DNA of 64,000 nucleotides from assembly GCF_022846655.1 (NCBI RefSeq), contig NZ_AP025667.1:5307001-5371000 (forward strand). The letters run 5' to 3'. A program made the position numbers and the translations under genes. Positions 1 through 64,000 of this stretch are shown here, one piece after another. Numbering within the stretch: the stretch's first letter is position 1; each line of letters opens with the position of its first letter. The DNA comes from Streptomyces seoulensis. GTDB taxonomy: Bacteria > Actinomycetota > Actinomycetes > Streptomycetales > Streptomycetaceae. The notes beneath the pieces were generated by a model that saw only the letters and a list, made by a program, of their open reading frames with translations, did not search any database and was not told the DNA's origin.

Positions 1-3044
<3,044 letters not shown>

Positions 3045-3048
<4 letters not shown>

Positions 3049-6005
3049 CGTGCTGCTCCAAAGTCGAAGTCGGCGTCGCTGGCGTAGGCGCCCGCCGTGA
3101 GGCGCCGCAGCACCGGCCCCTCGGGGGCGGTGGCGATCTCGTCCAGTGCCAGCAGGACGGAGTCCAGCAGGTGGTCGGCGGAGGCCCGTTCGTACAGCTC
3201 GGTGGAGTGCTCCAGGTCGCACACCAGGCGGTCGGGGCGGACGTGGACCTGGAGGTTGAGGTCGAACCGGGTGGTGCCGGGGTGGAGGAAGTCCAGCGAG
3301 GCGGTGAGCCCGGCCTCGGCGAACTCGTAGGAGTCGAGGTTCTGCAGGCCGAAGAAGGCGTCGATCAGCGGGTCGCGCAGTCCGGGCCGGCCCGCGCCCA
3401 GCTCGCGCACCAGCCGGTCGTAGGGGACGGCGCCCCGGTCCAGGGCGTCCTGGTGGCTCTCGCGCAGGTCCGCCACCAGGGCGCCGAGCGTGGTGTCCTC
3501 CTCCAGCCGGACGCGCAGCGGCACGGTCTGCACGAACATGCCGACCACGTCGGCGAGTTCGTGGTGGCCGCGGCCGTGCACGGGGGTGCCGACCACCAGG
3601 TCGGTGAGGCCACCGACGCGGGCCAGGGCGGTGGCGTAGGCGGCGAGCAGCACCACGAACGGGGTGGTGCCGTGCACGCGGGCCGTCTTCTCCACCGCGT
3701 CGGCGGCGACCGGGTCGCGCCGCACCCGGCCGCCCGCGTCGGTGGGGCGCGGCGGGCGCGGCCGGTCGGTGGGCAGGGTGCCGCCGCCGGGTGCTCCGGC
3801 GAGCGAGGTCAGCCAGGGGCCGAGGTCGTCGTCCCGCCCGGCGCACCAGCGGGCCGCGTCCAGCCAGCGCAGCGGCACGGGGGCGGGCGTCTCTCCGGCG
3901 AGCAGGGCGAGCAGTTCCCGCACGAGGACGCGGACCGAGACGCCGTCGGCCACGACGTGGTGCAGATCCAGCAGCAGCCCCCGGTCACCGGCGCGGCGGG
4001 CGCGCAGCAGCGGGGGCGCGGCGAGGTCGAAGGGACGTACGAACTCGCCTTCCGCGTCCTCGGGTTCGAGGCGCACGGTGACCCCGTCGACGACCTCCTG
4101 CCGGATGCCGTCCGCGTCGGCGGTCAGCCGCGTACGCAGAGCCTCGTGCCGCTCGACCAGGGCGTCCAGGGCGCCCTGGAGCCGCTCGGGGCCGACGGGC
4201 GCCCCGAAGTCCAGGCGTACGGGGATGTTGTACGCGACCGAGTCCGGGTCGGCCTGCCAGAGGGCGTACAGCCCGCGCTGGGCGGGGTGCGCCGGGCCGG
4301 TGCGGCCGGTGCCGCGCGGTACGGGCGCGCTGGCCTGGCCGGCATGCTCCAGCAGGGCGCGCATCCCGGCCAGGGTGGGGGCCGCGTAGACCTGGCGGAA
4401 GCCGAGCCTGCGGCCGAGGCGGGCCTCGATCCGGTCGAGCAGGACGCCCAGGCGTACGGAGTCGCCGCCGAGGGCGAAGAAGTCGCTGTCGGGGCCGATG
4501 GCCGCCGGGTCCTGGCCGAGCACCCGCGCCCACAGCCCGGTCAGCTCGTCCGGCGCCGGGGCGTCCTCGTGCGTCCCGTGCGTCCGGGGTGCGGGCAGCC
4601 GGGCGGTGTCGACCTTGCCGTTGGGGTTCAGCGGCAGGCGGTCCAGGACGGTGAGGTGGGCGGGGAGCAGATAGCGGGGCAGCCGTTCGGCGAGGGCCGT
4701 GCGCAGGGCGCCGGGGTCCATGCCGGTGACGGCGTACGCGCTCAGCCGGGCCTCCCCCGCCTCGTCGCGTACGGCGACCGTGTGGGCCTGGCGTACGGCG
4801 GGCAGGGCGAGCAGGGCGGCCGTGACCTCGGCGGGCTCCACCAGGTTGCCCAGGATCTTGACCTGCTGGTCGGCGCGCCCGTGGAAGCGGACCAGGCCGT
4901 CCTTCTCGCGGGTGACCAGGTCGCCGGTGCGGTAGCGGCCGCCGGGGAAGCGGGCCGCCGTCAGCCCGAGGTCACCGAGGTAGCCGCGCGCCACCCCGGC
5001 GCCGCCCACCCACAGCTCGCCCTCGGTGCCGTCCGGCACCGGCTGCCCGGCCTGGTCGCACACGTACAGCTCGGTGCCCGCGACGGCCCGGCCGACGGGC
5101 ACCGGGTCCGGGACGGGGGCGGTGACGCGGTGCACGGTGGTGAAGACGGTGTTCTCGGTGGGGCCGTAGCCGTTGTACAGCGCCAGTTCCGGACAGCGGG
5201 CGAGCACCCGTGCCGCGTGCCCCGCGGAGACGACGTCGCCGCCGGTCATCAGGGTGCGCAGGCCCGCGAACAGGGCCGGGTCGTGGTCGGCCATGCGGTG
5301 GAACAGGGGCGCCGTCAGCCAGGCGAACTCGATCCGCTCCCGGCGCAGGAACTCCGCGTACGCGGCCGGGCGGGCCATGGTCTCCGCGTCGGCGATGTGC
5401 AGCGAGCCCCCGTTCAGCAGCGCGCCCCACACCTCCAGCGTGGCGGCGTCGAACTCCGGGGCGGCACCGTGCGCGGCCCGCATCCCCACCGGCAGCCAGG
5501 GGTGCTCCGACGCGCACACCAGCCGCAGCACGCCCCGCTGTTCGACGACGACCCCCTTGGGGGTGCCGGTGCTGCCGGAGGTGAACATGACGTAGGCCGG
5601 GGGCGTGTCACCGGCGCCCTCGGACAGGGGCGCGGCGGTGCGCCCGGCCGCCCTCACCTCGGCCGCCGGCACCGATCCCGTCCCGGCGTCCGGCACGCCG
5701 ACGACGAGGCGCGGGCGGGCATGGTCCGTGATCTGCCGCAGCCGGGTGGCGGGCCAGCCGGGGTTGAGGGGCAGGTAGGCGGCTCCGGCGAGCACCGTGC
5801 CGACCAGTGCGACCACCCCGGCCGCCGAGCGCCCGCCGAGCAGACCGACGAGGTCTCCCCGGCGCACACCCAGCCGGACCAGTCCGCGCGCGAACTCCTC
5901 CGAAGCCGCCGCCAGTTCGGCGTAGGTCAGCCTCGTCGTGCCGTCGCTGACGGCCAGGGCGCCGGGTGTCCTGGCCGCCCGGTCCCGGAACAGTTCCGCG
6001 ATCAC
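3045..6005 (-). CDS. NRPS, A (Val-like) - PCP - C
   Basis: A 986-residue protein starting at GTG behind GGAGGAG. The A domain (about 1-470) has [17 protein letters not shown] and NGKVD motifs; its pocket reads D-A-L-W-M-G-G-V-F, very close to the valine family of codes (DALWxGGTF), so a branched aliphatic residue is likely. The PCP carries LGGDSV (about 515). The C domain (about 570-965) has an intact HHVVADG. There is no C domain before the A domain; the preceding gene ends in PCP, so this A-PCP either receives its partner from another protein's C domain or starts a chain. It lies 40 bp after the previous gene and overlaps the next by 4 bases. The terminal C domain is positioned to serve the following Ser module. 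Confidence 0.95.
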
Positions 6006-6045
6006 CTTGTGCTCCTCCCCCGTCGTGCGCCGCCCGGTCGGGCGG

Positions 6046-9000
6046 TCAGATCTGCTCGGCCAGGACGCGCAGCCGCGCCGCGAACTCCCCGGTCCCCTCC
6101 GCCCCGCCCTCCTCGGCGGCGCGCCGGCCCACCTCGGCGGTGAACGCGCCCAGCGTCGGGTTCTCGAAGAGCGCCCGCACGGGCACGGCGAGGCCGAGCA
6201 GGTCCTCGATGCCGTAGGTGACCTGGGTGACCAGCAGCGAGTGGCCGCCGAGGACGAAGAAGTCGTCCCCTGGGTCCGGTGCTGCGTCGGTGAGCAGCAC
6301 CTCGGCCCACAGCGCGCCCAGCACCCGGCCCAGCAGTTCCCCGTCCGGCCCCGGCAGTCCCGTCACCGGGGCGGGCGCGTGTGCCGCCGGGGCCTCGGGC
6401 GCCGTGCCGAGCGCGTCCAGTTCCGGCAGTTCGTACGCCGAGATCCGGCGCCCGGTGTCCGCCGCGAGCTGCCCGAGCAGGCGCAGCCAGGCCGCGCACA
6501 GCGTCTCGACGGTGGCCGCGTCGAACAGGTCGGTGCGGTAGGTGAAGGTGCCGCCCAGGGTGCCGTCGCGCTGCTCCAGCATCAGTTCCAGGTCGAACTT
6601 GGCGGTGCTGTAGGCCGGCCGCACCTCCTCGGCGGTGACGCCGGGCAGGCCGAGGGCGTCGCCGCCCGCGTCGTCGAGCGAGAACACCACCTGGAACACG
6701 GGGTTGTGGCCGAGGTCGCGGCGCGGGCGCAGCTCCTCCACCACGCGCTCGAAGGGCACGTCCTGGTGGGCGTAGCCGTCGAGCGCGGTGTCCCGGACGC
6801 GGGTGAGCAGGTCGGCGAAGACGGGGTCGTCGTCGACACGGGTGCGCAGTGCGAGCACGTTGGTGAAGAAGCCGAGCACCGGCTCGAGTTCGACGCGGGT
6901 CCGGCCCGAGGCGGGCGTGCCGACGACGAGTTCCGTGTCGCCGCCGGAGCGGGCGAGGAGGACGTCGAAGGCGGCGAGCAGCGTCATGAACAGGGTGGCG
7001 CCGCGCTCACGGCCGTAGGCGCGCAGCGCGGCGTACACATCGTCGGGGACGGTGAAGGCGACGGAGGCGCCCGCGCGGGTGACGGCGGGGGTGCGGGGCC
7101 GGTCCAGGGGCAGCGTGGTGGTGGCGGGGGCACCGGCGAGCCGTTCCCGCCAGTGCGCGAGGCCCCTGCGGCCCTCCTCGCCGTCCAGCCAGTCGCGCTG
7201 CCAGACCGCGAAGTCGGCGTACTGGAGGGGCAGCGGGGCGAGGTCGGCCGGGCGGCCCTCGGTGTGCGCGGTGTACAGCTCGGACAGCTCCCGCAGCAGC
7301 ACGCCAAAGGACCAGCCGTCGGTGGCGATGTGGTGCTGGCCGAGCAGGAGCAGGTGCTCGTCCTCGCCGGTGGCGACCAGGGTGGCCCGGATCAGCGGGC
7401 CGTGCTCCAGGTCGAAGGGGAGGAGTTCGTCGGCGCGGATCAGCTCGCGTACGGCGGCGTCGCGGGTGGTGGCGTCCAGGCCGGAGAGGTCGGCGCGCTT
7501 GAGCGGCACGCTCACCGTGTCCCGCACGAGCTGCACGGGACGCCCGGCGGTGCCGCGTACGTACACCGTGCGCAGCGCCTCGTGGCGGTCGGCGAGCGCC
7601 TGGAGGGCGGCGGCGAGGGCTTCGGTGTCGAGCGGGCCGCGCAGCCGGAGCGTCTCGGGGACGTTGTAGCTGACGTCGCCCTCGCCGAGCCGGTCGAGGA
7701 ACCAGAGCTGTTCCTGGGCGTAGGAGAGCGGGTGCCCGGCGGGGTCCCGGGGGACCGGGGTGACGGGGCGTTCCTCGCGGCCGTCGCCCGCGCGGGCCAG
7801 CTCGGCGGCGAGGGCGGCCACGGTCGGGTGCTGGTAGAGGACGCGCAGCGGCACGTCCCGGCCGAGCACCCGGCGCATCCGGGAGACGACCTGGGTCATC
7901 AGCAGCGAACTTCCGCCCAGGGCGAAGAAGTTGTCCGACCGGCCCACCTCGGTGAGCCCCAGCACCTCGGCCCAGATCCCGGCGAGGATCTCCTCCACCG
8001 GGGTCCGGGGCGCACCGCCGCGCGCGGTGGCGCCTCCGGCGGCGGAGGCGGGTTCGGGCAGCGCACGCCGGTTGATCTTGCCGTTGGCGTTCAGCGGCAT
8101 CTCGTCCAGGGTGACGAGCACCGAGGGCAGCATGTAGGCGGGGAGCCGGTCGACCAGGTAGGGGGTGAGGTCGGGGCGGGCGGCGGACACGAACGTGACG
8201 TAGCCGACCAGGCGGGTCTCCCCGGTGCCGCTCGCGGTGTGGACGACCACGACGGCGTTGTCCACGTCCGGGTGGGCGCGCAGCACGGACTCGATCTCGC
8301 CCAGTTCGATGCGGAAGCCGTTGACCTTCACCTGGTTGTCGATCCGGCCGAGGATCTCCAGCACGCCGTCGGGCCGGTACCGGGCGAGGTCGCCGGAGCG
8401 GTAGAGCCGGGCGCCGGGCTCGGCGGAGAACGGGTCGGGCAGATAGCGCTGGGCGGTGCGGGAGGCGTCCCGGTGGTAGCCGCGGCCGACGCCGGCCCCG
8501 CCGACGTACAGCTCGCCGGGCACGCCGACGGGCTGGGGCTGGAGGCGGTCGTTGAGGACGTAGACCTGGTTGTTGCCGGTGGGGCGGCCGATCGGGACGA
8601 TGCCCTCGATGACCTCGGGGACCTCCGCGCGGGCCAGGGTGGCGTTGTCGATGGCGGTCTCGCTGAGCCCGTACGCGGCGACGATCTGGGTGTCGGGGCG
8701 GCACAGGGTGCGCACCCGCATGTAGTCCCGCGCGTACCAGATGTCGCTGCCCGCGACGAGCAGGTCCAGGAAGGACAGGTCGGCGCCGGTCTCCTCCAGG
8801 TGGTCGACGAGCGCGGCCAGGATGGGGGTGATGAACTCGGCGCTGTTGACGTCCTCCGCCACCATCAGCCGGTACAGGTCCGGCGGGGACATGACCGTCT
8901 CGTGCGGGACGACGACCAGCTTGGCGCCGCTGAACAGGGCGCGGGTGGCGTCGGCGATGAAGATGTCGAAGGCGAAGCTCGTCATCTGCAGGTGCGAGCG

Positions 9001-10992
9001 CATCGGGTGGCCGCCCAGGTAGGCGGACTCCCAGAAGCGGAAGTAGTTCACGTAGTTGGCGTGCGTGACCATGGCGCACTTCGGGGTGCCGGTGGAGCCC
9101 GAGGTGTAGAACATGCAGGACAGGTTGTCCGGGCCGGCCTCGGCGTCCGGCGCGGTGCCGGGCAGGCCGGCCAGCAGTTCGGCCTCCTCGTCCAGCAGCA
9201 GGGCGCCCTGGACCGGGGGCAGGTCGCGCAGGGTGTCGGTGGTGGTCACGACCAGAGGTACGGCCGCGTGCGCCAGCATGTACTCCAGCCGCTCGCGCGG
9301 GTACTCGGGGTCGAGCGGCACGTACACGCCGCCCGACTTGAGCACGCCGAGGAAGGCGACGACGGTGTCCACGCCGCGTTCCATGCAGACGCCGACCGGG
9401 GTCTCCGCGCGCACCCCGCGCCGCCGGAGCAGATGGGCGAGCCGGTTGGCGCGGCGGTCGAGTTCGGCGTAGGTCAGCCGGTCCTCGCCCTTGACCACGG
9501 CGGGCGCGTCCGGGGTGCGGGCGACCTGCGCCTCGAACAGGGCGTGCATGGTGGGCTCTTCGCCGACCGGGAACGCTGTGTCGTTCCAGGCGCGTAGCTG
9601 GCGGTGCTCCTCCTCGGGGGTGAGCAGGGGCACGGTGGCCACGGGGGCGTCGGGCGCGGCGACCAGCTCGGTCAGGAGGCGGAGCCAGTGTCCGGCGGCG
9701 CGGCGCATGGTGGCGGCGTCGAAGAGGTCGGTCGCGTACTCCAGTTCGCCCTGGAAGCCGTCGCCCTTCTGGATGAGGTCGAGGCTCAGGTCGAACTTGG
9801 AGGTGAGCCGCTCGTCCTCCAGCAGCTCCGCGGTGAGCCCCGGCAGGGTCAGCTCGCCGGTCTGCCCGGCCGCCAGCATGCCGAAGCTGGCCTGCACCAG
9901 CGGGGAGTAGCTGGGGTCGCGTTCGGGCTCGACCACCCGGACCACGTCGTCGAACTGGACCTCCATGTTCTCGAAGGCCGCGTACACCGACTCGGCGACC
10001 CGCGCGAGCAGCGGGCGGAACCCGGCGGCGGGGTCCACGTCGGCGCGGATCGCCAGGGTGTTGACGAAGCAGCCGATCAGCGGGTCGAGGTCGGGTTCGG
10101 GGCGGCGGACGACGGGCACACCGACGGCCAGGTCGTGCTGGCCGGTGTAGCGGGCGAGCAGCACGAAGAAGGCGGACAGCATGACGGCGAACGGGGTGAC
10201 ACCCTCCTCCTCCGCCAGCCGCTCCACGGCGGAGGTGAGTTCCGGGCCCACCTCGAAGGGGGCAGCGGCGCCCTGGTAGCTCTGCACGGCGGGCCTGGGT
10301 CGGTCCGCCGGGAGCTGAAGGGTGGGCGGCGGGGTGGCGAACCGCTCCTGCCAGTACCGCAGTTGGCTTCCGACGTCGGCGGTGCGGCTGCGCTCGGCGT
10401 AGTCGGCGTACTGGACGGTCAGCGTGGGCAGTCCGGGCTCGCGGCCCTCGGTGTGCGCGGTGTACAGCTCGCCCAGTTCGGCGAGGAGGACGCCGCAGGA
10501 GGAGCCGTCGAAGACGATGTGGTGGAAGGTGAGCACCAGCACGTGGTCGGTGGCCCCGGCACGCACCAGGGCGGCCCGCAGGACCGGACCCTCGGCGAGG
10601 TCGAAGGGGGCGTGCGTCTCCTCGGTGACGAGCTTGCGCAGCAGTTCCTCGCGCTCGTCGACGGGGGCGGCGGACAGGTCGTGCACGGGCAGCGGCACAT
10701 GGGCGCCGGCCGTGGTGACCTGCACGGGGACACCGTCGCGGTCGGGGAAGCGGGTGCGCAGCACCTCGTGCCGGGTGACGATGTCGCGCAGGCAGCGCTG
10801 GAGCACCCCGAGGTCGAGGGCGCCGCGCAGCCGCAGCACGACGGGCAGGTTGTAGAGCGAGCCGCCGGGCTGGACGCGGTCCATGAACCAGAGCTGCTGC
10901 TGCGGCAGGGACAGCGGCCGGTCCGGGCCGTGGGCGTCCTCGGGTGCGGCGGCGGGGGTACGGCGGCGGGTGTGGCGCGGAACGATGGTCAT
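6046..10992 (-). CDS. NRPS, C-A-PCP-C-PCP with an A-less second module
   Basis: A 1648-residue protein, ATG overlapping the previous stop (ATGA). Domains: C1 about 20-450 (HHIVFDG intact), A about 460-975 ([18 protein letters not shown]), PCP1 with LGGSSL near 1029, C2 about 1070-1500 (HHIATDG intact), PCP2 with LGGHSL near 1584. The A domain is an unusual subtype: core A5, normally NxYGPTE, is AAYGLSE, and the pocket reads about D-I-A-E-L-A-A-I-D, which I cannot assign. The second module has no A domain, so PCP2 must be charged in trans, perhaps by the free A-PCP protein at 23058-24905 or another A domain of the cluster. The ORF extends far upstream of the chosen start, but that extension lies on the preceding NRPS in another frame and is not coding. 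Confidence 0.94.
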   Translation of the reverse strand: MTIVPRHTRRRTPAAAPEDAHGPDRPLSLPQQQLWFMDRVQPGGSLYNLPVVLRLRGALDLGVLQRCLRDIVTRHEVLRTRFPDRDGVPVQVTTAGAHVPLPVHDLSAAPVDEREELLRKLVTEETHAPFDLAEGPVLRAALVRAGATDHVLVLTFHHIVFDGSSCGVLLAELGELYTAHTEGREPGLPTLTVQYADYAERSRTADVGSQLRYWQERFATPPPTLQLPADRPRPAVQSYQGAAAPFEVGPELTSAVERLAEEEGVTPFAVMLSAFFVLLARYTGQHDLAVGVPVVRRPEPDLDPLIGCFVNTLAIRADVDPAAGFRPLLARVAESVYAAFENMEVQFDDVVRVVEPERDPSYSPLVQASFGMLAAGQTGELTLPGLTAELLEDERLTSKFDLSLDLIQKGDGFQGELEYATDLFDAATMRRAAGHWLRLLTELVAAPDAPVATVPLLTPEEEHRQLRAWNDTAFPVGEEPTMHALFEAQVARTPDAPAVVKGEDRLTYAELDRRANRLAHLLRRRGVRAETPVGVCMERGVDTVVAFLGVLKSGGVYVPLDPEYPRERLEYMLAHAAVPLVVTTTDTLRDLPPVQGALLLDEEAELLAGLPGTAPDAEAGPDNLSCMFYTSGSTGTPKCAMVTHANYVNYFRFWESAYLGGHPMRSHLQMTSFAFDIFIADATRALFSGAKLVVVPHETVMSPPDLYRLMVAEDVNSAEFITPILAALVDHLEETGADLSFLDLLVAGSDIWYARDYMRVRTLCRPDTQIVAAYGLSETAIDNATLARAEVPEVIEGIVPIGRPTGNNQVYVLNDRLQPQPVGVPGELYVGGAGVGRGYHRDASRTAQRYLPDPFSAEPGARLYRSGDLARYRPDGVLEILGRIDNQVKVNGFRIELGEIESVLRAHPDVDNAVVVVHTASGTGETRLVGYVTFVSAARPDLTPYLVDRLPAYMLPSVLVTLDEMPLNANGKINRRALPEPASAAGGATARGGAPRTPVEEILAGIWAEVLGLTEVGRSDNFFALGGSSLLMTQVVSRMRRVLGRDVPLRVLYQHPTVAALAAELARAGDGREERPVTPVPRDPAGHPLSYAQEQLWFLDRLGEGDVSYNVPETLRLRGPLDTEALAAALQALADRHEALRTVYVRGTAGRPVQLVRDTVSVPLKRADLSGLDATTRDAAVRELIRADELLPFDLEHGPLIRATLVATGEDEHLLLLGQHHIATDGWSFGVLLRELSELYTAHTEGRPADLAPLPLQYADFAVWQRDWLDGEEGRRGLAHWRERLAGAPATTTLPLDRPRTPAVTRAGASVAFTVPDDVYAALRAYGRERGATLFMTLLAAFDVLLARSGGDTELVVGTPASGRTRVELEPVLGFFTNVLALRTRVDDDPVFADLLTRVRDTALDGYAHQDVPFERVVEELRPRRDLGHNPVFQVVFSLDDAGGDALGLPGVTAEEVRPAYSTAKFDLELMLEQRDGTLGGTFTYRTDLFDAATVETLCAAWLRLLGQLAADTGRRISAYELPELDALGTAPEAPAAHAPAPVTGLPGPDGELLGRVLGALWAEVLLTDAAPDPGDDFFVLGGHSLLVTQVTYGIEDLLGLAVPVRALFENPTLGAFTAEVGRRAAEEGGAEGTGEFAARLRVLAEQI

Positions 10993-13900
10993 CGGGCGTC
11001 CTCCGTGCTGTCCCGGTGTGCTGCCAGTGCCTCGACCTCGGCGCGCAGCCGGTCGGCGTAGGCGTCGATCCGCTCGGCGCTCAGCGCGGCCGCGTCGTAC
11101 TGCACGACGAGCCGGGCGCCCGCGGGGCCGAGGTCGGCGTTGGAGGCGAGGGCGAATCCGACGTCCACTGTGTCGTCGTGCTCGGAGACCACGCGGGAGC
11201 CGTCCGTGGCGGGGGCGATGCCGGTGAAGCGGGTGAAGTTGAAGAAGGAGTCGAACAGGGGTCCCGTGGCAGCGAGTTGCTGGATGTCGGCGAGCGGCAG
11301 CAGATGGTGGCCCATGAGTGACTGCTCGTACTCCCAGAGCCGGGCGGCCAGTTCGGGGGCGCCGGGGTCGGTGCGGACGGGAAGGGTGTTGAGGAACAGG
11401 CCGAGGGTGCGGTCGCCGCCCTCCTCGGCGGGGCGGGCGCTGACCACCAGACCGGTGACGACCTCGCCGGAGCCGTCGGTGCCGAAGGCGGCGGCCAGGG
11501 CGCGGACGTGCGCGGCGAGCAGCAGCGACTTCACCGGCACCCCGGCCCGGCGCGCGGCCGCGTCCAGCGCGTCGGCGGTGGCTCCGGCGGGTTCCAGCAC
11601 GCGGGAGACGCCGATGGCGGGGACGTGTTCCCCGGCGAGCCGCAGCGGGTGCACGCCGTCCAGGGTGTCGCGCCAGAAGGCGCGGGTGCCGGTGTCCTCG
11701 CGGGCGGCGAGCTCGGCCTCGACGTGGTGCCGGTAGGGCAGCACGGGGGCGGACCGGGGGGCCGGGGTGCCGGTGCGGTGGTGGTCGAGGCGGGCCAGCA
11801 GTTCGCTGGTCATCAGGTGCAGGCTGAGGCCGTCCAGCACACCGTGGAAGTGGGTCTGCACCAGCTCGTAGGTGTCCTTGCCGGTGCGCAGGGCGTGCAG
11901 GCGCAGCATGGGGGCGCGCCAGTCGAACGGGGTGGCCTTCTGTGCGTCCACGACCTCGCGCACCCGGCGCGCCCGCTCCTGTTCGGGAAGCGCGGTGAGG
12001 TCCTCGGTGCGCACGGGCACGGTGGCCCGCTCGTGCACGAGCTGCATGGGCCGGCTGAACGCGGCCAGGTCGAAGGAGGTGCGCAGGATGTCGTGCGCGG
12101 CGGTGAGGTCCTCGGCGGCCGCGGCGAGCGCCTCCGGCGCCCAGGGGCCTCGGACGGTGTCGACGGTGACCACGTGGTAGGCGTGGCCGTCGCCCTCGGA
12201 GAGTTCGCCGAGGTAGACCATGCCGAGCTGCAGGGCGGTGAGCGGGTAGGCGTCGCTCACGCCCGCCGGGACCAGCGCCCGGTCGGCCGGGTCGAGCAGG
12301 GCGAAGGGCGCCCCCGCTGCCGGTTCCGCGGCCTGGGTGCCCTCGATGCCCGCGGCGAGGGCGCGGACGGTCTGGTTGCGGAACACGTCCCGCAGCGGGA
12401 AGGACAGGCCCGCCTTCACGGCGGCGGCGCGCATCCGGATGGCGCGGATGGAGTCGCCGCCGATGGCGAAGAAGTTGTCGTCGACGCCGATGTTCTCCCG
12501 GCCGAGCACCTCCTCCCAGATGCCGATGAGGGCGCGTTCGGTGGCGGTGGCGGGCTGGGCGGTGGTGCGGGGCCGCTCGGGCGCGGGGAGCGCGGCGCGG
12601 TCGATCTTGCCGTTGACGGTGAGCGGGAGGGCGTCCAGCAGGACCACGGTGGCCGGGACGAGGGGTTCGGGCAGCCGCTGGGCGAGCCACTGGCGCAGCA
12701 GGGCGGCGTCCGGCACGGCGACGGGCGGTTCGGCGGCCGGGCGGGGGTCGTCACGGTACTCGGGACGGACCGCGCACAGGGTGAACCGGTCGGTGCTCGT
12801 GAGGAGTTCGTCCTGTTCCCAGAACACCTCGAAGCCGTGTCCGCGCAGGTGCCCGGCGATCTCGGCGAGCCGTCCGTGCGGGGCGGCGCCGGTGTCGTCG
12901 TGGACCTCCATGGCGATCTGCTGGACCCGGGCGAGGTGCGCGTCGTCCAGGCCGCGCAATACGTCCCACTCGGCGCGCTGCACGTCGATCTTCAGCAGGT
13001 CGATCCGGTCGACCCCGGTCTCGGTGAGCACGTCGGACAGCCGGCGCAGCCGGGCCTGTTCCTCGCGCGGGGTGAAGCGCTCGGCGAGGATCTCGGAGAC
13101 CTCGCCGAGGAGTTCGTCGTCGCGCCGGTTCTCCAGGAAGGTCTGGACGAGCGCGATCTCGGCCGCGGGGTCGGCGTACTCGGCCTGGCCGGACATCATG
13201 GAGTAGCCGGGGTAGACGGTGAACGCGGCCGACTGCTCGCGGTCGGAGAGGCCGAAGCCGAAGACCTCGGTGGGGCCGGTGCGGTGGCGGAGGTTCTCGG
13301 TGAGCCGGGCGTGGGCCTCGGGCAGCGGCTCGAAGGCCAGGATGCGGGCGCCGGGGCAGGCCCGGTCCACGAAGAGCGAGAACATGCCGATGTTGGCGCC
13401 GACGTCCACGACGACCGCGTCCTCGCGCAGGGTGATCCCGCCGCGCAGATAGGTCTGCTGGACGAAGATCTCGTCGAACAGGTAGCGGGTCTCGTGCGGG
13501 TTGATCCCGGCGATGTCCTCGACGTTCAGCGGGCGCCCGGCCGTGCGGCGGGGCACGGCGTAGCCGACGAGGGTGCCGGTGCCGGCCGTCTCGTCCACCC
13601 GCCAGTCGGCCACGGCCTGGCCGACGGCCGGGTGCTGGGCGAGCACGGCGGCGATCTCGGCGGGCTCGGCCCGATAGCCGTTGATCTTGAGCTGTCCGTC
13701 GGCGCGCCCGAGGTGGGCGATGCGGCCGTCGGGCAGGAAGCGCACCCGGTCGCCGGTGCGGTAGCCGCGTACGCCGTCCACGGTCGTGAAGCGGGCGGCG
13801 GTGGCCTCCGGGTCCCCCCAGTAGCCGCGCGCCACCTGCGGCCCGGTGACGAACAGTTCGCCGGGCATGCCGGGCGGCACCGGCCGCCCCTCGGCGTCCA

Positions 13901-15995
13901 GCACCCGCACCCGGAAGCCGGGCAGGGGGCGGCCGACGGAGGGTCCCCCGTCCGGCGTGACGGGGGCGGCGGTGACGTCGACGGTGCACTCGGTGGGCCC
14001 GTAGACGTTGAAGGCGCGTACGCCCTCCAGCGTGGCTGCCCGCTGCCACAGCTCGGCGTCCAGCGGCTCGCCGCCGATCAGCAGCAGGCCGGGCAGGCGC
14101 TGGCCGCTCTCCCGGTGGTCGAGGACGAGCCGCAGGTGGGAGGGGGTGCAGTCGAGCACGTCGGCGCCCCGGTCGGCGAGTTCGCGCAGCAGCGCGGGCA
14201 CGTCGCGCCGGGTCTCCTCCAAGACCAGGCACAGGGAGCGCCCGGCGGCGAGCTGGACGAGCTGCTTCATGGAGGCGTCGAAGCCGAAGGAGGCGTTGAC
14301 GGCGACCGTCAGGTCCTCGGGGGCGTCCGCGTACACGGTGGCTTCGAGGGCGTCGAAGAGGTGGGCGGCGCTGCCGTGTTCGACGACGACCGGGCGGGGG
14401 GTGCCGGTGGAACCGGAGGTGAAGATGACGTACGCCGGGTCGCCGGGGCCGGCCGGGTGCGGTTCGGCGGCGGTGCCGGTGGCGGGGAGCGCGTCGAGTT
14501 CGAGGGTGGGCAGGGTGCCGACGAGGCCGCGCAGGGCGGCGGAGCCCTTGGGAGCGACGGCGAGGGCCGCGTCCACGGTGGTGGCGAGGCGGCGCAGCCA
14601 GGGCGCCGGGTGGGCCGGGTCGAGCGGGACGTACACGGCTCCGGCGCGCAGCACGCCGAGGAAGGCGGCGACGGTGACGGCGGAGCGTTCGCCGAGGACG
14701 ACGACGCGGTCACCGGGGCCGACGCCGTGTTCCCGCAGGTGTGCGGTCACCGAGGCGGCGGCGGCGTCGAGTTCGCCGAAGGTCAGGGTGGCGTCGGGGG
14801 CGGCGACGGCGGTGCGCGCGGGGTCGGCGCCGGTGACGCCCGCGTCCAGCAGGCCGAGCAGGGTGCGCTCGCCGAGGGGGACGGCGGTGCCCTCCCACCC
14901 GGCCAGCAGCGCGGCCTCGGCGTCCTCGGGGCGGCCGCCGGTGAGCTGGGCGGTGACGGCGCCGAGCAGCAGAGCGGCGGCGGCCGGGTCGGCCACGGCG
15001 GGGTCGGCGTGCAGGGCGAGGCGCAGGGTGGAGCCGTCGCGGGTGCAGGTCAGGTGCAGCGGGGCCTCGGGGCGGGGCGCGTCGAGCGTGGCCCCGGTGG
15101 CGCCGAGGGGGGCGAGCGGGCCGGGGTCGGCGGCGGTGACGTGGGCGAAGGACGCGGCCACGGGGTGGTCCAGCGGGGTGACCCGCAGGCTGCGGGCACG
15201 GATCGCGGCGAGCAGTCCGGCGGCGGCCTCGGCGGTGAGGGCGCGGGGGACCTCGCAGCGGACGGGGGCGGCGAGCGGGCCGACGACGCCCTGGGTGCCG
15301 TCCACGGACCGGCCGTCGTCGTCGACGGCGAGGGCCAGGGTCCCGGCGTCGGCGTACCGGCCGAGCGCGGTGACCCAGGCGGCCAGGGCGCGGGCCTCCG
15401 TGTCGCCGTCGGGGGCGGGGCATTCGGCGCGGTACTCCCCCACCGGCTCGCTCCCGGCGGCGCCGGGGGCCTGGGCGGGCAGGGTGAGCGCGGTCAGGGC
15501 GGCGGGGTCGGCGGGCAGGTCGGCGCGGTCCTGCTCGCTCTGCCACTCCACGACGTCCAGGAACTGGGTGCGGTCCTCGTCCTCCACCGGGGCGGCGCCG
15601 CCGTAGCAGGCGGCGAGCTCGGTGAGCAGGACGCGCAGGCTCTCGGGGTCGGCGATCAGCGCCGAGGCGTCCAGGACCAGTTCGGCCGGCCCGTGCACGA
15701 CCCGCAGCGGGGCCTCGCCGTCGGGGGCCTCGCCGTCCGGGGCGCCGTCGGCCGGGTGCACGTCGGCGGTGGCGTCGTCGCGGACGACCTGCACGGGCAG
15801 CCCGGTGCCGGTGAGGTCGCCGATGTCGAGGCGCAGCGTCTCGTGCCGGGCGACGAGCGCGGCGACGGCGGCGCGCAGCCGCTCGGGGTCCAGGGGCCCG
15901 GCGAGGCGGACCCGCGCGGTGACGCGCTCCTTCGGGGCGTCGGCCCACAGCCGCCGCTGCTGGGCGGAGAGCCGGTAACTGTCGACCGTGGTCAC
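10989..15995 (-). CDS. NRPS, degenerate C - A (Glu) interrupted by FkbM methyltransferase - PCP - C
   Basis: A 1668-residue protein, GTG start overlapping the previous stop. Residues 1 to about 380 have condensation-domain layout, but HHxxxDG is lost (SALIADP at that site), so it is probably inactive. The A domain starts about 385; its pocket reads D-A-K-D-L-G-V-V-D, the glutamate code known from surfactin synthetase. Between core A8 (QLKINGYRAE) and A9/A10 (LPEPLVP, NGKIDR near 1131) sits an insert of about 250 residues with a SAM-binding VVVDVGANIGMF motif, ILAFEPLPEA and IDLLKIDVQRAEWDVL: a FkbM-family (Methyltransf_21) methyltransferase. Then PCP (IGGDSI near 1175) and a C domain whose site reads FHGVLDG, keeping the catalytic second His. 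The MT probably O- or N-methylates the Glu unit; which atom is inference. A dead first C domain would suit a chain-starting Glu module. Confidence 0.94.
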   Translation of the reverse strand: MTTVDSYRLSAQQRRLWADAPKERVTARVRLAGPLDPERLRAAVAALVARHETLRLDIGDLTGTGLPVQVVRDDATADVHPADGAPDGEAPDGEAPLRVVHGPAELVLDASALIADPESLRVLLTELAACYGGAAPVEDEDRTQFLDVVEWQSEQDRADLPADPAALTALTLPAQAPGAAGSEPVGEYRAECPAPDGDTEARALAAWVTALGRYADAGTLALAVDDDGRSVDGTQGVVGPLAAPVRCEVPRALTAEAAAGLLAAIRARSLRVTPLDHPVAASFAHVTAADPGPLAPLGATGATLDAPRPEAPLHLTCTRDGSTLRLALHADPAVADPAAAALLLGAVTAQLTGGRPEDAEAALLAGWEGTAVPLGERTLLGLLDAGVTGADPARTAVAAPDATLTFGELDAAAASVTAHLREHGVGPGDRVVVLGERSAVTVAAFLGVLRAGAVYVPLDPAHPAPWLRRLATTVDAALAVAPKGSAALRGLVGTLPTLELDALPATGTAAEPHPAGPGDPAYVIFTSGSTGTPRPVVVEHGSAAHLFDALEATVYADAPEDLTVAVNASFGFDASMKQLVQLAAGRSLCLVLEETRRDVPALLRELADRGADVLDCTPSHLRLVLDHRESGQRLPGLLLIGGEPLDAELWQRAATLEGVRAFNVYGPTECTVDVTAAPVTPDGGPSVGRPLPGFRVRVLDAEGRPVPPGMPGELFVTGPQVARGYWGDPEATAARFTTVDGVRGYRTGDRVRFLPDGRIAHLGRADGQLKINGYRAEPAEIAAVLAQHPAVGQAVADWRVDETAGTGTLVGYAVPRRTAGRPLNVEDIAGINPHETRYLFDEIFVQQTYLRGGITLREDAVVVDVGANIGMFSLFVDRACPGARILAFEPLPEAHARLTENLRHRTGPTEVFGFGLSDREQSAAFTVYPGYSMMSGQAEYADPAAEIALVQTFLENRRDDELLGEVSEILAERFTPREEQARLRRLSDVLTETGVDRIDLLKIDVQRAEWDVLRGLDDAHLARVQQIAMEVHDDTGAAPHGRLAEIAGHLRGHGFEVFWEQDELLTSTDRFTLCAVRPEYRDDPRPAAEPPVAVPDAALLRQWLAQRLPEPLVPATVVLLDALPLTVNGKIDRAALPAPERPRTTAQPATATERALIGIWEEVLGRENIGVDDNFFAIGGDSIRAIRMRAAAVKAGLSFPLRDVFRNQTVRALAAGIEGTQAAEPAAGAPFALLDPADRALVPAGVSDAYPLTALQLGMVYLGELSEGDGHAYHVVTVDTVRGPWAPEALAAAAEDLTAAHDILRTSFDLAAFSRPMQLVHERATVPVRTEDLTALPEQERARRVREVVDAQKATPFDWRAPMLRLHALRTGKDTYELVQTHFHGVLDGLSLHLMTSELLARLDHHRTGTPAPRSAPVLPYRHHVEAELAAREDTGTRAFWRDTLDGVHPLRLAGEHVPAIGVSRVLEPAGATADALDAAARRAGVPVKSLLLAAHVRALAAAFGTDGSGEVVTGLVVSARPAEEGGDRTLGLFLNTLPVRTDPGAPELAARLWEYEQSLMGHHLLPLADIQQLAATGPLFDSFFNFTRFTGIAPATDGSRVVSEHDDTVDVGFALASNADLGPAGARLVVQYDAAALSAERIDAYADRLRAEVEALAAHRDSTEDAR

Positions 15996-16999
15996 AGGAC
16001 GTCTCGATTCACGTAGAGGTCGGACATGGCGACGAGGGTGCGGCGTTCGCCGGTGAAGGGGGCGCGGCCGTGGGTGGCGAGGAAGTTGTCCACCATCAGC
16101 ACGTCGCCGCGCCGCCACGGGAAGGAGACGGCAGCCTCCTCGTACAGCCCGCGGATCAAGGCGGCGACCTCGTCCTCGATGGGGGTGCCGTCGCCGTAGT
16201 AGACGTTGCGCGGCAGGCCCTCGGGGCCGTACTCGCGCAGGAGTGCCTCGCGCACCTCGGGCGGCATGTTGGAGGAGTGGAAGAGGTGGAGGTGGTTGAA
16301 CCACACCTCCTCGCCGGTGCGCGGGTGCCGGGCGGTGACCTGGCGGACCGCGCGGGTGCGCAGGCCGCCGTCGCCGGTCCACTCGAAGCCGGTGGCCGAC
16401 TGACGGCAGTACGCCTCCACGTCGGCCCGGTCGGTGCTCTGGAACACCTCGTGCCAGGGCAGGTCGAGGGCGTCGCCGTAGTTGCGGACGTAGAGCACGC
16501 CGTGCCGCTGGAAGCGCTCGCGGACCTCGGCCGGGATCAGCGGGGTGACCTTCCGCTCGTCGGCGAGCGGGGTGGCGCCGCCGGTCTCGGCGGGCAGGTC
16601 GCAGTAGAAGTACAGCCTGCTGGGCCAGTTGTGGGAGTACGACATCTCGTGGTGCAGCGGGATGGTCTGGTCGGAGGCGAACTCCGTGGAGGTGAAGACC
16701 TTGTCGGCGACCTCGTTGCGCGGCGCGGCCCGCTCCAGGTAGCCGAGCAGTTCGGGGCCGACGACGCGGGCGGCGCGGCCGAAGTGGTCCGGGTCCGGCA
16801 CCTTGAAGCCCCGGAAGAGCACGGCGCCGTGCCGGTCGAGGTGCTCGGTGACCTGCTCGCGGTTGGCGGTGAGATGGCCGACCAGGTCCAGTTCGGGGAA
16901 CCGGGACTCGACGACCATCCCGAAGTCACCGTCCAGGAAGGACGTGGTCACGGGTTCGACGGTGGTGCGGCGGGCGCGCCGTACGGGTCCCACGCTCAT
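15992..16999 (-). CDS. SyrP/TauD-family Fe(II)/2-oxoglutarate oxygenase 1
   Basis: A 335-residue enzyme of the TauD/TfdA fold. The facial-triad segment is LHHEMSY (HxE type, as in SyrP-like NRPS hydroxylases) near residue 117, and the distal histidine lies in NFLATHGRAPF, followed by the 2-oxoglutarate arginine in GERR near the C terminus. SyrP relatives hydroxylate the beta carbon of an amino acid tethered to a PCP, so the likely role is beta-hydroxylation of a bound residue. It overlaps both neighbours by 4 bases and lies between two NRPS genes, which supports a biosynthetic role. The substrate cannot be told from sequence; the nearby Glu module is one candidate. Confidence 0.92.
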   Translation of the reverse strand: MSVGPVRRARRTTVEPVTTSFLDGDFGMVVESRFPELDLVGHLTANREQVTEHLDRHGAVLFRGFKVPDPDHFGRAARVVGPELLGYLERAAPRNEVADKVFTSTEFASDQTIPLHHEMSYSHNWPSRLYFYCDLPAETGGATPLADERKVTPLIPAEVRERFQRHGVLYVRNYGDALDLPWHEVFQSTDRADVEAYCRQSATGFEWTGDGGLRTRAVRQVTARHPRTGEEVWFNHLHLFHSSNMPPEVREALLREYGPEGLPRNVYYGDGTPIEDEVAALIRGLYEEAAVSFPWRRGDVLMVDNFLATHGRAPFTGERRTLVAMSDLYVNRDVL

Positions 17000-18000
17000 C
17001 GCCCACCGTCCGCGGCGGAGCGGGGGTCGGCCATGGCGGCGAGGATCCGGCGCGGTCCCTCGAACGGCTCGCGGCCGTGCGCGCAGAGCATGTTCTCCAC
17101 CACCAGGACGTCTCCCTGCCGCCAGTCGAAGCCGACGGTCTCCCCGGTGTGGGCGGTGCGGATCTCCTCGACCACCTCGTCCTCGATGCGCTGCCCGTCG
17201 CCGTAGTAGGTGTGGTACGGCAGGTTCTCCTCGCCCAGCGCCGACAGCAGGCCGTCGCCGACCTCCTCGGGGAGGGTGGAGTTGTGGAAGAAGAGGGCGT
17301 GGTTGAACCAGGTCTCGTCGCCGGTGAGCGGATGGCGGTGGATCGCGGGCCTGCTCTGCCAGGTGCGCAGTTGGTCGCCGTCGACCCAGGACCAGGAGAT
17401 GCCGTTGCGCTCGCAGTACGCCTCGGCCTCCTCACGCCGCTCGGTCTGGAACGCCTCCTGCCAGGTGAGGCTGATGCCGGGCACGTAGTTGCGCACGTAG
17501 CGCACCCCGCGCTCGCGGAACCGCTCGACGGTGGCCTCGGAGAGCCGGCCGAGGATCCGCCTGCTGTCGGCGAGCGGGGTACGCCCGCCCGAGGTGGCCT
17601 CGCGCTGGCAGGAGAAGACGATCCTGAGCGGCCAGTCCAGCGTGTACGACTGCTCGTTGTGCAGGGCGATGTGCTGGTCGGCGGGGTGGTCGGTGGAGGT
17701 GTAGACGCCCTCGGTGACCTCGTGCCGGGGTGAGGAGCGCTCGCCGTAGCCGAGTACGTCGGTGGAGAGGGCCTCCATGAACGCCCGGAACTTCTCCGGG
17801 GTGTCGATGCCGAAGCCACGGAAGAGGACGGCGCCGGCCCGGTGGGCGAGGCGGTCCACGGTGGCCCGGTTGGCGGCCAGCCAGGCGGTCAGGTCGGTGG
17901 TGGAGTCGCCCCGCACCAGGGCGGGGAGGGTGCGGCCCTGCCAGGCGTCGTCCACCTCGACGGAGCCACCGCGTGCGCGACGGCGGGAAATGGTAGACAC
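16996..18000 (-). CDS. SyrP/TauD-family Fe(II)/2-oxoglutarate oxygenase 2
   Basis: A 334-residue paralogue of the next gene in the operon. It keeps the iron-binding LHNEQSY (HxE), the distal His in MLCAHGREPF and the following GPRR arginine. GTG start preceded by GGAGG at ideal spacing, 69 bp after the preceding NRPS stop, one of the larger gaps in this operon. The two oxygenases share layout but differ clearly along their length, so they probably hydroxylate different residues or positions rather than being a recent duplicate. Tandem oxygenases suggest a peptide with two hydroxylated amino acids; that is inference. Confidence 0.92.
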   Translation of the reverse strand: MSTISRRRARGGSVEVDDAWQGRTLPALVRGDSTTDLTAWLAANRATVDRLAHRAGAVLFRGFGIDTPEKFRAFMEALSTDVLGYGERSSPRHEVTEGVYTSTDHPADQHIALHNEQSYTLDWPLRIVFSCQREATSGGRTPLADSRRILGRLSEATVERFRERGVRYVRNYVPGISLTWQEAFQTERREEAEAYCERNGISWSWVDGDQLRTWQSRPAIHRHPLTGDETWFNHALFFHNSTLPEEVGDGLLSALGEENLPYHTYYGDGQRIEDEVVEEIRTAHTGETVGFDWRQGDVLVVENMLCAHGREPFEGPRRILAAMADPRSAADGGR

Positions 18001-18069
18001 AGTTCCTCCGAATCACGGCATGTCGAACAAGGGCGGGCGTCGAAGAGCCCGGCGCGGGTGTGCGGGAAG

Positions 18070-21000
18070 TCAGCTCAGCCGTACGGCGAGGGCGGCGGGG
18101 GTGGGGGCCTCGAAGACGGCGGCGATCGGGACCTCCCGGCCGAGCGCGGCCCGGACCCGGTTGACCAGACGGGTCGCCAGCAGGGAGTGCCCGCCGAGCG
18201 CGAAGAAGTCGTCGTCCGGACCGACCTGGTCGGCGCCCAGCACCTCGGCGAAGAGGCGGCACAGCTCGGCCTCGTCCCCGGAGAGCACCCGGCCCGCGTC
18301 CAGTCCGCCGCCCACGACCCGCGGGCGGGGCAGCGCGGCCCGGTCGACCTTGCCGTTCACCGTCAGGGGCAGCGCGTCCAGCGCGACCACGGCGGACGGC
18401 AGCATGAAGGACGGCAGCCGGGCGGCGACCGCTTCCCGGACCGCCTTGACGTCGGCCTCGGCGGGGACCACGTACCCCACCAGCCGGCGGTCCCCCGGCT
18501 CGTCCTCCCGGACCACCGCGACCGCCTGGCCGACCCCCGGCGCGGCACTCAGCGCGGCCTCCACCTCGCCCAGTTCCACCCGGAAGCCCCGCAGCTTCAC
18601 CTGGAAGTCCCGTCTCCCGACGAACTCCAGCAGACCGTCCGGGCGGTACCGCACCACGTCCCCGGTGCGGTACATCCGCGACCCCGGCTCCCCGAAGGGG
18701 TCGGGCACGAACCGCTCCGCCGTCAGCCCCGGCCGCCCCGCGTACCCGCGGGCCACCCCGGCGCCGCCCACGAACAACTCGCCCTCGCTGCCGAGCGGTA
18801 CGGGGGCGAGGCGGGCGTCCAGGACATGGCAGGTGAGGTGGTCGAGCGGGACCCCGATGGGCGAGGTGGCGGGCCAGTGGGCGGCGTCGCCGTCGAGGAG
18901 GTGGGCGGTGGCGGCGTGGGTCTCGGTGGGGCCGTAGAGGTTGTGCAGCCGGCGGCCGGTGCCGAAGAAGCGGCGCATGGCGGGGCTGACGGTGAGGGGC
19001 TCGCCGCCCTGGGCGACATCGGTGAGGGCGGGCAGGCCGAGCCCCTGCTCCAGGGCCTCCTCGCAGAGGCCGTGGACGACGGCCGTGGGCGCGAAGAGTT
19101 CGGCCACGTTCTCCCGCGCCATCCAGCGGACCAGGTCGGCCGGACTGCGCCGCACCTCCTCGCGGGGTACGGCGAGGGTCTTGCCGGAGCCCAGCGCCGA
19201 GAGGATCTCCTGCGGCGCGGGGTCGAAGCCGAGCGAGGCGAACTGCGCGGTCACCACGCCCGGCCGGTCCCCGATGACCCGGGCGTGCCAGGCGAGCAGG
19301 TTCTCGAACGCGTCCACGGGGAACTCGACCGCCTTGGGGCGGCCGGTGGAGCCGGAGGTGTAGATGACGTACAGCAGCCGGCCGGGGGCGAGGCCGCCGG
19401 GGTGGGTGACGGGCGCGTCGTCGTAGCCGTCCAGGTCCGGGTCCATGGGGACCGTCGCCGTACCCGGCGCCAGCAGTCTCGCCACCTCGGCCGAGGCCAC
19501 CACGCACACCGGGGCGGCGTCCTCGACCATGAAGCGGATGCGGTCGGCCGGGTGCTCGGGGTCGACCGGCAGATACGCGGCACCCGCCTTGACCACGGCG
19601 AGCAGCGTGACCACGAACTCCAGCGAGCGCGGCATCGCCAGCGCCACCACCGAGTCCTGCCCGGCGCCGCGCTCCCGCAGCAGCCGGGCGAGCCGGTTGC
19701 TGCGGGCGTCGAGCTGCGCGTAGCTGAGGGCGGTGCCCTCATGGCGTACGGCGACGGCGTCCGGACGTCGGCGGACCTGGGCGGCGAACGCGTCGAGGAC
19801 CGGGGTGGTCCGGGTGCCGGTGGCCCCGGTCGACAGCGTCCGCAGCAGGGCGCGCTCGGTGTCGGGCAGCACCGCGAGGCGGCTCAGCGGGCGGCCGGGG
19901 TCGGTGACGGCGTCGCGCAGCAGGGCGCACAGGCGGCCCGTGAGCCGTTCGGCGGTGACCGGGTCGAACAGGTCGGTGCTGTACTCCAGCGTGCCGCGCA
20001 GCCCGGCGGGGCCGCCGTCCGGGGCGAACTCCTCGGTGAAGCCGAAGACGAGGTCGAACCGGGAGACGGGCAGCCGCAGTTCGGTCGTCTCGACGCGGAC
20101 CCGGTCCAGTTCGAAGACGGCCCGGCGGCTGTCCTCGAAGACGAGCATGGTCTGGAAGAGCGGGTGGCGGCCCAGTGACCTGGGCGGCCGCAGCGCCTCC
20201 ACCAGCAGCTCGAAGGGGAGCGCCTGGTGGGCGTAGGCGGCCAGGTCGGTGTCGCGGGCCCGGCGCACCAGGTCCGCGAAGGACGGGTCGCCGCCGGTGT
20301 CGGTGCGCAGCACCAGGGTGTTGACGAAGAAGCCCACGGCATCGTCGAGTTCGTGCTCGGCGCGGCCGCCCACCGGGGTGCCGAGGACGGTGTCGGTGCC
20401 CGCGCCGATACGGGTGAGCAGCGCGGCCAGCGCGGCGTGCACGACCATGAACGGGGTGGCGCGCAGCCGCCGGGCCAGGTCGGCGACCAGCCGGTGGGTG
20501 CCGGCGTCCAGCCCGAACGGCACGATGCCGCCGCTGTGGCTGGCGCGGGCCGGGCGGGGCCGGTCGGTGGGCAGCTCCAGGTGGTCGGGCAGTCCGGCCA
20601 GCCGGTCCCGCCAGTGGGCGAGGCAGCGGCCGGCGGTACTGCCGGGATCGGACGGGTCGCCGAGCGCGTCGCGCTGCCAGAGGGCGTGGTCGGCGTACTG
20701 CACCGGCAGCGGGGTCCAGTCCGGGGCGTCACCCTTGACGCGGGCGCGGTACGCCTCGGCGAGGTCGGCGGCGAGCGGACGTACGGAGAGTCCGTCGACG
20801 GCGATGTGGTGCAGGACGAGCAGCAGGTGGTGCTCCTCCGGGCCGACGCGCAACAGCCTTGCCCGCAGAGGGGGTTCGAAGGAGACGTCGAAGGCACGTC
20901 CGGCGAACGCGTCCCGCTCGGCGGCCACCTGACCGGCGTCCACGTCCTCGGCGGCCAGCTCCGGCAGCACCTCCTCGGGTGCGAGCACCTGCTGGTAGGG

Positions 21001-23013
21001 CTCGCCCAGATCGCCGGGGAGGACGGTGCGCAGGCTCTCGTGGCGGGCCAGCACGTCCAGCAGGGCCCGGTGCAGCGCGGACGCGTCCAGCGGTCCGGTG
21101 AGGCCGAGCGCGTAGGGGACGTTGTAGACGGGCTTGGGCCCTTCGAGGCTGTTGAGGAACCACAGCCGCCGCTGGGCGTACGACAACGGGGGCTCCGCGG
21201 GCCGCTCGCGCGGCACCAGGCCGGGCCCGGCCGGGGGCGCCCCGGCCAGCCGTACGGCGAGGTCGGCGGGGGTGGACGCCTCGAAGACGGCGGCGATCGG
21301 GAGCTCCCGGCCGAGCGCGGCCCGGACCCGGTTGACCAGACGGGTCGCCAGCAGGGAGTGCCCGCCGAGCGCGAAGAAGTCGTCGTCCGGACCCACCTCG
21401 TCCGCGCCCAGCACCTCCGCGAACAGCCGGCACAGCGCCGACTCGTCCTCGGTCAGCGCCCGTTCCACGCCCGCGCCCAGCACCCGCGGCCGGGGCAGCG
21501 CGGCCCGGTCGACCTTGCCGTTCACCGTCAGCGGCAGCGCGTCCAGCACCACGACGGCGGACGGCACCATGAACGACGGCAGCCGCTCGGCCACCGCCTC
21601 CCGCACCGCCGCCGGACCGACCCCGGCGGCCACCACGTACCCCACCAGCCGGCGGTCACCCGGCTCGTCCTCCCGGACCACCGCCACCGCCTGCGCGACC
21701 CCCGGCGCGGCCCCGAGCGCGGCCTCCACCTCGCCCAGCTCCACCCGGAAGCCCCGCAACTTCACCTGGAAGTCCCGTCGGCCCGCGAACTCCAGCAGTC
21801 CGTCGGCCCGCTCGCGCACCAGGTCCCCGGTGCGGTACATCCGCGCCCCCGGCTCGCCGGACGGGTCGGGCAGGAACCGCTCGGCGGTCAGCGCGGGACG
21901 GCCCACGTACCCGCGGGCCACGCCCCCGCCGCCCACGTACAGCTCGCCGTCGACGACGCGGGCCCGGACGCCGGGGAGGGCGTGGCCGATGGGGACGGTG
22001 GCGGCACAGTCCCGCTCCCAGCCGGGCCCGGTGCGGTAGACGGTGGTGGTGACGGTGGCCTCGGTCGGGCCGTAGACGTTGCAGAACTCCACGCGTTCGC
22101 CGACGGCCCGCTTCCACGCGGCCAGCCGCTCACGGGCCGCCTGCTCCCCGGCGGCCAGCACGAACCGCAGGGGCGCGGCGGCGAGCCGGGTGAGGAGGTC
22201 CGCGTCCTCGGTCAGGGCGTGCCAGAAGGCGGTGGGCAGGGAGGCGACGGTGATGCCCTCCGCCTCGATCCAGTCGACGAGTTCGCGCGGGGTGCAGCGC
22301 AGCCCGTCCGCGCGGACGACGAGGGTGGCGCCGTGGGCCAGCGCCGGGAAGATCTCCTCCACGGAAGCGTCGAAGCTCAGCGACCGGCACTGCATGACCC
22401 GGTCGTCCGGGGTCAGCCGGAAGGTGCCGGCGGTGGCCCGGAGATGGTGGGCCAGGGCGCGGTGCGGGACGAGCACGCCCTTGGGGCGGCCGGTGGAGCC
22501 GGAGGTGTGGATGACGTAGGCGGCGTTGTCGGGCAGTACGTCCACGTCGGGGCCCGGCTGGTCCTCGGCCCCGTATCCATCGCCATCTCCGTGTCCGGCC
22601 GAGAGGACGTCCTCCAGGAACACGACGTGCTCGGGGGTGCCGTCGACGGCGGCGAGCAGGTTCCGGGTGGTGACCAGGCAGCGGGCGCCGGTGTCGGCGA
22701 GGACGTAGCGGAGGCGTCCGGCCGGGTAGGCCGGGTCCAGGGGGACGTAGGCGCCGCCCGCGCGGAGCACGCCGAGCACGGTGACCACCGCGTCGGCACC
22801 GGCGGGCAGGCACAGCGCGACCGGGTCCTCCGGGCGCACCCCGAGGGCGGTCAGGCGCCGGGCGAGGCGGCCGGAGAGGCGGTCCAGCTTGCCGTAGGAC
22901 ACCTCCCGAGCGCCGTCCCGCACGGCGACGCGTCCGGGCTCGCTGCGGGCCTGCCGCAGGATGCGTCCGTGCACCGGGACCGGCGGCTCCGTCATGCTCT
23001 CTTCCCCCGTCAT
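18070..23013 (-). CDS. NRPS, A-PCP-C-A-PCP
   Basis: A 1647-residue protein. Domains: A1 about 25-510 ([25 protein letters not shown]), PCP1 with LGGHSLL near 552, C about 605-1040 (HHIAVDG intact), A2 about 1050-1550 ([19 protein letters not shown]), PCP2 near 1607. Pockets by eye: A1 D-A-E-S-L-A-V-V-T, where the acidic third position hints at a basic side chain but is not firm; A2 D-P-Q-L-V-Q-L-A-A, no match known to me. The A8-to-PCP regions of both modules are near copies at DNA level (18081-18785 and 21252-21950), a sign of duplication or gene conversion. Start chosen at ATG 23013 behind GGGGGAG; ATG 22995 behind GGGGGAAGAG is equally credible. The lack of an N-terminal C domain suggests a starter protein or one served by a partner's C domain. 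Confidence 0.94.
18081..18785 (-). repeat. Intragenic near-identical copy 1 (A2 end plus PCP2)
   Basis: This segment encodes the A7-A10 region of A2 and all of PCP2. It matches 21252-21950 over roughly 700 bases with only scattered, mostly synonymous differences and a small indel, while flanking A-domain sequence diverges sharply. The pattern suggests recent module duplication or gene conversion. Confidence 0.85.
21252..21950 (-). repeat. Intragenic near-identical copy 2 (A1 end plus PCP1)
   Basis: Partner of the copy at 18081-18785. It covers the end of A1 and PCP1 in the same gene and direction. Substrate-determining pockets lie outside the copied part, so the two A domains keep different specificities. 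Confidence 0.85.
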
Positions 23014-23057
23014 CGGCTCCCCCAAGATCGCCGGCACCGCCGGTTCAGGTCCGTCCC

Positions 23058-24905
23058 TCACCGCTGCGCGGCGGCCGCGTGGACGGTGTCGACCGCCTGG
23101 GCCAGTTCGGCCAGCACCGGGTGGGCGAGCACGGTGCGGTGGCTGATGTCGGCGCCCAGGTCGCGGGCGATGCGCATCTTCATGCGGAAGGCGAGCAGCG
23201 AGTTGCCGCCGCGCTCGAAGAAGTGGTCGGTGCGGCCGATCTCCGGTTCGGCGAGCAGCTCCGCCCACAGCCCGGTGAGATACCGCTCGGTGGGTGACAG
23301 CGCGGCGGCCGGTGCCTCGTCGGCGCGGGCGCGGCGGCGTTCGGCGAGGAGGCCGAGCAGGGCGGCCACGTCGCGTTTGCCGTGGTGGTTGGCCGGTATC
23401 TCCGGAAGGATCACCAGGGAGCCGGGGACCATGAAGAACGGCAGCTCCTTCTCGGCCGCCTCACGCACCGCGGTCTCCTCCAGCGGGCCGTCGCCCGCCA
23501 CGAAGGCCACCAGCATCCGGTCGGTGCCCTCGCCCTCGGACACCACGACCGCGTCCCGCACCCCCGGCAGGGCGCGCATCAGCCGCTCCACCTCGCCGAG
23601 TTCCACACGGAAGCCGCGGATCTTGCACTGGTCGTCCGCCCGGCCCACGTAGTCGAGCACCCCGTCCTCGCGCAGCCGGACCAGGTCGCCGGTGCGGTAG
23701 ACCCGGCCGATTCTGGTGCCGTGGGGGTCCTGGACGAAGCGCTCCGCCGTCAGCTCGGGGGCGTCCAGGTAGCCGCGCGCCAACTGGGCCCCGCCGATCA
23801 GGAGTTCACCGGTCTCACCGGGGGCGGCCGGGCGGCCGTCGGTGAACACGTGCGCGGTGACGCCGTCGAGGGGGCGGCCGATGGGGATCGCGTCCCCCTC
23901 GGCGTCGCGGGCGGTGACGCGGTGGGCGGTGCAGGCGGTGGTGCTCTCGGCCGGGCCGTACAGGTTGTGCAGGCTGCCGGTGAAACCGCCGCCGAGGATG
24001 TTCCGGCAGGCGGCCGGGAGGATCACGTCGCCGGCCACCTGGAGGACGCGCAACGGGGCGAAGGCGTCCGGGTGTTCGGTGGCGACATGGTTGACGACCA
24101 TGGTGGGCACCAGCATCGCGGTGATCCCGAGCCGGGTGAGTTCGGCGCGGAACCCGGCCTCCAGCAGCTCGGGCACCGGCGGCAGCACGACCACCTCGGC
24201 ACCGGCCGCGAAGGTGTTCCAGATCTCGTAGTGGAACAGGTCGAAGGAGAGCGAGGAGATCTGGCCGACCCGGTCCTCGGCGGTGAGCGGGACCAGGGCG
24301 CGGTTCAGCGCGAAGGCGACGAGGTTGCGGTGCTCCAGCACGATCGCCTTGGGCGTGCCGGTGGAGCCGGAGGTGAACAGCACGCAGGCCGCGTCGGCAG
24401 GTTCCGGCCGGGCCGCGGCGGCGGGGGCGGCGCCGTACGCGGCGGGCAGCGGGACGACCAGGGTGCCGAGCCCGGCGAGCCGGGGCGCCCGGTCCTCGGA
24501 GGTGAGGACCGCCGCCGCGCCGCTCACGGTCAGCATCAGGTCACGGCGGCTGTCGGGGTAGCGGTCGTCCACGGCGACGTAGGCGGCACCCGCCTTCAGC
24601 ACGCCGAGGACGGCGGTGAACACGTCCACGGACCGGCCGGTGCAGAGCCCGACCCGGTCGCCGGGGCCGATGCCCCGCGCGGCCAGGAGGGCGGCGACCG
24701 CGTCCGCGCGCCGGTCGAGTCCGCGGTACGTGAGCACGGTGTCCCGGTCGCTCACCGCACGGCGGTCCGGGTACCGGGCCACGGTCCGGGCGAAGAGGTC
24801 CAGCAGCGAGAGCGGTCGGTCCGCCGGGTCGTGGTCACGCGGATCGGACACGTCGGACTTCCTCTTCTGCAGGGTGGATTCGGTTGTCGGGGCCGGGCCC
24901 GTCAT
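23058..24905 (-). CDS. Free-standing NRPS A-PCP didomain
   Basis: A 615-residue protein with an A domain (about 30-520; [25 protein letters not shown]) and a PCP ([10 protein letters not shown] near 570). No condensation domain is present, so it either primes the chain or loads and donates a residue to the two A-less modules of this cluster (PCP2 of the 6046-10992 protein and the C-PCP-TE protein). The pocket reads D-L-Y-L-Q-A-L-T-A by eye, distantly like small-residue codes, but I would not assign it. The ATG overlaps the previous stop (ATGA); an internal GTG about 18 codons later is a weaker alternative. MbtH from 32746-32970 may assist it. Confidence 0.92.
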
Positions 24906-25657
24906 GCGGTGGGCGGGCCGAGCAGGGTGAGGGCCAGCTCCCTGGTGCGGGGGTCGCGCAGCAGGTCGTTGCGGCCGCAGTCCACGAGGTGGTTCTCGGT
25001 GGTGCCCGCGCCCGGCCAGCGCCGCGGGCCCTGGTGGCCGGGGGTGCGGATGTGCTCGACGCGGCCGCCCCAGGCGGGCCGGGCGGTGTGCAGGGAAGCG
25101 GTCAGATGGGCGATCCAGTCCAGGTAGAAGCCGGACACCTGCGTCGCGGCCTTCCAGGCTTCCGTCTCGTCGAAGCCGTCGTCCCGGAACACCTCGGCGG
25201 CCAGCCGGTTCATCCGGTCCTCGACGGCCGCCATCACCTCCTCGGGCCGGCCGGTCAGGGCCGCGTCGGAGAGCAGGTCGGCGTCCTCGTCCAGCGCCTG
25301 CGCGGCCCCGCCGGTCAACTGCCCGGCGACCGTACGGGCCGCGTCCCGCACCGCCTCCGGCCGGCCCGGCTCGCCGTCGAACAGCACCAGCGGTACGGGC
25401 GCTCCGGGCGGGCTGAGCAGCGCGGCCAGCTCGTGCGCGAGCGGGGCCGCCATGCAGTAGGCGAGCACCGCGCGCGGGGCCGGGCCCGTGCGGCGCGCGG
25501 CGAGTTCGGCGGCCTGCGCCCCGGCGTCCGGCACCCGGCTGTACGGCGCCGTCAGTGCGTACTCGACCTTCCAGCCCGCCTCCTCCAGCCGCAGGTCGGC
25601 GATCCGGGCCTCGTCCCGTCGGCCGGGGAAGTCCAGGGCCAGCAGTACGTCAGTCAT
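24902..25657 (-). CDS. Small alpha/beta-hydrolase or thioesterase-like protein
   Basis: A 251-residue protein overlapping the NRPS-TE gene upstream by 8 bases and the A-PCP gene downstream by 4. Its layout recalls the type II thioesterase/TE fold: AVLAYCMAAPLAHELA where a nucleophile elbow would lie (Cys in place of the Ser of GxSxG), PLVLFDGEP as a strand ending in Asp, a helical lid-like middle, and an ENHLVDCGRND segment near the C terminus that could hold the His. The glycines around the elbow are missing, so it could be an inactive TE relative or an acyl-transferring partner. Function is uncertain; coupled translation with the terminating NRPS suggests a role in release or editing. Confidence 0.7.
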   Translation of the reverse strand: MTDVLLALDFPGRRDEARIADLRLEEAGWKVEYALTAPYSRVPDAGAQAAELAARRTGPAPRAVLAYCMAAPLAHELAALLSPPGAPVPLVLFDGEPGRPEAVRDAARTVAGQLTGGAAQALDEDADLLSDAALTGRPEEVMAAVEDRMNRLAAEVFRDDGFDETEAWKAATQVSGFYLDWIAHLTASLHTARPAWGGRVEHIRTPGHQGPRRWPGAGTTENHLVDCGRNDLLRDPRTRELALTLLGPPTA

Positions 25658-27998
25658 GGCACACCGCGCTCTCCAGGAAGCTTCCGATCCCGCCGGGCAG
25701 CGCGGGGTCGGCCATGATCCCGTAGTGGTCGCCCGGCACGGGGGCGACGGTGAGCCCGCCCGAGGTGACGGCGCCCCAGCCCCGGTCCTCGGCGGCCCAG
25801 GTCTCCCCGGCGGCGGCCAGCAGCCGCACCGGACCCCGGTGTCCGGACGGCACCCGGAACCGGCCGACCGCCCCGATGTTGGTCTCGAACCGCTCCAGCA
25901 TCCGCCGGACGGCGTCCCCGTCCCGGCCGGGGTCCAGCAGCCCGCGCTCCTCCGCGCGCCGCCACAGCTCCGCCCGGCCGGTGATCCCGTCCCCGAGGTC
26001 GATGCCCGCCGAGGTGCCCCAGTCCCGCGCGAACCACCGCACGAGGTCGGCCTCGCCCGGTGTCCCGGCACCGGGGTCGGGGACATGGCTGTCGATCAGC
26101 ACCACCGGGACCGTCCGCCCGGAGGCGGCCTCGAAGCGGCGGGCCATCTCGAAGGCGACGACCCCGCCCATCGACCAGCCGCCGAAGGCGACCGGCCCCT
26201 CTTCGAGCAGCGGGGCGGCGGCCGTCAGATAGGCGTCGGCCATCGCCTCCACGCTGTCCAGGCCGACGGCCTCGATCCCGTACACCGGCATCGGCAGTCG
26301 CCGGGCCAGCGGGACGTAGCAGGTGATGCCGCCGCCGACCGGGTGGACCAGGAGCAGCGGCGGTCCCTCGCCGGGGGCGAGCCGGACCAGTTCGGCGGGC
26401 TCGGTGCCGCGCAGGCCGCGGTCGACGGCCGCCGCGAGCCCCTCGATGGTGCGGGCCTCGAACAGCACCCCGGCGGGCAGGTCGACGCCGTACTCCAGCC
26501 GCACCCGGTTGAGCATCCGGATGCCCGTGAACGAGTGCCCGCCGAGGTCGAAGAAGTCGGCCCGCCGGCCGATGTCCGTACGGCCCAGCAGCCTCGCCCA
26601 GACGTCCCGCAGGAACTCCTCGGTCGGGCTCCACGGGGCGTCGTCCGGTTCCGGGGCCGACGGCTCGGGACCGGCCTCGGCCGCCGGTGGGGCCCAGGGG
26701 ACCGTGCCGAGGGCGCCCAGGGGGGTGCCGGGGTCGGTGACCGCCCGGGTCAGCAGCTCCAGCAGCTCCCCGAGGAACCGGTCGGCGCTCTTGTCGTCGT
26801 ACAGCTCGGTGGCGTACTCCAGGCTCAGCACCAGGCCGTCGTCCTCCTCCCAGGTGGTGACCAGGAGGTCGAACTTGGCGGTGGACGTGCGCTCGTCCAC
26901 CGGCTCGGCGGTCAGCCCGGCCGGGGGCGGTACGACCTCGCCGGAGGTTCCCTGATGGGCGTAGAGCACCTGGAACAGCGGGGAGGTGCCGGGCAGCCGG
27001 AGCGGGTTGGCGCTCTCCACCACCCGGTCGAAGGGGACCTCCTGGTGGTCCAGGGCGTCCAGCACCTGGAGCCGGGTGCGGCGCAGGTGGTCCAGGAAGG
27101 ACGGGTCGCCCGCCAGGTCGGCGCGCATGACCAGGGTGTTGACGAAGCAGCCGATCAGCGGCCGGAGTTCGGACCGTACCCGGCCGGAGACCGGCGAGCC
27201 CACCAGCACGTCGGTACGGCCCGAGGCGAGCCCGATCATCGCCTGCAGCGCGGCCAGCACCACCATGTACACGGTGGCCGTCTCCGCGCGGGCCAGCTCC
27301 ACCAGCGCGCCGTACGTCCCGGCGGGCACGCGCACCCGCACCTCCCGTCCCTCGCCGGTGCGCCGGGCGGGGCGGGGCCGGTCCGGGGGGACGGTGCTCA
27401 GGATCGGGGCGTCGGCCAGGCGCTCGGCCCACCAGCGGGTCTGCCGGGCCAGCACCCCGCCGTCCAGCCGCTCCTGCTGCCAGGCCGCGTAATCGGCGTA
27501 CTGGATGTCCAGGTCGGGGAGTTCGGCGCCCGTGTACGCCTGCCACAGGTCGTCCCAGAAGAGGGCGGCGGAACCGCCGTCGTAGACGACGTGGTGGAAG
27601 CAGAGCAGCAGCAGGTGCTCGTCCGGGGAGGCGGAGGTCAGCCGGGCGCGGAAGAGCGGGCCGCCGTCCAGCGCGAAGGGGGCCTCGGCGCTGCCGTCCC
27701 AGTCGGCCGGGAACAGCAGCTCCGCGAACTCCTCCACCGGCAGCACCCGGACCCGGACCTCGCCGCCCTCGACGACGAACACCGAGCGGAGGGTCTCGTG
27801 GCGGCGGGCGACGGCCAGCAGGGCCCGGCGCAGCGCCTGTGGGTCCAGCGGGCCGCCGATGCGCACGGACAGGCCGATGTTGTAGGCACCGGCCCGGCCC
27901 GCCTGCTCCAGGAACCACATCGAGCGCTGGGTCTCGGAGACCGGGGCGAGGTCCGCCTGTCCCCGGCGCGGGATTCTCGTCCTGGCGAACGCCTTCAC
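25650..27998 (-). CDS. NRPS terminal module, C-PCP-TE without an A domain
   Basis: A 782-residue protein. C about 15-440 (HHVVYDG intact), PCP about 455-525 (LGGHSF), thioesterase about 540-780 with GWSMGG (nucleophile Ser) and PGDHYG (catalytic His). It is the only TE in the window, so it probably releases the finished peptide by hydrolysis or cyclisation. No A domain is present, so its PCP must be loaded in trans. GTG start with AGGAG spaced correctly, 8 bp after the previous stop. It is the first NRPS gene transcribed although it should act last, so gene order does not follow assembly order. Confidence 0.94.
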   Translation of the reverse strand: MKAFARTRIPRRGQADLAPVSETQRSMWFLEQAGRAGAYNIGLSVRIGGPLDPQALRRALLAVARRHETLRSVFVVEGGEVRVRVLPVEEFAELLFPADWDGSAEAPFALDGGPLFRARLTSASPDEHLLLLCFHHVVYDGGSAALFWDDLWQAYTGAELPDLDIQYADYAAWQQERLDGGVLARQTRWWAERLADAPILSTVPPDRPRPARRTGEGREVRVRVPAGTYGALVELARAETATVYMVVLAALQAMIGLASGRTDVLVGSPVSGRVRSELRPLIGCFVNTLVMRADLAGDPSFLDHLRRTRLQVLDALDHQEVPFDRVVESANPLRLPGTSPLFQVLYAHQGTSGEVVPPPAGLTAEPVDERTSTAKFDLLVTTWEEDDGLVLSLEYATELYDDKSADRFLGELLELLTRAVTDPGTPLGALGTVPWAPPAAEAGPEPSAPEPDDAPWSPTEEFLRDVWARLLGRTDIGRRADFFDLGGHSFTGIRMLNRVRLEYGVDLPAGVLFEARTIEGLAAAVDRGLRGTEPAELVRLAPGEGPPLLLVHPVGGGITCYVPLARRLPMPVYGIEAVGLDSVEAMADAYLTAAAPLLEEGPVAFGGWSMGGVVAFEMARRFEAASGRTVPVVLIDSHVPDPGAGTPGEADLVRWFARDWGTSAGIDLGDGITGRAELWRRAEERGLLDPGRDGDAVRRMLERFETNIGAVGRFRVPSGHRGPVRLLAAAGETWAAEDRGWGAVTSGGLTVAPVPGDHYGIMADPALPGGIGSFLESAVCHD

Positions 27999-28006
27999 GG
28001 CACTCC

Positions 28007-29314
28007 TCACTTCACCAGCGGAAGCAGGCGGCTGAGATTGGCGGCGACGCTGAGCCGGTCGCGCGCGTAGCGGTCGGCGTCCGCGTGCAGCCGTACGCAC
28101 TGGCGCCAGGTCTGCACCCGGCACAGGATCGCGCCGGGCCGGGCCAGTTCGCGCAGGCGCAGCAGTTCCGCGGGCGAGGCCCACTCCTCCCAGGCTTCCA
28201 GGTAGGTGCCCGCGAGGGCGTCCCGGAAGAACTCCGGCATGGCGCCGACCTCGGTGACCCGGTCGATGGTGGTGAGCGAGTACAGGGGGTTCCCGACGAC
28301 GCTCTCCGCCCAGTCGAACATCACGTCGCCCTGGTCGCGGAAGGACAGGTTGCCGTGCCACCAGTCGACGTTGAGCAGGGTGTCGGGCAGCGCGGCGGCG
28401 GCCAGTTCCTCGCACGTGGCGCGGAACTCGGGGGCGTAGGCCCGCAGCCGGCGCTGGTCGGCCTCACCGATACCGCCCTCGAGGTCCCCGGCGAGCCAGT
28501 AGGTGTCGTCGAGGATCTCGTCGTACAGGTCGGGCAGGGTGGCCGGGCGGCGGTCGGGGACCCCGAGGGCCAGCAGGGCGTCCGTCTCCCCCGCCAGCCG
28601 GTGCTGCATGCGGGCGTAACTGCCGAGCGCCCGCCGGTAGATGGGGAGGTGCTCCTCGGTGAGGTCCTCCTCGACCACCCGTGCCTCGCCGATGTCGAGG
28701 GAGAGCATCCAGTGCTCGTCGGGGTGGCGGGCGATCAGCGGGACGGTGTGCTCGGGGAACCGGTCCCGCAGCAGCGCGGTCAGGTCGGGCTCGTAGGGGA
28801 AGGGGTGCGGGGCGGCCTTGAGGAAGGCGTGGGTGTCCCCGGCCGGGATGCGCAGGGTGCACGCCCAGGGGGAGACGATCAGTTGCTCGGGCTCCGCGGT
28901 GGCGGGGGTGCCGTGCCGGGCGAGTTCCGACCCGGCCCAGGCGCCGGCGCGGGCGAGCCAGCCCGGCTCGGTCCACGGCACCTCGGGCAGCGCCGCGCCA
29001 CCGGAGAGGCGCTCGGCGACGAGCCCGGCGGGCTGGCCGGGGGCGAAGGCGACCCGGGCCAGCCGGGCCGCGTCGTACCAGTCGCCCCTGGCGTCGTCGG
29101 CGCCGCGCGCCTCCAGCGCGTGCACCCGCAGCCCGTCGCCCAGGTGGGCCAGCGGGCCGAGGTAGACGGTGTCGAGGCCGTGCCGCTCGGCGAGGTGGGC
29201 GCGGATCTCGGTGGGCATGGACGCCTCATGGGCGGGCAGCCCGTGCGTCCCGTCGCCCAGGTCGGCGAGGAAGACCTCCGTGCCCTTCCTACGCGTTGTC
29301 AGGCTGAGGTTCAT
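28007..29314 (-). CDS. Aminoglycoside-phosphotransferase-fold protein with altered catalytic loop
   Basis: A 435-residue cytosolic protein. The C-terminal half has the choline kinase/aminoglycoside phosphotransferase pattern: the Brenner loop appears as DWWHGNLSF near residue 330, followed by [13 protein letters not shown]. In active members the loop is HGDLHxxN, with Asp as base; here it is HGN and the distal Asn is missing, while the metal-binding Asp of the FDW segment remains. It could be a pseudokinase, a resistance protein or a tailoring enzyme with altered chemistry. ATG start with GGGAGGGAAG upstream, overlapping the preceding ABC gene by 26 bases, so it belongs to the operon. Confidence 0.8.
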
Positions 29315-31031
29315 CAGCTCTTCCCTCCCACAGCTCACGCATGCGGTCACTGGTGCCGAGCAGTTCGTCGAGCGTGCCCTGGGCGACGACCCGGCCCTCG
29401 TCGAGGACGACGATGTGGTCGGCCTCGCGGAAGGTCTCCCGCCGGTGGGAGACGGCCAGGCAGGTCAGGGGCGAGAGACTGCGGCGCTCCCGCAGGCCCT
29501 GCCAGAGGCGGCGCTCGGTCGGGCCGTCGAGCGCGCTGGAGATGTCGTCGAAGACGAGCAGCTCGGGTTCGCGGGCGAACATGCGGGCGGCGGCGACGCG
29601 TTGGACCTGTCCGCCGGAGAGCTTGGTGCCCTTGTGCCCGACGACCGTGTCCACGCCGTCGTCCAGGCCCCGCACGTCCTCCTCCAGGACGGCCGTGCGC
29701 AGGACCGCGCGCAGCGCGTCCTCGTCCTCGGCCGCGCCGAGTTCGATGTTCTCCCGGACGGGCGCGGAGAACAGCCGCGGCACCTGCGGGGTGTAGGCGG
29801 CGCGCGGCGGGGCGATCCGGCTGCTGTCCTCGCCGTTCCACCGCACCTGGCCGCCCTGCCGCTCCAGCAGGCCGAGCACCCCGCGCAGCACGGTGGTCTT
29901 GCCGGAGCCGGTCTTGCCGGTGAGCACGACCAACTGGCCCTGCTCCAGGCGGAAGCTGATGTCGTCGACGCCGTTCGCGGAGCCGGGGTAGCGGCAGGTG
30001 AGGCCGTCCACCTCCAGGGTGCGCAGCTCCTCGCGGGGCGCGGGCAGCCGTACCGGGTCCGGCTCGAGCACCTCGGTGACGGCGCCCGGCGCGACCTCCT
30101 CCAGCCGCTCCAGCGAGGCCCCGGACGCCTTGTACAGGGCGAGGTTCTGGCTGAACAGGGAGGTGAAGTCGGTGACCCAGCCGACGTAGATGACGAAGAG
30201 GGCGAGGTCGCCGACGGTGAAGGTGCCGTCGGTGATGCTCTTGGCGGTGAGGGCGAGGACGACACCGGTGCCGAGCGCGGAGGTGTTGGTCCACACCGAG
30301 GCCAGGAAGACATCGGTGAACAGCCGGCTCTGCAGGGTCTTCTTGCGCCGGTCCTCGTTCAGGGTGCCGAGCCGGGACATGATCTGCCCCTTGGCCCCGG
30401 CGAGCCGGATGGCCTGGACCGAGCCGAGCATCTCACCGAGGAACGCGTTCACCTCGCCCGCGGCGGCGCGGCTGCCGCTGTGGTACTTGCGGATGCGCTT
30501 GCTCGCGGTGTTGATGACGATCCCGGCGAGCACCAGCGGCACACAGACCACGGCGGTGACGACGGGGTCGATGGCCAGCATGATGACGAGCGCGCCCAGC
30601 GCCTGCACGGCCGCGCCGGACACCATGAAGGTGTAGCCCACCATGGAGGCGGCGTTGGCGGTGTCGGCGACCAGCCGGTTCACCGCGTCACCGGCGGGCA
30701 TCCGCAGCGCGGTGGCTCCGGGCCGGGCGAGCAGGGCGCGGACGGCGCTGCGGGTGAGCAGGGCCTGGCCGTGGGCCTCGCAGATGCCGTCGTAGGCGAC
30801 GCAGGCGATCAGGCCGCCGACGCGGACCAGGGCGACCGCGACCAGGAGGGCGATCAGCAGCCACAGTCCGCTGTCGAGGTGTGCGTCGCCGGAGAGCCGG
30901 TTGAAGATCTCCCGCACGATCAGGCCGGGCACCACGAGGATGCCGCTGCGCACCAGTTGGAGCAGGAAGTTGACGGTGAACGGTCCGGGCGCGGAGCGCA
31001 CCACCCGGCCGAAGGTCTGGTAGGCCTTCAC
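29289..31031 (-). CDS. ABC exporter half-transporter (NBD with FDD Walker B)
   Basis: A 580-residue membrane-ATPase fusion: about six hydrophobic segments in residues 1-300, then the ATPase with Walker [12 protein letters not shown], signature KLSGGQVQR and Walker [13 protein letters not shown]. The catalytic glutamate after Walker B is aspartate, typical of the degenerate half of a heterodimeric exporter, and the upstream partner (31028-32749) has the intact DE. The GTG start overlaps the partner's stop by 4 bases. Together they probably export the peptide product and may give self-protection. Placement in the NRPS operon supports this; the substrate is inferred. Confidence 0.92.
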
Positions 31032-32749
31032 GCGGCACTCCCCGCGAGCAGGGAGGACAGGTGGGAGCCGGGGTCGGCGGCGAGCGCGGCCCGCTCCCCG
31101 GCCTCGCGGACCCGGCCGTCCTGGAGGATCACCACGTGGTCCAGGTCTTTGATGGTGGACAGATGGTGGGCGATCACCAGCGTGGTCCGGCCTTCCATGA
31201 GTTCGGCCGTCGCGCGGCCGGTGAGCTGTTCCGTGGCGGGGTCGAGCCGGGACGACGCCTCGTCCAGGATCACCACGGCCGGGTCGCGCAGGAACACCCG
31301 CGCCAGCGCGATGAGCTGGGCCTGACCGGCGGACAGGGCGCCGGTGCCGCCCTCCAGGACGGTGTCCAGGCCCTCGGGCTGCTGCCGGATCCAGTCGGCG
31401 ACGGCGAGCCCGTCGAGCGCCTTCCAGACCTGCTCGTCGGTGATGTCCGGGTCGAACATGGTGAGGTTGTCGCGGACGCTGGCCCGGAAGATGTGCACGT
31501 CCTGGGTGACCACGCCGACGTGCCGGTGCAGTTCGTCCAGCGGGATGTCGCGGATGTCGACGCCGGAGAAGCGGATGGCGCCCCGGTCGGCGTCCATGGC
31601 CCGGTGCAGCAGCCGCGCCACGGTGGTCTTGCCGCTGCCGGTGCGGCCGAGGAGCGCCAGCGACTGCCCGGCCGGGATGGTGAGGCTGACGTCGTCGAGC
31701 GTGGTGCGCCCGGCGGCGTACGAGAAGTGGACGTTCTCGAGCTCGACGGTGACCGGCGCGGCGGGGAACGGCGTGGTGCCGGTGTCCGCGATACGGCTCT
31801 CGGTGCCGAGGATCTCGGCGGTGCGGTCCATGCCGGCGAGGGCGACCTGGAGGCCGTCGGCGCGGTAGGCGATCCGGAACAGCGCCATGGAGAGCATGCT
31901 GGTGTAGAAGTACGACACGTAGAGCTGGCCCAGCTCCATCCGGCCGTGCGAGATGAGGTAGGCGCCGAGGGCGAAGATGGCGCCGGTCGCCAGGGAGACG
32001 CTGGTCTCCAGCACGCTGGAGGAGGCGCGGACCGCGATGGCCTCGACCTTCATCAGCTTGCGGAAGCGGTCCAGCAGGCCGTCGAGGCGGGCCATGACGT
32101 AGCGTTCGGCGCCGTTTCCGCGCACGTCCTCGGTGGCGCTGACGCTCTCCTCCAGGAAGCTGGAGATCTCGGCGTTGGTCTGCCGCATGGCGGTGAAGTA
32201 CGGCTTGGCGCGGCGCTGGGCGACGCGGACCAGCGGCAGCACGAGCAGTGCGAACAGCAGCAGGGTGAGGCCGGTGCGCCAGTCGGCGAAGAAGCTCACG
32301 ACGACGATGCCGACGGCCAGGATCGCGTTGGCGAGGACGTGGAAGACGAAGGTGGAGAAGAAGTTCCCCATCGTGGCCACGTCGCCGTCGATGCGCTCGA
32401 TCAGCTCACCCGGTGTGTGCTCCTTGTGGAAGGACATGTCCAGGTCGAGGCAGTGCTCGGCGAGGTCCGTGCGCAGGGTGTTGGTCGCGCGCCAGCTCAG
32501 GTCCTCGGCGAGGTAGCCGGCGGCGGCGACGAGGCACTGGTTGAGCACGGTCAGGGCGATGAAGACGAGCGCGATGTCGACCAGGGCGTCCGCGCCACGG
32601 CCGTCCTGGGCGCCGTCGATGAAGCGGCCCAGCCACTGCGGGTTGAGCACGGTCAGGGCGACGTTGCCCATGACCAGGACCCCCAGCACGGACGCCCGGA
32701 CCCGGTGGCCCCGCAGGTACCTCCAGAGGAGGGAGACGCGCTGCTTCAC
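31028..32749 (-). CDS. ABC exporter half-transporter (intact Walker B)
   Basis: A 573-residue exporter with a membrane domain in about 1-310 and an ATPase domain with Walker [12 protein letters not shown], Walker [13 protein letters not shown] and H-loop LVIAHHLS. Its signature is ALSAGQAQ instead of LSGGQ. It therefore supplies the Walker motifs of the active site while its partner supplies LSGGQ, the usual asymmetry of a heterodimeric exporter. GTG start overlapping the mbtH stop (GTGA) and overlapping the partner gene by 4 bases. Probable exporter of the NRPS product. Confidence 0.92.
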
Positions 32750-32970
32750 CGCTCGCCCGCCGACTCGGCCCGCTCCATGTGGCGGCGCAGGCTGAGCGGA
32801 CGCATGTCGGTCCACACCTCTTCGATGTGGGCGAGGCACTCGGCCTTGGGGCCGCAGGGGCCGCTCGCCGTCCAGCCGGGGGGCATCGGGTCGTCCACCG
32901 GCCAGATCGAGTACTGCTCCTCGTGGTTGACGACGACCTGGTAGGTCACGGTGTCCTGGCTGTCGCTCAT
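32746..32970 (-). CDS. mbtH: MbtH-family NRPS accessory protein
   Basis: A 74-residue protein with the MbtH signature: [29 protein letters not shown] and [13 protein letters not shown]. These proteins bind NRPS adenylation domains and help them fold and work, so it likely serves one or more A domains of this operon. ATG start with AAGAAGGAC just upstream. A 60 bp gap separates it from the aminotransferase gene, and its stop overlaps the ABC gene start. Confidence 0.97.
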
Positions 32971-33030
32971 GTCCTTCTTCTCTCTCGCTGCTGTCGTGCC
33001 GGGCCGGGGGTCGGTCGGGCGGTGCCCGGC

Positions 33031-34209
33031 TCACCGGCGGGCCGGGGCGGCGGCCGCGATCAGCCGGTCGACCCCGGCACTCACGCGCGCCTCCGGTTCC
33101 GCGCCGACGGAGACGCGTACGAAGCCCGCGCAGGATTCGCCGTACCCGCTGCCGGGGACGACGCTGACCCCGTGGTCCAGCAGCAGGTCGCGGGCGAACC
33201 GTTCGCTGTCGGCGCCGGTGCGGCCGATGTCGGCGAACAGATAGAACGTCGAATCCCCGGCGAGGGTTTCGATCCCGGCGGCGGTGAGCGTCTTCTCGAC
33301 GCGGTTGCGCCGGGCGACCACCTCCGCGATCTGCGGGCGGGTCACCGCGAGCAGGCCGGTGAAGTGCTCGGCGAGGAAGTGGCACAGGATCGAGGGGGCG
33401 CAGGTGACGATGTGCTGCTGGAGCTTGAGCACGTCGTCGAGGAAGGCGCCGGAGCCGATGAGGTAGCCGACCCGCCAGCCCGATATGCCGTAGTTCTTGG
33501 ACATCGAGTTGCAGATCACCGTGTGCCGCTTCTCCGGGTCGTGCACCCCGAGGGACACGAACTCCGCGCCCAGCGGCACGAATTCGTTGTACGCCTCGTC
33601 CGCGATCAGGGTCAGCCCGTAGCGGTCGGCCAGCCGGTGCAGCTCGGCCACCTCGTCGGTGGTGAGCAGGTTTCCCGACGGGTTCTGCGGGTTGTTGACG
33701 ACGATGGCGCGGGTACGCGGGGTGATGTGGTTCTTCAGCTCGCCGACCGGCACCTGGTGCGGTACGGCCACCGGGACGCCCCCGGCCAGCCGGATCTGGT
33801 CGGGGTAGCTGACCCACAGCGGCTCGCGGACCAGGACCTCGTCGCCGGGGCCGACGACCGCGAGCAGCGCCATGAACAGGGCCATCTTGGAGCCCGCGGT
33901 GACGACGAGTTCGCGCTCGGGGTCGACGGGGACCCGGCACTCGTCCCGGTAGTAGGCGGCGAGCCGCTCGCGCAGGCGCGGCACGCCCCGTGAGTGGGTG
34001 TAGTGGTGCAGGTCGACGCCGGTGCCCGCGGCGAACGCGGGCAGCGGCAGGTCGAAGAAGGCTTCGCCGAGGGACAGGGTGATGACGTCCCGGCCGGCCT
34101 CCTTCATCTCGTAGACGAGGTTGTTGACGGCGATGGAGGACGCCTGGCCGATGGCGTCGAGCCGTGCGGGCCGGTTCCGGCCGGGGGTCCCGGCGGGGTC
34201 AGAGGACAC
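33031..34209 (-). CDS. PLP-dependent class I/II aminotransferase-family enzyme
   Basis: A 392-residue fold-type I PLP enzyme. Visible motifs: NNPQNPSGN, IADEAYNEF (pyridine-nitrogen Asp), SMSKNYGISGWRVGYL (Schiff-base Lys) and the carboxylate-binding Arg region GFVRVSVG near the C terminus. The family includes aspartate-type aminotransferases and the PLP enzymes that build unusual arginine- or glutamate-derived amino acids. The GTG start overlaps proA by 11 bases, so it is translated with proBA. The simplest reading is an amino-acid-tailoring enzyme acting on, or beside, a glutamate-semialdehyde-derived precursor; the true substrate is unknown. Confidence 0.9.
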   Translation of the reverse strand: MSSDPAGTPGRNRPARLDAIGQASSIAVNNLVYEMKEAGRDVITLSLGEAFFDLPLPAFAAGTGVDLHHYTHSRGVPRLRERLAAYYRDECRVPVDPERELVVTAGSKMALFMALLAVVGPGDEVLVREPLWVSYPDQIRLAGGVPVAVPHQVPVGELKNHITPRTRAIVVNNPQNPSGNLLTTDEVAELHRLADRYGLTLIADEAYNEFVPLGAEFVSLGVHDPEKRHTVICNSMSKNYGISGWRVGYLIGSGAFLDDVLKLQQHIVTCAPSILCHFLAEHFTGLLAVTRPQIAEVVARRNRVEKTLTAAGIETLAGDSTFYLFADIGRTGADSERFARDLLLDHGVSVVPGSGYGESCAGFVRVSVGAEPEARVSAGVDRLIAAAAPARR

Positions 34210-35449
34210 GGACCTGCCCGTTCCCCCACACCACGTTCTTCACCGAGGTCAGCGACTCCAGGCCCATCGGGCCCCGGCTGTGCAGCTTCTGCGTGGAGAC
34301 GCCGATCTCGACGCCGTAGCCGAACTCGCCGCCGTCGGAGTACCGGGTGGAGGTGTTGACGAAGACGGAGCCGGTGCTGACGGCGCGGGTGAAGCGCTGG
34401 GCGACGGCGATGTCCTGGGCGACGATGCCGTCCGCGTTCATCGTGCCCCACCTGCCGATGTGGGCGATGGCCTCGTCCAGGTCGTCCACGACCTTCACGG
34501 CGAGGATCAGGTCCAGGTACTCGGTGCCCCAGTCCTTCTCCTCGGCCGGGACCGCCGCGGGCCACACCGCGCGCACCCGCTCGCAGCCGCGCACCTCGAC
34601 GCCGAGCCCCTTCAGCTCGTCCAGCGCGCCCGGCAGCCACTCCTCGGCGAGGTCGCGGTGGACCAGCAGGGTCTCCATGGCGTTGCACACGCTGGGCCGG
34701 GACGTCTTGGCGTTGACCACGATGGCGGTGGCCATCTCGGGGTCGGCGGTGGCGTCGACGTAGGTGTGGCAGTTGCCGTCGCCGTCGATGACGGTGGGGA
34801 CGGTGGCGTTCTCCTCGACCGTGCGGATCAGCTCCGGGCCGCCGCGCGGCACCAGCAGGTCGATGTAGCCCTTGGCGCGCAGCAGTTCCAGCGCGGCCTC
34901 GCGGGAGACGTCGTGGATGAGCTGGACGGCGTCGTCCGGGATGCCCTCGACTCCCGCCAGGGCCTCCCGGAGGACCTCGATGATGGCGGCGTTGCTGTGG
35001 TAGGCGATGGAAGAGCCGCGCAGCACGGCCGCGTTGCCGGACTTCAGGCAGAGCGCGGCCACGTCGGCGGTGACGTTGGGGCGGGCCTCGTAGATGACGG
35101 CGACCACGCCGAGGGGTTCGCGTACCTGCTCGATGACCAGGCCGTTGGGGCGTTCCTGGCGGCCGACGCCGAGGCCGACCGGGTCGGGCAGGCCGGTGAT
35201 GACGCGGATGGCGCGGACCATCCCGGCGATCCGGGAGTCGGTCAGCGTCAGCCGGTCCACGAGGGTGGCCGAGACCCCGGCGGCGCGGGCCTTGTCCACA
35301 TCGACGGCGTTGGCCTCGATCAGCCGGTCCCGGTGGGTCTCCAGGGCGTCCGCCATGGCGTTCAGGGCGGTGTCCTTCACCTCCGTCCGCAGTACGCGGA
35401 GTTCGGCGGCGGCCTCCTTGGCAGCACGGCAGATGTCGATCACGGACAC
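34199..35449 (-). CDS. proA: Glutamate-5-semialdehyde dehydrogenase (gamma-glutamyl phosphate reductase)
   Basis: A 416-residue cytosolic enzyme that reduces gamma-glutamyl phosphate to glutamate-5-semialdehyde with NADPH, the second step of proline synthesis. Family segments seen: VIYEARPNVTADV, LCLKSGNAAVLRGSS, VPRGGPELIR, the catalytic-Cys loop TSRPSVCNAMETLLVH, and NTSTRYSDGGEFGYGVEIGVST near the end. Length is normal. GTG start overlaps proB by 10 bases, and the 3' end overlaps the aminotransferase gene. Its place at the head of the NRPS operon suggests a pathway copy supplying semialdehyde or pyrroline-5-carboxylate, though it could be the only chromosomal copy. Confidence 0.96.
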   Translation of the reverse strand: MSVIDICRAAKEAAAELRVLRTEVKDTALNAMADALETHRDRLIEANAVDVDKARAAGVSATLVDRLTLTDSRIAGMVRAIRVITGLPDPVGLGVGRQERPNGLVIEQVREPLGVVAVIYEARPNVTADVAALCLKSGNAAVLRGSSIAYHSNAAIIEVLREALAGVEGIPDDAVQLIHDVSREAALELLRAKGYIDLLVPRGGPELIRTVEENATVPTVIDGDGNCHTYVDATADPEMATAIVVNAKTSRPSVCNAMETLLVHRDLAEEWLPGALDELKGLGVEVRGCERVRAVWPAAVPAEEKDWGTEYLDLILAVKVVDDLDEAIAHIGRWGTMNADGIVAQDIAVAQRFTRAVSTGSVFVNTSTRYSDGGEFGYGVEIGVSTQKLHSRGPMGLESLTSVKNVVWGNGQVRVL

Positions 35450-36537
35450 GGTTCTACCTCCAGCAGGCTGACGTATTCATCGGGATGCAGCACCGGCGTT
35501 CCGGCCGGGAGCCGGGTGATCTCCTTGGCACCCGCGCGGGCGCGGCCGCGGGCGAGGAGGTCACCGTGTGCCGTGACGAGGTCGATGACGGTCCCGGCCG
35601 GGAAGTCGCCGTCGGCGGCGGCGACGCCCTGCCGGTCGAGCGGTCCGCGCGCGGCGAGCGCCGCCTCGCCGTCCGGGGTGCAGACCAGGCGGCCGCCGGG
35701 GGGCTGGGCGAAGGCGGACCACAGGGCGTGCAGGGGGTCGGCCGTCCTGGTGGCACGCACCAGGGTTCCGCGCGGCCGGCCCCGGCATGCCTCGACGGCC
35801 GCGTCGGCGCCGTCGAAGCGGGCGATGACGGTGGGGACGCCGCTGCGGGTGGCGATCCGGGCGGCGCCGAGCTTGGCCGCCATGCCTCCGGTGCCGTGCG
35901 CCGAGTCCGCGCCGGTGGCGGCCGCCTCCAGGCCGGCGGTGATGCCGTCCACGACGTCGATGCGGCGGGCGTCGGGGTGCAGCCGGGGGTTGCGGTCGTA
36001 GAGGCCGTCCACGTCGGTGAGCAGCATCAGGGTGCGGGCGCCGAGGCGGGCGGCGAGCAGGGCGGCGAGCACGTCGTTGTTGCGCACCATGATCGCGTCG
36101 TTCTCGTTGACGACGGGGACGACCCCGGCCGCCAGGGTGTGCAGCAGGGCCGCGCGGACGGAGACGCCGTGCTCGGGGTCCCAGATGTCGCGCGGGGTGA
36201 GCAGGAACTGGGCCGAGGTCAGGCCCTGCCGGGCGAAGGCGGCACCGACCGCCTGGAAGTGCGGGCCCTGGCCGAGGGCGGCCATGACCTGCCTGCGCGT
36301 CCCGGCCTCGCCGGGGCCCTCGCCCAGGGTGCTCCGGCCGAGCGCGATGGCGCCGGAGGCGACGACGACGGCCGTCAGGCCCTCGTCCCGCAGCCGCCGC
36401 ACCATGGCGGCGACGACGTCCGCCTTGGCGGCGTCGACCCCCGCTCCCTCGACCAGGGAGGAACTGCCGATCTTGATGACGACGCACGACGACGCCGTGG
36501 CTTCTGCTGCGGGCAACGCTTCTGTTTCGGGCAACAC
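35440..36537 (-). CDS. proB: Glutamate 5-kinase
   Basis: A 365-residue enzyme that phosphorylates glutamate to gamma-glutamyl phosphate. It has the amino-acid-kinase domain (VVIKIGSSSL, VASGAIALG, PVVNENDAI, LLTDVDGLYDRNP, GTGGMAAKLGAA) in about 15-265 and a C-terminal PUA domain that includes AKEITRLPAGT. GTG 36537 is chosen because GGGGGTG lies at correct spacing and the kinase core begins soon after; the open frame continues upstream through a 12-base repeat tract that does not look coding. It is the first gene of the operon that runs into the NRPS genes. Whether the feedback site is retained cannot be judged here. Confidence 0.95.
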   Translation of the reverse strand: MLPETEALPAAEATASSCVVIKIGSSSLVEGAGVDAAKADVVAAMVRRLRDEGLTAVVVASGAIALGRSTLGEGPGEAGTRRQVMAALGQGPHFQAVGAAFARQGLTSAQFLLTPRDIWDPEHGVSVRAALLHTLAAGVVPVVNENDAIMVRNNDVLAALLAARLGARTLMLLTDVDGLYDRNPRLHPDARRIDVVDGITAGLEAAATGADSAHGTGGMAAKLGAARIATRSGVPTVIARFDGADAAVEACRGRPRGTLVRATRTADPLHALWSAFAQPPGGRLVCTPDGEAALAARGPLDRQGVAAADGDFPAGTVIDLVTAHGDLLARGRARAGAKEITRLPAGTPVLHPDEYVSLLEVEPCP

Positions 36538-36887
36538 GTCCGCACCCCCGTCGTACGCGGATGAAGCAGAGGATGAAGCAGAGGATGGAGCAGAGGATGG
36601 GCAGAGGATGGAGCAGACAACGATGAGCGGCGAAAACAAGTGCGACGCCGCTCGGAGATCCCGAGGGCGTCGTGGGAACGGCACGCGGTGCACGGGCCAC
36701 CGGAATCCTCCGGGGCGCTTGCGGGCACACTGCGGCAACTTCGAGAAGTCTTCTTCGTACCAGCTCAGAAAGTCAAGGGGTTCGTCACCGCGAATTGGCT
36801 TGCGGCGGCGTCGGGTTGACGGGACGGGTCGTGGACGCGGGCGGAGGGAAATGTTCCGACCGGGTGCACGGGGGGCACAAGACCTTC
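36538..36887. other. Divergent intergenic region between proB and the GH25 gene
   Basis: A 350 bp stretch between divergent genes that should hold the promoter of the >36 kb NRPS operon and that of the lysozyme gene. It contains the repeat tract 36559-36617. On the minus strand a TTGACT hexamer lies at 36776-36771, about 235 bases before proB, but I see no good -10 at 17-18 bp. No small gene is supported. Confidence 0.7.
36559..36617. repeat. Five-unit 12-base tandem repeat upstream of proB
   Basis: Units follow GGATGAAGCAGA or GGATGGAGCAGA; the fourth unit is 11 bases. The tract begins 22 bases upstream of the proB start and thus lies in its leader or promoter. The odd-length unit breaks any reading frame through it, which argues against a coding N-terminal extension. 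It could be a length-variable tract or repeated binding sites. Confidence 0.9.
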
Positions 36888-37445
36888 ATGCTCCATGGCA
36901 TCGACGTCAGCGCGTTCCAGTCCTCGTCGTACGACACCGGCGGTCTCTCGTTCGCCTTCATCAAGGCGACGGAGGGCCGTTCGTACGTCAACTCCAGACT
37001 CGCGGCCCAGACGAAGACGGCGCGCGACGCTGGTCTGGTCACGGGCTTCTACCACTTCCTGTGGCCGGGCAACCTCGGCGATCAGGCCGAGTACTTCCTC
37101 AGCCACGCCCCGGACCGGCCGGGCGACATCCTGGCCGTCGACTGGGAGGTCACCGGTGACGGCACGCACGCGAGCAACGCGGAGAAGGACACCTTCATCC
37201 GCAAGCTGCGCGCGCTGCGGCCCGACAACCGGGTGGTGCTGTACACCAACCGGGACTACTGGCTGAACATCGACACCACGTCGTACGCGGGCGACGGCCT
37301 GTGGATCGCCGACTACGTGAGCGCGGGCAAGCCCCGGATCAAGGCGAAGTGGCTGTTCCACCAGTACACCTCGGAGCCGCACGACAAGAACGTGGCGGAC
37401 TTCGACAGCAAGGCCGACCTCAAGGAGTGGGCGACCGGGAGGTGA
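36888..37445 (+). CDS. GH25 lysozyme-family protein
   Basis: A 185-residue glycosyl hydrolase family 25 domain (muramidase fold). It starts with the family's HGIDVSAFQ, has FAFIKATEG and the catalytic DWE pair in LAVDWEV, and ends with the usual WLFHQYTS and FDSKADLKEW. It would cleave the MurNAc-GlcNAc bond of peptidoglycan. No signal peptide is visible from ATG 36888; an upstream in-frame GTG at 36864 adds only eight residues, so export would need another route or the enzyme acts after lysis. GGGGGG sits about 12 bases before the ATG. Single-domain length is short but complete. Confidence 0.85.
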   Translation: MLHGIDVSAFQSSSYDTGGLSFAFIKATEGRSYVNSRLAAQTKTARDAGLVTGFYHFLWPGNLGDQAEYFLSHAPDRPGDILAVDWEVTGDGTHASNAEKDTFIRKLRALRPDNRVVLYTNRDYWLNIDTTSYAGDGLWIADYVSAGKPRIKAKWLFHQYTSEPHDKNVADFDSKADLKEWATGR

Positions 37446-37446
37446 C

Positions 37447-37481
37447 GGGAGGGGTGTCCGCACGACGCGGACACCCCTCCC
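37447..37481. terminator. Bidirectional hairpin terminator
   Basis: A perfect 15-base inverted repeat (GGGAGGGGTGTCCGC and its complement) with a 5-base loop lies between the convergent GH25 and EF-hand genes. There is no U tract, which is usual for Streptomyces. It serves both strands. Confidence 0.85.
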
Positions 37482-37488
37482 GGTCGCG

Positions 37489-37701
37489 TCACTTGCTCAG
37501 GTAGGCCCAGAACTCGTCGAACGACAGCACCTTGTCGCCGTCGATGTCGCGGGTCTTGATGACGGCCTCGGCCACCGTCTCGGTGACGTTGAAGTCGCCC
37601 TGCTGGGCGAGCGCGGACTTGAACTCGGCCGCGGTGATGAACCCGTCGCCGTCCGCGTCGATCCGCTGGAACTGCTTGCGTGCTTCTTCGATGTCCGCCA
37701 C
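37489..37701 (-). CDS. Two-EF-hand calcium-binding protein
   Basis: A 70-residue acidic protein with two canonical EF-hand loops: DADGDGFITAAE and DIDGDKVLSFDE, both with Ca2+ ligands at loop positions 1, 3, 5 and 12. It resembles the small Cab proteins of Streptomyces, thought to buffer or sense calcium. There is no signal peptide. GTG start with GAGGGG upstream. It converges with the GH25 gene across a strong hairpin and diverges from the acetyltransferase gene. Confidence 0.93.
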   Translation of the reverse strand: MADIEEARKQFQRIDADGDGFITAAEFKSALAQQGDFNVTETVAEAVIKTRDIDGDKVLSFDEFWAYLSK

Positions 37702-37810
37702 CGATCCGCCCCTCTGTACTCGTTCTTCTCAAACCGTGCCGGCGTACTGCCGCTGGTCAGATTAACGCTCCGCACGGCGCACCGGTGCGCCGGACCGGGA
37801 GGCGGGCCCC

Positions 37811-38476
37811 ATGGAGACCTTGACGGAACTGCTGGCCGGGGTGGCGCGAGGCCTGTTCCCGCCACCGGACGGCGGCGTGACGATCCTGCCCCAGCCCTCA
37901 CGACGGGATGCCGGGGTACTGGCGTTCACCGCACACGCGGTCGTCGTCACCGACGAGGACCCGGCCTGGATACGCGCGTCTCTGGCCGCCCTGGACCACG
38001 ATCCGCTCGCCGCCCCGCTGCACCCCCGCTTCCTCACGGCGCTCATGGACCGCACCGGACGCACGGCGGAGACCGTCGACGCCCTGCTGGTCGGCGCACC
38101 GCTGCCGGGGCGGCCCGCCATGGAGCTGCGGGAGATCGCGGACACGGGTCATCCACGGGTGGTCCGCGCGACGGCGCGGCGGGACGCGGTACGGGTGTGG
38201 GAGGCGGACGGCGGGGTGCTGGTCCTCGGACGCGGGCTGGGCGGGCGGCTGGAGGTGGCCGTCGAGGTGGGCGAGGAGGCCCGGCACCGGGGGCTGGGGC
38301 GGGCGCTGGCCACAGCCGCCCGGCAGTTGGCGGGCGAGCCGGTGTGGGCTCAGGTGGCACCGGGGAACGCCCGCAGCGTGCGGGCGTTCCTGGCGGCGGG
38401 CTACCGGGCCGTCGGTGCCGAGGTGCTGCTCAGTGCCACGGGCGGTAGTACGGGTTGCTCTGGCAGTTGCTCATGA
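37811..38476 (+). CDS. GNAT-family N-acetyltransferase
   Basis: A 221-residue protein. The acetyl-CoA-binding motif A is seen in VEVGEEARHRGLGRALATAA (R-x-x-G-L-G) and motif B in NARSVRAFLAAGYR, in the C-terminal half; the N-terminal half is a less conserved domain common in actinobacterial relatives. The acceptor is unknown. ATG start with GGGAGG nine bases upstream. Its 3' end overlaps the convergent ADP-ribosyltransferase gene by 47 bases, so the last residues (Gly/Ser/Cys-rich) are constrained by both genes. Confidence 0.88.
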   Translation: METLTELLAGVARGLFPPPDGGVTILPQPSRRDAGVLAFTAHAVVVTDEDPAWIRASLAALDHDPLAAPLHPRFLTALMDRTGRTAETVDALLVGAPLPGRPAMELREIADTGHPRVVRATARRDAVRVWEADGGVLVLGRGLGGRLEVAVEVGEEARHRGLGRALATAARQLAGEPVWAQVAPGNARSVRAFLAAGYRAVGAEVLLSATGGSTGCSGSCS

Positions 38477-39050
38477 TCTCGGTCTTGGTGGCCTTGTCGA
38501 CCGGGCAGACGCCGATGACGTACTGGCGCTGGATGCCGCCGGGGAAGGCGACCTCGACCTGGTCGGCCCACTTGTGGGTGTCACCGATGGTCTTGTTGAC
38601 GTCCACGCCGCCGGGGGCGTCGATGTAGTAGTTGTAGCCCGACTTGTACCAGGTCTTGTACAGGTCGTGGTCGTAGGTGGTGGAGACGTACGGCGAGGGC
38701 TGGTTGACCAGGACGTACTGCTCGACGTCGTACTGGCCGTTCACCACGTCCCTGGGCAGGAAGCCCTCTTCGAAGACGATGGCCGGGCCGCGGCTGTCGC
38801 TGCGGTACAGCGTGCCGCAGCCGGAGCGCCACACCGGGTCCGGGGTGATCCGGTCGACGTCGACCCGGCGGTCGGCGGCGGCGTGGACCTTGTCCTGGAA
38901 CTGCGGACAGGCGGGCGCGGCGGCGCGCGCCTTCAGGCCGGCCGGGGCGGTGGCGGGCGCCGTGGCGGGCGAGGCCGCGGCGGTGGCGAGGACGGCGCCG
39001 ACGGAGAGGGCGGCGGCGGTGATGCTCCGCCGCAGACGAATTGCGATCAT
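38430..39050 (-). CDS. Secreted ScARP/pierisin-like guanine ADP-ribosyltransferase
   Basis: A 206-residue exported protein: basic start, hydrophobic stretch about 10-28 and a likely signal cleavage in the Ala-rich region near 28-45. The mature part matches the pierisin family as seen in S. coelicolor ScARP: LYRSDSRGP (NAD-binding Arg), VFEEGFLP, the STT element in SPYVSTTYD, and the catalytic QxE as QVE before VAFPGGI. ScARP transfers ADP-ribose to guanine bases or nucleosides. Cysteines in APACPQF, SGCG, GVCPV and SNCQ are suited to disulfides after export. ATG 39050 is preferred over GTG 39059. Its role outside the cell is not known. Confidence 0.9.
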   Translation of the reverse strand: MIAIRLRRSITAAALSVGAVLATAAASPATAPATAPAGLKARAAAPACPQFQDKVHAAADRRVDVDRITPDPVWRSGCGTLYRSDSRGPAIVFEEGFLPRDVVNGQYDVEQYVLVNQPSPYVSTTYDHDLYKTWYKSGYNYYIDAPGGVDVNKTIGDTHKWADQVEVAFPGGIQRQYVIGVCPVDKATKTEIMSNCQSNPYYRPWH

Positions 39051-39138
39051 GCCCCGCACGATGGCGGTTCGGCAGGTACGGCCGGTGGATCATCACCCCA
39101 TCGGGGGCGTGTCTCCTGACCGGAGACCGGATGAGCCG

Positions 39139-39642
39139 CTAGCGGTCGGCGACCCGCATCTCGAACCAGGTGGTCTTGCCCCGGGGCAGCAGGTCGACGC
39201 CCCAGCGGTCGGCGAGCTTGTCCACCAGGAACAGTCCCCGCCCGCTGATGTCCATCTCCTGCACCGGCATCAGACAGGGCAGCCCCCGCGAGGGGTCGCG
39301 CACCTCGACGCGGACCCAGCCGCGCCGGCGGCGCATCCGGAGTCCGAACACGCGGGCGCCGGTGTGCCGTACGGCGTTGCCCACGAGTTCGGAGACGAGT
39401 AAGACCGCGTCCTCGGTCATCTTGGGGCTCAGCCCCCAGTGCCGCAGGATGACGATCTGGGCGAGTCTGCGCGCGGTGGCGGCGGACTCGGGACGGGACG
39501 GCAGCGGAACCTCCGCCTCCGTCGGATTGCCGAAGAGTTCGAGCGCTCTGAGCCCTTGTTCGTCCTCGACCGCGGGCGACCAGCGCGCCGCGGCAGCACG
39601 GCTGTGTCCCCGTGGCTGATCGATGCCATCCAGCCCCGCCAT
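39139..39642 (-). CDS. HATPase-type anti-sigma/serine kinase-like protein
   Basis: A 167-residue ATP-binding protein of the RsbW/SpoIIAB-like group common in Streptomyces. The N box is ELVGNAVRHTG and the G box GRGLFLVDKLADRWG; the C terminus ends in TTWFEMRV as usual. Such proteins phosphorylate anti-sigma antagonists or bind sigma factors; the partner is not encoded next door. ATG 39642 is chosen since the ATPase domain begins about 40 residues later; a TTG at 39801 with GGGAG upstream would add 53 low-complexity residues. Confidence 0.85.
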   Translation of the reverse strand: MAGLDGIDQPRGHSRAAAARWSPAVEDEQGLRALELFGNPTEAEVPLPSRPESAATARRLAQIVILRHWGLSPKMTEDAVLLVSELVGNAVRHTGARVFGLRMRRRRGWVRVEVRDPSRGLPCLMPVQEMDISGRGLFLVDKLADRWGVDLLPRGKTTWFEMRVADR

Positions 39643-39948
39643 GCCCCCATGATGGCCGTCACAGAGGGCCTCCGGGGCCGATCCGGAGGAATACGCCCCC
39701 CGTGCGCCCCCGCTCTGCTCCAGTCGATCGGCATATGCCGATGGCAGGTCGAGTCCGGCGACAGCCCGGTCGACCTGCGGCGACGGCTCGGTTCCGGGCA
39801 ATCGTGCGGCTCCCTCGGCGAGGCAGGCTTAAGGTGCGGTTAAGGCTCCCATAAACCGGCCCGCCGAGAGACCCGAATCAGACGACGCGTCAATTGCAAG
39901 GACCACAAGGGTCTTTCTTCCGACCGGCGGGCCCTGGCGCGCCGGTGC
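39643..39948. other. Intergenic region upstream of the HATPase gene
   Basis: A 306 bp gap. It holds a spaced 9-base inverted repeat (39858-39866 with 39925-39933, GC-rich, 58-base spacing) downstream of the enoyl-CoA hydratase stop region. The spacing is long for a terminator. I see no gene. If the HATPase gene starts at TTG 39801 the gap is halved. Confidence 0.5.
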
Positions 39949-40716
39949 TCAGAGGAACTTGGCCTTGCCCGGCCCCTCCTCCACGAAGCTGCGCATGCCC
40001 CGCTCGCGGTCCTCGGTGGCGAACAGCCCCGCGAACCAGTTCCGCTCGATCGTCAGCCCGGTGTCGATGTCGGTCTCCAGCCCGGCGTCGACCGACTCCT
40101 TCGCGGCGCGCAGCGCGAGCGCCGGCCCCTGGGCGAGCCGGGCGGCCCAGGCGTGCGCCTGCTCGTACACCTCGGCGGCCGGGACGACCCGGTCCACCAG
40201 GCCGAGGGCGAGGGCCTCGTCGGCCTTCACCATGCGGCCGGTGAAGATGAGGTTCTTCGCCTTGGAGGGACCGATCAGCCGGGCGAGGCGCTGGGTGCCG
40301 CCCGCGCCGGGGATGAGGCCGAGCAGGATCTCGGGCTGGCCCAGCTTGGCGTTGTCGCCGGCGATCCGGTAGTCCGCGCACAGTGCCAGCTCGCAGCCGC
40401 CGCCGAGCGCGTACCCGGTGACGGCGGCGACGACGGGCTTGGGGATGCGGGCGACGGCGGTGAAGGCGTCCTGGAGGGCGCGGGCGCGCAGGACCATCGC
40501 GGTGTGGTCCATCGCCTGCATCTCCTTGATGTCCGCGCCCGCCGCGAACACCTTCTCCCCGCCGTAGAGCACGACTGCGCGCACGTCCTCGCGGCGCGTG
40601 GCCTCCTCGGCGAGCTCCTTCAGCCGGTCCTGCGTGGCGACGTCCAGTGCGTTCATCGGCGGCCGGTCCAGGCGCAGCGTGCCGACGCCTTCGGCGACTT
40701 CGAGATTCACGGTCAT
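39949..40716 (-). CDS. Enoyl-CoA hydratase/isomerase family protein
   Basis: A 255-residue crotonase-fold enzyme. The oxyanion-hole segments are FAAGADIKEM and VTGYALGGGCELALCADYRIA, and the two catalytic glutamates of hydratases are present (GGGCELAL and GQPEILLGLIPGAGG). It would hydrate trans-2-enoyl-CoA during fatty acid breakdown. The length is normal and there is no signal sequence. ATG 40716 is preferred over an upstream GTG 40737, as the domain begins at TVNLEVAEG. No operon partner is apparent. Confidence 0.93.
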   Translation of the reverse strand: MTVNLEVAEGVGTLRLDRPPMNALDVATQDRLKELAEEATRREDVRAVVLYGGEKVFAAGADIKEMQAMDHTAMVLRARALQDAFTAVARIPKPVVAAVTGYALGGGCELALCADYRIAGDNAKLGQPEILLGLIPGAGGTQRLARLIGPSKAKNLIFTGRMVKADEALALGLVDRVVPAAEVYEQAHAWAARLAQGPALALRAAKESVDAGLETDIDTGLTIERNWFAGLFATEDRERGMRSFVEEGPGKAKFL

Positions 40717-40746
40717 GCGCGCCAGGTTAACGGCCACTAACGCCGA

Positions 40747-40781
40747 CGGGCCCGGTGCCGTTGCTCACAGCGCCGGGCCCG
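40747..40781 (-). terminator. Hairpin terminator after the first L,D-transpeptidase gene
   Basis: Arms CGGGCCCGGTGC and GCGCCGGGCCCG pair over 12 bases with one G-U, loop of 11, starting 13 bases beyond the L,D-transpeptidase stop on the minus strand. Confidence 0.75.
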
Positions 40782-40793
40782 CGTACGCGGTGC

Positions 40794-42026
40794 TTACTTC
40801 TTCCAGTCCGCCCAGCTCATGTTCCAGCCGTTGAGGCCGTTGTCCGGGGAGACCGTGCGGTCGTGGGAGTTCTTGACGATCACCACGTCGCCGACCATGG
40901 ACTTGTTGAAGAACCAGGCTGCCGGGACGCCGCCGTCGTACCCGCCGCGCACGTCGCGCAGGCCGACGCAGCCGTGGCTGGCGTTGAAGTTGCCGAAGGC
41001 GCCGCCACCCCAGTAGTTGCCGTGGATGAAGGTGCCGGAGTCGGTGAGGCGGATGGCGTGCGGCACGTCCTTGATGTCGTACTCGCCGCCGTAGCCGACC
41101 GTCTCGCCGTTCATGCGGGTCACGGTGAGCTTCTCGGTCATGACCATCTTGCCGTTCCAGGTCTCGTAACCGGGCTTGCCGGTGGTGACCGGGAGGGTCT
41201 TGAGGGTCTTGCCGTCCCGCGTGACCTTCATGGTGTGCTTGTCCGCGTCGACGTAGGAGATCTGGCTGCGCCCGATGGTGAACTTCACCGTCTTGCGCTG
41301 CTTGCCGTAGACCCCGTCGCGGCCCTCGACACCGTCCAGGTCGAGGTCGACGGTGACCTTGGTGCCGGCCTTCCAGTAGTTCTCCGGGCGGAAGTCCAGG
41401 CGGTCGTTGCCGAACCAGTGGCTCTCGACGTCCACCGCGGGCTCGGTCTTGATCCGGATGGCCTTCTCGACGGCGGCCGGGTCGGTGATGCCCCGCGTGA
41501 AGCGCAGGGAGAACGGCATGCCGACGCCGACGGTGGACCCGTCCTCCGGCGTGAAGGTGCCCATGAAGGTGTTCTCGGGCGTCAGCGTGGTGAAGCTGGA
41601 GTCCTCGGCGGCCTTGCGGCCCCGCGAGTCCTCGGCGACCGCGTGCACCGTGTACTTGGTTGCGGCGGCCAGGTGCCGGGCCGGCGTCCAGGCCGCGCCG
41701 CCCTGGGCGAGGGTGCCGTCGACCTCCGTGCCCTTGGCGTCCTTGACGACGACGCTGGTCAGCCGGCCCCCGGCGACCTTCACCTTCAGCGCGCCGCTGG
41801 TGTCCACGGCCTTGGCCCCGGACTCGGGCGCGATGGTGACCGCGGCCGAGGACTGCTTGTCCTGGGCCGAGTCCTTGTTCTTGGCGTTGTCCGAACCGCC
41901 CCCCGGGTTCTCGCCGCCACCGCACGCGGCGAGCGACAGCATGAGCGCGCCCGCCATGAGCGCCAGCCCCTTACGACCCCTGTGCCGACTTACCCCCGAA
42001 GCCCCCGATATCGGCCGCACGTTCAA
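40794..42026 (-). CDS. Lipoprotein L,D-transpeptidase 1
   Basis: A 410-residue cell-envelope protein. A hydrophobic signal ends in a lipobox LSLAAC, so it is lipid-anchored. Two Ig-like domains fill about 70-255, and the YkuD catalytic domain follows with HGNYW and the active-site SHGCVGLRD (Cys nucleophile). The C-terminal extension contains DRTVSPDNGLNGWNM. The enzyme forms 3-3 cross-links in peptidoglycan. TTG 42026 is chosen because GGGGAG is 8 bases upstream; GTG 42020 is possible. It is a close paralogue of the next upstream gene and lies 165 bp after it. Confidence 0.92.
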   Translation of the reverse strand: MNVRPISGASGVSRHRGRKGLALMAGALMLSLAACGGGENPGGGSDNAKNKDSAQDKQSSAAVTIAPESGAKAVDTSGALKVKVAGGRLTSVVVKDAKGTEVDGTLAQGGAAWTPARHLAAATKYTVHAVAEDSRGRKAAEDSSFTTLTPENTFMGTFTPEDGSTVGVGMPFSLRFTRGITDPAAVEKAIRIKTEPAVDVESHWFGNDRLDFRPENYWKAGTKVTVDLDLDGVEGRDGVYGKQRKTVKFTIGRSQISYVDADKHTMKVTRDGKTLKTLPVTTGKPGYETWNGKMVMTEKLTVTRMNGETVGYGGEYDIKDVPHAIRLTDSGTFIHGNYWGGGAFGNFNASHGCVGLRDVRGGYDGGVPAAWFFNKSMVGDVVIVKNSHDRTVSPDNGLNGWNMSWADWKK

Positions 42027-42191
42027 GTCGTTCTCCCCTCCCGGACCTGGCCACAGGCCCACACCCCGGCGCGTCCCGCGCACATCTGGGCATGCTAGCC
42101 GCCGGTTTCCGGGCTCGGCGTCCGCCGAATGTCACCGTTCAGTCGCAACTTCAACCAGTCGCCGAAACCCGGAATCCCCCAGCTCACCCGG

Positions 42192-43424
42192 TCACTTGAG
42201 CACGCTGCCCGCCTTCCACTGCTTCCATGCCATGTTCCACCCGCTGAGGCCGTTGTCCGGGGAGACCGTCTTGTCCTTGCTGTGGACGACCTCGATCACG
42301 TCCCCCACGAGGCTGCGGTCGAAGAACCAGCCCGCCGGGGTGTCCGCGCCGCCGCCCTTCACGTCGCGGAGCCCCACGCAGCCGTGGCTGACGTTGACCT
42401 CGCCGGGAGAGTCGGGCGACCAGTAGTTGCCGTGCAGGAAGGTGCCGGAGTCGGTGAGCTTCATGGCGTGCGGCACGTCCGGGATGTCGTACTCCCCGCC
42501 GAAGCCGACCGTCTGGCTGTTCATGCGGGTGACCTCCAGCATGTCCATCACCACCATCTTGCCGTTGTACGTGGGCGTCTTCGGGGCGCCCGCGGTGATC
42601 GGCACGGTGGCCAGCAGCTCGCCGTCCCGGCGCACCTGCATGGTGTGCGCGGCCGCGTCGACCAGGGAGACCTGGCTGCGGCCGACGGTGAAGGAGATCG
42701 TCTTGCGCTGGAGCCCGTAGACGCCGGGCGTCCCCTCCACGTCCCGCAGGGCGAGGTCGACGGTGACCTCGGTGCCGGGTTTCCAGTAGCGCTCGGGGCG
42801 GAAGTCCAGCCGGTTCCTGCCGAACCAGTGGGCGCGGATGTCCACGGCCGGCTTCGCGGTGACCCGTACCGCCTTCTCCACGGCGGCCTGATCGGTGATG
42901 TCCCGGCTGAAGGAGAGGGAGACGATCATCCCGGTGCCGACCGTGGAGCGGTTCTCCGGAGTGACGTAACCGATGAACCGCTGGTCGGGGACGTAGGTGG
43001 TGAAGCTGGTGTGCCGGGCCGAGCGGCGGCCGTCGCCGTCCACGGCCACCGCGTCCACGGTGTACCGGGCGGCCAGCGCCAGCTTGTCGTCGTCCGGCCG
43101 CCAGGTGCGGCCGTCCGGGCCGATACGGCCGGTGACGGCGGTGTCCTGCGCGTCCTGGGAGCGGGTCACCGTGACCTTCTCCAGCCGTCCTTCGGGCACC
43201 CGCACCCGCAGCCGCTGCTCGGGGCGCACCTCCTTGCCGCCGTCGTCGGGGGTGACGCGGATGACGTCCTCGACGGCCGGGGGTCTGCCCGGCGGGCCGC
43301 CGATGCCCAGGGGTCCGGAGCCGTCCGCGGTGCAGCCGGCGGCCCCGGCCAGCAGTCCCGCCCATGAAAGTGCCGTGGCCAGTGCGGCCAGCGCGCGCCG
43401 CGCGCGTCCTTGTACGTGCCTCAC
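42192..43424 (-). CDS. L,D-transpeptidase 2, probable lipoprotein
   Basis: A 410-residue paralogue of the neighbouring enzyme, equal in length. The signal region ends in LLAGAAGC, a loose lipobox whose -3 residue is not the usual Leu. Ig-like domains are followed by YkuD with GNYWSPDSPGEVN and SHGCVGLRD, then VSPDNGLSGWNMAW at the C terminus. It probably makes 3-3 peptidoglycan cross-links. GTG 43424 is the most plausible start although its ribosome site is weak. The gene is divergent from glgX with 237 bp between them. Confidence 0.9.
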   Translation of the reverse strand: MRHVQGRARRALAALATALSWAGLLAGAAGCTADGSGPLGIGGPPGRPPAVEDVIRVTPDDGGKEVRPEQRLRVRVPEGRLEKVTVTRSQDAQDTAVTGRIGPDGRTWRPDDDKLALAARYTVDAVAVDGDGRRSARHTSFTTYVPDQRFIGYVTPENRSTVGTGMIVSLSFSRDITDQAAVEKAVRVTAKPAVDIRAHWFGRNRLDFRPERYWKPGTEVTVDLALRDVEGTPGVYGLQRKTISFTVGRSQVSLVDAAAHTMQVRRDGELLATVPITAGAPKTPTYNGKMVVMDMLEVTRMNSQTVGFGGEYDIPDVPHAMKLTDSGTFLHGNYWSPDSPGEVNVSHGCVGLRDVKGGGADTPAGWFFDRSLVGDVIEVVHSKDKTVSPDNGLSGWNMAWKQWKAGSVLK

Positions 43425-43661
43425 GCCGACACAACGACGGGGCACGCTCCGGGGAAACGTGAGTGCGACCCCACGGATGGGCAGAACAGAGGGAAGGACG
43501 ACGCGAAGGGGAGCCGCCGCGCCCGCGCCGGAGCCGTCGGGGCGCAGCCGTACCGGTCGGCCGAGCGTGCCGCGGGCCAGAAGAGCCCGTGGTGCGGTCG
43601 GCCCTTCGGCGCGGCCGGTCGCGCCCCGGAAGGCCGAGCCACTGGAAGAAGGGGCCGACTG

Positions 43662-45899
<2,238 letters not shown>

Positions 45900-45957
45900 G
45901 GCTGCGCAAGGGGGCCGGAAAACTCGGTGGGCCGGAGGGGGGCCGGTCCGTAGGCTC

Positions 45958-47775
45958 ATGTCGGTGTCGACTACATCCTCCCCCGCCCCGCGCCGGTCCG
46001 CCGCCCGGACCCTCATGCGGCTGTGGCCGTACGTACGCCCGGTGCGCGCACGGTGGTTCGCGGCCGCCACCGTCGCGGTCGTCGCCTCCTGCACCGGTCT
46101 GGTGATCCCGCTCGTGCTGAAGTGGATGGTCGACGGCCCGGTGGCCGCGCGTGACCCGGCCGGGGTGTGGCTGGGCGCGCTGTACCTGCTGCTGATCGGG
46201 GTGGCGGAGGCGGTGCTGTTCGGCGTCCGGCGCTGGCTGGTGGCCCGGCCGCTGGCGGGCGTCGAGGCGGGGCTGCGCGCCGACCTCTACCGGCGGCTCC
46301 AGCGGCTCCCGGTGGCCTTCCACGACCGCTGGCCCTCGGGCCAGTTGCTGTCGCGGGGTACCGGAGATCTGATGCTGGTGCGCATGTTCCTCGCCTTCCC
46401 GCTGACCTTCCTGCTGGTCAACGGCGTGACGATCCTCGTCGGCGTGGGGATCATGCTGGCGCAGGACTGGGTGCTGGGCCTGGTCGTCCTCGGGCCCGCC
46501 GTGCCGCTGATGTGGGTGTGCGTGGTCGTGGAGCAGCGGTACGCGCACGCGTGCCGGCGGGCGCAGGACCAGGTAGGGGACCTGACGACCCTGGTCGAGG
46601 AGAGCGTGCTCGGCATCCGGGTCGTCAAGGGCTTCGGGCGCCACCGCAGCCAGGCGCGGGCGTTCCGGCGTACGGCGCTCATGCTGCGGGACACCGAGGT
46701 CGGCAAGGCGCGGCTGCTGGCGGTCATCTGGGCGGTCATCGTGACCCTGCCCGAGGTGGCGATCGGGGCCGCGCTGGTGCTGGGGGTGCTGCGGGTGGCG
46801 GACGGCTCGCTGTCGGCGGGCACCCTGGTCGCCTTCCTGAGCACGGCGCTGGCGCTGCGCTGGCCGGTGGAGTCCATCGGCTTCCTGCTGGCGATGTGCC
46901 AGGAGGCGGCGACGGCCACCGAACGGTACTTCGAGGTGCTGGACGAGAGCCTGGAGGACCACGCCGACACGCCTGGCACCGCCGTGCGCGAGCCGGGCGG
47001 GCGGGGCCTGCGCTTCGAGGGCGTGGGTTTCCGCCACGCCGACGCGGCCCCCGGCACGCGGCCCGTGCTGGAAGGCGTCGAACTGCACGTCCGCCCCGGC
47101 GAGTCGATGGCGCTGGTCGGCGCGACCGGCAGCGGCAAGACCACGCTCACCTCGCTGGTCCCCCGGCTGCACGACGCCACCTCGGGCCGGATCACCCTCG
47201 ACGGCGTCGACATCACCGCGCTCCCCCGCGAGGAACTGCGCGCACGGGTCGCCGTGGCCTTCGAGGAGCCCACCCTGTTCTCGGCGAGCGTGGCGGAGAA
47301 CGTCCTCATGGGCGCCGGGGAGGGCGCCGGACGGGACGAGCTGGACCGGGCCCTGGCCGTGGCGCACGCCGACTTCGCGCACGCGCTGCCCGAGGGGCCG
47401 GACACCCGGGTCGGCGAGCAGGGGCTGAGCCTGTCCGGCGGTCAGCGGCAACGCCTCGCGCTGGCCCGCGCGGTGGCCGGCCGGCCGGAGTTCCTGGTGC
47501 TGGACGACCCGCTGTCCGCGCTCGACGTGCACACCGAGGCGGCCGTGGAGGCGGCGCTGCGCCGGGTCCTGGCCGACACCACCGCGCTGATCGTGGCCCA
47601 CCGCCCGTCCACGGTGCTGCTGGCCGACCGGGTCGCCCTGCTCTCCGACGGCCGGATCACGGCGGTGGGCACCCACCACGAACTGCTGCGCACCAACGCC
47701 GAGTACGCCCATCTGATGTCCGGCGGTCCGCGCGAGGCGACCGAGGCGACCGAGGAACCCGAGGAATCCCGATGA
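45958..47775 (+). CDS. ABC exporter half-transporter, pair 1, subunit A (LDD Walker B)
   Basis: A 605-residue exporter with a membrane domain in about 20-320 and an ATPase with Walker A LVGATGSGKTT, signature LSLSGGQRQR and Walker B LVLDDPLSALD, where Asp replaces the catalytic Glu. This is the degenerate-site half of a heterodimer; the next gene supplies DE. Start ATG 45958, 58 bp after glgX, and the stop overlaps the partner's ATG (ATGA). The substrate is unknown; relatives export drugs, lipids or peptides. Confidence 0.92.
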   Translation: MSVSTTSSPAPRRSAARTLMRLWPYVRPVRARWFAAATVAVVASCTGLVIPLVLKWMVDGPVAARDPAGVWLGALYLLLIGVAEAVLFGVRRWLVARPLAGVEAGLRADLYRRLQRLPVAFHDRWPSGQLLSRGTGDLMLVRMFLAFPLTFLLVNGVTILVGVGIMLAQDWVLGLVVLGPAVPLMWVCVVVEQRYAHACRRAQDQVGDLTTLVEESVLGIRVVKGFGRHRSQARAFRRTALMLRDTEVGKARLLAVIWAVIVTLPEVAIGAALVLGVLRVADGSLSAGTLVAFLSTALALRWPVESIGFLLAMCQEAATATERYFEVLDESLEDHADTPGTAVREPGGRGLRFEGVGFRHADAAPGTRPVLEGVELHVRPGESMALVGATGSGKTTLTSLVPRLHDATSGRITLDGVDITALPREELRARVAVAFEEPTLFSASVAENVLMGAGEGAGRDELDRALAVAHADFAHALPEGPDTRVGEQGLSLSGGQRQRLALARAVAGRPEFLVLDDPLSALDVHTEAAVEAALRRVLADTTALIVAHRPSTVLLADRVALLSDGRITAVGTHHELLRTNAEYAHLMSGGPREATEATEEPEESR

Positions 47776-49637
47776 CCACCACGACGTCCGCCGCCCCCAC
47801 CACGGACGACGACCTACCCGGTCCGGGACTCGCAGGGGACTCCGGCGACCCCTTCGACCGGGACGTCCTGCCCACCACGCCCGGCGCCACCTCCGCCCTG
47901 CTGCGCTCGCTGCTCGTCCCGCGCCGCGCCCGGGTCGCGCTCACCGTGCTCCTGCTGCTGATCCAGCAGGCGGCGGCACAGACGGGCCCGCTGCTGGTGG
48001 CGTACGCCATCGACACCGCCGTGCCCGCGGTACGGCACCACGACCACGGCCCGCTGCTCGCGGTGGCGGCGGGATACGCGGTGTGCGCGCTGGCCTCCGG
48101 CGGCCTGCAGTACGCGTTCGTCCGGGCCTCCGCGCGGGTCAGCCAGGACGTGCTGCTGGACCTGCGCGGCCGGATCTTCCGGCACGCGCAGGCGCTCAGC
48201 GTGGACTTCCACGAGCGCTACACCTCCGGCCGGCTGATCTCCCGCTCCACCACGGACGTGGAGGCGCTGCGCGAACTCCTCGACGAGGGGCTCCAGGAGC
48301 TGGTGACGGTGGTGCTGTCCTTCGTGTACATCGCGGGACTGCTGCTCTGGCTCGACCCGGGCCTCGGGGCGGTCGCGATCGCGTCGTTCGTGCCGCTGTA
48401 CCTGCTGGTGCGGCGCTACCAGCGGCGCGCGCAGAAGGTGTTCGCCGCGCGCTCCACCGCGATCGCGGCGCTGATCGTGAAGTTCGTGGAGACGATGAAC
48501 GGCATCCGCCCGGTGCGCGCGTTCCGCCGCGAGGCCGCCAACGACGCCGAGTTCGCCGTCCTCAACCGGCGCCACGAGCGCAGCAACGGCGACTCGCTGC
48601 TGGAGATGGCCCAGTACGTGGTCGGCTCCCGGCTGGTCGCCAACACGGCCGTCGCCGGGATCGTGCTGTGGGGTGCCTACCGGGTGGCCTCGGACACGCT
48701 GGCGCTCGGTGTGCTGGCGGCGGCGGTGCTGTATCTGCGGCGGCTGTACGACCCGATCGACCGGCTCGGCATGTTCCTCAACTCCTACCAGTCGGCGGCC
48801 GCCTCGCTGGAGAAGATCGCCGGGCTGCTGGCGCAGACGCCGTCGGTGCCGGAGCCCGCCGTCTCCCGCGAACTCCCGTCGCCCGAGAGCGACCTCCCCG
48901 GCCGCGAGGTGGTCTTCGACGGGGTGCGGTTCGCCTACCGCACCGGTGGCGAGGTGCTGCCCCGCTTCGACCTGACGCTGCCGGCCGGGCAGACGGTGGC
49001 GGTGGTCGGCACCACGGGCGCGGGCAAGTCGACGCTGGCCAAGCTGCTCGCCCGCTTCTACGACCCGACCGAGGGCGCCGTCCTGCTCGACGGGGTGGAC
49101 CTGCGCGAGCTGTCGCTGCCCGAGCTGCGGCGCGGGGTGGTGATGGTGACCCAGGAGGCGTTCCTGTTCTCCGGCACGGTCGCGGACAACATCGCCATCG
49201 GCCGTCCCGAGGCGACCCGGGAGGAGATCGAGCGGGCGGCGAAGGCCATCGGCGCGGACGAGTTCATCAGCGCCCTGCCCGACGGCTACGACACCGACGT
49301 ACGCAAGCGCGGCGGCCGTATCTCCGCGGGCCAGCGCCAGTTGGTGGCGTTCGCGCGGGCGCTGCTCGCCGATCCGGCGGTGCTGATCCTGGACGAGGCG
49401 ACCAGTTCGCTGGACGTGCCGGGAGAGCGGGCGGTGCAGCGGGCGATGACGACCGTGCTGCGCGGCCGTACCGCCGTGGTCATCGCGCACCGGCTGTCCA
49501 CGGTGGAGATCGCCGACCGCGTCCTGGTGATGGAGCACGGCCGGATCGTGGAGGACGGCGACCCGGACGAACTGATCGCCGGTTCCGGTAGGTTCGCGGA
49601 ACTGCACAAGGCGTGGCGGGACAGTCTGGCTCGGTGA
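47772..49637 (+). CDS. ABC exporter half-transporter, pair 1, subunit B
   Basis: A 621-residue exporter with a hydrophilic Thr/Asp-rich N terminus (about 1-50), membrane domain about 55-340 and ATPase with Walker [13 protein letters not shown]-loop [10 protein letters not shown], signature RISAGQRQL, Walker [14 protein letters not shown] and H-loop VVIAHRLST. Its SAGQ signature pairs with subunit A's degenerate half, while its own Walker A/B form the active site with subunit A's LSGGQ. Translationally coupled to subunit A. The third ABC gene follows 22 bp later, so all four may be co-transcribed. Confidence 0.93.
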
Positions 49638-49659
49638 CGGCCGGTGGAACGGGGGCAGG

Positions 49660-51368
49660 ATGATCGACACGTACGGAGATCCCGGCATACCTGACACGCG
49701 CGGCGGCTGGCGCTACCTGTGGTGGCTGGCGCTGCGCCAGCCGGGGCGTTCGCTGGCCGGCGCGGTGTTCGGCTCGGCGTGGCTGGTGCTGATGGCGGCG
49801 CAGCCGTACCTGCTCTCGCGGGCGGTGGACGACGGGCTGGTGCCGGGGCGGCTCGGGGTGCTGGCCGCCTGGACCGGCGCCATGTTCGCGGCCGGGGTGG
49901 GGTGCGCGTGGCTGAGCATCATGCGGCACCGCACCATGACGCGGGTGCGGATGGACGCCAACTTCCGCACGGTCAAGCTGGTGGTGGAGCACGCGGCCCG
50001 GCTCGGCGCGGCGCTGCCCCGCCGGGTGGGGGCCGGTGAGGTCGTCACCGTCGGGGTGGGCGATGTGCAGACCCTCGCGCAGGCGCTGACCGTGATGGGG
50101 CCCGGGGTCGGCTCGGTCGTCGTCTACGCGGCGGTGGCCGCGCAGTTGCTGACGATCTCCGGCCCGGTCGCCGCGGTGGTGCTGCTGGGCGTACCGGTCA
50201 TCGCGCTGCTCACCGGCCCGCTGACCCGCCGCCTGCAGGGCACCGAGACCGAGTACCGGGAGCGGCAGGGCATCCTGACGGCGCGCATCGGCGACCTCGC
50301 GGGCGGGCTGCGTGTCCTGGGCGGCCTCGGTGGCAAGTCCCTGTTCTCGGACGCGTTCGCCGAGGACTCGGGGCGGCTGCGGGAGCAGGGCTACCGGGTG
50401 GGCGCGGTGACGAGCTGGGTGCAGGCGCTCGGGCTCGGCCTGCCCACGCTGTTCCTCGCGGCGGTGACCTGGCTGGCGGCCCGGCTGGCGGCCGAGGGCG
50501 CGATCACGGTGGGCGAGCTGGTGTCGGTGTACGGCTACGCGGCGGTGCTGATCGGCCCGGTCGCCTTCTTCGTGGAGATGAGCCACGACCTGAACCGGGC
50601 GGTGGTCGCGGCCCGCCGGGTGGTGGCCCTGCTGCGGCTGGCGCCCGAACCGGACGAGGGCACGCTCCCCGCCCCCGACGGCCCGGCCGAGCTGCGCGAC
50701 CCGGCGTCCGGCGTGCGGGTGGCGCCGGGCCGGCTGACCGCGCTGGTGTCGGCCCGCTCCGCCGACACCGCCGCCGTGGCGGACCGCCTGGGCCGGTACG
50801 GGCCGACCGAGGCGCTGTGGGGCGACGTCCGCCTGGACGCGGTCCCGCTGGCCGAGGTGCGCGCCCGTGTCCTGGTCGCGGACAACGAGGCCGACCTGTT
50901 CGCCGGGCCGCTGCTGGAGGCGGTGTCCGCCGGACGCACGGCGGACGAGGCCGCGGTGCGCCGGGCTGTGCGCGCGGCGGTCGCCGAGGACGTCGTACGG
51001 GGGCTGCCCGAGGGCCTGGACACGGTGGTGTCCGGGCAGGGCCGCAGCCTCTCCGGCGGGCAGCGGCAGCGGGTGCGGCTGGCGCGGGCGCTGCTGGCCG
51101 ACCCGGAGGTGCTGCTCGCCGTGGAGCCGACCTCGGCGCTGGACGCGCACACCGAGTCGGCGGTGGCGGGGCGGCTGCGGGAGGCGCGGGAGGGCCGTAC
51201 GACGGTGGTGACGTCGACCTCGCCGCTGCTGCTGGACGTGGCGGACACGGTGGTTTTCCTGGTGGACGGCAAGGTGGCCGCGAGCGGCCCGCACCGGCTG
51301 CTGCTGGACCGCGACAAGGGCTACCGAGCGCTGGTGGCAAGGGACTTGAGCGACGGGGAGGCCGTGCG

Positions 51369-51372
<4 letters not shown>
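49660..51372 (+). CDS. ABC half-transporter, pair 2, with degenerate ATPase lacking Walker A
   Basis: A 570-residue protein with a normal exporter membrane domain (about 20-325) but a shortened, degraded nucleotide-binding domain. Where Walker A (GxxGxGKS/T) should lie the protein reads LVSARSADTAAVAD, with no P-loop lysine. Walker B is LLAVEPTSALD, with the metal-binding Asp changed to Val but Glu kept. The signature RSLSGGQRQR is intact. It therefore cannot bind ATP canonically but can donate LSGGQ to its partner's site. GTGA overlap with the partner gene indicates they form a heterodimer. The substrate is unknown. Confidence 0.9.
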
Positions 51373-53150
<1,778 letters not shown>

Positions 53151-53463
53151 AGTCCGTCGACACGACCTGAGGGCCGCCGCCACACCGGCTCAACGCATCC
53201 TCAACATGCCTGCAATAAAAGGGAGTTGGCGCGGAGGAACACCTTCCGGCCAACTTCCCGATGCGCTCATGACAGGCACCCCGCTCCCCTGTCACTCTTC
53301 CCACGACCGACTCATAGCGATCGCACAGCGCTCACGCACCCCGCGCACACCCGCGCCCGCACGTGCAGCACGCACCGCGCACCGCCCTGTTCTGCCCCGG
53401 ACGCCCCAACCCACCGTCCGGTCTCCCTCGGCCGCGCGACCGGCGGCCACGCAGAAGGAGTCA
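53151..53463 (+). other. Leader/promoter region of the first metalloprotease gene
   Basis: A 313 bp gap between the ABC operon and the M4 protease gene. It contains the bipartite element at 53244-53274 that recurs ahead of the second protease gene, an AT-richer patch near 53211-53220, and the AAGGAG ribosome site at 53455-53460. No gene or clear terminator hairpin was recognised. Confidence 0.6.
53244..53274 (+). promoter_or_regulatory. Bipartite element shared by the two protease genes, copy 1
   Basis: Blocks TTCCGGCCAAC and TCATGACA start 23 bases apart. The same blocks (first with one change, second identical) with the same 23-base spacing occur at 55604-55634. Copy 1 ends about 190 bases before the protease start. 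It may be a promoter or regulator site. Confidence 0.55.
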
Positions 53464-55494
53464 GTGTTGAGCAGCAGCCCCTCCCGCAGACCCGTCTCCC
53501 CGCGCCGCCGCACCGCCACCGTGGCCCTCGCCGGTGTCGCCGCGCTGATCGCCGCCGCCCTCCAGTCGGGCGCCGCCACCGCGGCCCCGGCCCAGCCCGC
53601 ACAGGGCAAGGCCGACCCCGCGCACAGCTCCGTACGCCTCACCCCCGCCCAGCGCGCCGGGCTGATCCGCGACGCCGAGGCCGGCCGGGCCGACACGGCC
53701 CGCTCCATCGGGCTCGGCGCCCAGGAGAAGCTCGTCGCCCGCGATGTCGTCAAGGACGGCGACGGCACCCTGCACACCCGCTACGAGCGCACCTACGCCG
53801 GCTTGCCCGTGCTCGGCGGCGACCTGATCGTGGACACCGCACCCTCGGGCGCGGCCAAGCGCGTGGTGAGGGCGTCCGGCGCCGCGCTCGAGATCGCCGG
53901 TCTCACCCCGGCCGTGCCGAAGGCCACGGCGGAGCGGCAGGCGGTGGCGCGCGCGAAGACGCTGGGCGGCACCAAGTCCGCCGCCGACAGCGTGCGCAAG
54001 GTGATCTGGGCCGCCACCGGCAAGCCGGTGCTGGCCTACGAGACGGTGGTCGGCGGCTTCCAGGACGACGGCACCCCGAACGAACTGCACGTCATCACCG
54101 ACGCGGCCACCGGCAAGAAGCTCTACGAGTACCAGGCCGTGCGCACGGGCGTCGGCAACACCCAGTACAGCGGCCAGGTGCCGCTCACCACCACCCAGTC
54201 GGGCTCCACGTACAACCTGACCGACGGGGACCGCGGCGGGCACAAGACGTACAACCTCAACCGGGGCACCTCCGGCACCGGCACCCTCTTCTCGCAGGGC
54301 AGCGACACCTGGGGCAACGGCACCATCTCCGACCCGGCGACGGCGGGCGCGGACGCGCACTACGGGGCCGCGGTCACCTGGGACTTCTACAAGAACACGT
54401 TCGGCCGCAGCGGCATCAAGAACAACGGGGTGGGCGCCTACTCCCGTGTGCACTACGGCAATTCGTACGTGAACGCCTTCTGGAGCGACTCCTGCTTCTG
54501 CATGACCTACGGCGACGGCTCGGGCAACGCCGACCCGCTGACCGCGCTGGACGTCGCCGGGCACGAGATGAGCCACGGCGTCACCGCCAACACGGCCGGG
54601 CTCAACTACTCCGGCGAGTCGGGCGGGCTGAACGAGGCGACCTCCGACATCTTCGGCACCGGCGTGGAGTTCTACGCCGGCAGCGGCTCCGACCCCGGTG
54701 ACTACCTCATCGGCGAGAAGATCGACATCAACGGCGACGGCACCCCGCTGCGTTACATGGACAAGCCGAGCAAGGACGGCGCGTCCAAGGACAGTTGGTA
54801 CTCCGGTATCGGCGGGGTCGACGTGCACTACTCCTCGGGCCCGGCGAACCACTTCTTCTTCCTGCTGAGCGAGGGAAGCGGCGCCAAGGTCATCGACGGG
54901 GTCTCCTACGACTCCCCCACCGCCGACGGCCTCCCGGTCACCGGCATCGGCCGGGACAAGGCGCTCCAGATCTGGTACCGGGCGCTCACCACCAAGTGGA
55001 CGTCCACCACCAACTACTCGGGCGCCCGCACCGGCACCCTGGCCGCGGCCGGGGAGCTGTACGGCACCACGAGCGCGGAGTACGCGGCGGTGCAGGACGC
55101 CTGGGCGGGCGTCGGGGTGGGCACGCGGCCGGGCGGCGACACCGGCACCTCGTACGAATCCACCACGCCGGTGGTGATCCCGGACAACGGTCCGGCCGTC
55201 ACCTCCGACATCACGGTCTCCGGCAGGAGCGGAAACGCGCCAAGCAACTTGCGCGTGGCCGTGAACATCACCCACACCTGGCGGGGTGACCTGGTGATCG
55301 ATCTGGTCGGTCCGTCGGGCACCTCGTACCGGCTGAAGCCCTTCAGCTCCTCGGACTCCGGGGACGACGTGGACGAGACCTACACGGTGAACGCTTCCGC
55401 CGAACCCGCCAACGGCACTTGGCAGTTGAAGGTTCAGGACCAGGCGGCGCAGGACAAGGGCACGCTCAACGGCTGGAAGGTCACCTTCCCGTAG
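53464..55494 (+). CDS. Secreted M4 (thermolysin-type) zinc metalloprotease with P domain
   Basis: A 676-residue preproenzyme: signal peptide (Arg-rich start, hydrophobic core, ATAAPA), FTP/PepSY-type propeptide (about 55-220, including GLPVLGGDLIV and VYDxx-like strands), M4 catalytic domain (about 230-535) with GHEMSHG (HExxH) and GGLNEATSD (third zinc ligand Glu) and ANHFFFLLSEG (catalytic His region). A C-terminal proprotein-convertase P domain (about 560-676; SDITVSGR, THTWRGDLVIDLVGPSG) follows. It degrades extracellular protein after self-processing. GTG 53464 follows AAGGAG closely; TTG 53467 is an alternative. A sister gene follows. Confidence 0.95.
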   Translation: MLSSSPSRRPVSPRRRTATVALAGVAALIAAALQSGAATAAPAQPAQGKADPAHSSVRLTPAQRAGLIRDAEAGRADTARSIGLGAQEKLVARDVVKDGDGTLHTRYERTYAGLPVLGGDLIVDTAPSGAAKRVVRASGAALEIAGLTPAVPKATAERQAVARAKTLGGTKSAADSVRKVIWAATGKPVLAYETVVGGFQDDGTPNELHVITDAATGKKLYEYQAVRTGVGNTQYSGQVPLTTTQSGSTYNLTDGDRGGHKTYNLNRGTSGTGTLFSQGSDTWGNGTISDPATAGADAHYGAAVTWDFYKNTFGRSGIKNNGVGAYSRVHYGNSYVNAFWSDSCFCMTYGDGSGNADPLTALDVAGHEMSHGVTANTAGLNYSGESGGLNEATSDIFGTGVEFYAGSGSDPGDYLIGEKIDINGDGTPLRYMDKPSKDGASKDSWYSGIGGVDVHYSSGPANHFFFLLSEGSGAKVIDGVSYDSPTADGLPVTGIGRDKALQIWYRALTTKWTSTTNYSGARTGTLAAAGELYGTTSAEYAAVQDAWAGVGVGTRPGGDTGTSYESTTPVVIPDNGPAVTSDITVSGRSGNAPSNLRVAVNITHTWRGDLVIDLVGPSGTSYRLKPFSSSDSGDDVDETYTVNASAEPANGTWQLKVQDQAAQDKGTLNGWKVTFP

Positions 55495-55603
55495 ACCACC
55501 CTCGCGCCGCCCCTCGCGGCCGGTGAACGGGTGCCGTCCGGCGGGTGAACAGCCCTCCGCGCGGCCCCCGTTCACACGCCCGCAACAACAACAAGACGCA
55601 AGG

Positions 55604-55634
55604 TTTCGGCCAACATCACATCAGGGTCATGACA
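55604..55634 (+). promoter_or_regulatory. Bipartite element shared by the two protease genes, copy 2
   Basis: TTTCGGCCAAC and TCATGACA at 23-base spacing, matching 53244-53274, while surrounding sequence differs. It lies about 120 bases before the second protease start in a 258 bp intergenic gap, suggesting shared control of the two genes. Confidence 0.55.
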
Positions 55635-55752
55635 TGTACGCGTCCCTGGTGCCACGCTCTCCCCACCCGCCGCAGCACAGCGACTTCAGTACGCACCACC
55701 CGGCCAGTGACCCCACACCGGCCGGAAACGCCCCCACGTTCAAGGAGCTACT

Positions 55753-57393
55753 GTGAGCACCCTCTACGCGCGTCACAAGCGCACCACCCTCGTCATCGCC
55801 ACCGCCGTCGCCGCCGGTGCGCTCCTCTCCACGGGCCTGTCCTCCAGCGCCAGCGCCGAGGCCAGCGCCAAGCCGCTGGCCGGCGCCCCGACCCTGCTGT
55901 CGGCCTCGGCCCGCACCACGCTGATCCAGCAGGCGCAGTCCGACGCGCCCGAGACCGCCCAGCGCATAGGTCTCGGCGCCAAGGAGAAGCTGGTCGCGAG
56001 AGACGTCGTCAAGGATGTCGACGGCACCGTCCACACCCGCTACGAGCGCACCTACGCGGGCCTGCCGGTCCTCGGCGGCGACCTCGTGGTGCACACCGCC
56101 AGGTCCGGCAAGGCCGAGGGCGTCACCAAGGCCACCAAGTCGGCCATCAAGGTGGCCTCGCTGAAGCCGCAGATCACCCCGGCCAAGGCGGAGAAGCAGG
56201 CCGTCGGCGCCGCGAAGACGCTCGGCTCCGCCAAGACCGAGGCGGACGGCGCCCGCAAGGTGATCTGGGCCGGCTCCGGCAAGCCCGTCCTCGCCTACGA
56301 GACGATCGTCGGCGGCTTCCAGGACGACGGCACCCCGAACCAGCTCCACGTCATCACCGACGCCGCCACGGGCAAGAAGCTCTTCGAGTACCAGGGCATC
56401 GAGAACGCGACCGGCAAGACGCTGTACTCCGGCACGGTCACCCTCAACTCCGTGCAGTCGGGCTCGACGTACCAGCTCACCGACAGCGCCCGGGGCAGCC
56501 ACAAGACCTACAACCTGGCCCGCAAGACGTCCGGCACGGGCACTCTGGTGGCCAGCACCACCAACGTGTTCGGCACCGGCACCGCCTCCAGCTCCTCCTC
56601 CGACCAGACCGCGGCCGCCGACGCCGCCTACGGCGCGGCGCAGACCTGGGACTTCTACAAGAACACTTTCGGCCGCAGCGGCATCAAGAACAACGGCGTC
56701 GGCGCCTACTCCCGCGTCCACTACGGCAACGCCTACGTGAACGCGTTCTGGGACGACTCCTGCTTCTGCATGACCTACGGCGACGGCTCCGGCAACGTCG
56801 ACCCGCTGACCTCGCTGGACGTGGCCGGCCACGAGATGAGCCACGGCGTCACCTCCAACACCGCGGGCCTGAACTACTCGGGCGAGTCCGGCGGCCTGAA
56901 CGAGGCCACGTCCGACATCTTCGGCACCGGCGTGGAGTTCTACGCCAACAACGCCTCCGACCCCGGTGACTACCTCATCGGCGAGAAGATCGACATCAAC
57001 GGCGACGGCACCCCGCTGCGCTACATGGACAAGCCGAGCAAGGACGGCGGCTCGGCGGACTACTGGTCCTCCTCGGTCGGCAACCTGGACGTGCACTACT
57101 CGTCCGGCATCGCCAACCACTTCTTCTTCCTGCTGGCCGAGGGCAGCGGGGCGAGGACGATCAACGGGGTGTCCTACAACTCCCCCACGGCCAACGGCTC
57201 CACCCTCACCGGCATCGGCCGCGCCAAGGCGCTGCAGATCTGGTACAAGGCCCTGACCACGTACATGACCTCCACCACCAACTACAAGGCCGCCCGCACG
57301 GCGACCCTGAACGCGGCCACGGCGCTCTACGGCTCCGGCAGCGCCGAGTACAACGCGGTGGCGGCTGCCTGGACCGCCGTCAAGGTGAGCTGA
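55753..57393 (+). CDS. Secreted M4 zinc metalloprotease without P domain
   Basis: A 546-residue preproenzyme very like the preceding one. Signal peptide about 1-34 (ending SSSASA), propeptide about 45-210, M4 domain with GHEMSHG, GGLNEATSD and ANHFFFLLAEG. It ends directly after the catalytic domain, whereas its neighbour carries a P domain. Long runs around the active site (from YKNTFGRSGIKNNG to MDKPSKDG) are identical in both proteins, showing tandem duplication followed by gain or loss of the C-terminal domain. GTG start with AAGGAG six bases upstream. Probably nutrient or developmental protein degradation. Confidence 0.95.
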   Translation: MSTLYARHKRTTLVIATAVAAGALLSTGLSSSASAEASAKPLAGAPTLLSASARTTLIQQAQSDAPETAQRIGLGAKEKLVARDVVKDVDGTVHTRYERTYAGLPVLGGDLVVHTARSGKAEGVTKATKSAIKVASLKPQITPAKAEKQAVGAAKTLGSAKTEADGARKVIWAGSGKPVLAYETIVGGFQDDGTPNQLHVITDAATGKKLFEYQGIENATGKTLYSGTVTLNSVQSGSTYQLTDSARGSHKTYNLARKTSGTGTLVASTTNVFGTGTASSSSSDQTAAADAAYGAAQTWDFYKNTFGRSGIKNNGVGAYSRVHYGNAYVNAFWDDSCFCMTYGDGSGNVDPLTSLDVAGHEMSHGVTSNTAGLNYSGESGGLNEATSDIFGTGVEFYANNASDPGDYLIGEKIDINGDGTPLRYMDKPSKDGGSADYWSSSVGNLDVHYSSGIANHFFFLLAEGSGARTINGVSYNSPTANGSTLTGIGRAKALQIWYKALTTYMTSTTNYKAARTATLNAATALYGSGSAEYNAVAAAWTAVKVS

Positions 57394-57411
57394 CGTACCA
57401 GTAGTTGAGAC

Positions 57412-57451
57412 AGGGCGCCCCCTGGGAAGGTGATCTTCCGGGGGGCGCCCT
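57412..57451 (+). terminator. Strong hairpin after the second protease gene
   Basis: AGGGCGCCCCC pairs with GGGGGCGCCCT, and the inner GGAAG/CTTCC extends the stem. It starts 19 bases after the protease stop and ends only 13 bases before the DUF1990 start. Confidence 0.85.
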
Positions 57452-57464
57452 ACTCTTGTGACCC

Positions 57465-57986
57465 ATGTCCTCGGCGCCCTTCACCTACGAGCCGGTCGGT
57501 GCGACCCGCGACGACCTGGCCGTCTGCCCGCCCGGCTTCCACCACCTCTTCTCCCGCACCCGGATCGGCGAGGGTCCGGGGGTCTTCCGCCGGGCCACGG
57601 AGGCGGTCCTCACCTGGGAGATGCACCGCGCGATGGGCGTCGGCATGGACACCACCGCCGAGCGCGCGGCCCCCGGCACGGAGGTGACGGTCAACCTCGC
57701 CGGGGTGATCAAGGCCCCCTGCCGCGTCGTGTGGGCCACCGACGAGCCCCGCCGTGCCGGCTGGGCCTACGGCACCCTCCCCGGTCACCCCGAGCACGGC
57801 GAGGAAGCCTTCGTCGTCGACCGCACCGGCGACGGCACCGTCTGGCTCACGGTCGCGGCCTACAGCCGCCCGGCCAAGTGGTACACCCGCACCGCCGGCC
57901 CCGCCGCCCGAGCCCTCCAGCACGCCTACGCCCGCCGGTGCGGCGCCACCCTGAAGCGGCTGTGCGCCGACGAGGCCGAGGACTAG
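57465..57986 (+). CDS. DUF1990 family protein
   Basis: A 173-residue soluble protein with the DUF1990 pattern: FTYEPVGAT at the start, FHHLFSRTRIGEG, a central strand region ending in GWAYGTLPGHPEHGEEAFVV, and SRPAKWYTRTAGPAARALQ near the end. The family's function is unknown; the fold is thought to resemble lipid- or ligand-binding START-like proteins. No ribosome site is visible before ATG 57465, since the terminator hairpin ends 13 bases upstream, so the message may be leaderless. Convergent with the next gene. Confidence 0.88.
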   Translation: MSSAPFTYEPVGATRDDLAVCPPGFHHLFSRTRIGEGPGVFRRATEAVLTWEMHRAMGVGMDTTAERAAPGTEVTVNLAGVIKAPCRVVWATDEPRRAGWAYGTLPGHPEHGEEAFVVDRTGDGTVWLTVAAYSRPAKWYTRTAGPAARALQHAYARRCGATLKRLCADEAED

Positions 57987-57999
57987 GGCCGGACAGGCC

Positions 58000-58596
58000 C
58001 TAGAGGGTTTCCTCCACCAGGGCTCGCCGCACCGCGGGCTCCACGGCGGCGAGCGTGCTCCAGGAGGCTCCGCCGTCCAGCTTCTTCCACCTGCTGACCG
58101 GCCGCGCCTCCATGTCCACGGACGCGCTGCCGCCCTGTGTCGTGATGGTGACGCGCAGGGCCACGTCGACGCCGCCCACCGGCCCGTAGGTGAGGGCCAG
58201 CCTGCCGTGCGTGAACTCGGTGACCTCGCCGACGCGGGGTGCGGGAAGCTGCTTGAGGGCGTGCAGCACCGCGTCGGTCAGCCGGTAGGCCGTCGTACCG
58301 GGCGCGACCGGCACGTCGAGCCGCCGCACGCTCGGGACGCCGGCGGCCCGGGCGTCGAGCGTCAGCCCGTGGCGGGCGGCGGCGCGGACGGCGTGGAAGG
58401 TGCTCGACGTGTTCGCCACACACACGAACACCGCGCCCGCGACCGCGCCGACCCCCACACCCCGGAGCAGGGCCGCCGTCCAGTCGGCGGGGTCGTCCGC
58501 GATCAGCGCACCGGCGACGAAGCTGCCGAGGAGGAGCGTCACGGCCACCGCCGCGGGGGCGCTGCGCCGTACGGCCGCGAACCAGTAGCTGAACAT
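58000..58596 (-). CDS. Small membrane protein of unknown function
   Basis: A 198-residue protein I do not recognise. Two hydrophobic segments near residues 12-33 and 42-64 are followed by a soluble part of about 130 residues, predicted beta-rich, with SRWKKLDGG near the end. It probably sits in the membrane with the C-terminal part in the cytosol. ATG 58596 is chosen (AAAGGGA upstream); the frame stays open 16 codons further. Divergent from nothing nearby; its stop is 13 bp from the convergent DUF1990 gene. Confidence 0.75.
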   Translation of the reverse strand: MFSYWFAAVRRSAPAAVAVTLLLGSFVAGALIADDPADWTAALLRGVGVGAVAGAVFVCVANTSSTFHAVRAAARHGLTLDARAAGVPSVRRLDVPVAPGTTAYRLTDAVLHALKQLPAPRVGEVTEFTHGRLALTYGPVGGVDVALRVTITTQGGSASVDMEARPVSRWKKLDGGASWSTLAAVEPAVRRALVEETL

Positions 58597-58661
58597 CGGG
58601 GCTGAGTCCCTTTCCGCTGTCGGAGGGTGAACGATACGGGTCACCCTCCGACGGCGAACGC

Positions 58662-61280
58662 TCAGCGCAGCAGCACCCCGGCCGTCTCCACCGCCTCCCG
58701 CGGCGGCGCGGTCACCAGCCCCGTCTCCGCCGTGGAGGCGAGGAGGCGGTGGGCGGGGAGGATGCGGACGGTGTAGCCGAAGGGCCCGGTGCGGTCGAGG
58801 AAGAGCGGGCCCTCGTAGAGCCAGCGGCCGTCCAGGTCCGGGTTGCCGACCGGCTTCAGCGGGACCGTGCTCGCGTCCGTGATGCGGTCACCGGAGTCGA
58901 CGCGGCCGGAGACCACCTGCACCTCGACGTCGTCCGGGGTCAGCTCACCGAGCCCGACCCGCACCCGGAGGCCGACGCTGGAGCCCAGTTCCGCCGTGGC
59001 GGTCGGCGCGGTGGTCTCCAGGTGGTCGACGCTCACCCCGTGCCACGCCCCCCGCACCCGCGCCTTCCAGTCGGCCAGTTCACGCGCGGTGTCCGGGACG
59101 AGGGCGCGGTGGGCCTGCGCGGCCGGGGCGTAGAGCCGTTCGACGTACTCGCGGACCATGCGCCCGGCGAGCACCTTGGGGCCGAGCAGGGTGAGGGTCT
59201 GGCGGACCATCTCGATCCACCGGTCGGGCAGCGAGGCCCGGCCGCGCTCGTAGAAGCGCGCGGTGACCCGGCCCTCCAGCAGTTCGTACAGTGCGGCGGC
59301 CTCGATGTCGTCGCGCCGGTCGTGGTCGGTGGCCGCGCCGTCCGCCGTGGGGATGGCCCAGCCGAAGTCGGGCTGGAACCATTCGTCCCACCAGCCGTCC
59401 AGCACGGAGAGGTTGAGGCAGCCGTTGAGCGCGGCCTTCATCCCGGAGGTGCCGCACGCCTCCAGCGGGCGCAGGGGGTTGTTCAGCCAGATGTCGCAGC
59501 CGGGGTAGAGCTTCTGCGCCATCCCCATGCCGTAGTCGGGCAGGAACACGATCCGGTGCCGCACCCGCGGGTCGTCGGCGAACCGCACCAGTTCCTGGAC
59601 GAGCTTCTTGCCGCCGTCGTCCGCCGGGTGCGCCTTGCCCGCGACCACGATCTGCACCGGCCGCTGCGGATGCAGCAGCAGCTCGGTCAGCCGCTCCTTG
59701 TCCCGCAGCATCAGCGTGAGCCGCTTGTACGAGGGCACCCGCCGGGCGAACCCGATGGTCAGCACGTCGGGGTCGAGCACGCCGTCGATCCAGCCCAGCT
59801 CGGCGTCGGCCGCCCCGCGCTGCCGCCAGGAGGCGCGCAACCGGGACCGCACCTCCAGCACGAGCTGTTCGCGCAGGGTGCGGCGCAGCTCCCAGATCTC
59901 CTGGTCCGGGATCTCCGCGACCGCGTCCCAGCGCTCGGAGCCGCCGACGGTCAGCGCGTCCTCGGCCCGCTGCACGCCGAGCTGGCGGGAGCCGAGCCGC
60001 AGCACCTCGGGGGCGACCCAGGTCGGGGCGTGCACCCCGTTGGTGACCGAGGTGATCGGCACCTCCTCGGCGTCGAACCCCGGCCAGAGCCCGGCGAACA
60101 TCTCCCGGCTGACCTGCCCGTGCAGCAGCGACACCCCGTTGGCCCGCTGGGCCAGGCGCAGCCCCATGACGGCCATGTTGAAGAGGTTCGGCTCGCCGCC
60201 CGGATAGGTCTCGGTGCCCAGCGCCAGGACGCGGCGCGGGTCCAGGCCGGGCAGCTCGGCGTCGGGCCCGAAGTGCCGGGCGACCAGGTCCCGGTCGAAG
60301 CGGTCGATGCCCGCGGGGACGGGGGTGTGGGTGGTGAACACCGTCCCGGACCGCACGGTCTCCAGCGCCGGGTCGAAGTCGAGCCCCTGCTCGGCGAGTT
60401 CGGCGATGCGCTCCAGGCCGAGGAACCCGGCGTGCCCCTCGTTGGTGTGGAACACCTCGGGCGCCGCGTGCCCGGTGAGCCGGCAGTAGGTGCGCACGGC
60501 GCGGACACCTCCTATGCCGAGGAGCATCTCCTGCAGCAGCCGGTGCTCGCTGCCGCCACCGTAGAGCCGGTCGGTGACGCCGCGTTCGGCGGGGCCGTTC
60601 TCCTCCACGTCGGAGTCGAGCAGCAGCAGCGGGACCCGGCCGACCTGGGCGACCCAGATCCGGGCGTGCAGGGCGCGGCCGCCGGGCAGGGCCAGGGAGA
60701 CGCGGGCGGGGGTTCCGTCGTCCTCCTTGAGCTGGGTGAGGGGCAGCTCGTTGGGGTCGAGGACGGGGTAGTGCTCCTGCTGCCAGCCGTCGCGGGAGAG
60801 GGTCTGGCGGAAGTAGCCGTGCCGGTAGAGCAGCCCCACGCCGATCAGCGGGGCGCCCAGGTCGCTGGCCGCCTTGAGGTGGTCGCCGGCGAGGATGCCG
60901 AGGCCGCCGGAGTACTGGGGCAGCGCGGCGGTGATGCCGAACTCGGGCGAGAAGTACGCGACGGCGGCGGGCAGCCCGTCGCCCTGCTGCTGGTACCAGC
61001 GGTCTCCGCTCACATAGTCGTCGAGGTCGTCGGCGACCGCCGTCAGGCGGCGCAGGAAGCGCCGGTCCTGCGCCAGCTCGGCCAGCCGGGCGGGGCTGAC
61101 CCGGCCCAGCAGCCGCACCGGGTCGCCCTCGGCGGCGGCCCAGTGCCCGGGGTCCACGGACTGGAACAGGTCGCGCGTCTCCGCATGCCAGGACCAGCGC
61201 AGGTTGCGCGCCAGGTCGCTGAGCGGCCGGAGTGGTTCGGGGAGAACTGGACGGACGGTGAACCGACGGATCGCCTTCAC
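58662..61280 (-). CDS. glgP: Alpha-glucan phosphorylase
   Basis: An 872-residue enzyme of the GlgP/MalP family, short actinobacterial type with an N-terminal DUF3417 domain (about 10-120, RNLRWSWHAETRDLF). It releases glucose-1-phosphate from glycogen with phosphate. Family segments: YFSPEFGI, QYSGGLGILAGDHLK, FHTNEGHAGFL, VTNGVHAPTW, and the PLP lysine in EACGTSGMKAALNG. A C-terminal beta-domain follows residue 760. GTG start with GAGGTGG upstream, divergent from glgE, with which it shares glucan substrate. Confidence 0.95.
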   Translation of the reverse strand: MKAIRRFTVRPVLPEPLRPLSDLARNLRWSWHAETRDLFQSVDPGHWAAAEGDPVRLLGRVSPARLAELAQDRRFLRRLTAVADDLDDYVSGDRWYQQQGDGLPAAVAYFSPEFGITAALPQYSGGLGILAGDHLKAASDLGAPLIGVGLLYRHGYFRQTLSRDGWQQEHYPVLDPNELPLTQLKEDDGTPARVSLALPGGRALHARIWVAQVGRVPLLLLDSDVEENGPAERGVTDRLYGGGSEHRLLQEMLLGIGGVRAVRTYCRLTGHAAPEVFHTNEGHAGFLGLERIAELAEQGLDFDPALETVRSGTVFTTHTPVPAGIDRFDRDLVARHFGPDAELPGLDPRRVLALGTETYPGGEPNLFNMAVMGLRLAQRANGVSLLHGQVSREMFAGLWPGFDAEEVPITSVTNGVHAPTWVAPEVLRLGSRQLGVQRAEDALTVGGSERWDAVAEIPDQEIWELRRTLREQLVLEVRSRLRASWRQRGAADAELGWIDGVLDPDVLTIGFARRVPSYKRLTLMLRDKERLTELLLHPQRPVQIVVAGKAHPADDGGKKLVQELVRFADDPRVRHRIVFLPDYGMGMAQKLYPGCDIWLNNPLRPLEACGTSGMKAALNGCLNLSVLDGWWDEWFQPDFGWAIPTADGAATDHDRRDDIEAAALYELLEGRVTARFYERGRASLPDRWIEMVRQTLTLLGPKVLAGRMVREYVERLYAPAAQAHRALVPDTARELADWKARVRGAWHGVSVDHLETTAPTATAELGSSVGLRVRVGLGELTPDDVEVQVVSGRVDSGDRITDASTVPLKPVGNPDLDGRWLYEGPLFLDRTGPFGYTVRILPAHRLLASTAETGLVTAPPREAVETAGVLLR

Positions 61281-61699
61281 ATTCCACCTCGGACGCGTCG
61301 CATGGTGAGACGCACGGCGCTGTACGTCTCGTCGTCATTGTCGACGGTAGTGGTTACCGGGGCGTCAGTGGGGACGCATCCGGGTGAAGCGGTCCGAACA
61401 TGGCCCATCCGGTACGTAGGAGACGGGGCGTGGACGAGGGGCGCCCGGTGCGCGAGCGCCCGGATTTGGCCGAACCCCGCCGGAGCGGAGGGAGTCAAGG
61501 CGCCGGGGGCGGGAATCCGGGAGGAGGGGCCGGTCTTGTCCGGGGACGTACGCGCGAGTAGTTAACAAAGTGCCGGATTGCCCACCCGAACCGGATGGGA
61601 AGGCTCACCCGGTACGACCCCGCAGGCACCACAGCACCGCAGCAGGACCCATCTCCCGCACACCCGCCCACACAGATGTCGACGCGGACAGGAGCGGTC
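61281..61699. other. Divergent intergenic region between glgP and glgE
   Basis: A 419 bp region that should hold promoters for both genes. The clearest candidate is the sequence at 61536-61564 on the plus strand. GGAGCGG at 61691-61697 is the glgE ribosome site. I see no small gene or riboswitch. Confidence 0.6.
61536..61564 (+). promoter_or_regulatory. Candidate housekeeping promoter for glgE-treS
   Basis: TTGTCC and TAGTTA are separated by exactly 17 bases, about 136 bases before glgE. Both hexamers are near the -35 and -10 consensus but inexact. Confidence 0.35.

Positions 61700-64000
<2,301 letters not shown>

What the first reader, a model, noticed from the sequence alone, without database searches (positions are those of the whole stretch)
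12760..13600. FkbM methyltransferase inserted in a glutamate-activating A domain
The A domain with a D-A-K-D-L-G-V-V-D pocket (glutamate code) is split between cores A8 and A9 by about 250 residues carrying a VVVDVGANIGMF SAM motif typical of FkbM O-methyltransferases. Known interrupted A domains mostly carry other MT families acting on backbone N or side chain. A FkbM insert next to a carboxylate-bearing residue could make a glutamate methyl ester, an unusual building block.
Basis: partly seen in the sequence, partly recalled or inferred. Interest (0 to 1): 0.8.

Follow-up and report, generated by a model that had tools for sequence, protein, structure and literature searches.

The report
AmbE-type glutamate module with embedded methyltransferase
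A Streptomyces peptide-making enzyme that appears to load glutamate carries a built-in methyl-adding domain; with two neighbouring oxygenases it resembles the machinery that turns glutamate into the enzyme-blocking amino acid methoxyvinylglycine, rather than a maker of glutamate methyl ester.

Summary
In detail: an FkbM-family methyltransferase (PF05050, TIGR01444) sits between cores A8 and A9 of an adenylation domain with pocket D-A-K-D-L-G-V-V-D, minus strand, about 12756-13535. But it has a precedent. The 1668-residue protein is collinear with Pseudomonas aeruginosa AmbE, which activates glutamate and carries the same FkbM insert (52% identical). AmbE's insert is reported to O-methylate the 4-hydroxyl of carrier-bound dihydroxyglutamate on the way to methoxyvinylglycine (AMB). 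The window also has two TauD-type oxygenase genes directly upstream, as amb does, and an AmbE-like dehydrating condensation domain. FkbM inserts in glutamate-code A domains came with the oxygenase pair in 23 of 23 loci (window included, 21 from one genus); inserts in other A domains in 0 of 15, eight of these with serine- or threonine-like codes. A hydroxyl is therefore the likely methyl acceptor, and the methyl-ester reading is not supported. New is the setting: the module lacks AmbE's last carrier and thioesterase domains and lies among other NRPS genes, so a longer peptide with a methoxyvinylglycine-type residue is predicted. No chemistry was tested; the product is unknown.

The parts
10989..15995 (-). 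AmbE-like NRPS gene (1668 aa), domains Q-A-FkbM-A-T1-C2
   Evidence: GTG start; Pfam/NCBIfam; collinear with P. aeruginosa AmbE P0122 up to the end of C2
14889..15995 (-). N-terminal 'Q' region (said to be of unknown function in AmbE)
   Evidence: 121/348 identical to AmbE Q; name from PMC10880069 passages
13554..14852 (-). A domain, N-terminal part, pocket DAKDLGVVD
   Evidence: 181/427 identical to AmbE; code
13653..13709 (-). core motif A8 (GRADGQLKINGYRAEPAEI)
   Evidence: motif name recalled
12756..13535 (-). FkbM methyltransferase insert
   Evidence: PF05050, TIGR01444; 133/257 identical to AmbE-MT
13380..13415 (-). SAM motif I VVVDVGANIGMF
   Evidence: AmbE has VVLDVGANIGLF
12585..12746 (-). 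A domain, C-terminal part with A9 and A10
   Evidence: PF13193 positions 42-76; 23/53 identical to AmbE
12345..12548 (-). carrier domain T1 (GGDSIRAI)
   Evidence: PF00550; 39/68 identical to AmbE T1
10992..12308 (-). AmbE-C2-like (CmodAA, dehydrating) condensation domain, FHGVLDG motif
   Evidence: best solved-structure match 7r9x AmbE, E 5.4e-57, next McyA 4.6e-51; equivalents of H1497, D1726, Q1747 kept, R1605 replaced by K
15992..16999 (-). TauD1, AmbD-like 2-oxoglutarate oxygenase
   Evidence: PF02668; H116-x-E118, H310, R319 present in 124 of 124 aligned rows; 65% to P0230, named 'Protein AmbD' by UniRef
16996..18000 (-). TauD2, AmbC-like by gene order only, 2-oxoglutarate oxygenase
   Evidence: PF02668; same metal-site residues
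18070..23268 (-). NRPS with two A, one C, two PCP
6046..10992 (-). NRPS with two C, one A, two PCP
3045..6017 (-). NRPS A-PCP-C (the domain order reported for AmbB)
   Evidence: AmbB order from PMC10880069
1..3048 (-). NRPS gene running off the window; in the genome 2094 aa with two A, one C, two PCP and a TE
23058..24905 (-). NRPS A-PCP
25650..27959 (-). NRPS C-PCP-TE
32746..33030 (-). MbtH-like protein
   Evidence: PF03621
29289..32749 (-). two ABC transporter genes (export is a guess)
   Evidence: PF00664, PF00005

Best explanation
This is an AmbE-type glutamate module. The A domain activates L-Glu and loads it on carrier T1 (inferred from the code and AmbE). TauD2 and TauD1 hydroxylate the bound Glu at C3 and C4 (inferred from AmbC/AmbD). 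The embedded FkbM domain transfers methyl from SAM to the 4-hydroxyl, giving 3-hydroxy-4-methoxyglutamyl-T1 (inferred from AmbE-MT). The following C2 domain dehydrates C2-C3, and loss of the side-chain carboxyl as CO2 shifts the double bond to a methoxyvinylglycine-type residue. That residue is passed into a longer peptide, because this protein lacks AmbE's T2-TE and lies among other NRPS genes. Shown here: domain identity, collinearity, conserved residues, conserved gene association. Inferred: every reaction.
For: Collinear with AmbE: Q 35%, A 42%, MT 52%, T1 57%, C2 44%. AmbE's own MT is PF05050. C2's best solved match is AmbE 7r9x (197 bits; McyA 177). In 96 C2 domains of FkbM-in-A proteins (of 125 tried; those with a match over 380 residues), position 1605 is K/R in 96, D1726 is D in 95, Q1747 is Q in 91; five ordinary C domains of the same gene set have F/Y, V/T and E/T there. 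Glu-type code in 124 of 125 aligned A domains, chosen by MT or C2 similarity. TauD2-TauD1 pair upstream in 23 of 23 Glu-type loci (22 fetched plus window) against 0 of 15 non-Glu FkbM-in-A loci, one of which (L084) ends 1.5 kb upstream and is uninformative. Of the 15, eight have Ser- or Thr-like codes and seven an unassigned DAHH-type code. The window MT groups with AmbE's (98/88). Q1006 and R1070 are in 37 of 37 Glu-type MTs and 0 of 8 Ser/Thr-type.
Against: No chemistry was tested. P. aeruginosa AmbC and AmbD were not retrieved for direct comparison. In the window C2 the first His of HHxxxDG is F, R1605 is K, H1632 is S, R1679/R1680 are H/L, D1728 is G and D1734 aligns to N (gap placement unsure). 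Six MTs outside an A-domain frame (L093-L096, L041, L044) fall among the Glu-type MTs; surroundings of 19-20 kb were read for four, and one (L095) has a TauD nearby. 21 of the 22 fetched Glu-type loci are from one genus. T2 and TE are missing, so the last AMB steps may not run the same way.
Confidence: 0.75

Rival explanations
1. The MT methylates a hydroxylated glutamate, but the residue is not converted to methoxyvinylglycine: the methoxy (and hydroxy or dehydro) glutamate keeps its carboxyl, or the 3-hydroxyl is the acceptor.
For: No T2-TE in the window protein; several C2 positions differ from AmbE; 12 of 127 relatives show no C2 in the same protein, some perhaps fragments.
Against: The oxygenase pair, a C2-like domain and the Glu code occur together in the Glu-type loci examined (C2 46-50% to the window's in the 21 actinomycete loci, 25% in L050); H1497, D1726 and Q1747 equivalents are kept.
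Confidence: 0.17
2. One reading: the MT makes the side-chain methyl ester of glutamate.
For: The predicted substrate carries a carboxylate (code).
Against: AmbE-MT, 52% identical, is reported to methylate a hydroxyl (PMC10880069 passages); two oxygenases accompany it; 8 of 15 other FkbM-in-A loci have Ser/Thr-like codes; a methyl ester would block the decarboxylation of the AMB route (inference).
Confidence: 0.04
3. Backbone N-methylation, as many A8-A9 inserts do.
For: EreM shows that an FkbM-family enzyme can N-methylate (PMC9259500 passages); the A-MT-A model's first Foldseek match is the interrupted A domain 5wmm.
Against: No N-MT family among the Pfam matches; the closest characterised homolog known to me is an O-MT.
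Confidence: 0.03
4. The insert is a relic without activity.
For: None found.
Against: Open frame without stops; SAM motif and the LLKIDVQ and EVHD motifs as in AmbE; model pLDDT 90.7.
Confidence: 0.01

Closest known systems
AmbE of Pseudomonas aeruginosa (AMB / methoxyvinylglycine biosynthesis), P0122; C2 structure 7r9x
   Same: Q-A(Glu)-FkbM-T1-C2 order, FkbM family, position of insert, CmodAA-like C2; two 2-oxoglutarate oxygenases in the gene cluster (PMC8968710 passages)
   Different: No T2-TE after C2; code DAKDLGVVD against DSKDLGLVN; lies among several other NRPS genes of an actinomycete
KtzH (kutzneride, O-methyl-Ser interrupted A domain)
   Same: A8-A9 insert that O-methylates a side-chain hydroxyl (PMC11355689 passages)
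   Different: Serine supplies its own hydroxyl; the MT family of KtzH was not tested here
5wmm, interrupted A domain AMA4 (TioS, recalled)
   Same: First Foldseek match of the A-MT-A model, E 5.8e-46
   Different: rmsd 21.9 over 938 columns, so domain order is shared rather than orientation; backbone N-methylation reported for TioS (PMC11355689 passages)
Rhizobium rhizoryzae plasmid locus NZ_CP049249.1 (L050)
   Same: A - TauD - TauD - AmbE-like order; Glu-type code DSKDLGVVN
   Different: TE-like match at the end; C2 only 25% (window) and 28% (AmbE) identical; unannotated

Membership tests
FkbM-family methyltransferase | Match to PF05050 / TIGR01444 above curated cut-off | tested here: met
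   56.5 (cut-off 22.7) and 106.7 bits (cut-off 37.7)
FkbM-family methyltransferase | SAM-dependent methyl transfer | not testable with these tools
   Only motif conservation seen
Interrupted A domain (A8-A9 type) | MT domain between cores A8 and A9 of one A domain | tested here: met
   model and 5wmm match
AmbE-type module | Q-A-MT-T1-C2 order with FkbM MT | tested here: met
AmbE-type module | Glutamate-activating A domain | tested here: inconclusive
   Code resembles AmbE's (124 of 125 aligned sequences of that type); no assay
AmbE-type module | Two 2-oxoglutarate oxygenase genes beside it | tested here: met
   Genes adjacent, metal-site residues kept; activity not tested; not compared with P. 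aeruginosa AmbC/AmbD
AmbE-type module | Dehydrating CmodAA-type C2 domain | tested here: inconclusive
   Best match AmbE C2 and K1605, D1726, Q1747 present, but first His, H1632, R1679, R1680 and D1728 not kept; dehydration not testable
AmbE-type module | T2-TE after C2 | tested here: not met
   Protein ends after C2; 33 of 127 proteins, this one included, end MT-T-C2
AMB biosynthetic system (ambABCDE) | AmbB-like Ala A-T-C enzyme | tested here: inconclusive
   3045-6017 has the A-PCP-C order, pocket DALWMGGVF; not compared with AmbB; there are several further NRPS genes
AMB biosynthetic system (ambABCDE) | LysE-type exporter AmbA | tested here: inconclusive
   No LysE-type Pfam match among the window genes scanned, but 28007-29350 had no match at all and not every gene was scanned; ABC transporters are present
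Backbone N-methyltransferase insert | Match to an N-MT family | tested here: not met
   PF05050 the only methyltransferase among five Pfam families at E<=0.01

The most novel reading that the evidence does not exclude
Actinomycetes carry an AMB-type cassette (two oxygenases plus a Glu-FkbM-C2 module) inside larger assembly lines, common in one genus (seen in 21 of 101 genomes searched; Micromonospora by a named member) and scattered elsewhere. They would so make longer peptides that hold a methoxyvinylglycine-type residue, a PLP-enzyme inhibitor that I know only as a free amino acid or small peptide such as AMB.
Probability: 0.45. Interest if true: 0.7.

Novelty: new variant of a known kind. 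Interest (0 to 1): 0.5.

Why it matters
It suggests a testable sequence rule: FkbM inserts in glutamate-code A domains came with two oxygenase genes (23 of 23 loci), those in serine- or threonine-like A domains did not (0 of 8, one uninformative), as expected if the methyl acceptor is a hydroxyl in each case. It also points to unassigned actinomycete gene clusters: the cassette was seen in 21 of 101 genomes searched of one genus, though among the loci read from 199 genomes of the window's own genus only the window's was of this type. Such clusters may make peptides with an oxyvinylglycine-type residue; oxyvinylglycines inhibit PLP-dependent enzymes (PMC10880069 passages).

Tried and rejected
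Glutamate methyl ester and backbone N-methylation were considered and set aside (see rivals).

The genome-contig scan with the AmbE C2 sequence returned 14 loci, none from Pseudomonas, so P. aeruginosa ambC/ambD were not seen. A search from the Rhizobium oxygenase did not show them among the 120 listed of 422 matches. TauD1 = AmbD-like rests on a UniRef name (P0230) and gene order, TauD2 = AmbC-like on order alone.

The MT alone found no relative among solved structures at E<=0.001. The VIA-align list is filled by A-domain matches and does not speak for or against the MT. Plasmid hit H29 (L051) is an FkbM match outside an A-domain frame among unrelated genes.

Papers: seen as passages only: PMC8968710, PMC6128175, PMC11342130, PMC10880069, PMC9259500, PMC4357302, PMC11355689, PMC12181424. 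Not held: PMC8341866 (Lundy 2020, known from a reference list), 10.1021/jacs.1c13404 (recalled, then also seen in a reference list) and 10.1002/anie.201713419 (recalled); earlier notice of actinomycete AmbE-like clusters there cannot be excluded. 'AmbE' with 'FkbM' gave 0 papers in the held library. By title and abstract start I saw none on such clusters in the listings (15 listed of 348; 25 of 80; 7 of 7).

An error of mine: one search numbered C2 positions after 1680 one residue off, because P0122 has one residue more than 7r9x there; one search replaces it.

Full report
What is there. The gene is on the minus strand at 10989-15995 (GTG start, 1668 aa); third-position GC is 0.92 over the longer ORF 10989-16382. 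Pfam finds AMP-binding, an FkbM methyltransferase, the tail of AMP-binding_C, a carrier domain and condensation-type stretches; NCBIfam TIGR01444 gives 106.7 bits. In the whole 6.54 Mb genome this is the one FkbM match over the cut-off, of two matches. The insert lies between A8 and A9.

Comparison with AmbE. The C-terminal condensation domain's best solved match is AmbE 7r9x (E 5.4e-57; McyA next, 4.6e-51). A search keyed on that domain found the full P. aeruginosa AmbE, P0122, whose precomputed Pfam list includes PF05050. The window protein aligns with it domain by domain: Q 121/348, A 181/427, MT 133/257, A tail 23/53, T1 39/68, C2 184/421 identical. AmbE goes on with T2 and TE, which the window protein lacks. 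[quoted passage not shown]

The oxygenases. Directly upstream lie two TauD-family genes, 15992-16999 and 16996-18000. Both have H-x-E, H and R at positions kept in 124 of 124 aligned rows. In Rhizobium rhizoryzae the order A - TauD - TauD - AmbE-like recurs; its first TauD scores higher with the window's TauD2 (263 against 238 bits) and its second with TauD1 (283 against 249).

A natural control. I fetched 40 stretches around FkbM relatives and added four loci held already (44 rows). FkbM inserts in Glu-code A domains: L057-L076 (20), L053 and L050, 22 loci, all with the TauD2-TauD1 pair on the same strand about 4.4 and 3.4 kb before the MT; with the window 23 of 23. FkbM inserts in other A domains: L077-L082 and L084-L092, 15 loci, none with a tblastn match to either TauD at E<=1e-10 in the stretch; in L084 the contig ends 1.5 kb upstream, so it says nothing. 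Five loci where the MT is not in an A-domain frame (L083, L093-L096) were left out of both counts; of these L095 has a TauD 0.9 kb upstream. 21 of the 22 are from one genus (that of G469), so lineages are few and no probability is claimed. Codes of the 15: six DVWHxSL-type (Ser, recalled), one DVPHFSLVE, one DFWNVGMVH (Thr, recalled) and seven DAHHxGG-type (unassigned).

How common. In the genus of G469, 37 of 101 genomes have an FkbM relative at E<=1e-20, 21 with the cassette. In the window's own genus 33 of 199 genomes have a relative; of the 29 loci read besides the window's (one per genome at most) seven are in A-domain frames, none of Glu type. In the class, 7 of 296. Named proteins of Glu type from other Streptomyces exist, such as P0002 from S. 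tendae. Numbers of scored candidates were capped, so those counts are lower bounds.

Specificity and tree. Of 127 sequences (126 proteins and the window; P0001 is 99% the window's own MT), two were dropped for short upstream sequence; 124 of 125 have a D-[ASG]-K-D-[LM]-G-x-V-[DN] pocket, the exception being P0029. They were chosen by MT or C2 similarity. In a 64-row tree the window MT falls with other Glu-type inserts and the AmbE clade (98/88), apart from the Ser/Thr-type (83/97). Six MTs outside an A-domain frame fall among the Glu type (two, L041 and L044, on a long branch), and the rows P0008, P0014, P0017, P0021 and P0025 are not resolved with the rest, so Glu-type inserts are not one strict clade (5 changes; the bootstrap had not settled, and long branches are flagged). 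Q1006 and R1070 are constant in 37 of 37 Glu-type MTs and absent from 8 of 8 Ser/Thr-type; a role in holding the side-chain carboxylate is a guess.

C2. Of 125 proteins tried, 96 gave a C2 match over 380 residues. All 96 keep H1497, D1501 and G1502; 1605 is K or R in 96, D1726 is D in 95, D1734 in 87, Q1747 in 91, while H1632 is H in 3 and D1728 is D in 12. Five ordinary C domains of the same gene set have F/Y at 1605, V/T at 1726 and E/T at 1747; a sixth, in the gene at 1-3048, has K1605 but Q and H at 1726 and 1747. The window has F for the first His, K1605, S1632, D1726, N at 1734 and Q1747.

Structure. The A-FkbM-A model has pLDDT 90.7 and pTM 0.75 (58-row alignment). The first Foldseek match is 5wmm, an interrupted A domain (E 5.8e-46, TM 0.57, rmsd 21.9).

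The setting. Minus-strand NRPS, MbtH, ABC transporter, aminotransferase and ProA/ProB-like genes run from 36483 down past the window's start. Pockets of the other A domains suggest Ser (DVWHFSLVDK) and a Dab/Dap-like residue in the gene at 1-3048 and Arg/Orn-like at 6046-10992 (amino acids recalled). The peptide sequence cannot be read from this, and that these genes form one assembly line is inferred from their order.

Conclusion. Observation confirmed; chemistry most likely O-methylation of a hydroxyl installed by the two oxygenases, in an AmbE-type module placed in a longer assembly line. No step of the chemistry is shown here.

Noticed in passing
window 1-3048 and L055 (G000:C1:5303501-5310500): The NRPS gene running off the window (2094 aa) has a second AmbE-C2-like condensation domain (35% to AmbE C2) after a Ser-code A domain, with Ala in place of the second His of HHxxxDG and K, R, R at the 1605, 1679, 1680 positions.
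   Followed up: partly
L052:12414-15804 (just downstream of the window): PALP enzyme, ornithine cyclodeaminase-like and Orn/DAP decarboxylase genes; the first two recall the SbnA/SbnB pair for diaminopropionate (recalled), which would fit the Dab/Dap-like code.
   Followed up: partly
window 33031-36483: Aminotransferase, aldehyde dehydrogenase (ProA-like) and amino acid kinase with PUA (ProB-like) genes at the head of the gene set, perhaps precursor supply from glutamate.
   Followed up: no
L095 (G179:C1:6264900-6284800), around 8600-10365: FkbM outside any A domain, among the AmbE-type MTs in the tree, 0.9 kb after a TauD gene and in an NRPS region with an AmbE-C2-like domain (35% to the window's C2): perhaps a split version.
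   Followed up: partly
L086-L092: FkbM inserts in A domains with an unassigned DAHHxGG-type pocket, no TauD match nearby.
   Followed up: no
window 28007-29350 and 24902-26086: Two ORFs in the gene set without any Pfam match at E<=0.001.
   Followed up: no
window 38430-39035: ORF with a Scabin-like domain (PF22596), outside the NRPS genes.
   Followed up: no
window 40794-43274: Two neighbouring L,D-transpeptidase genes with Ig-like domains.
   Followed up: no
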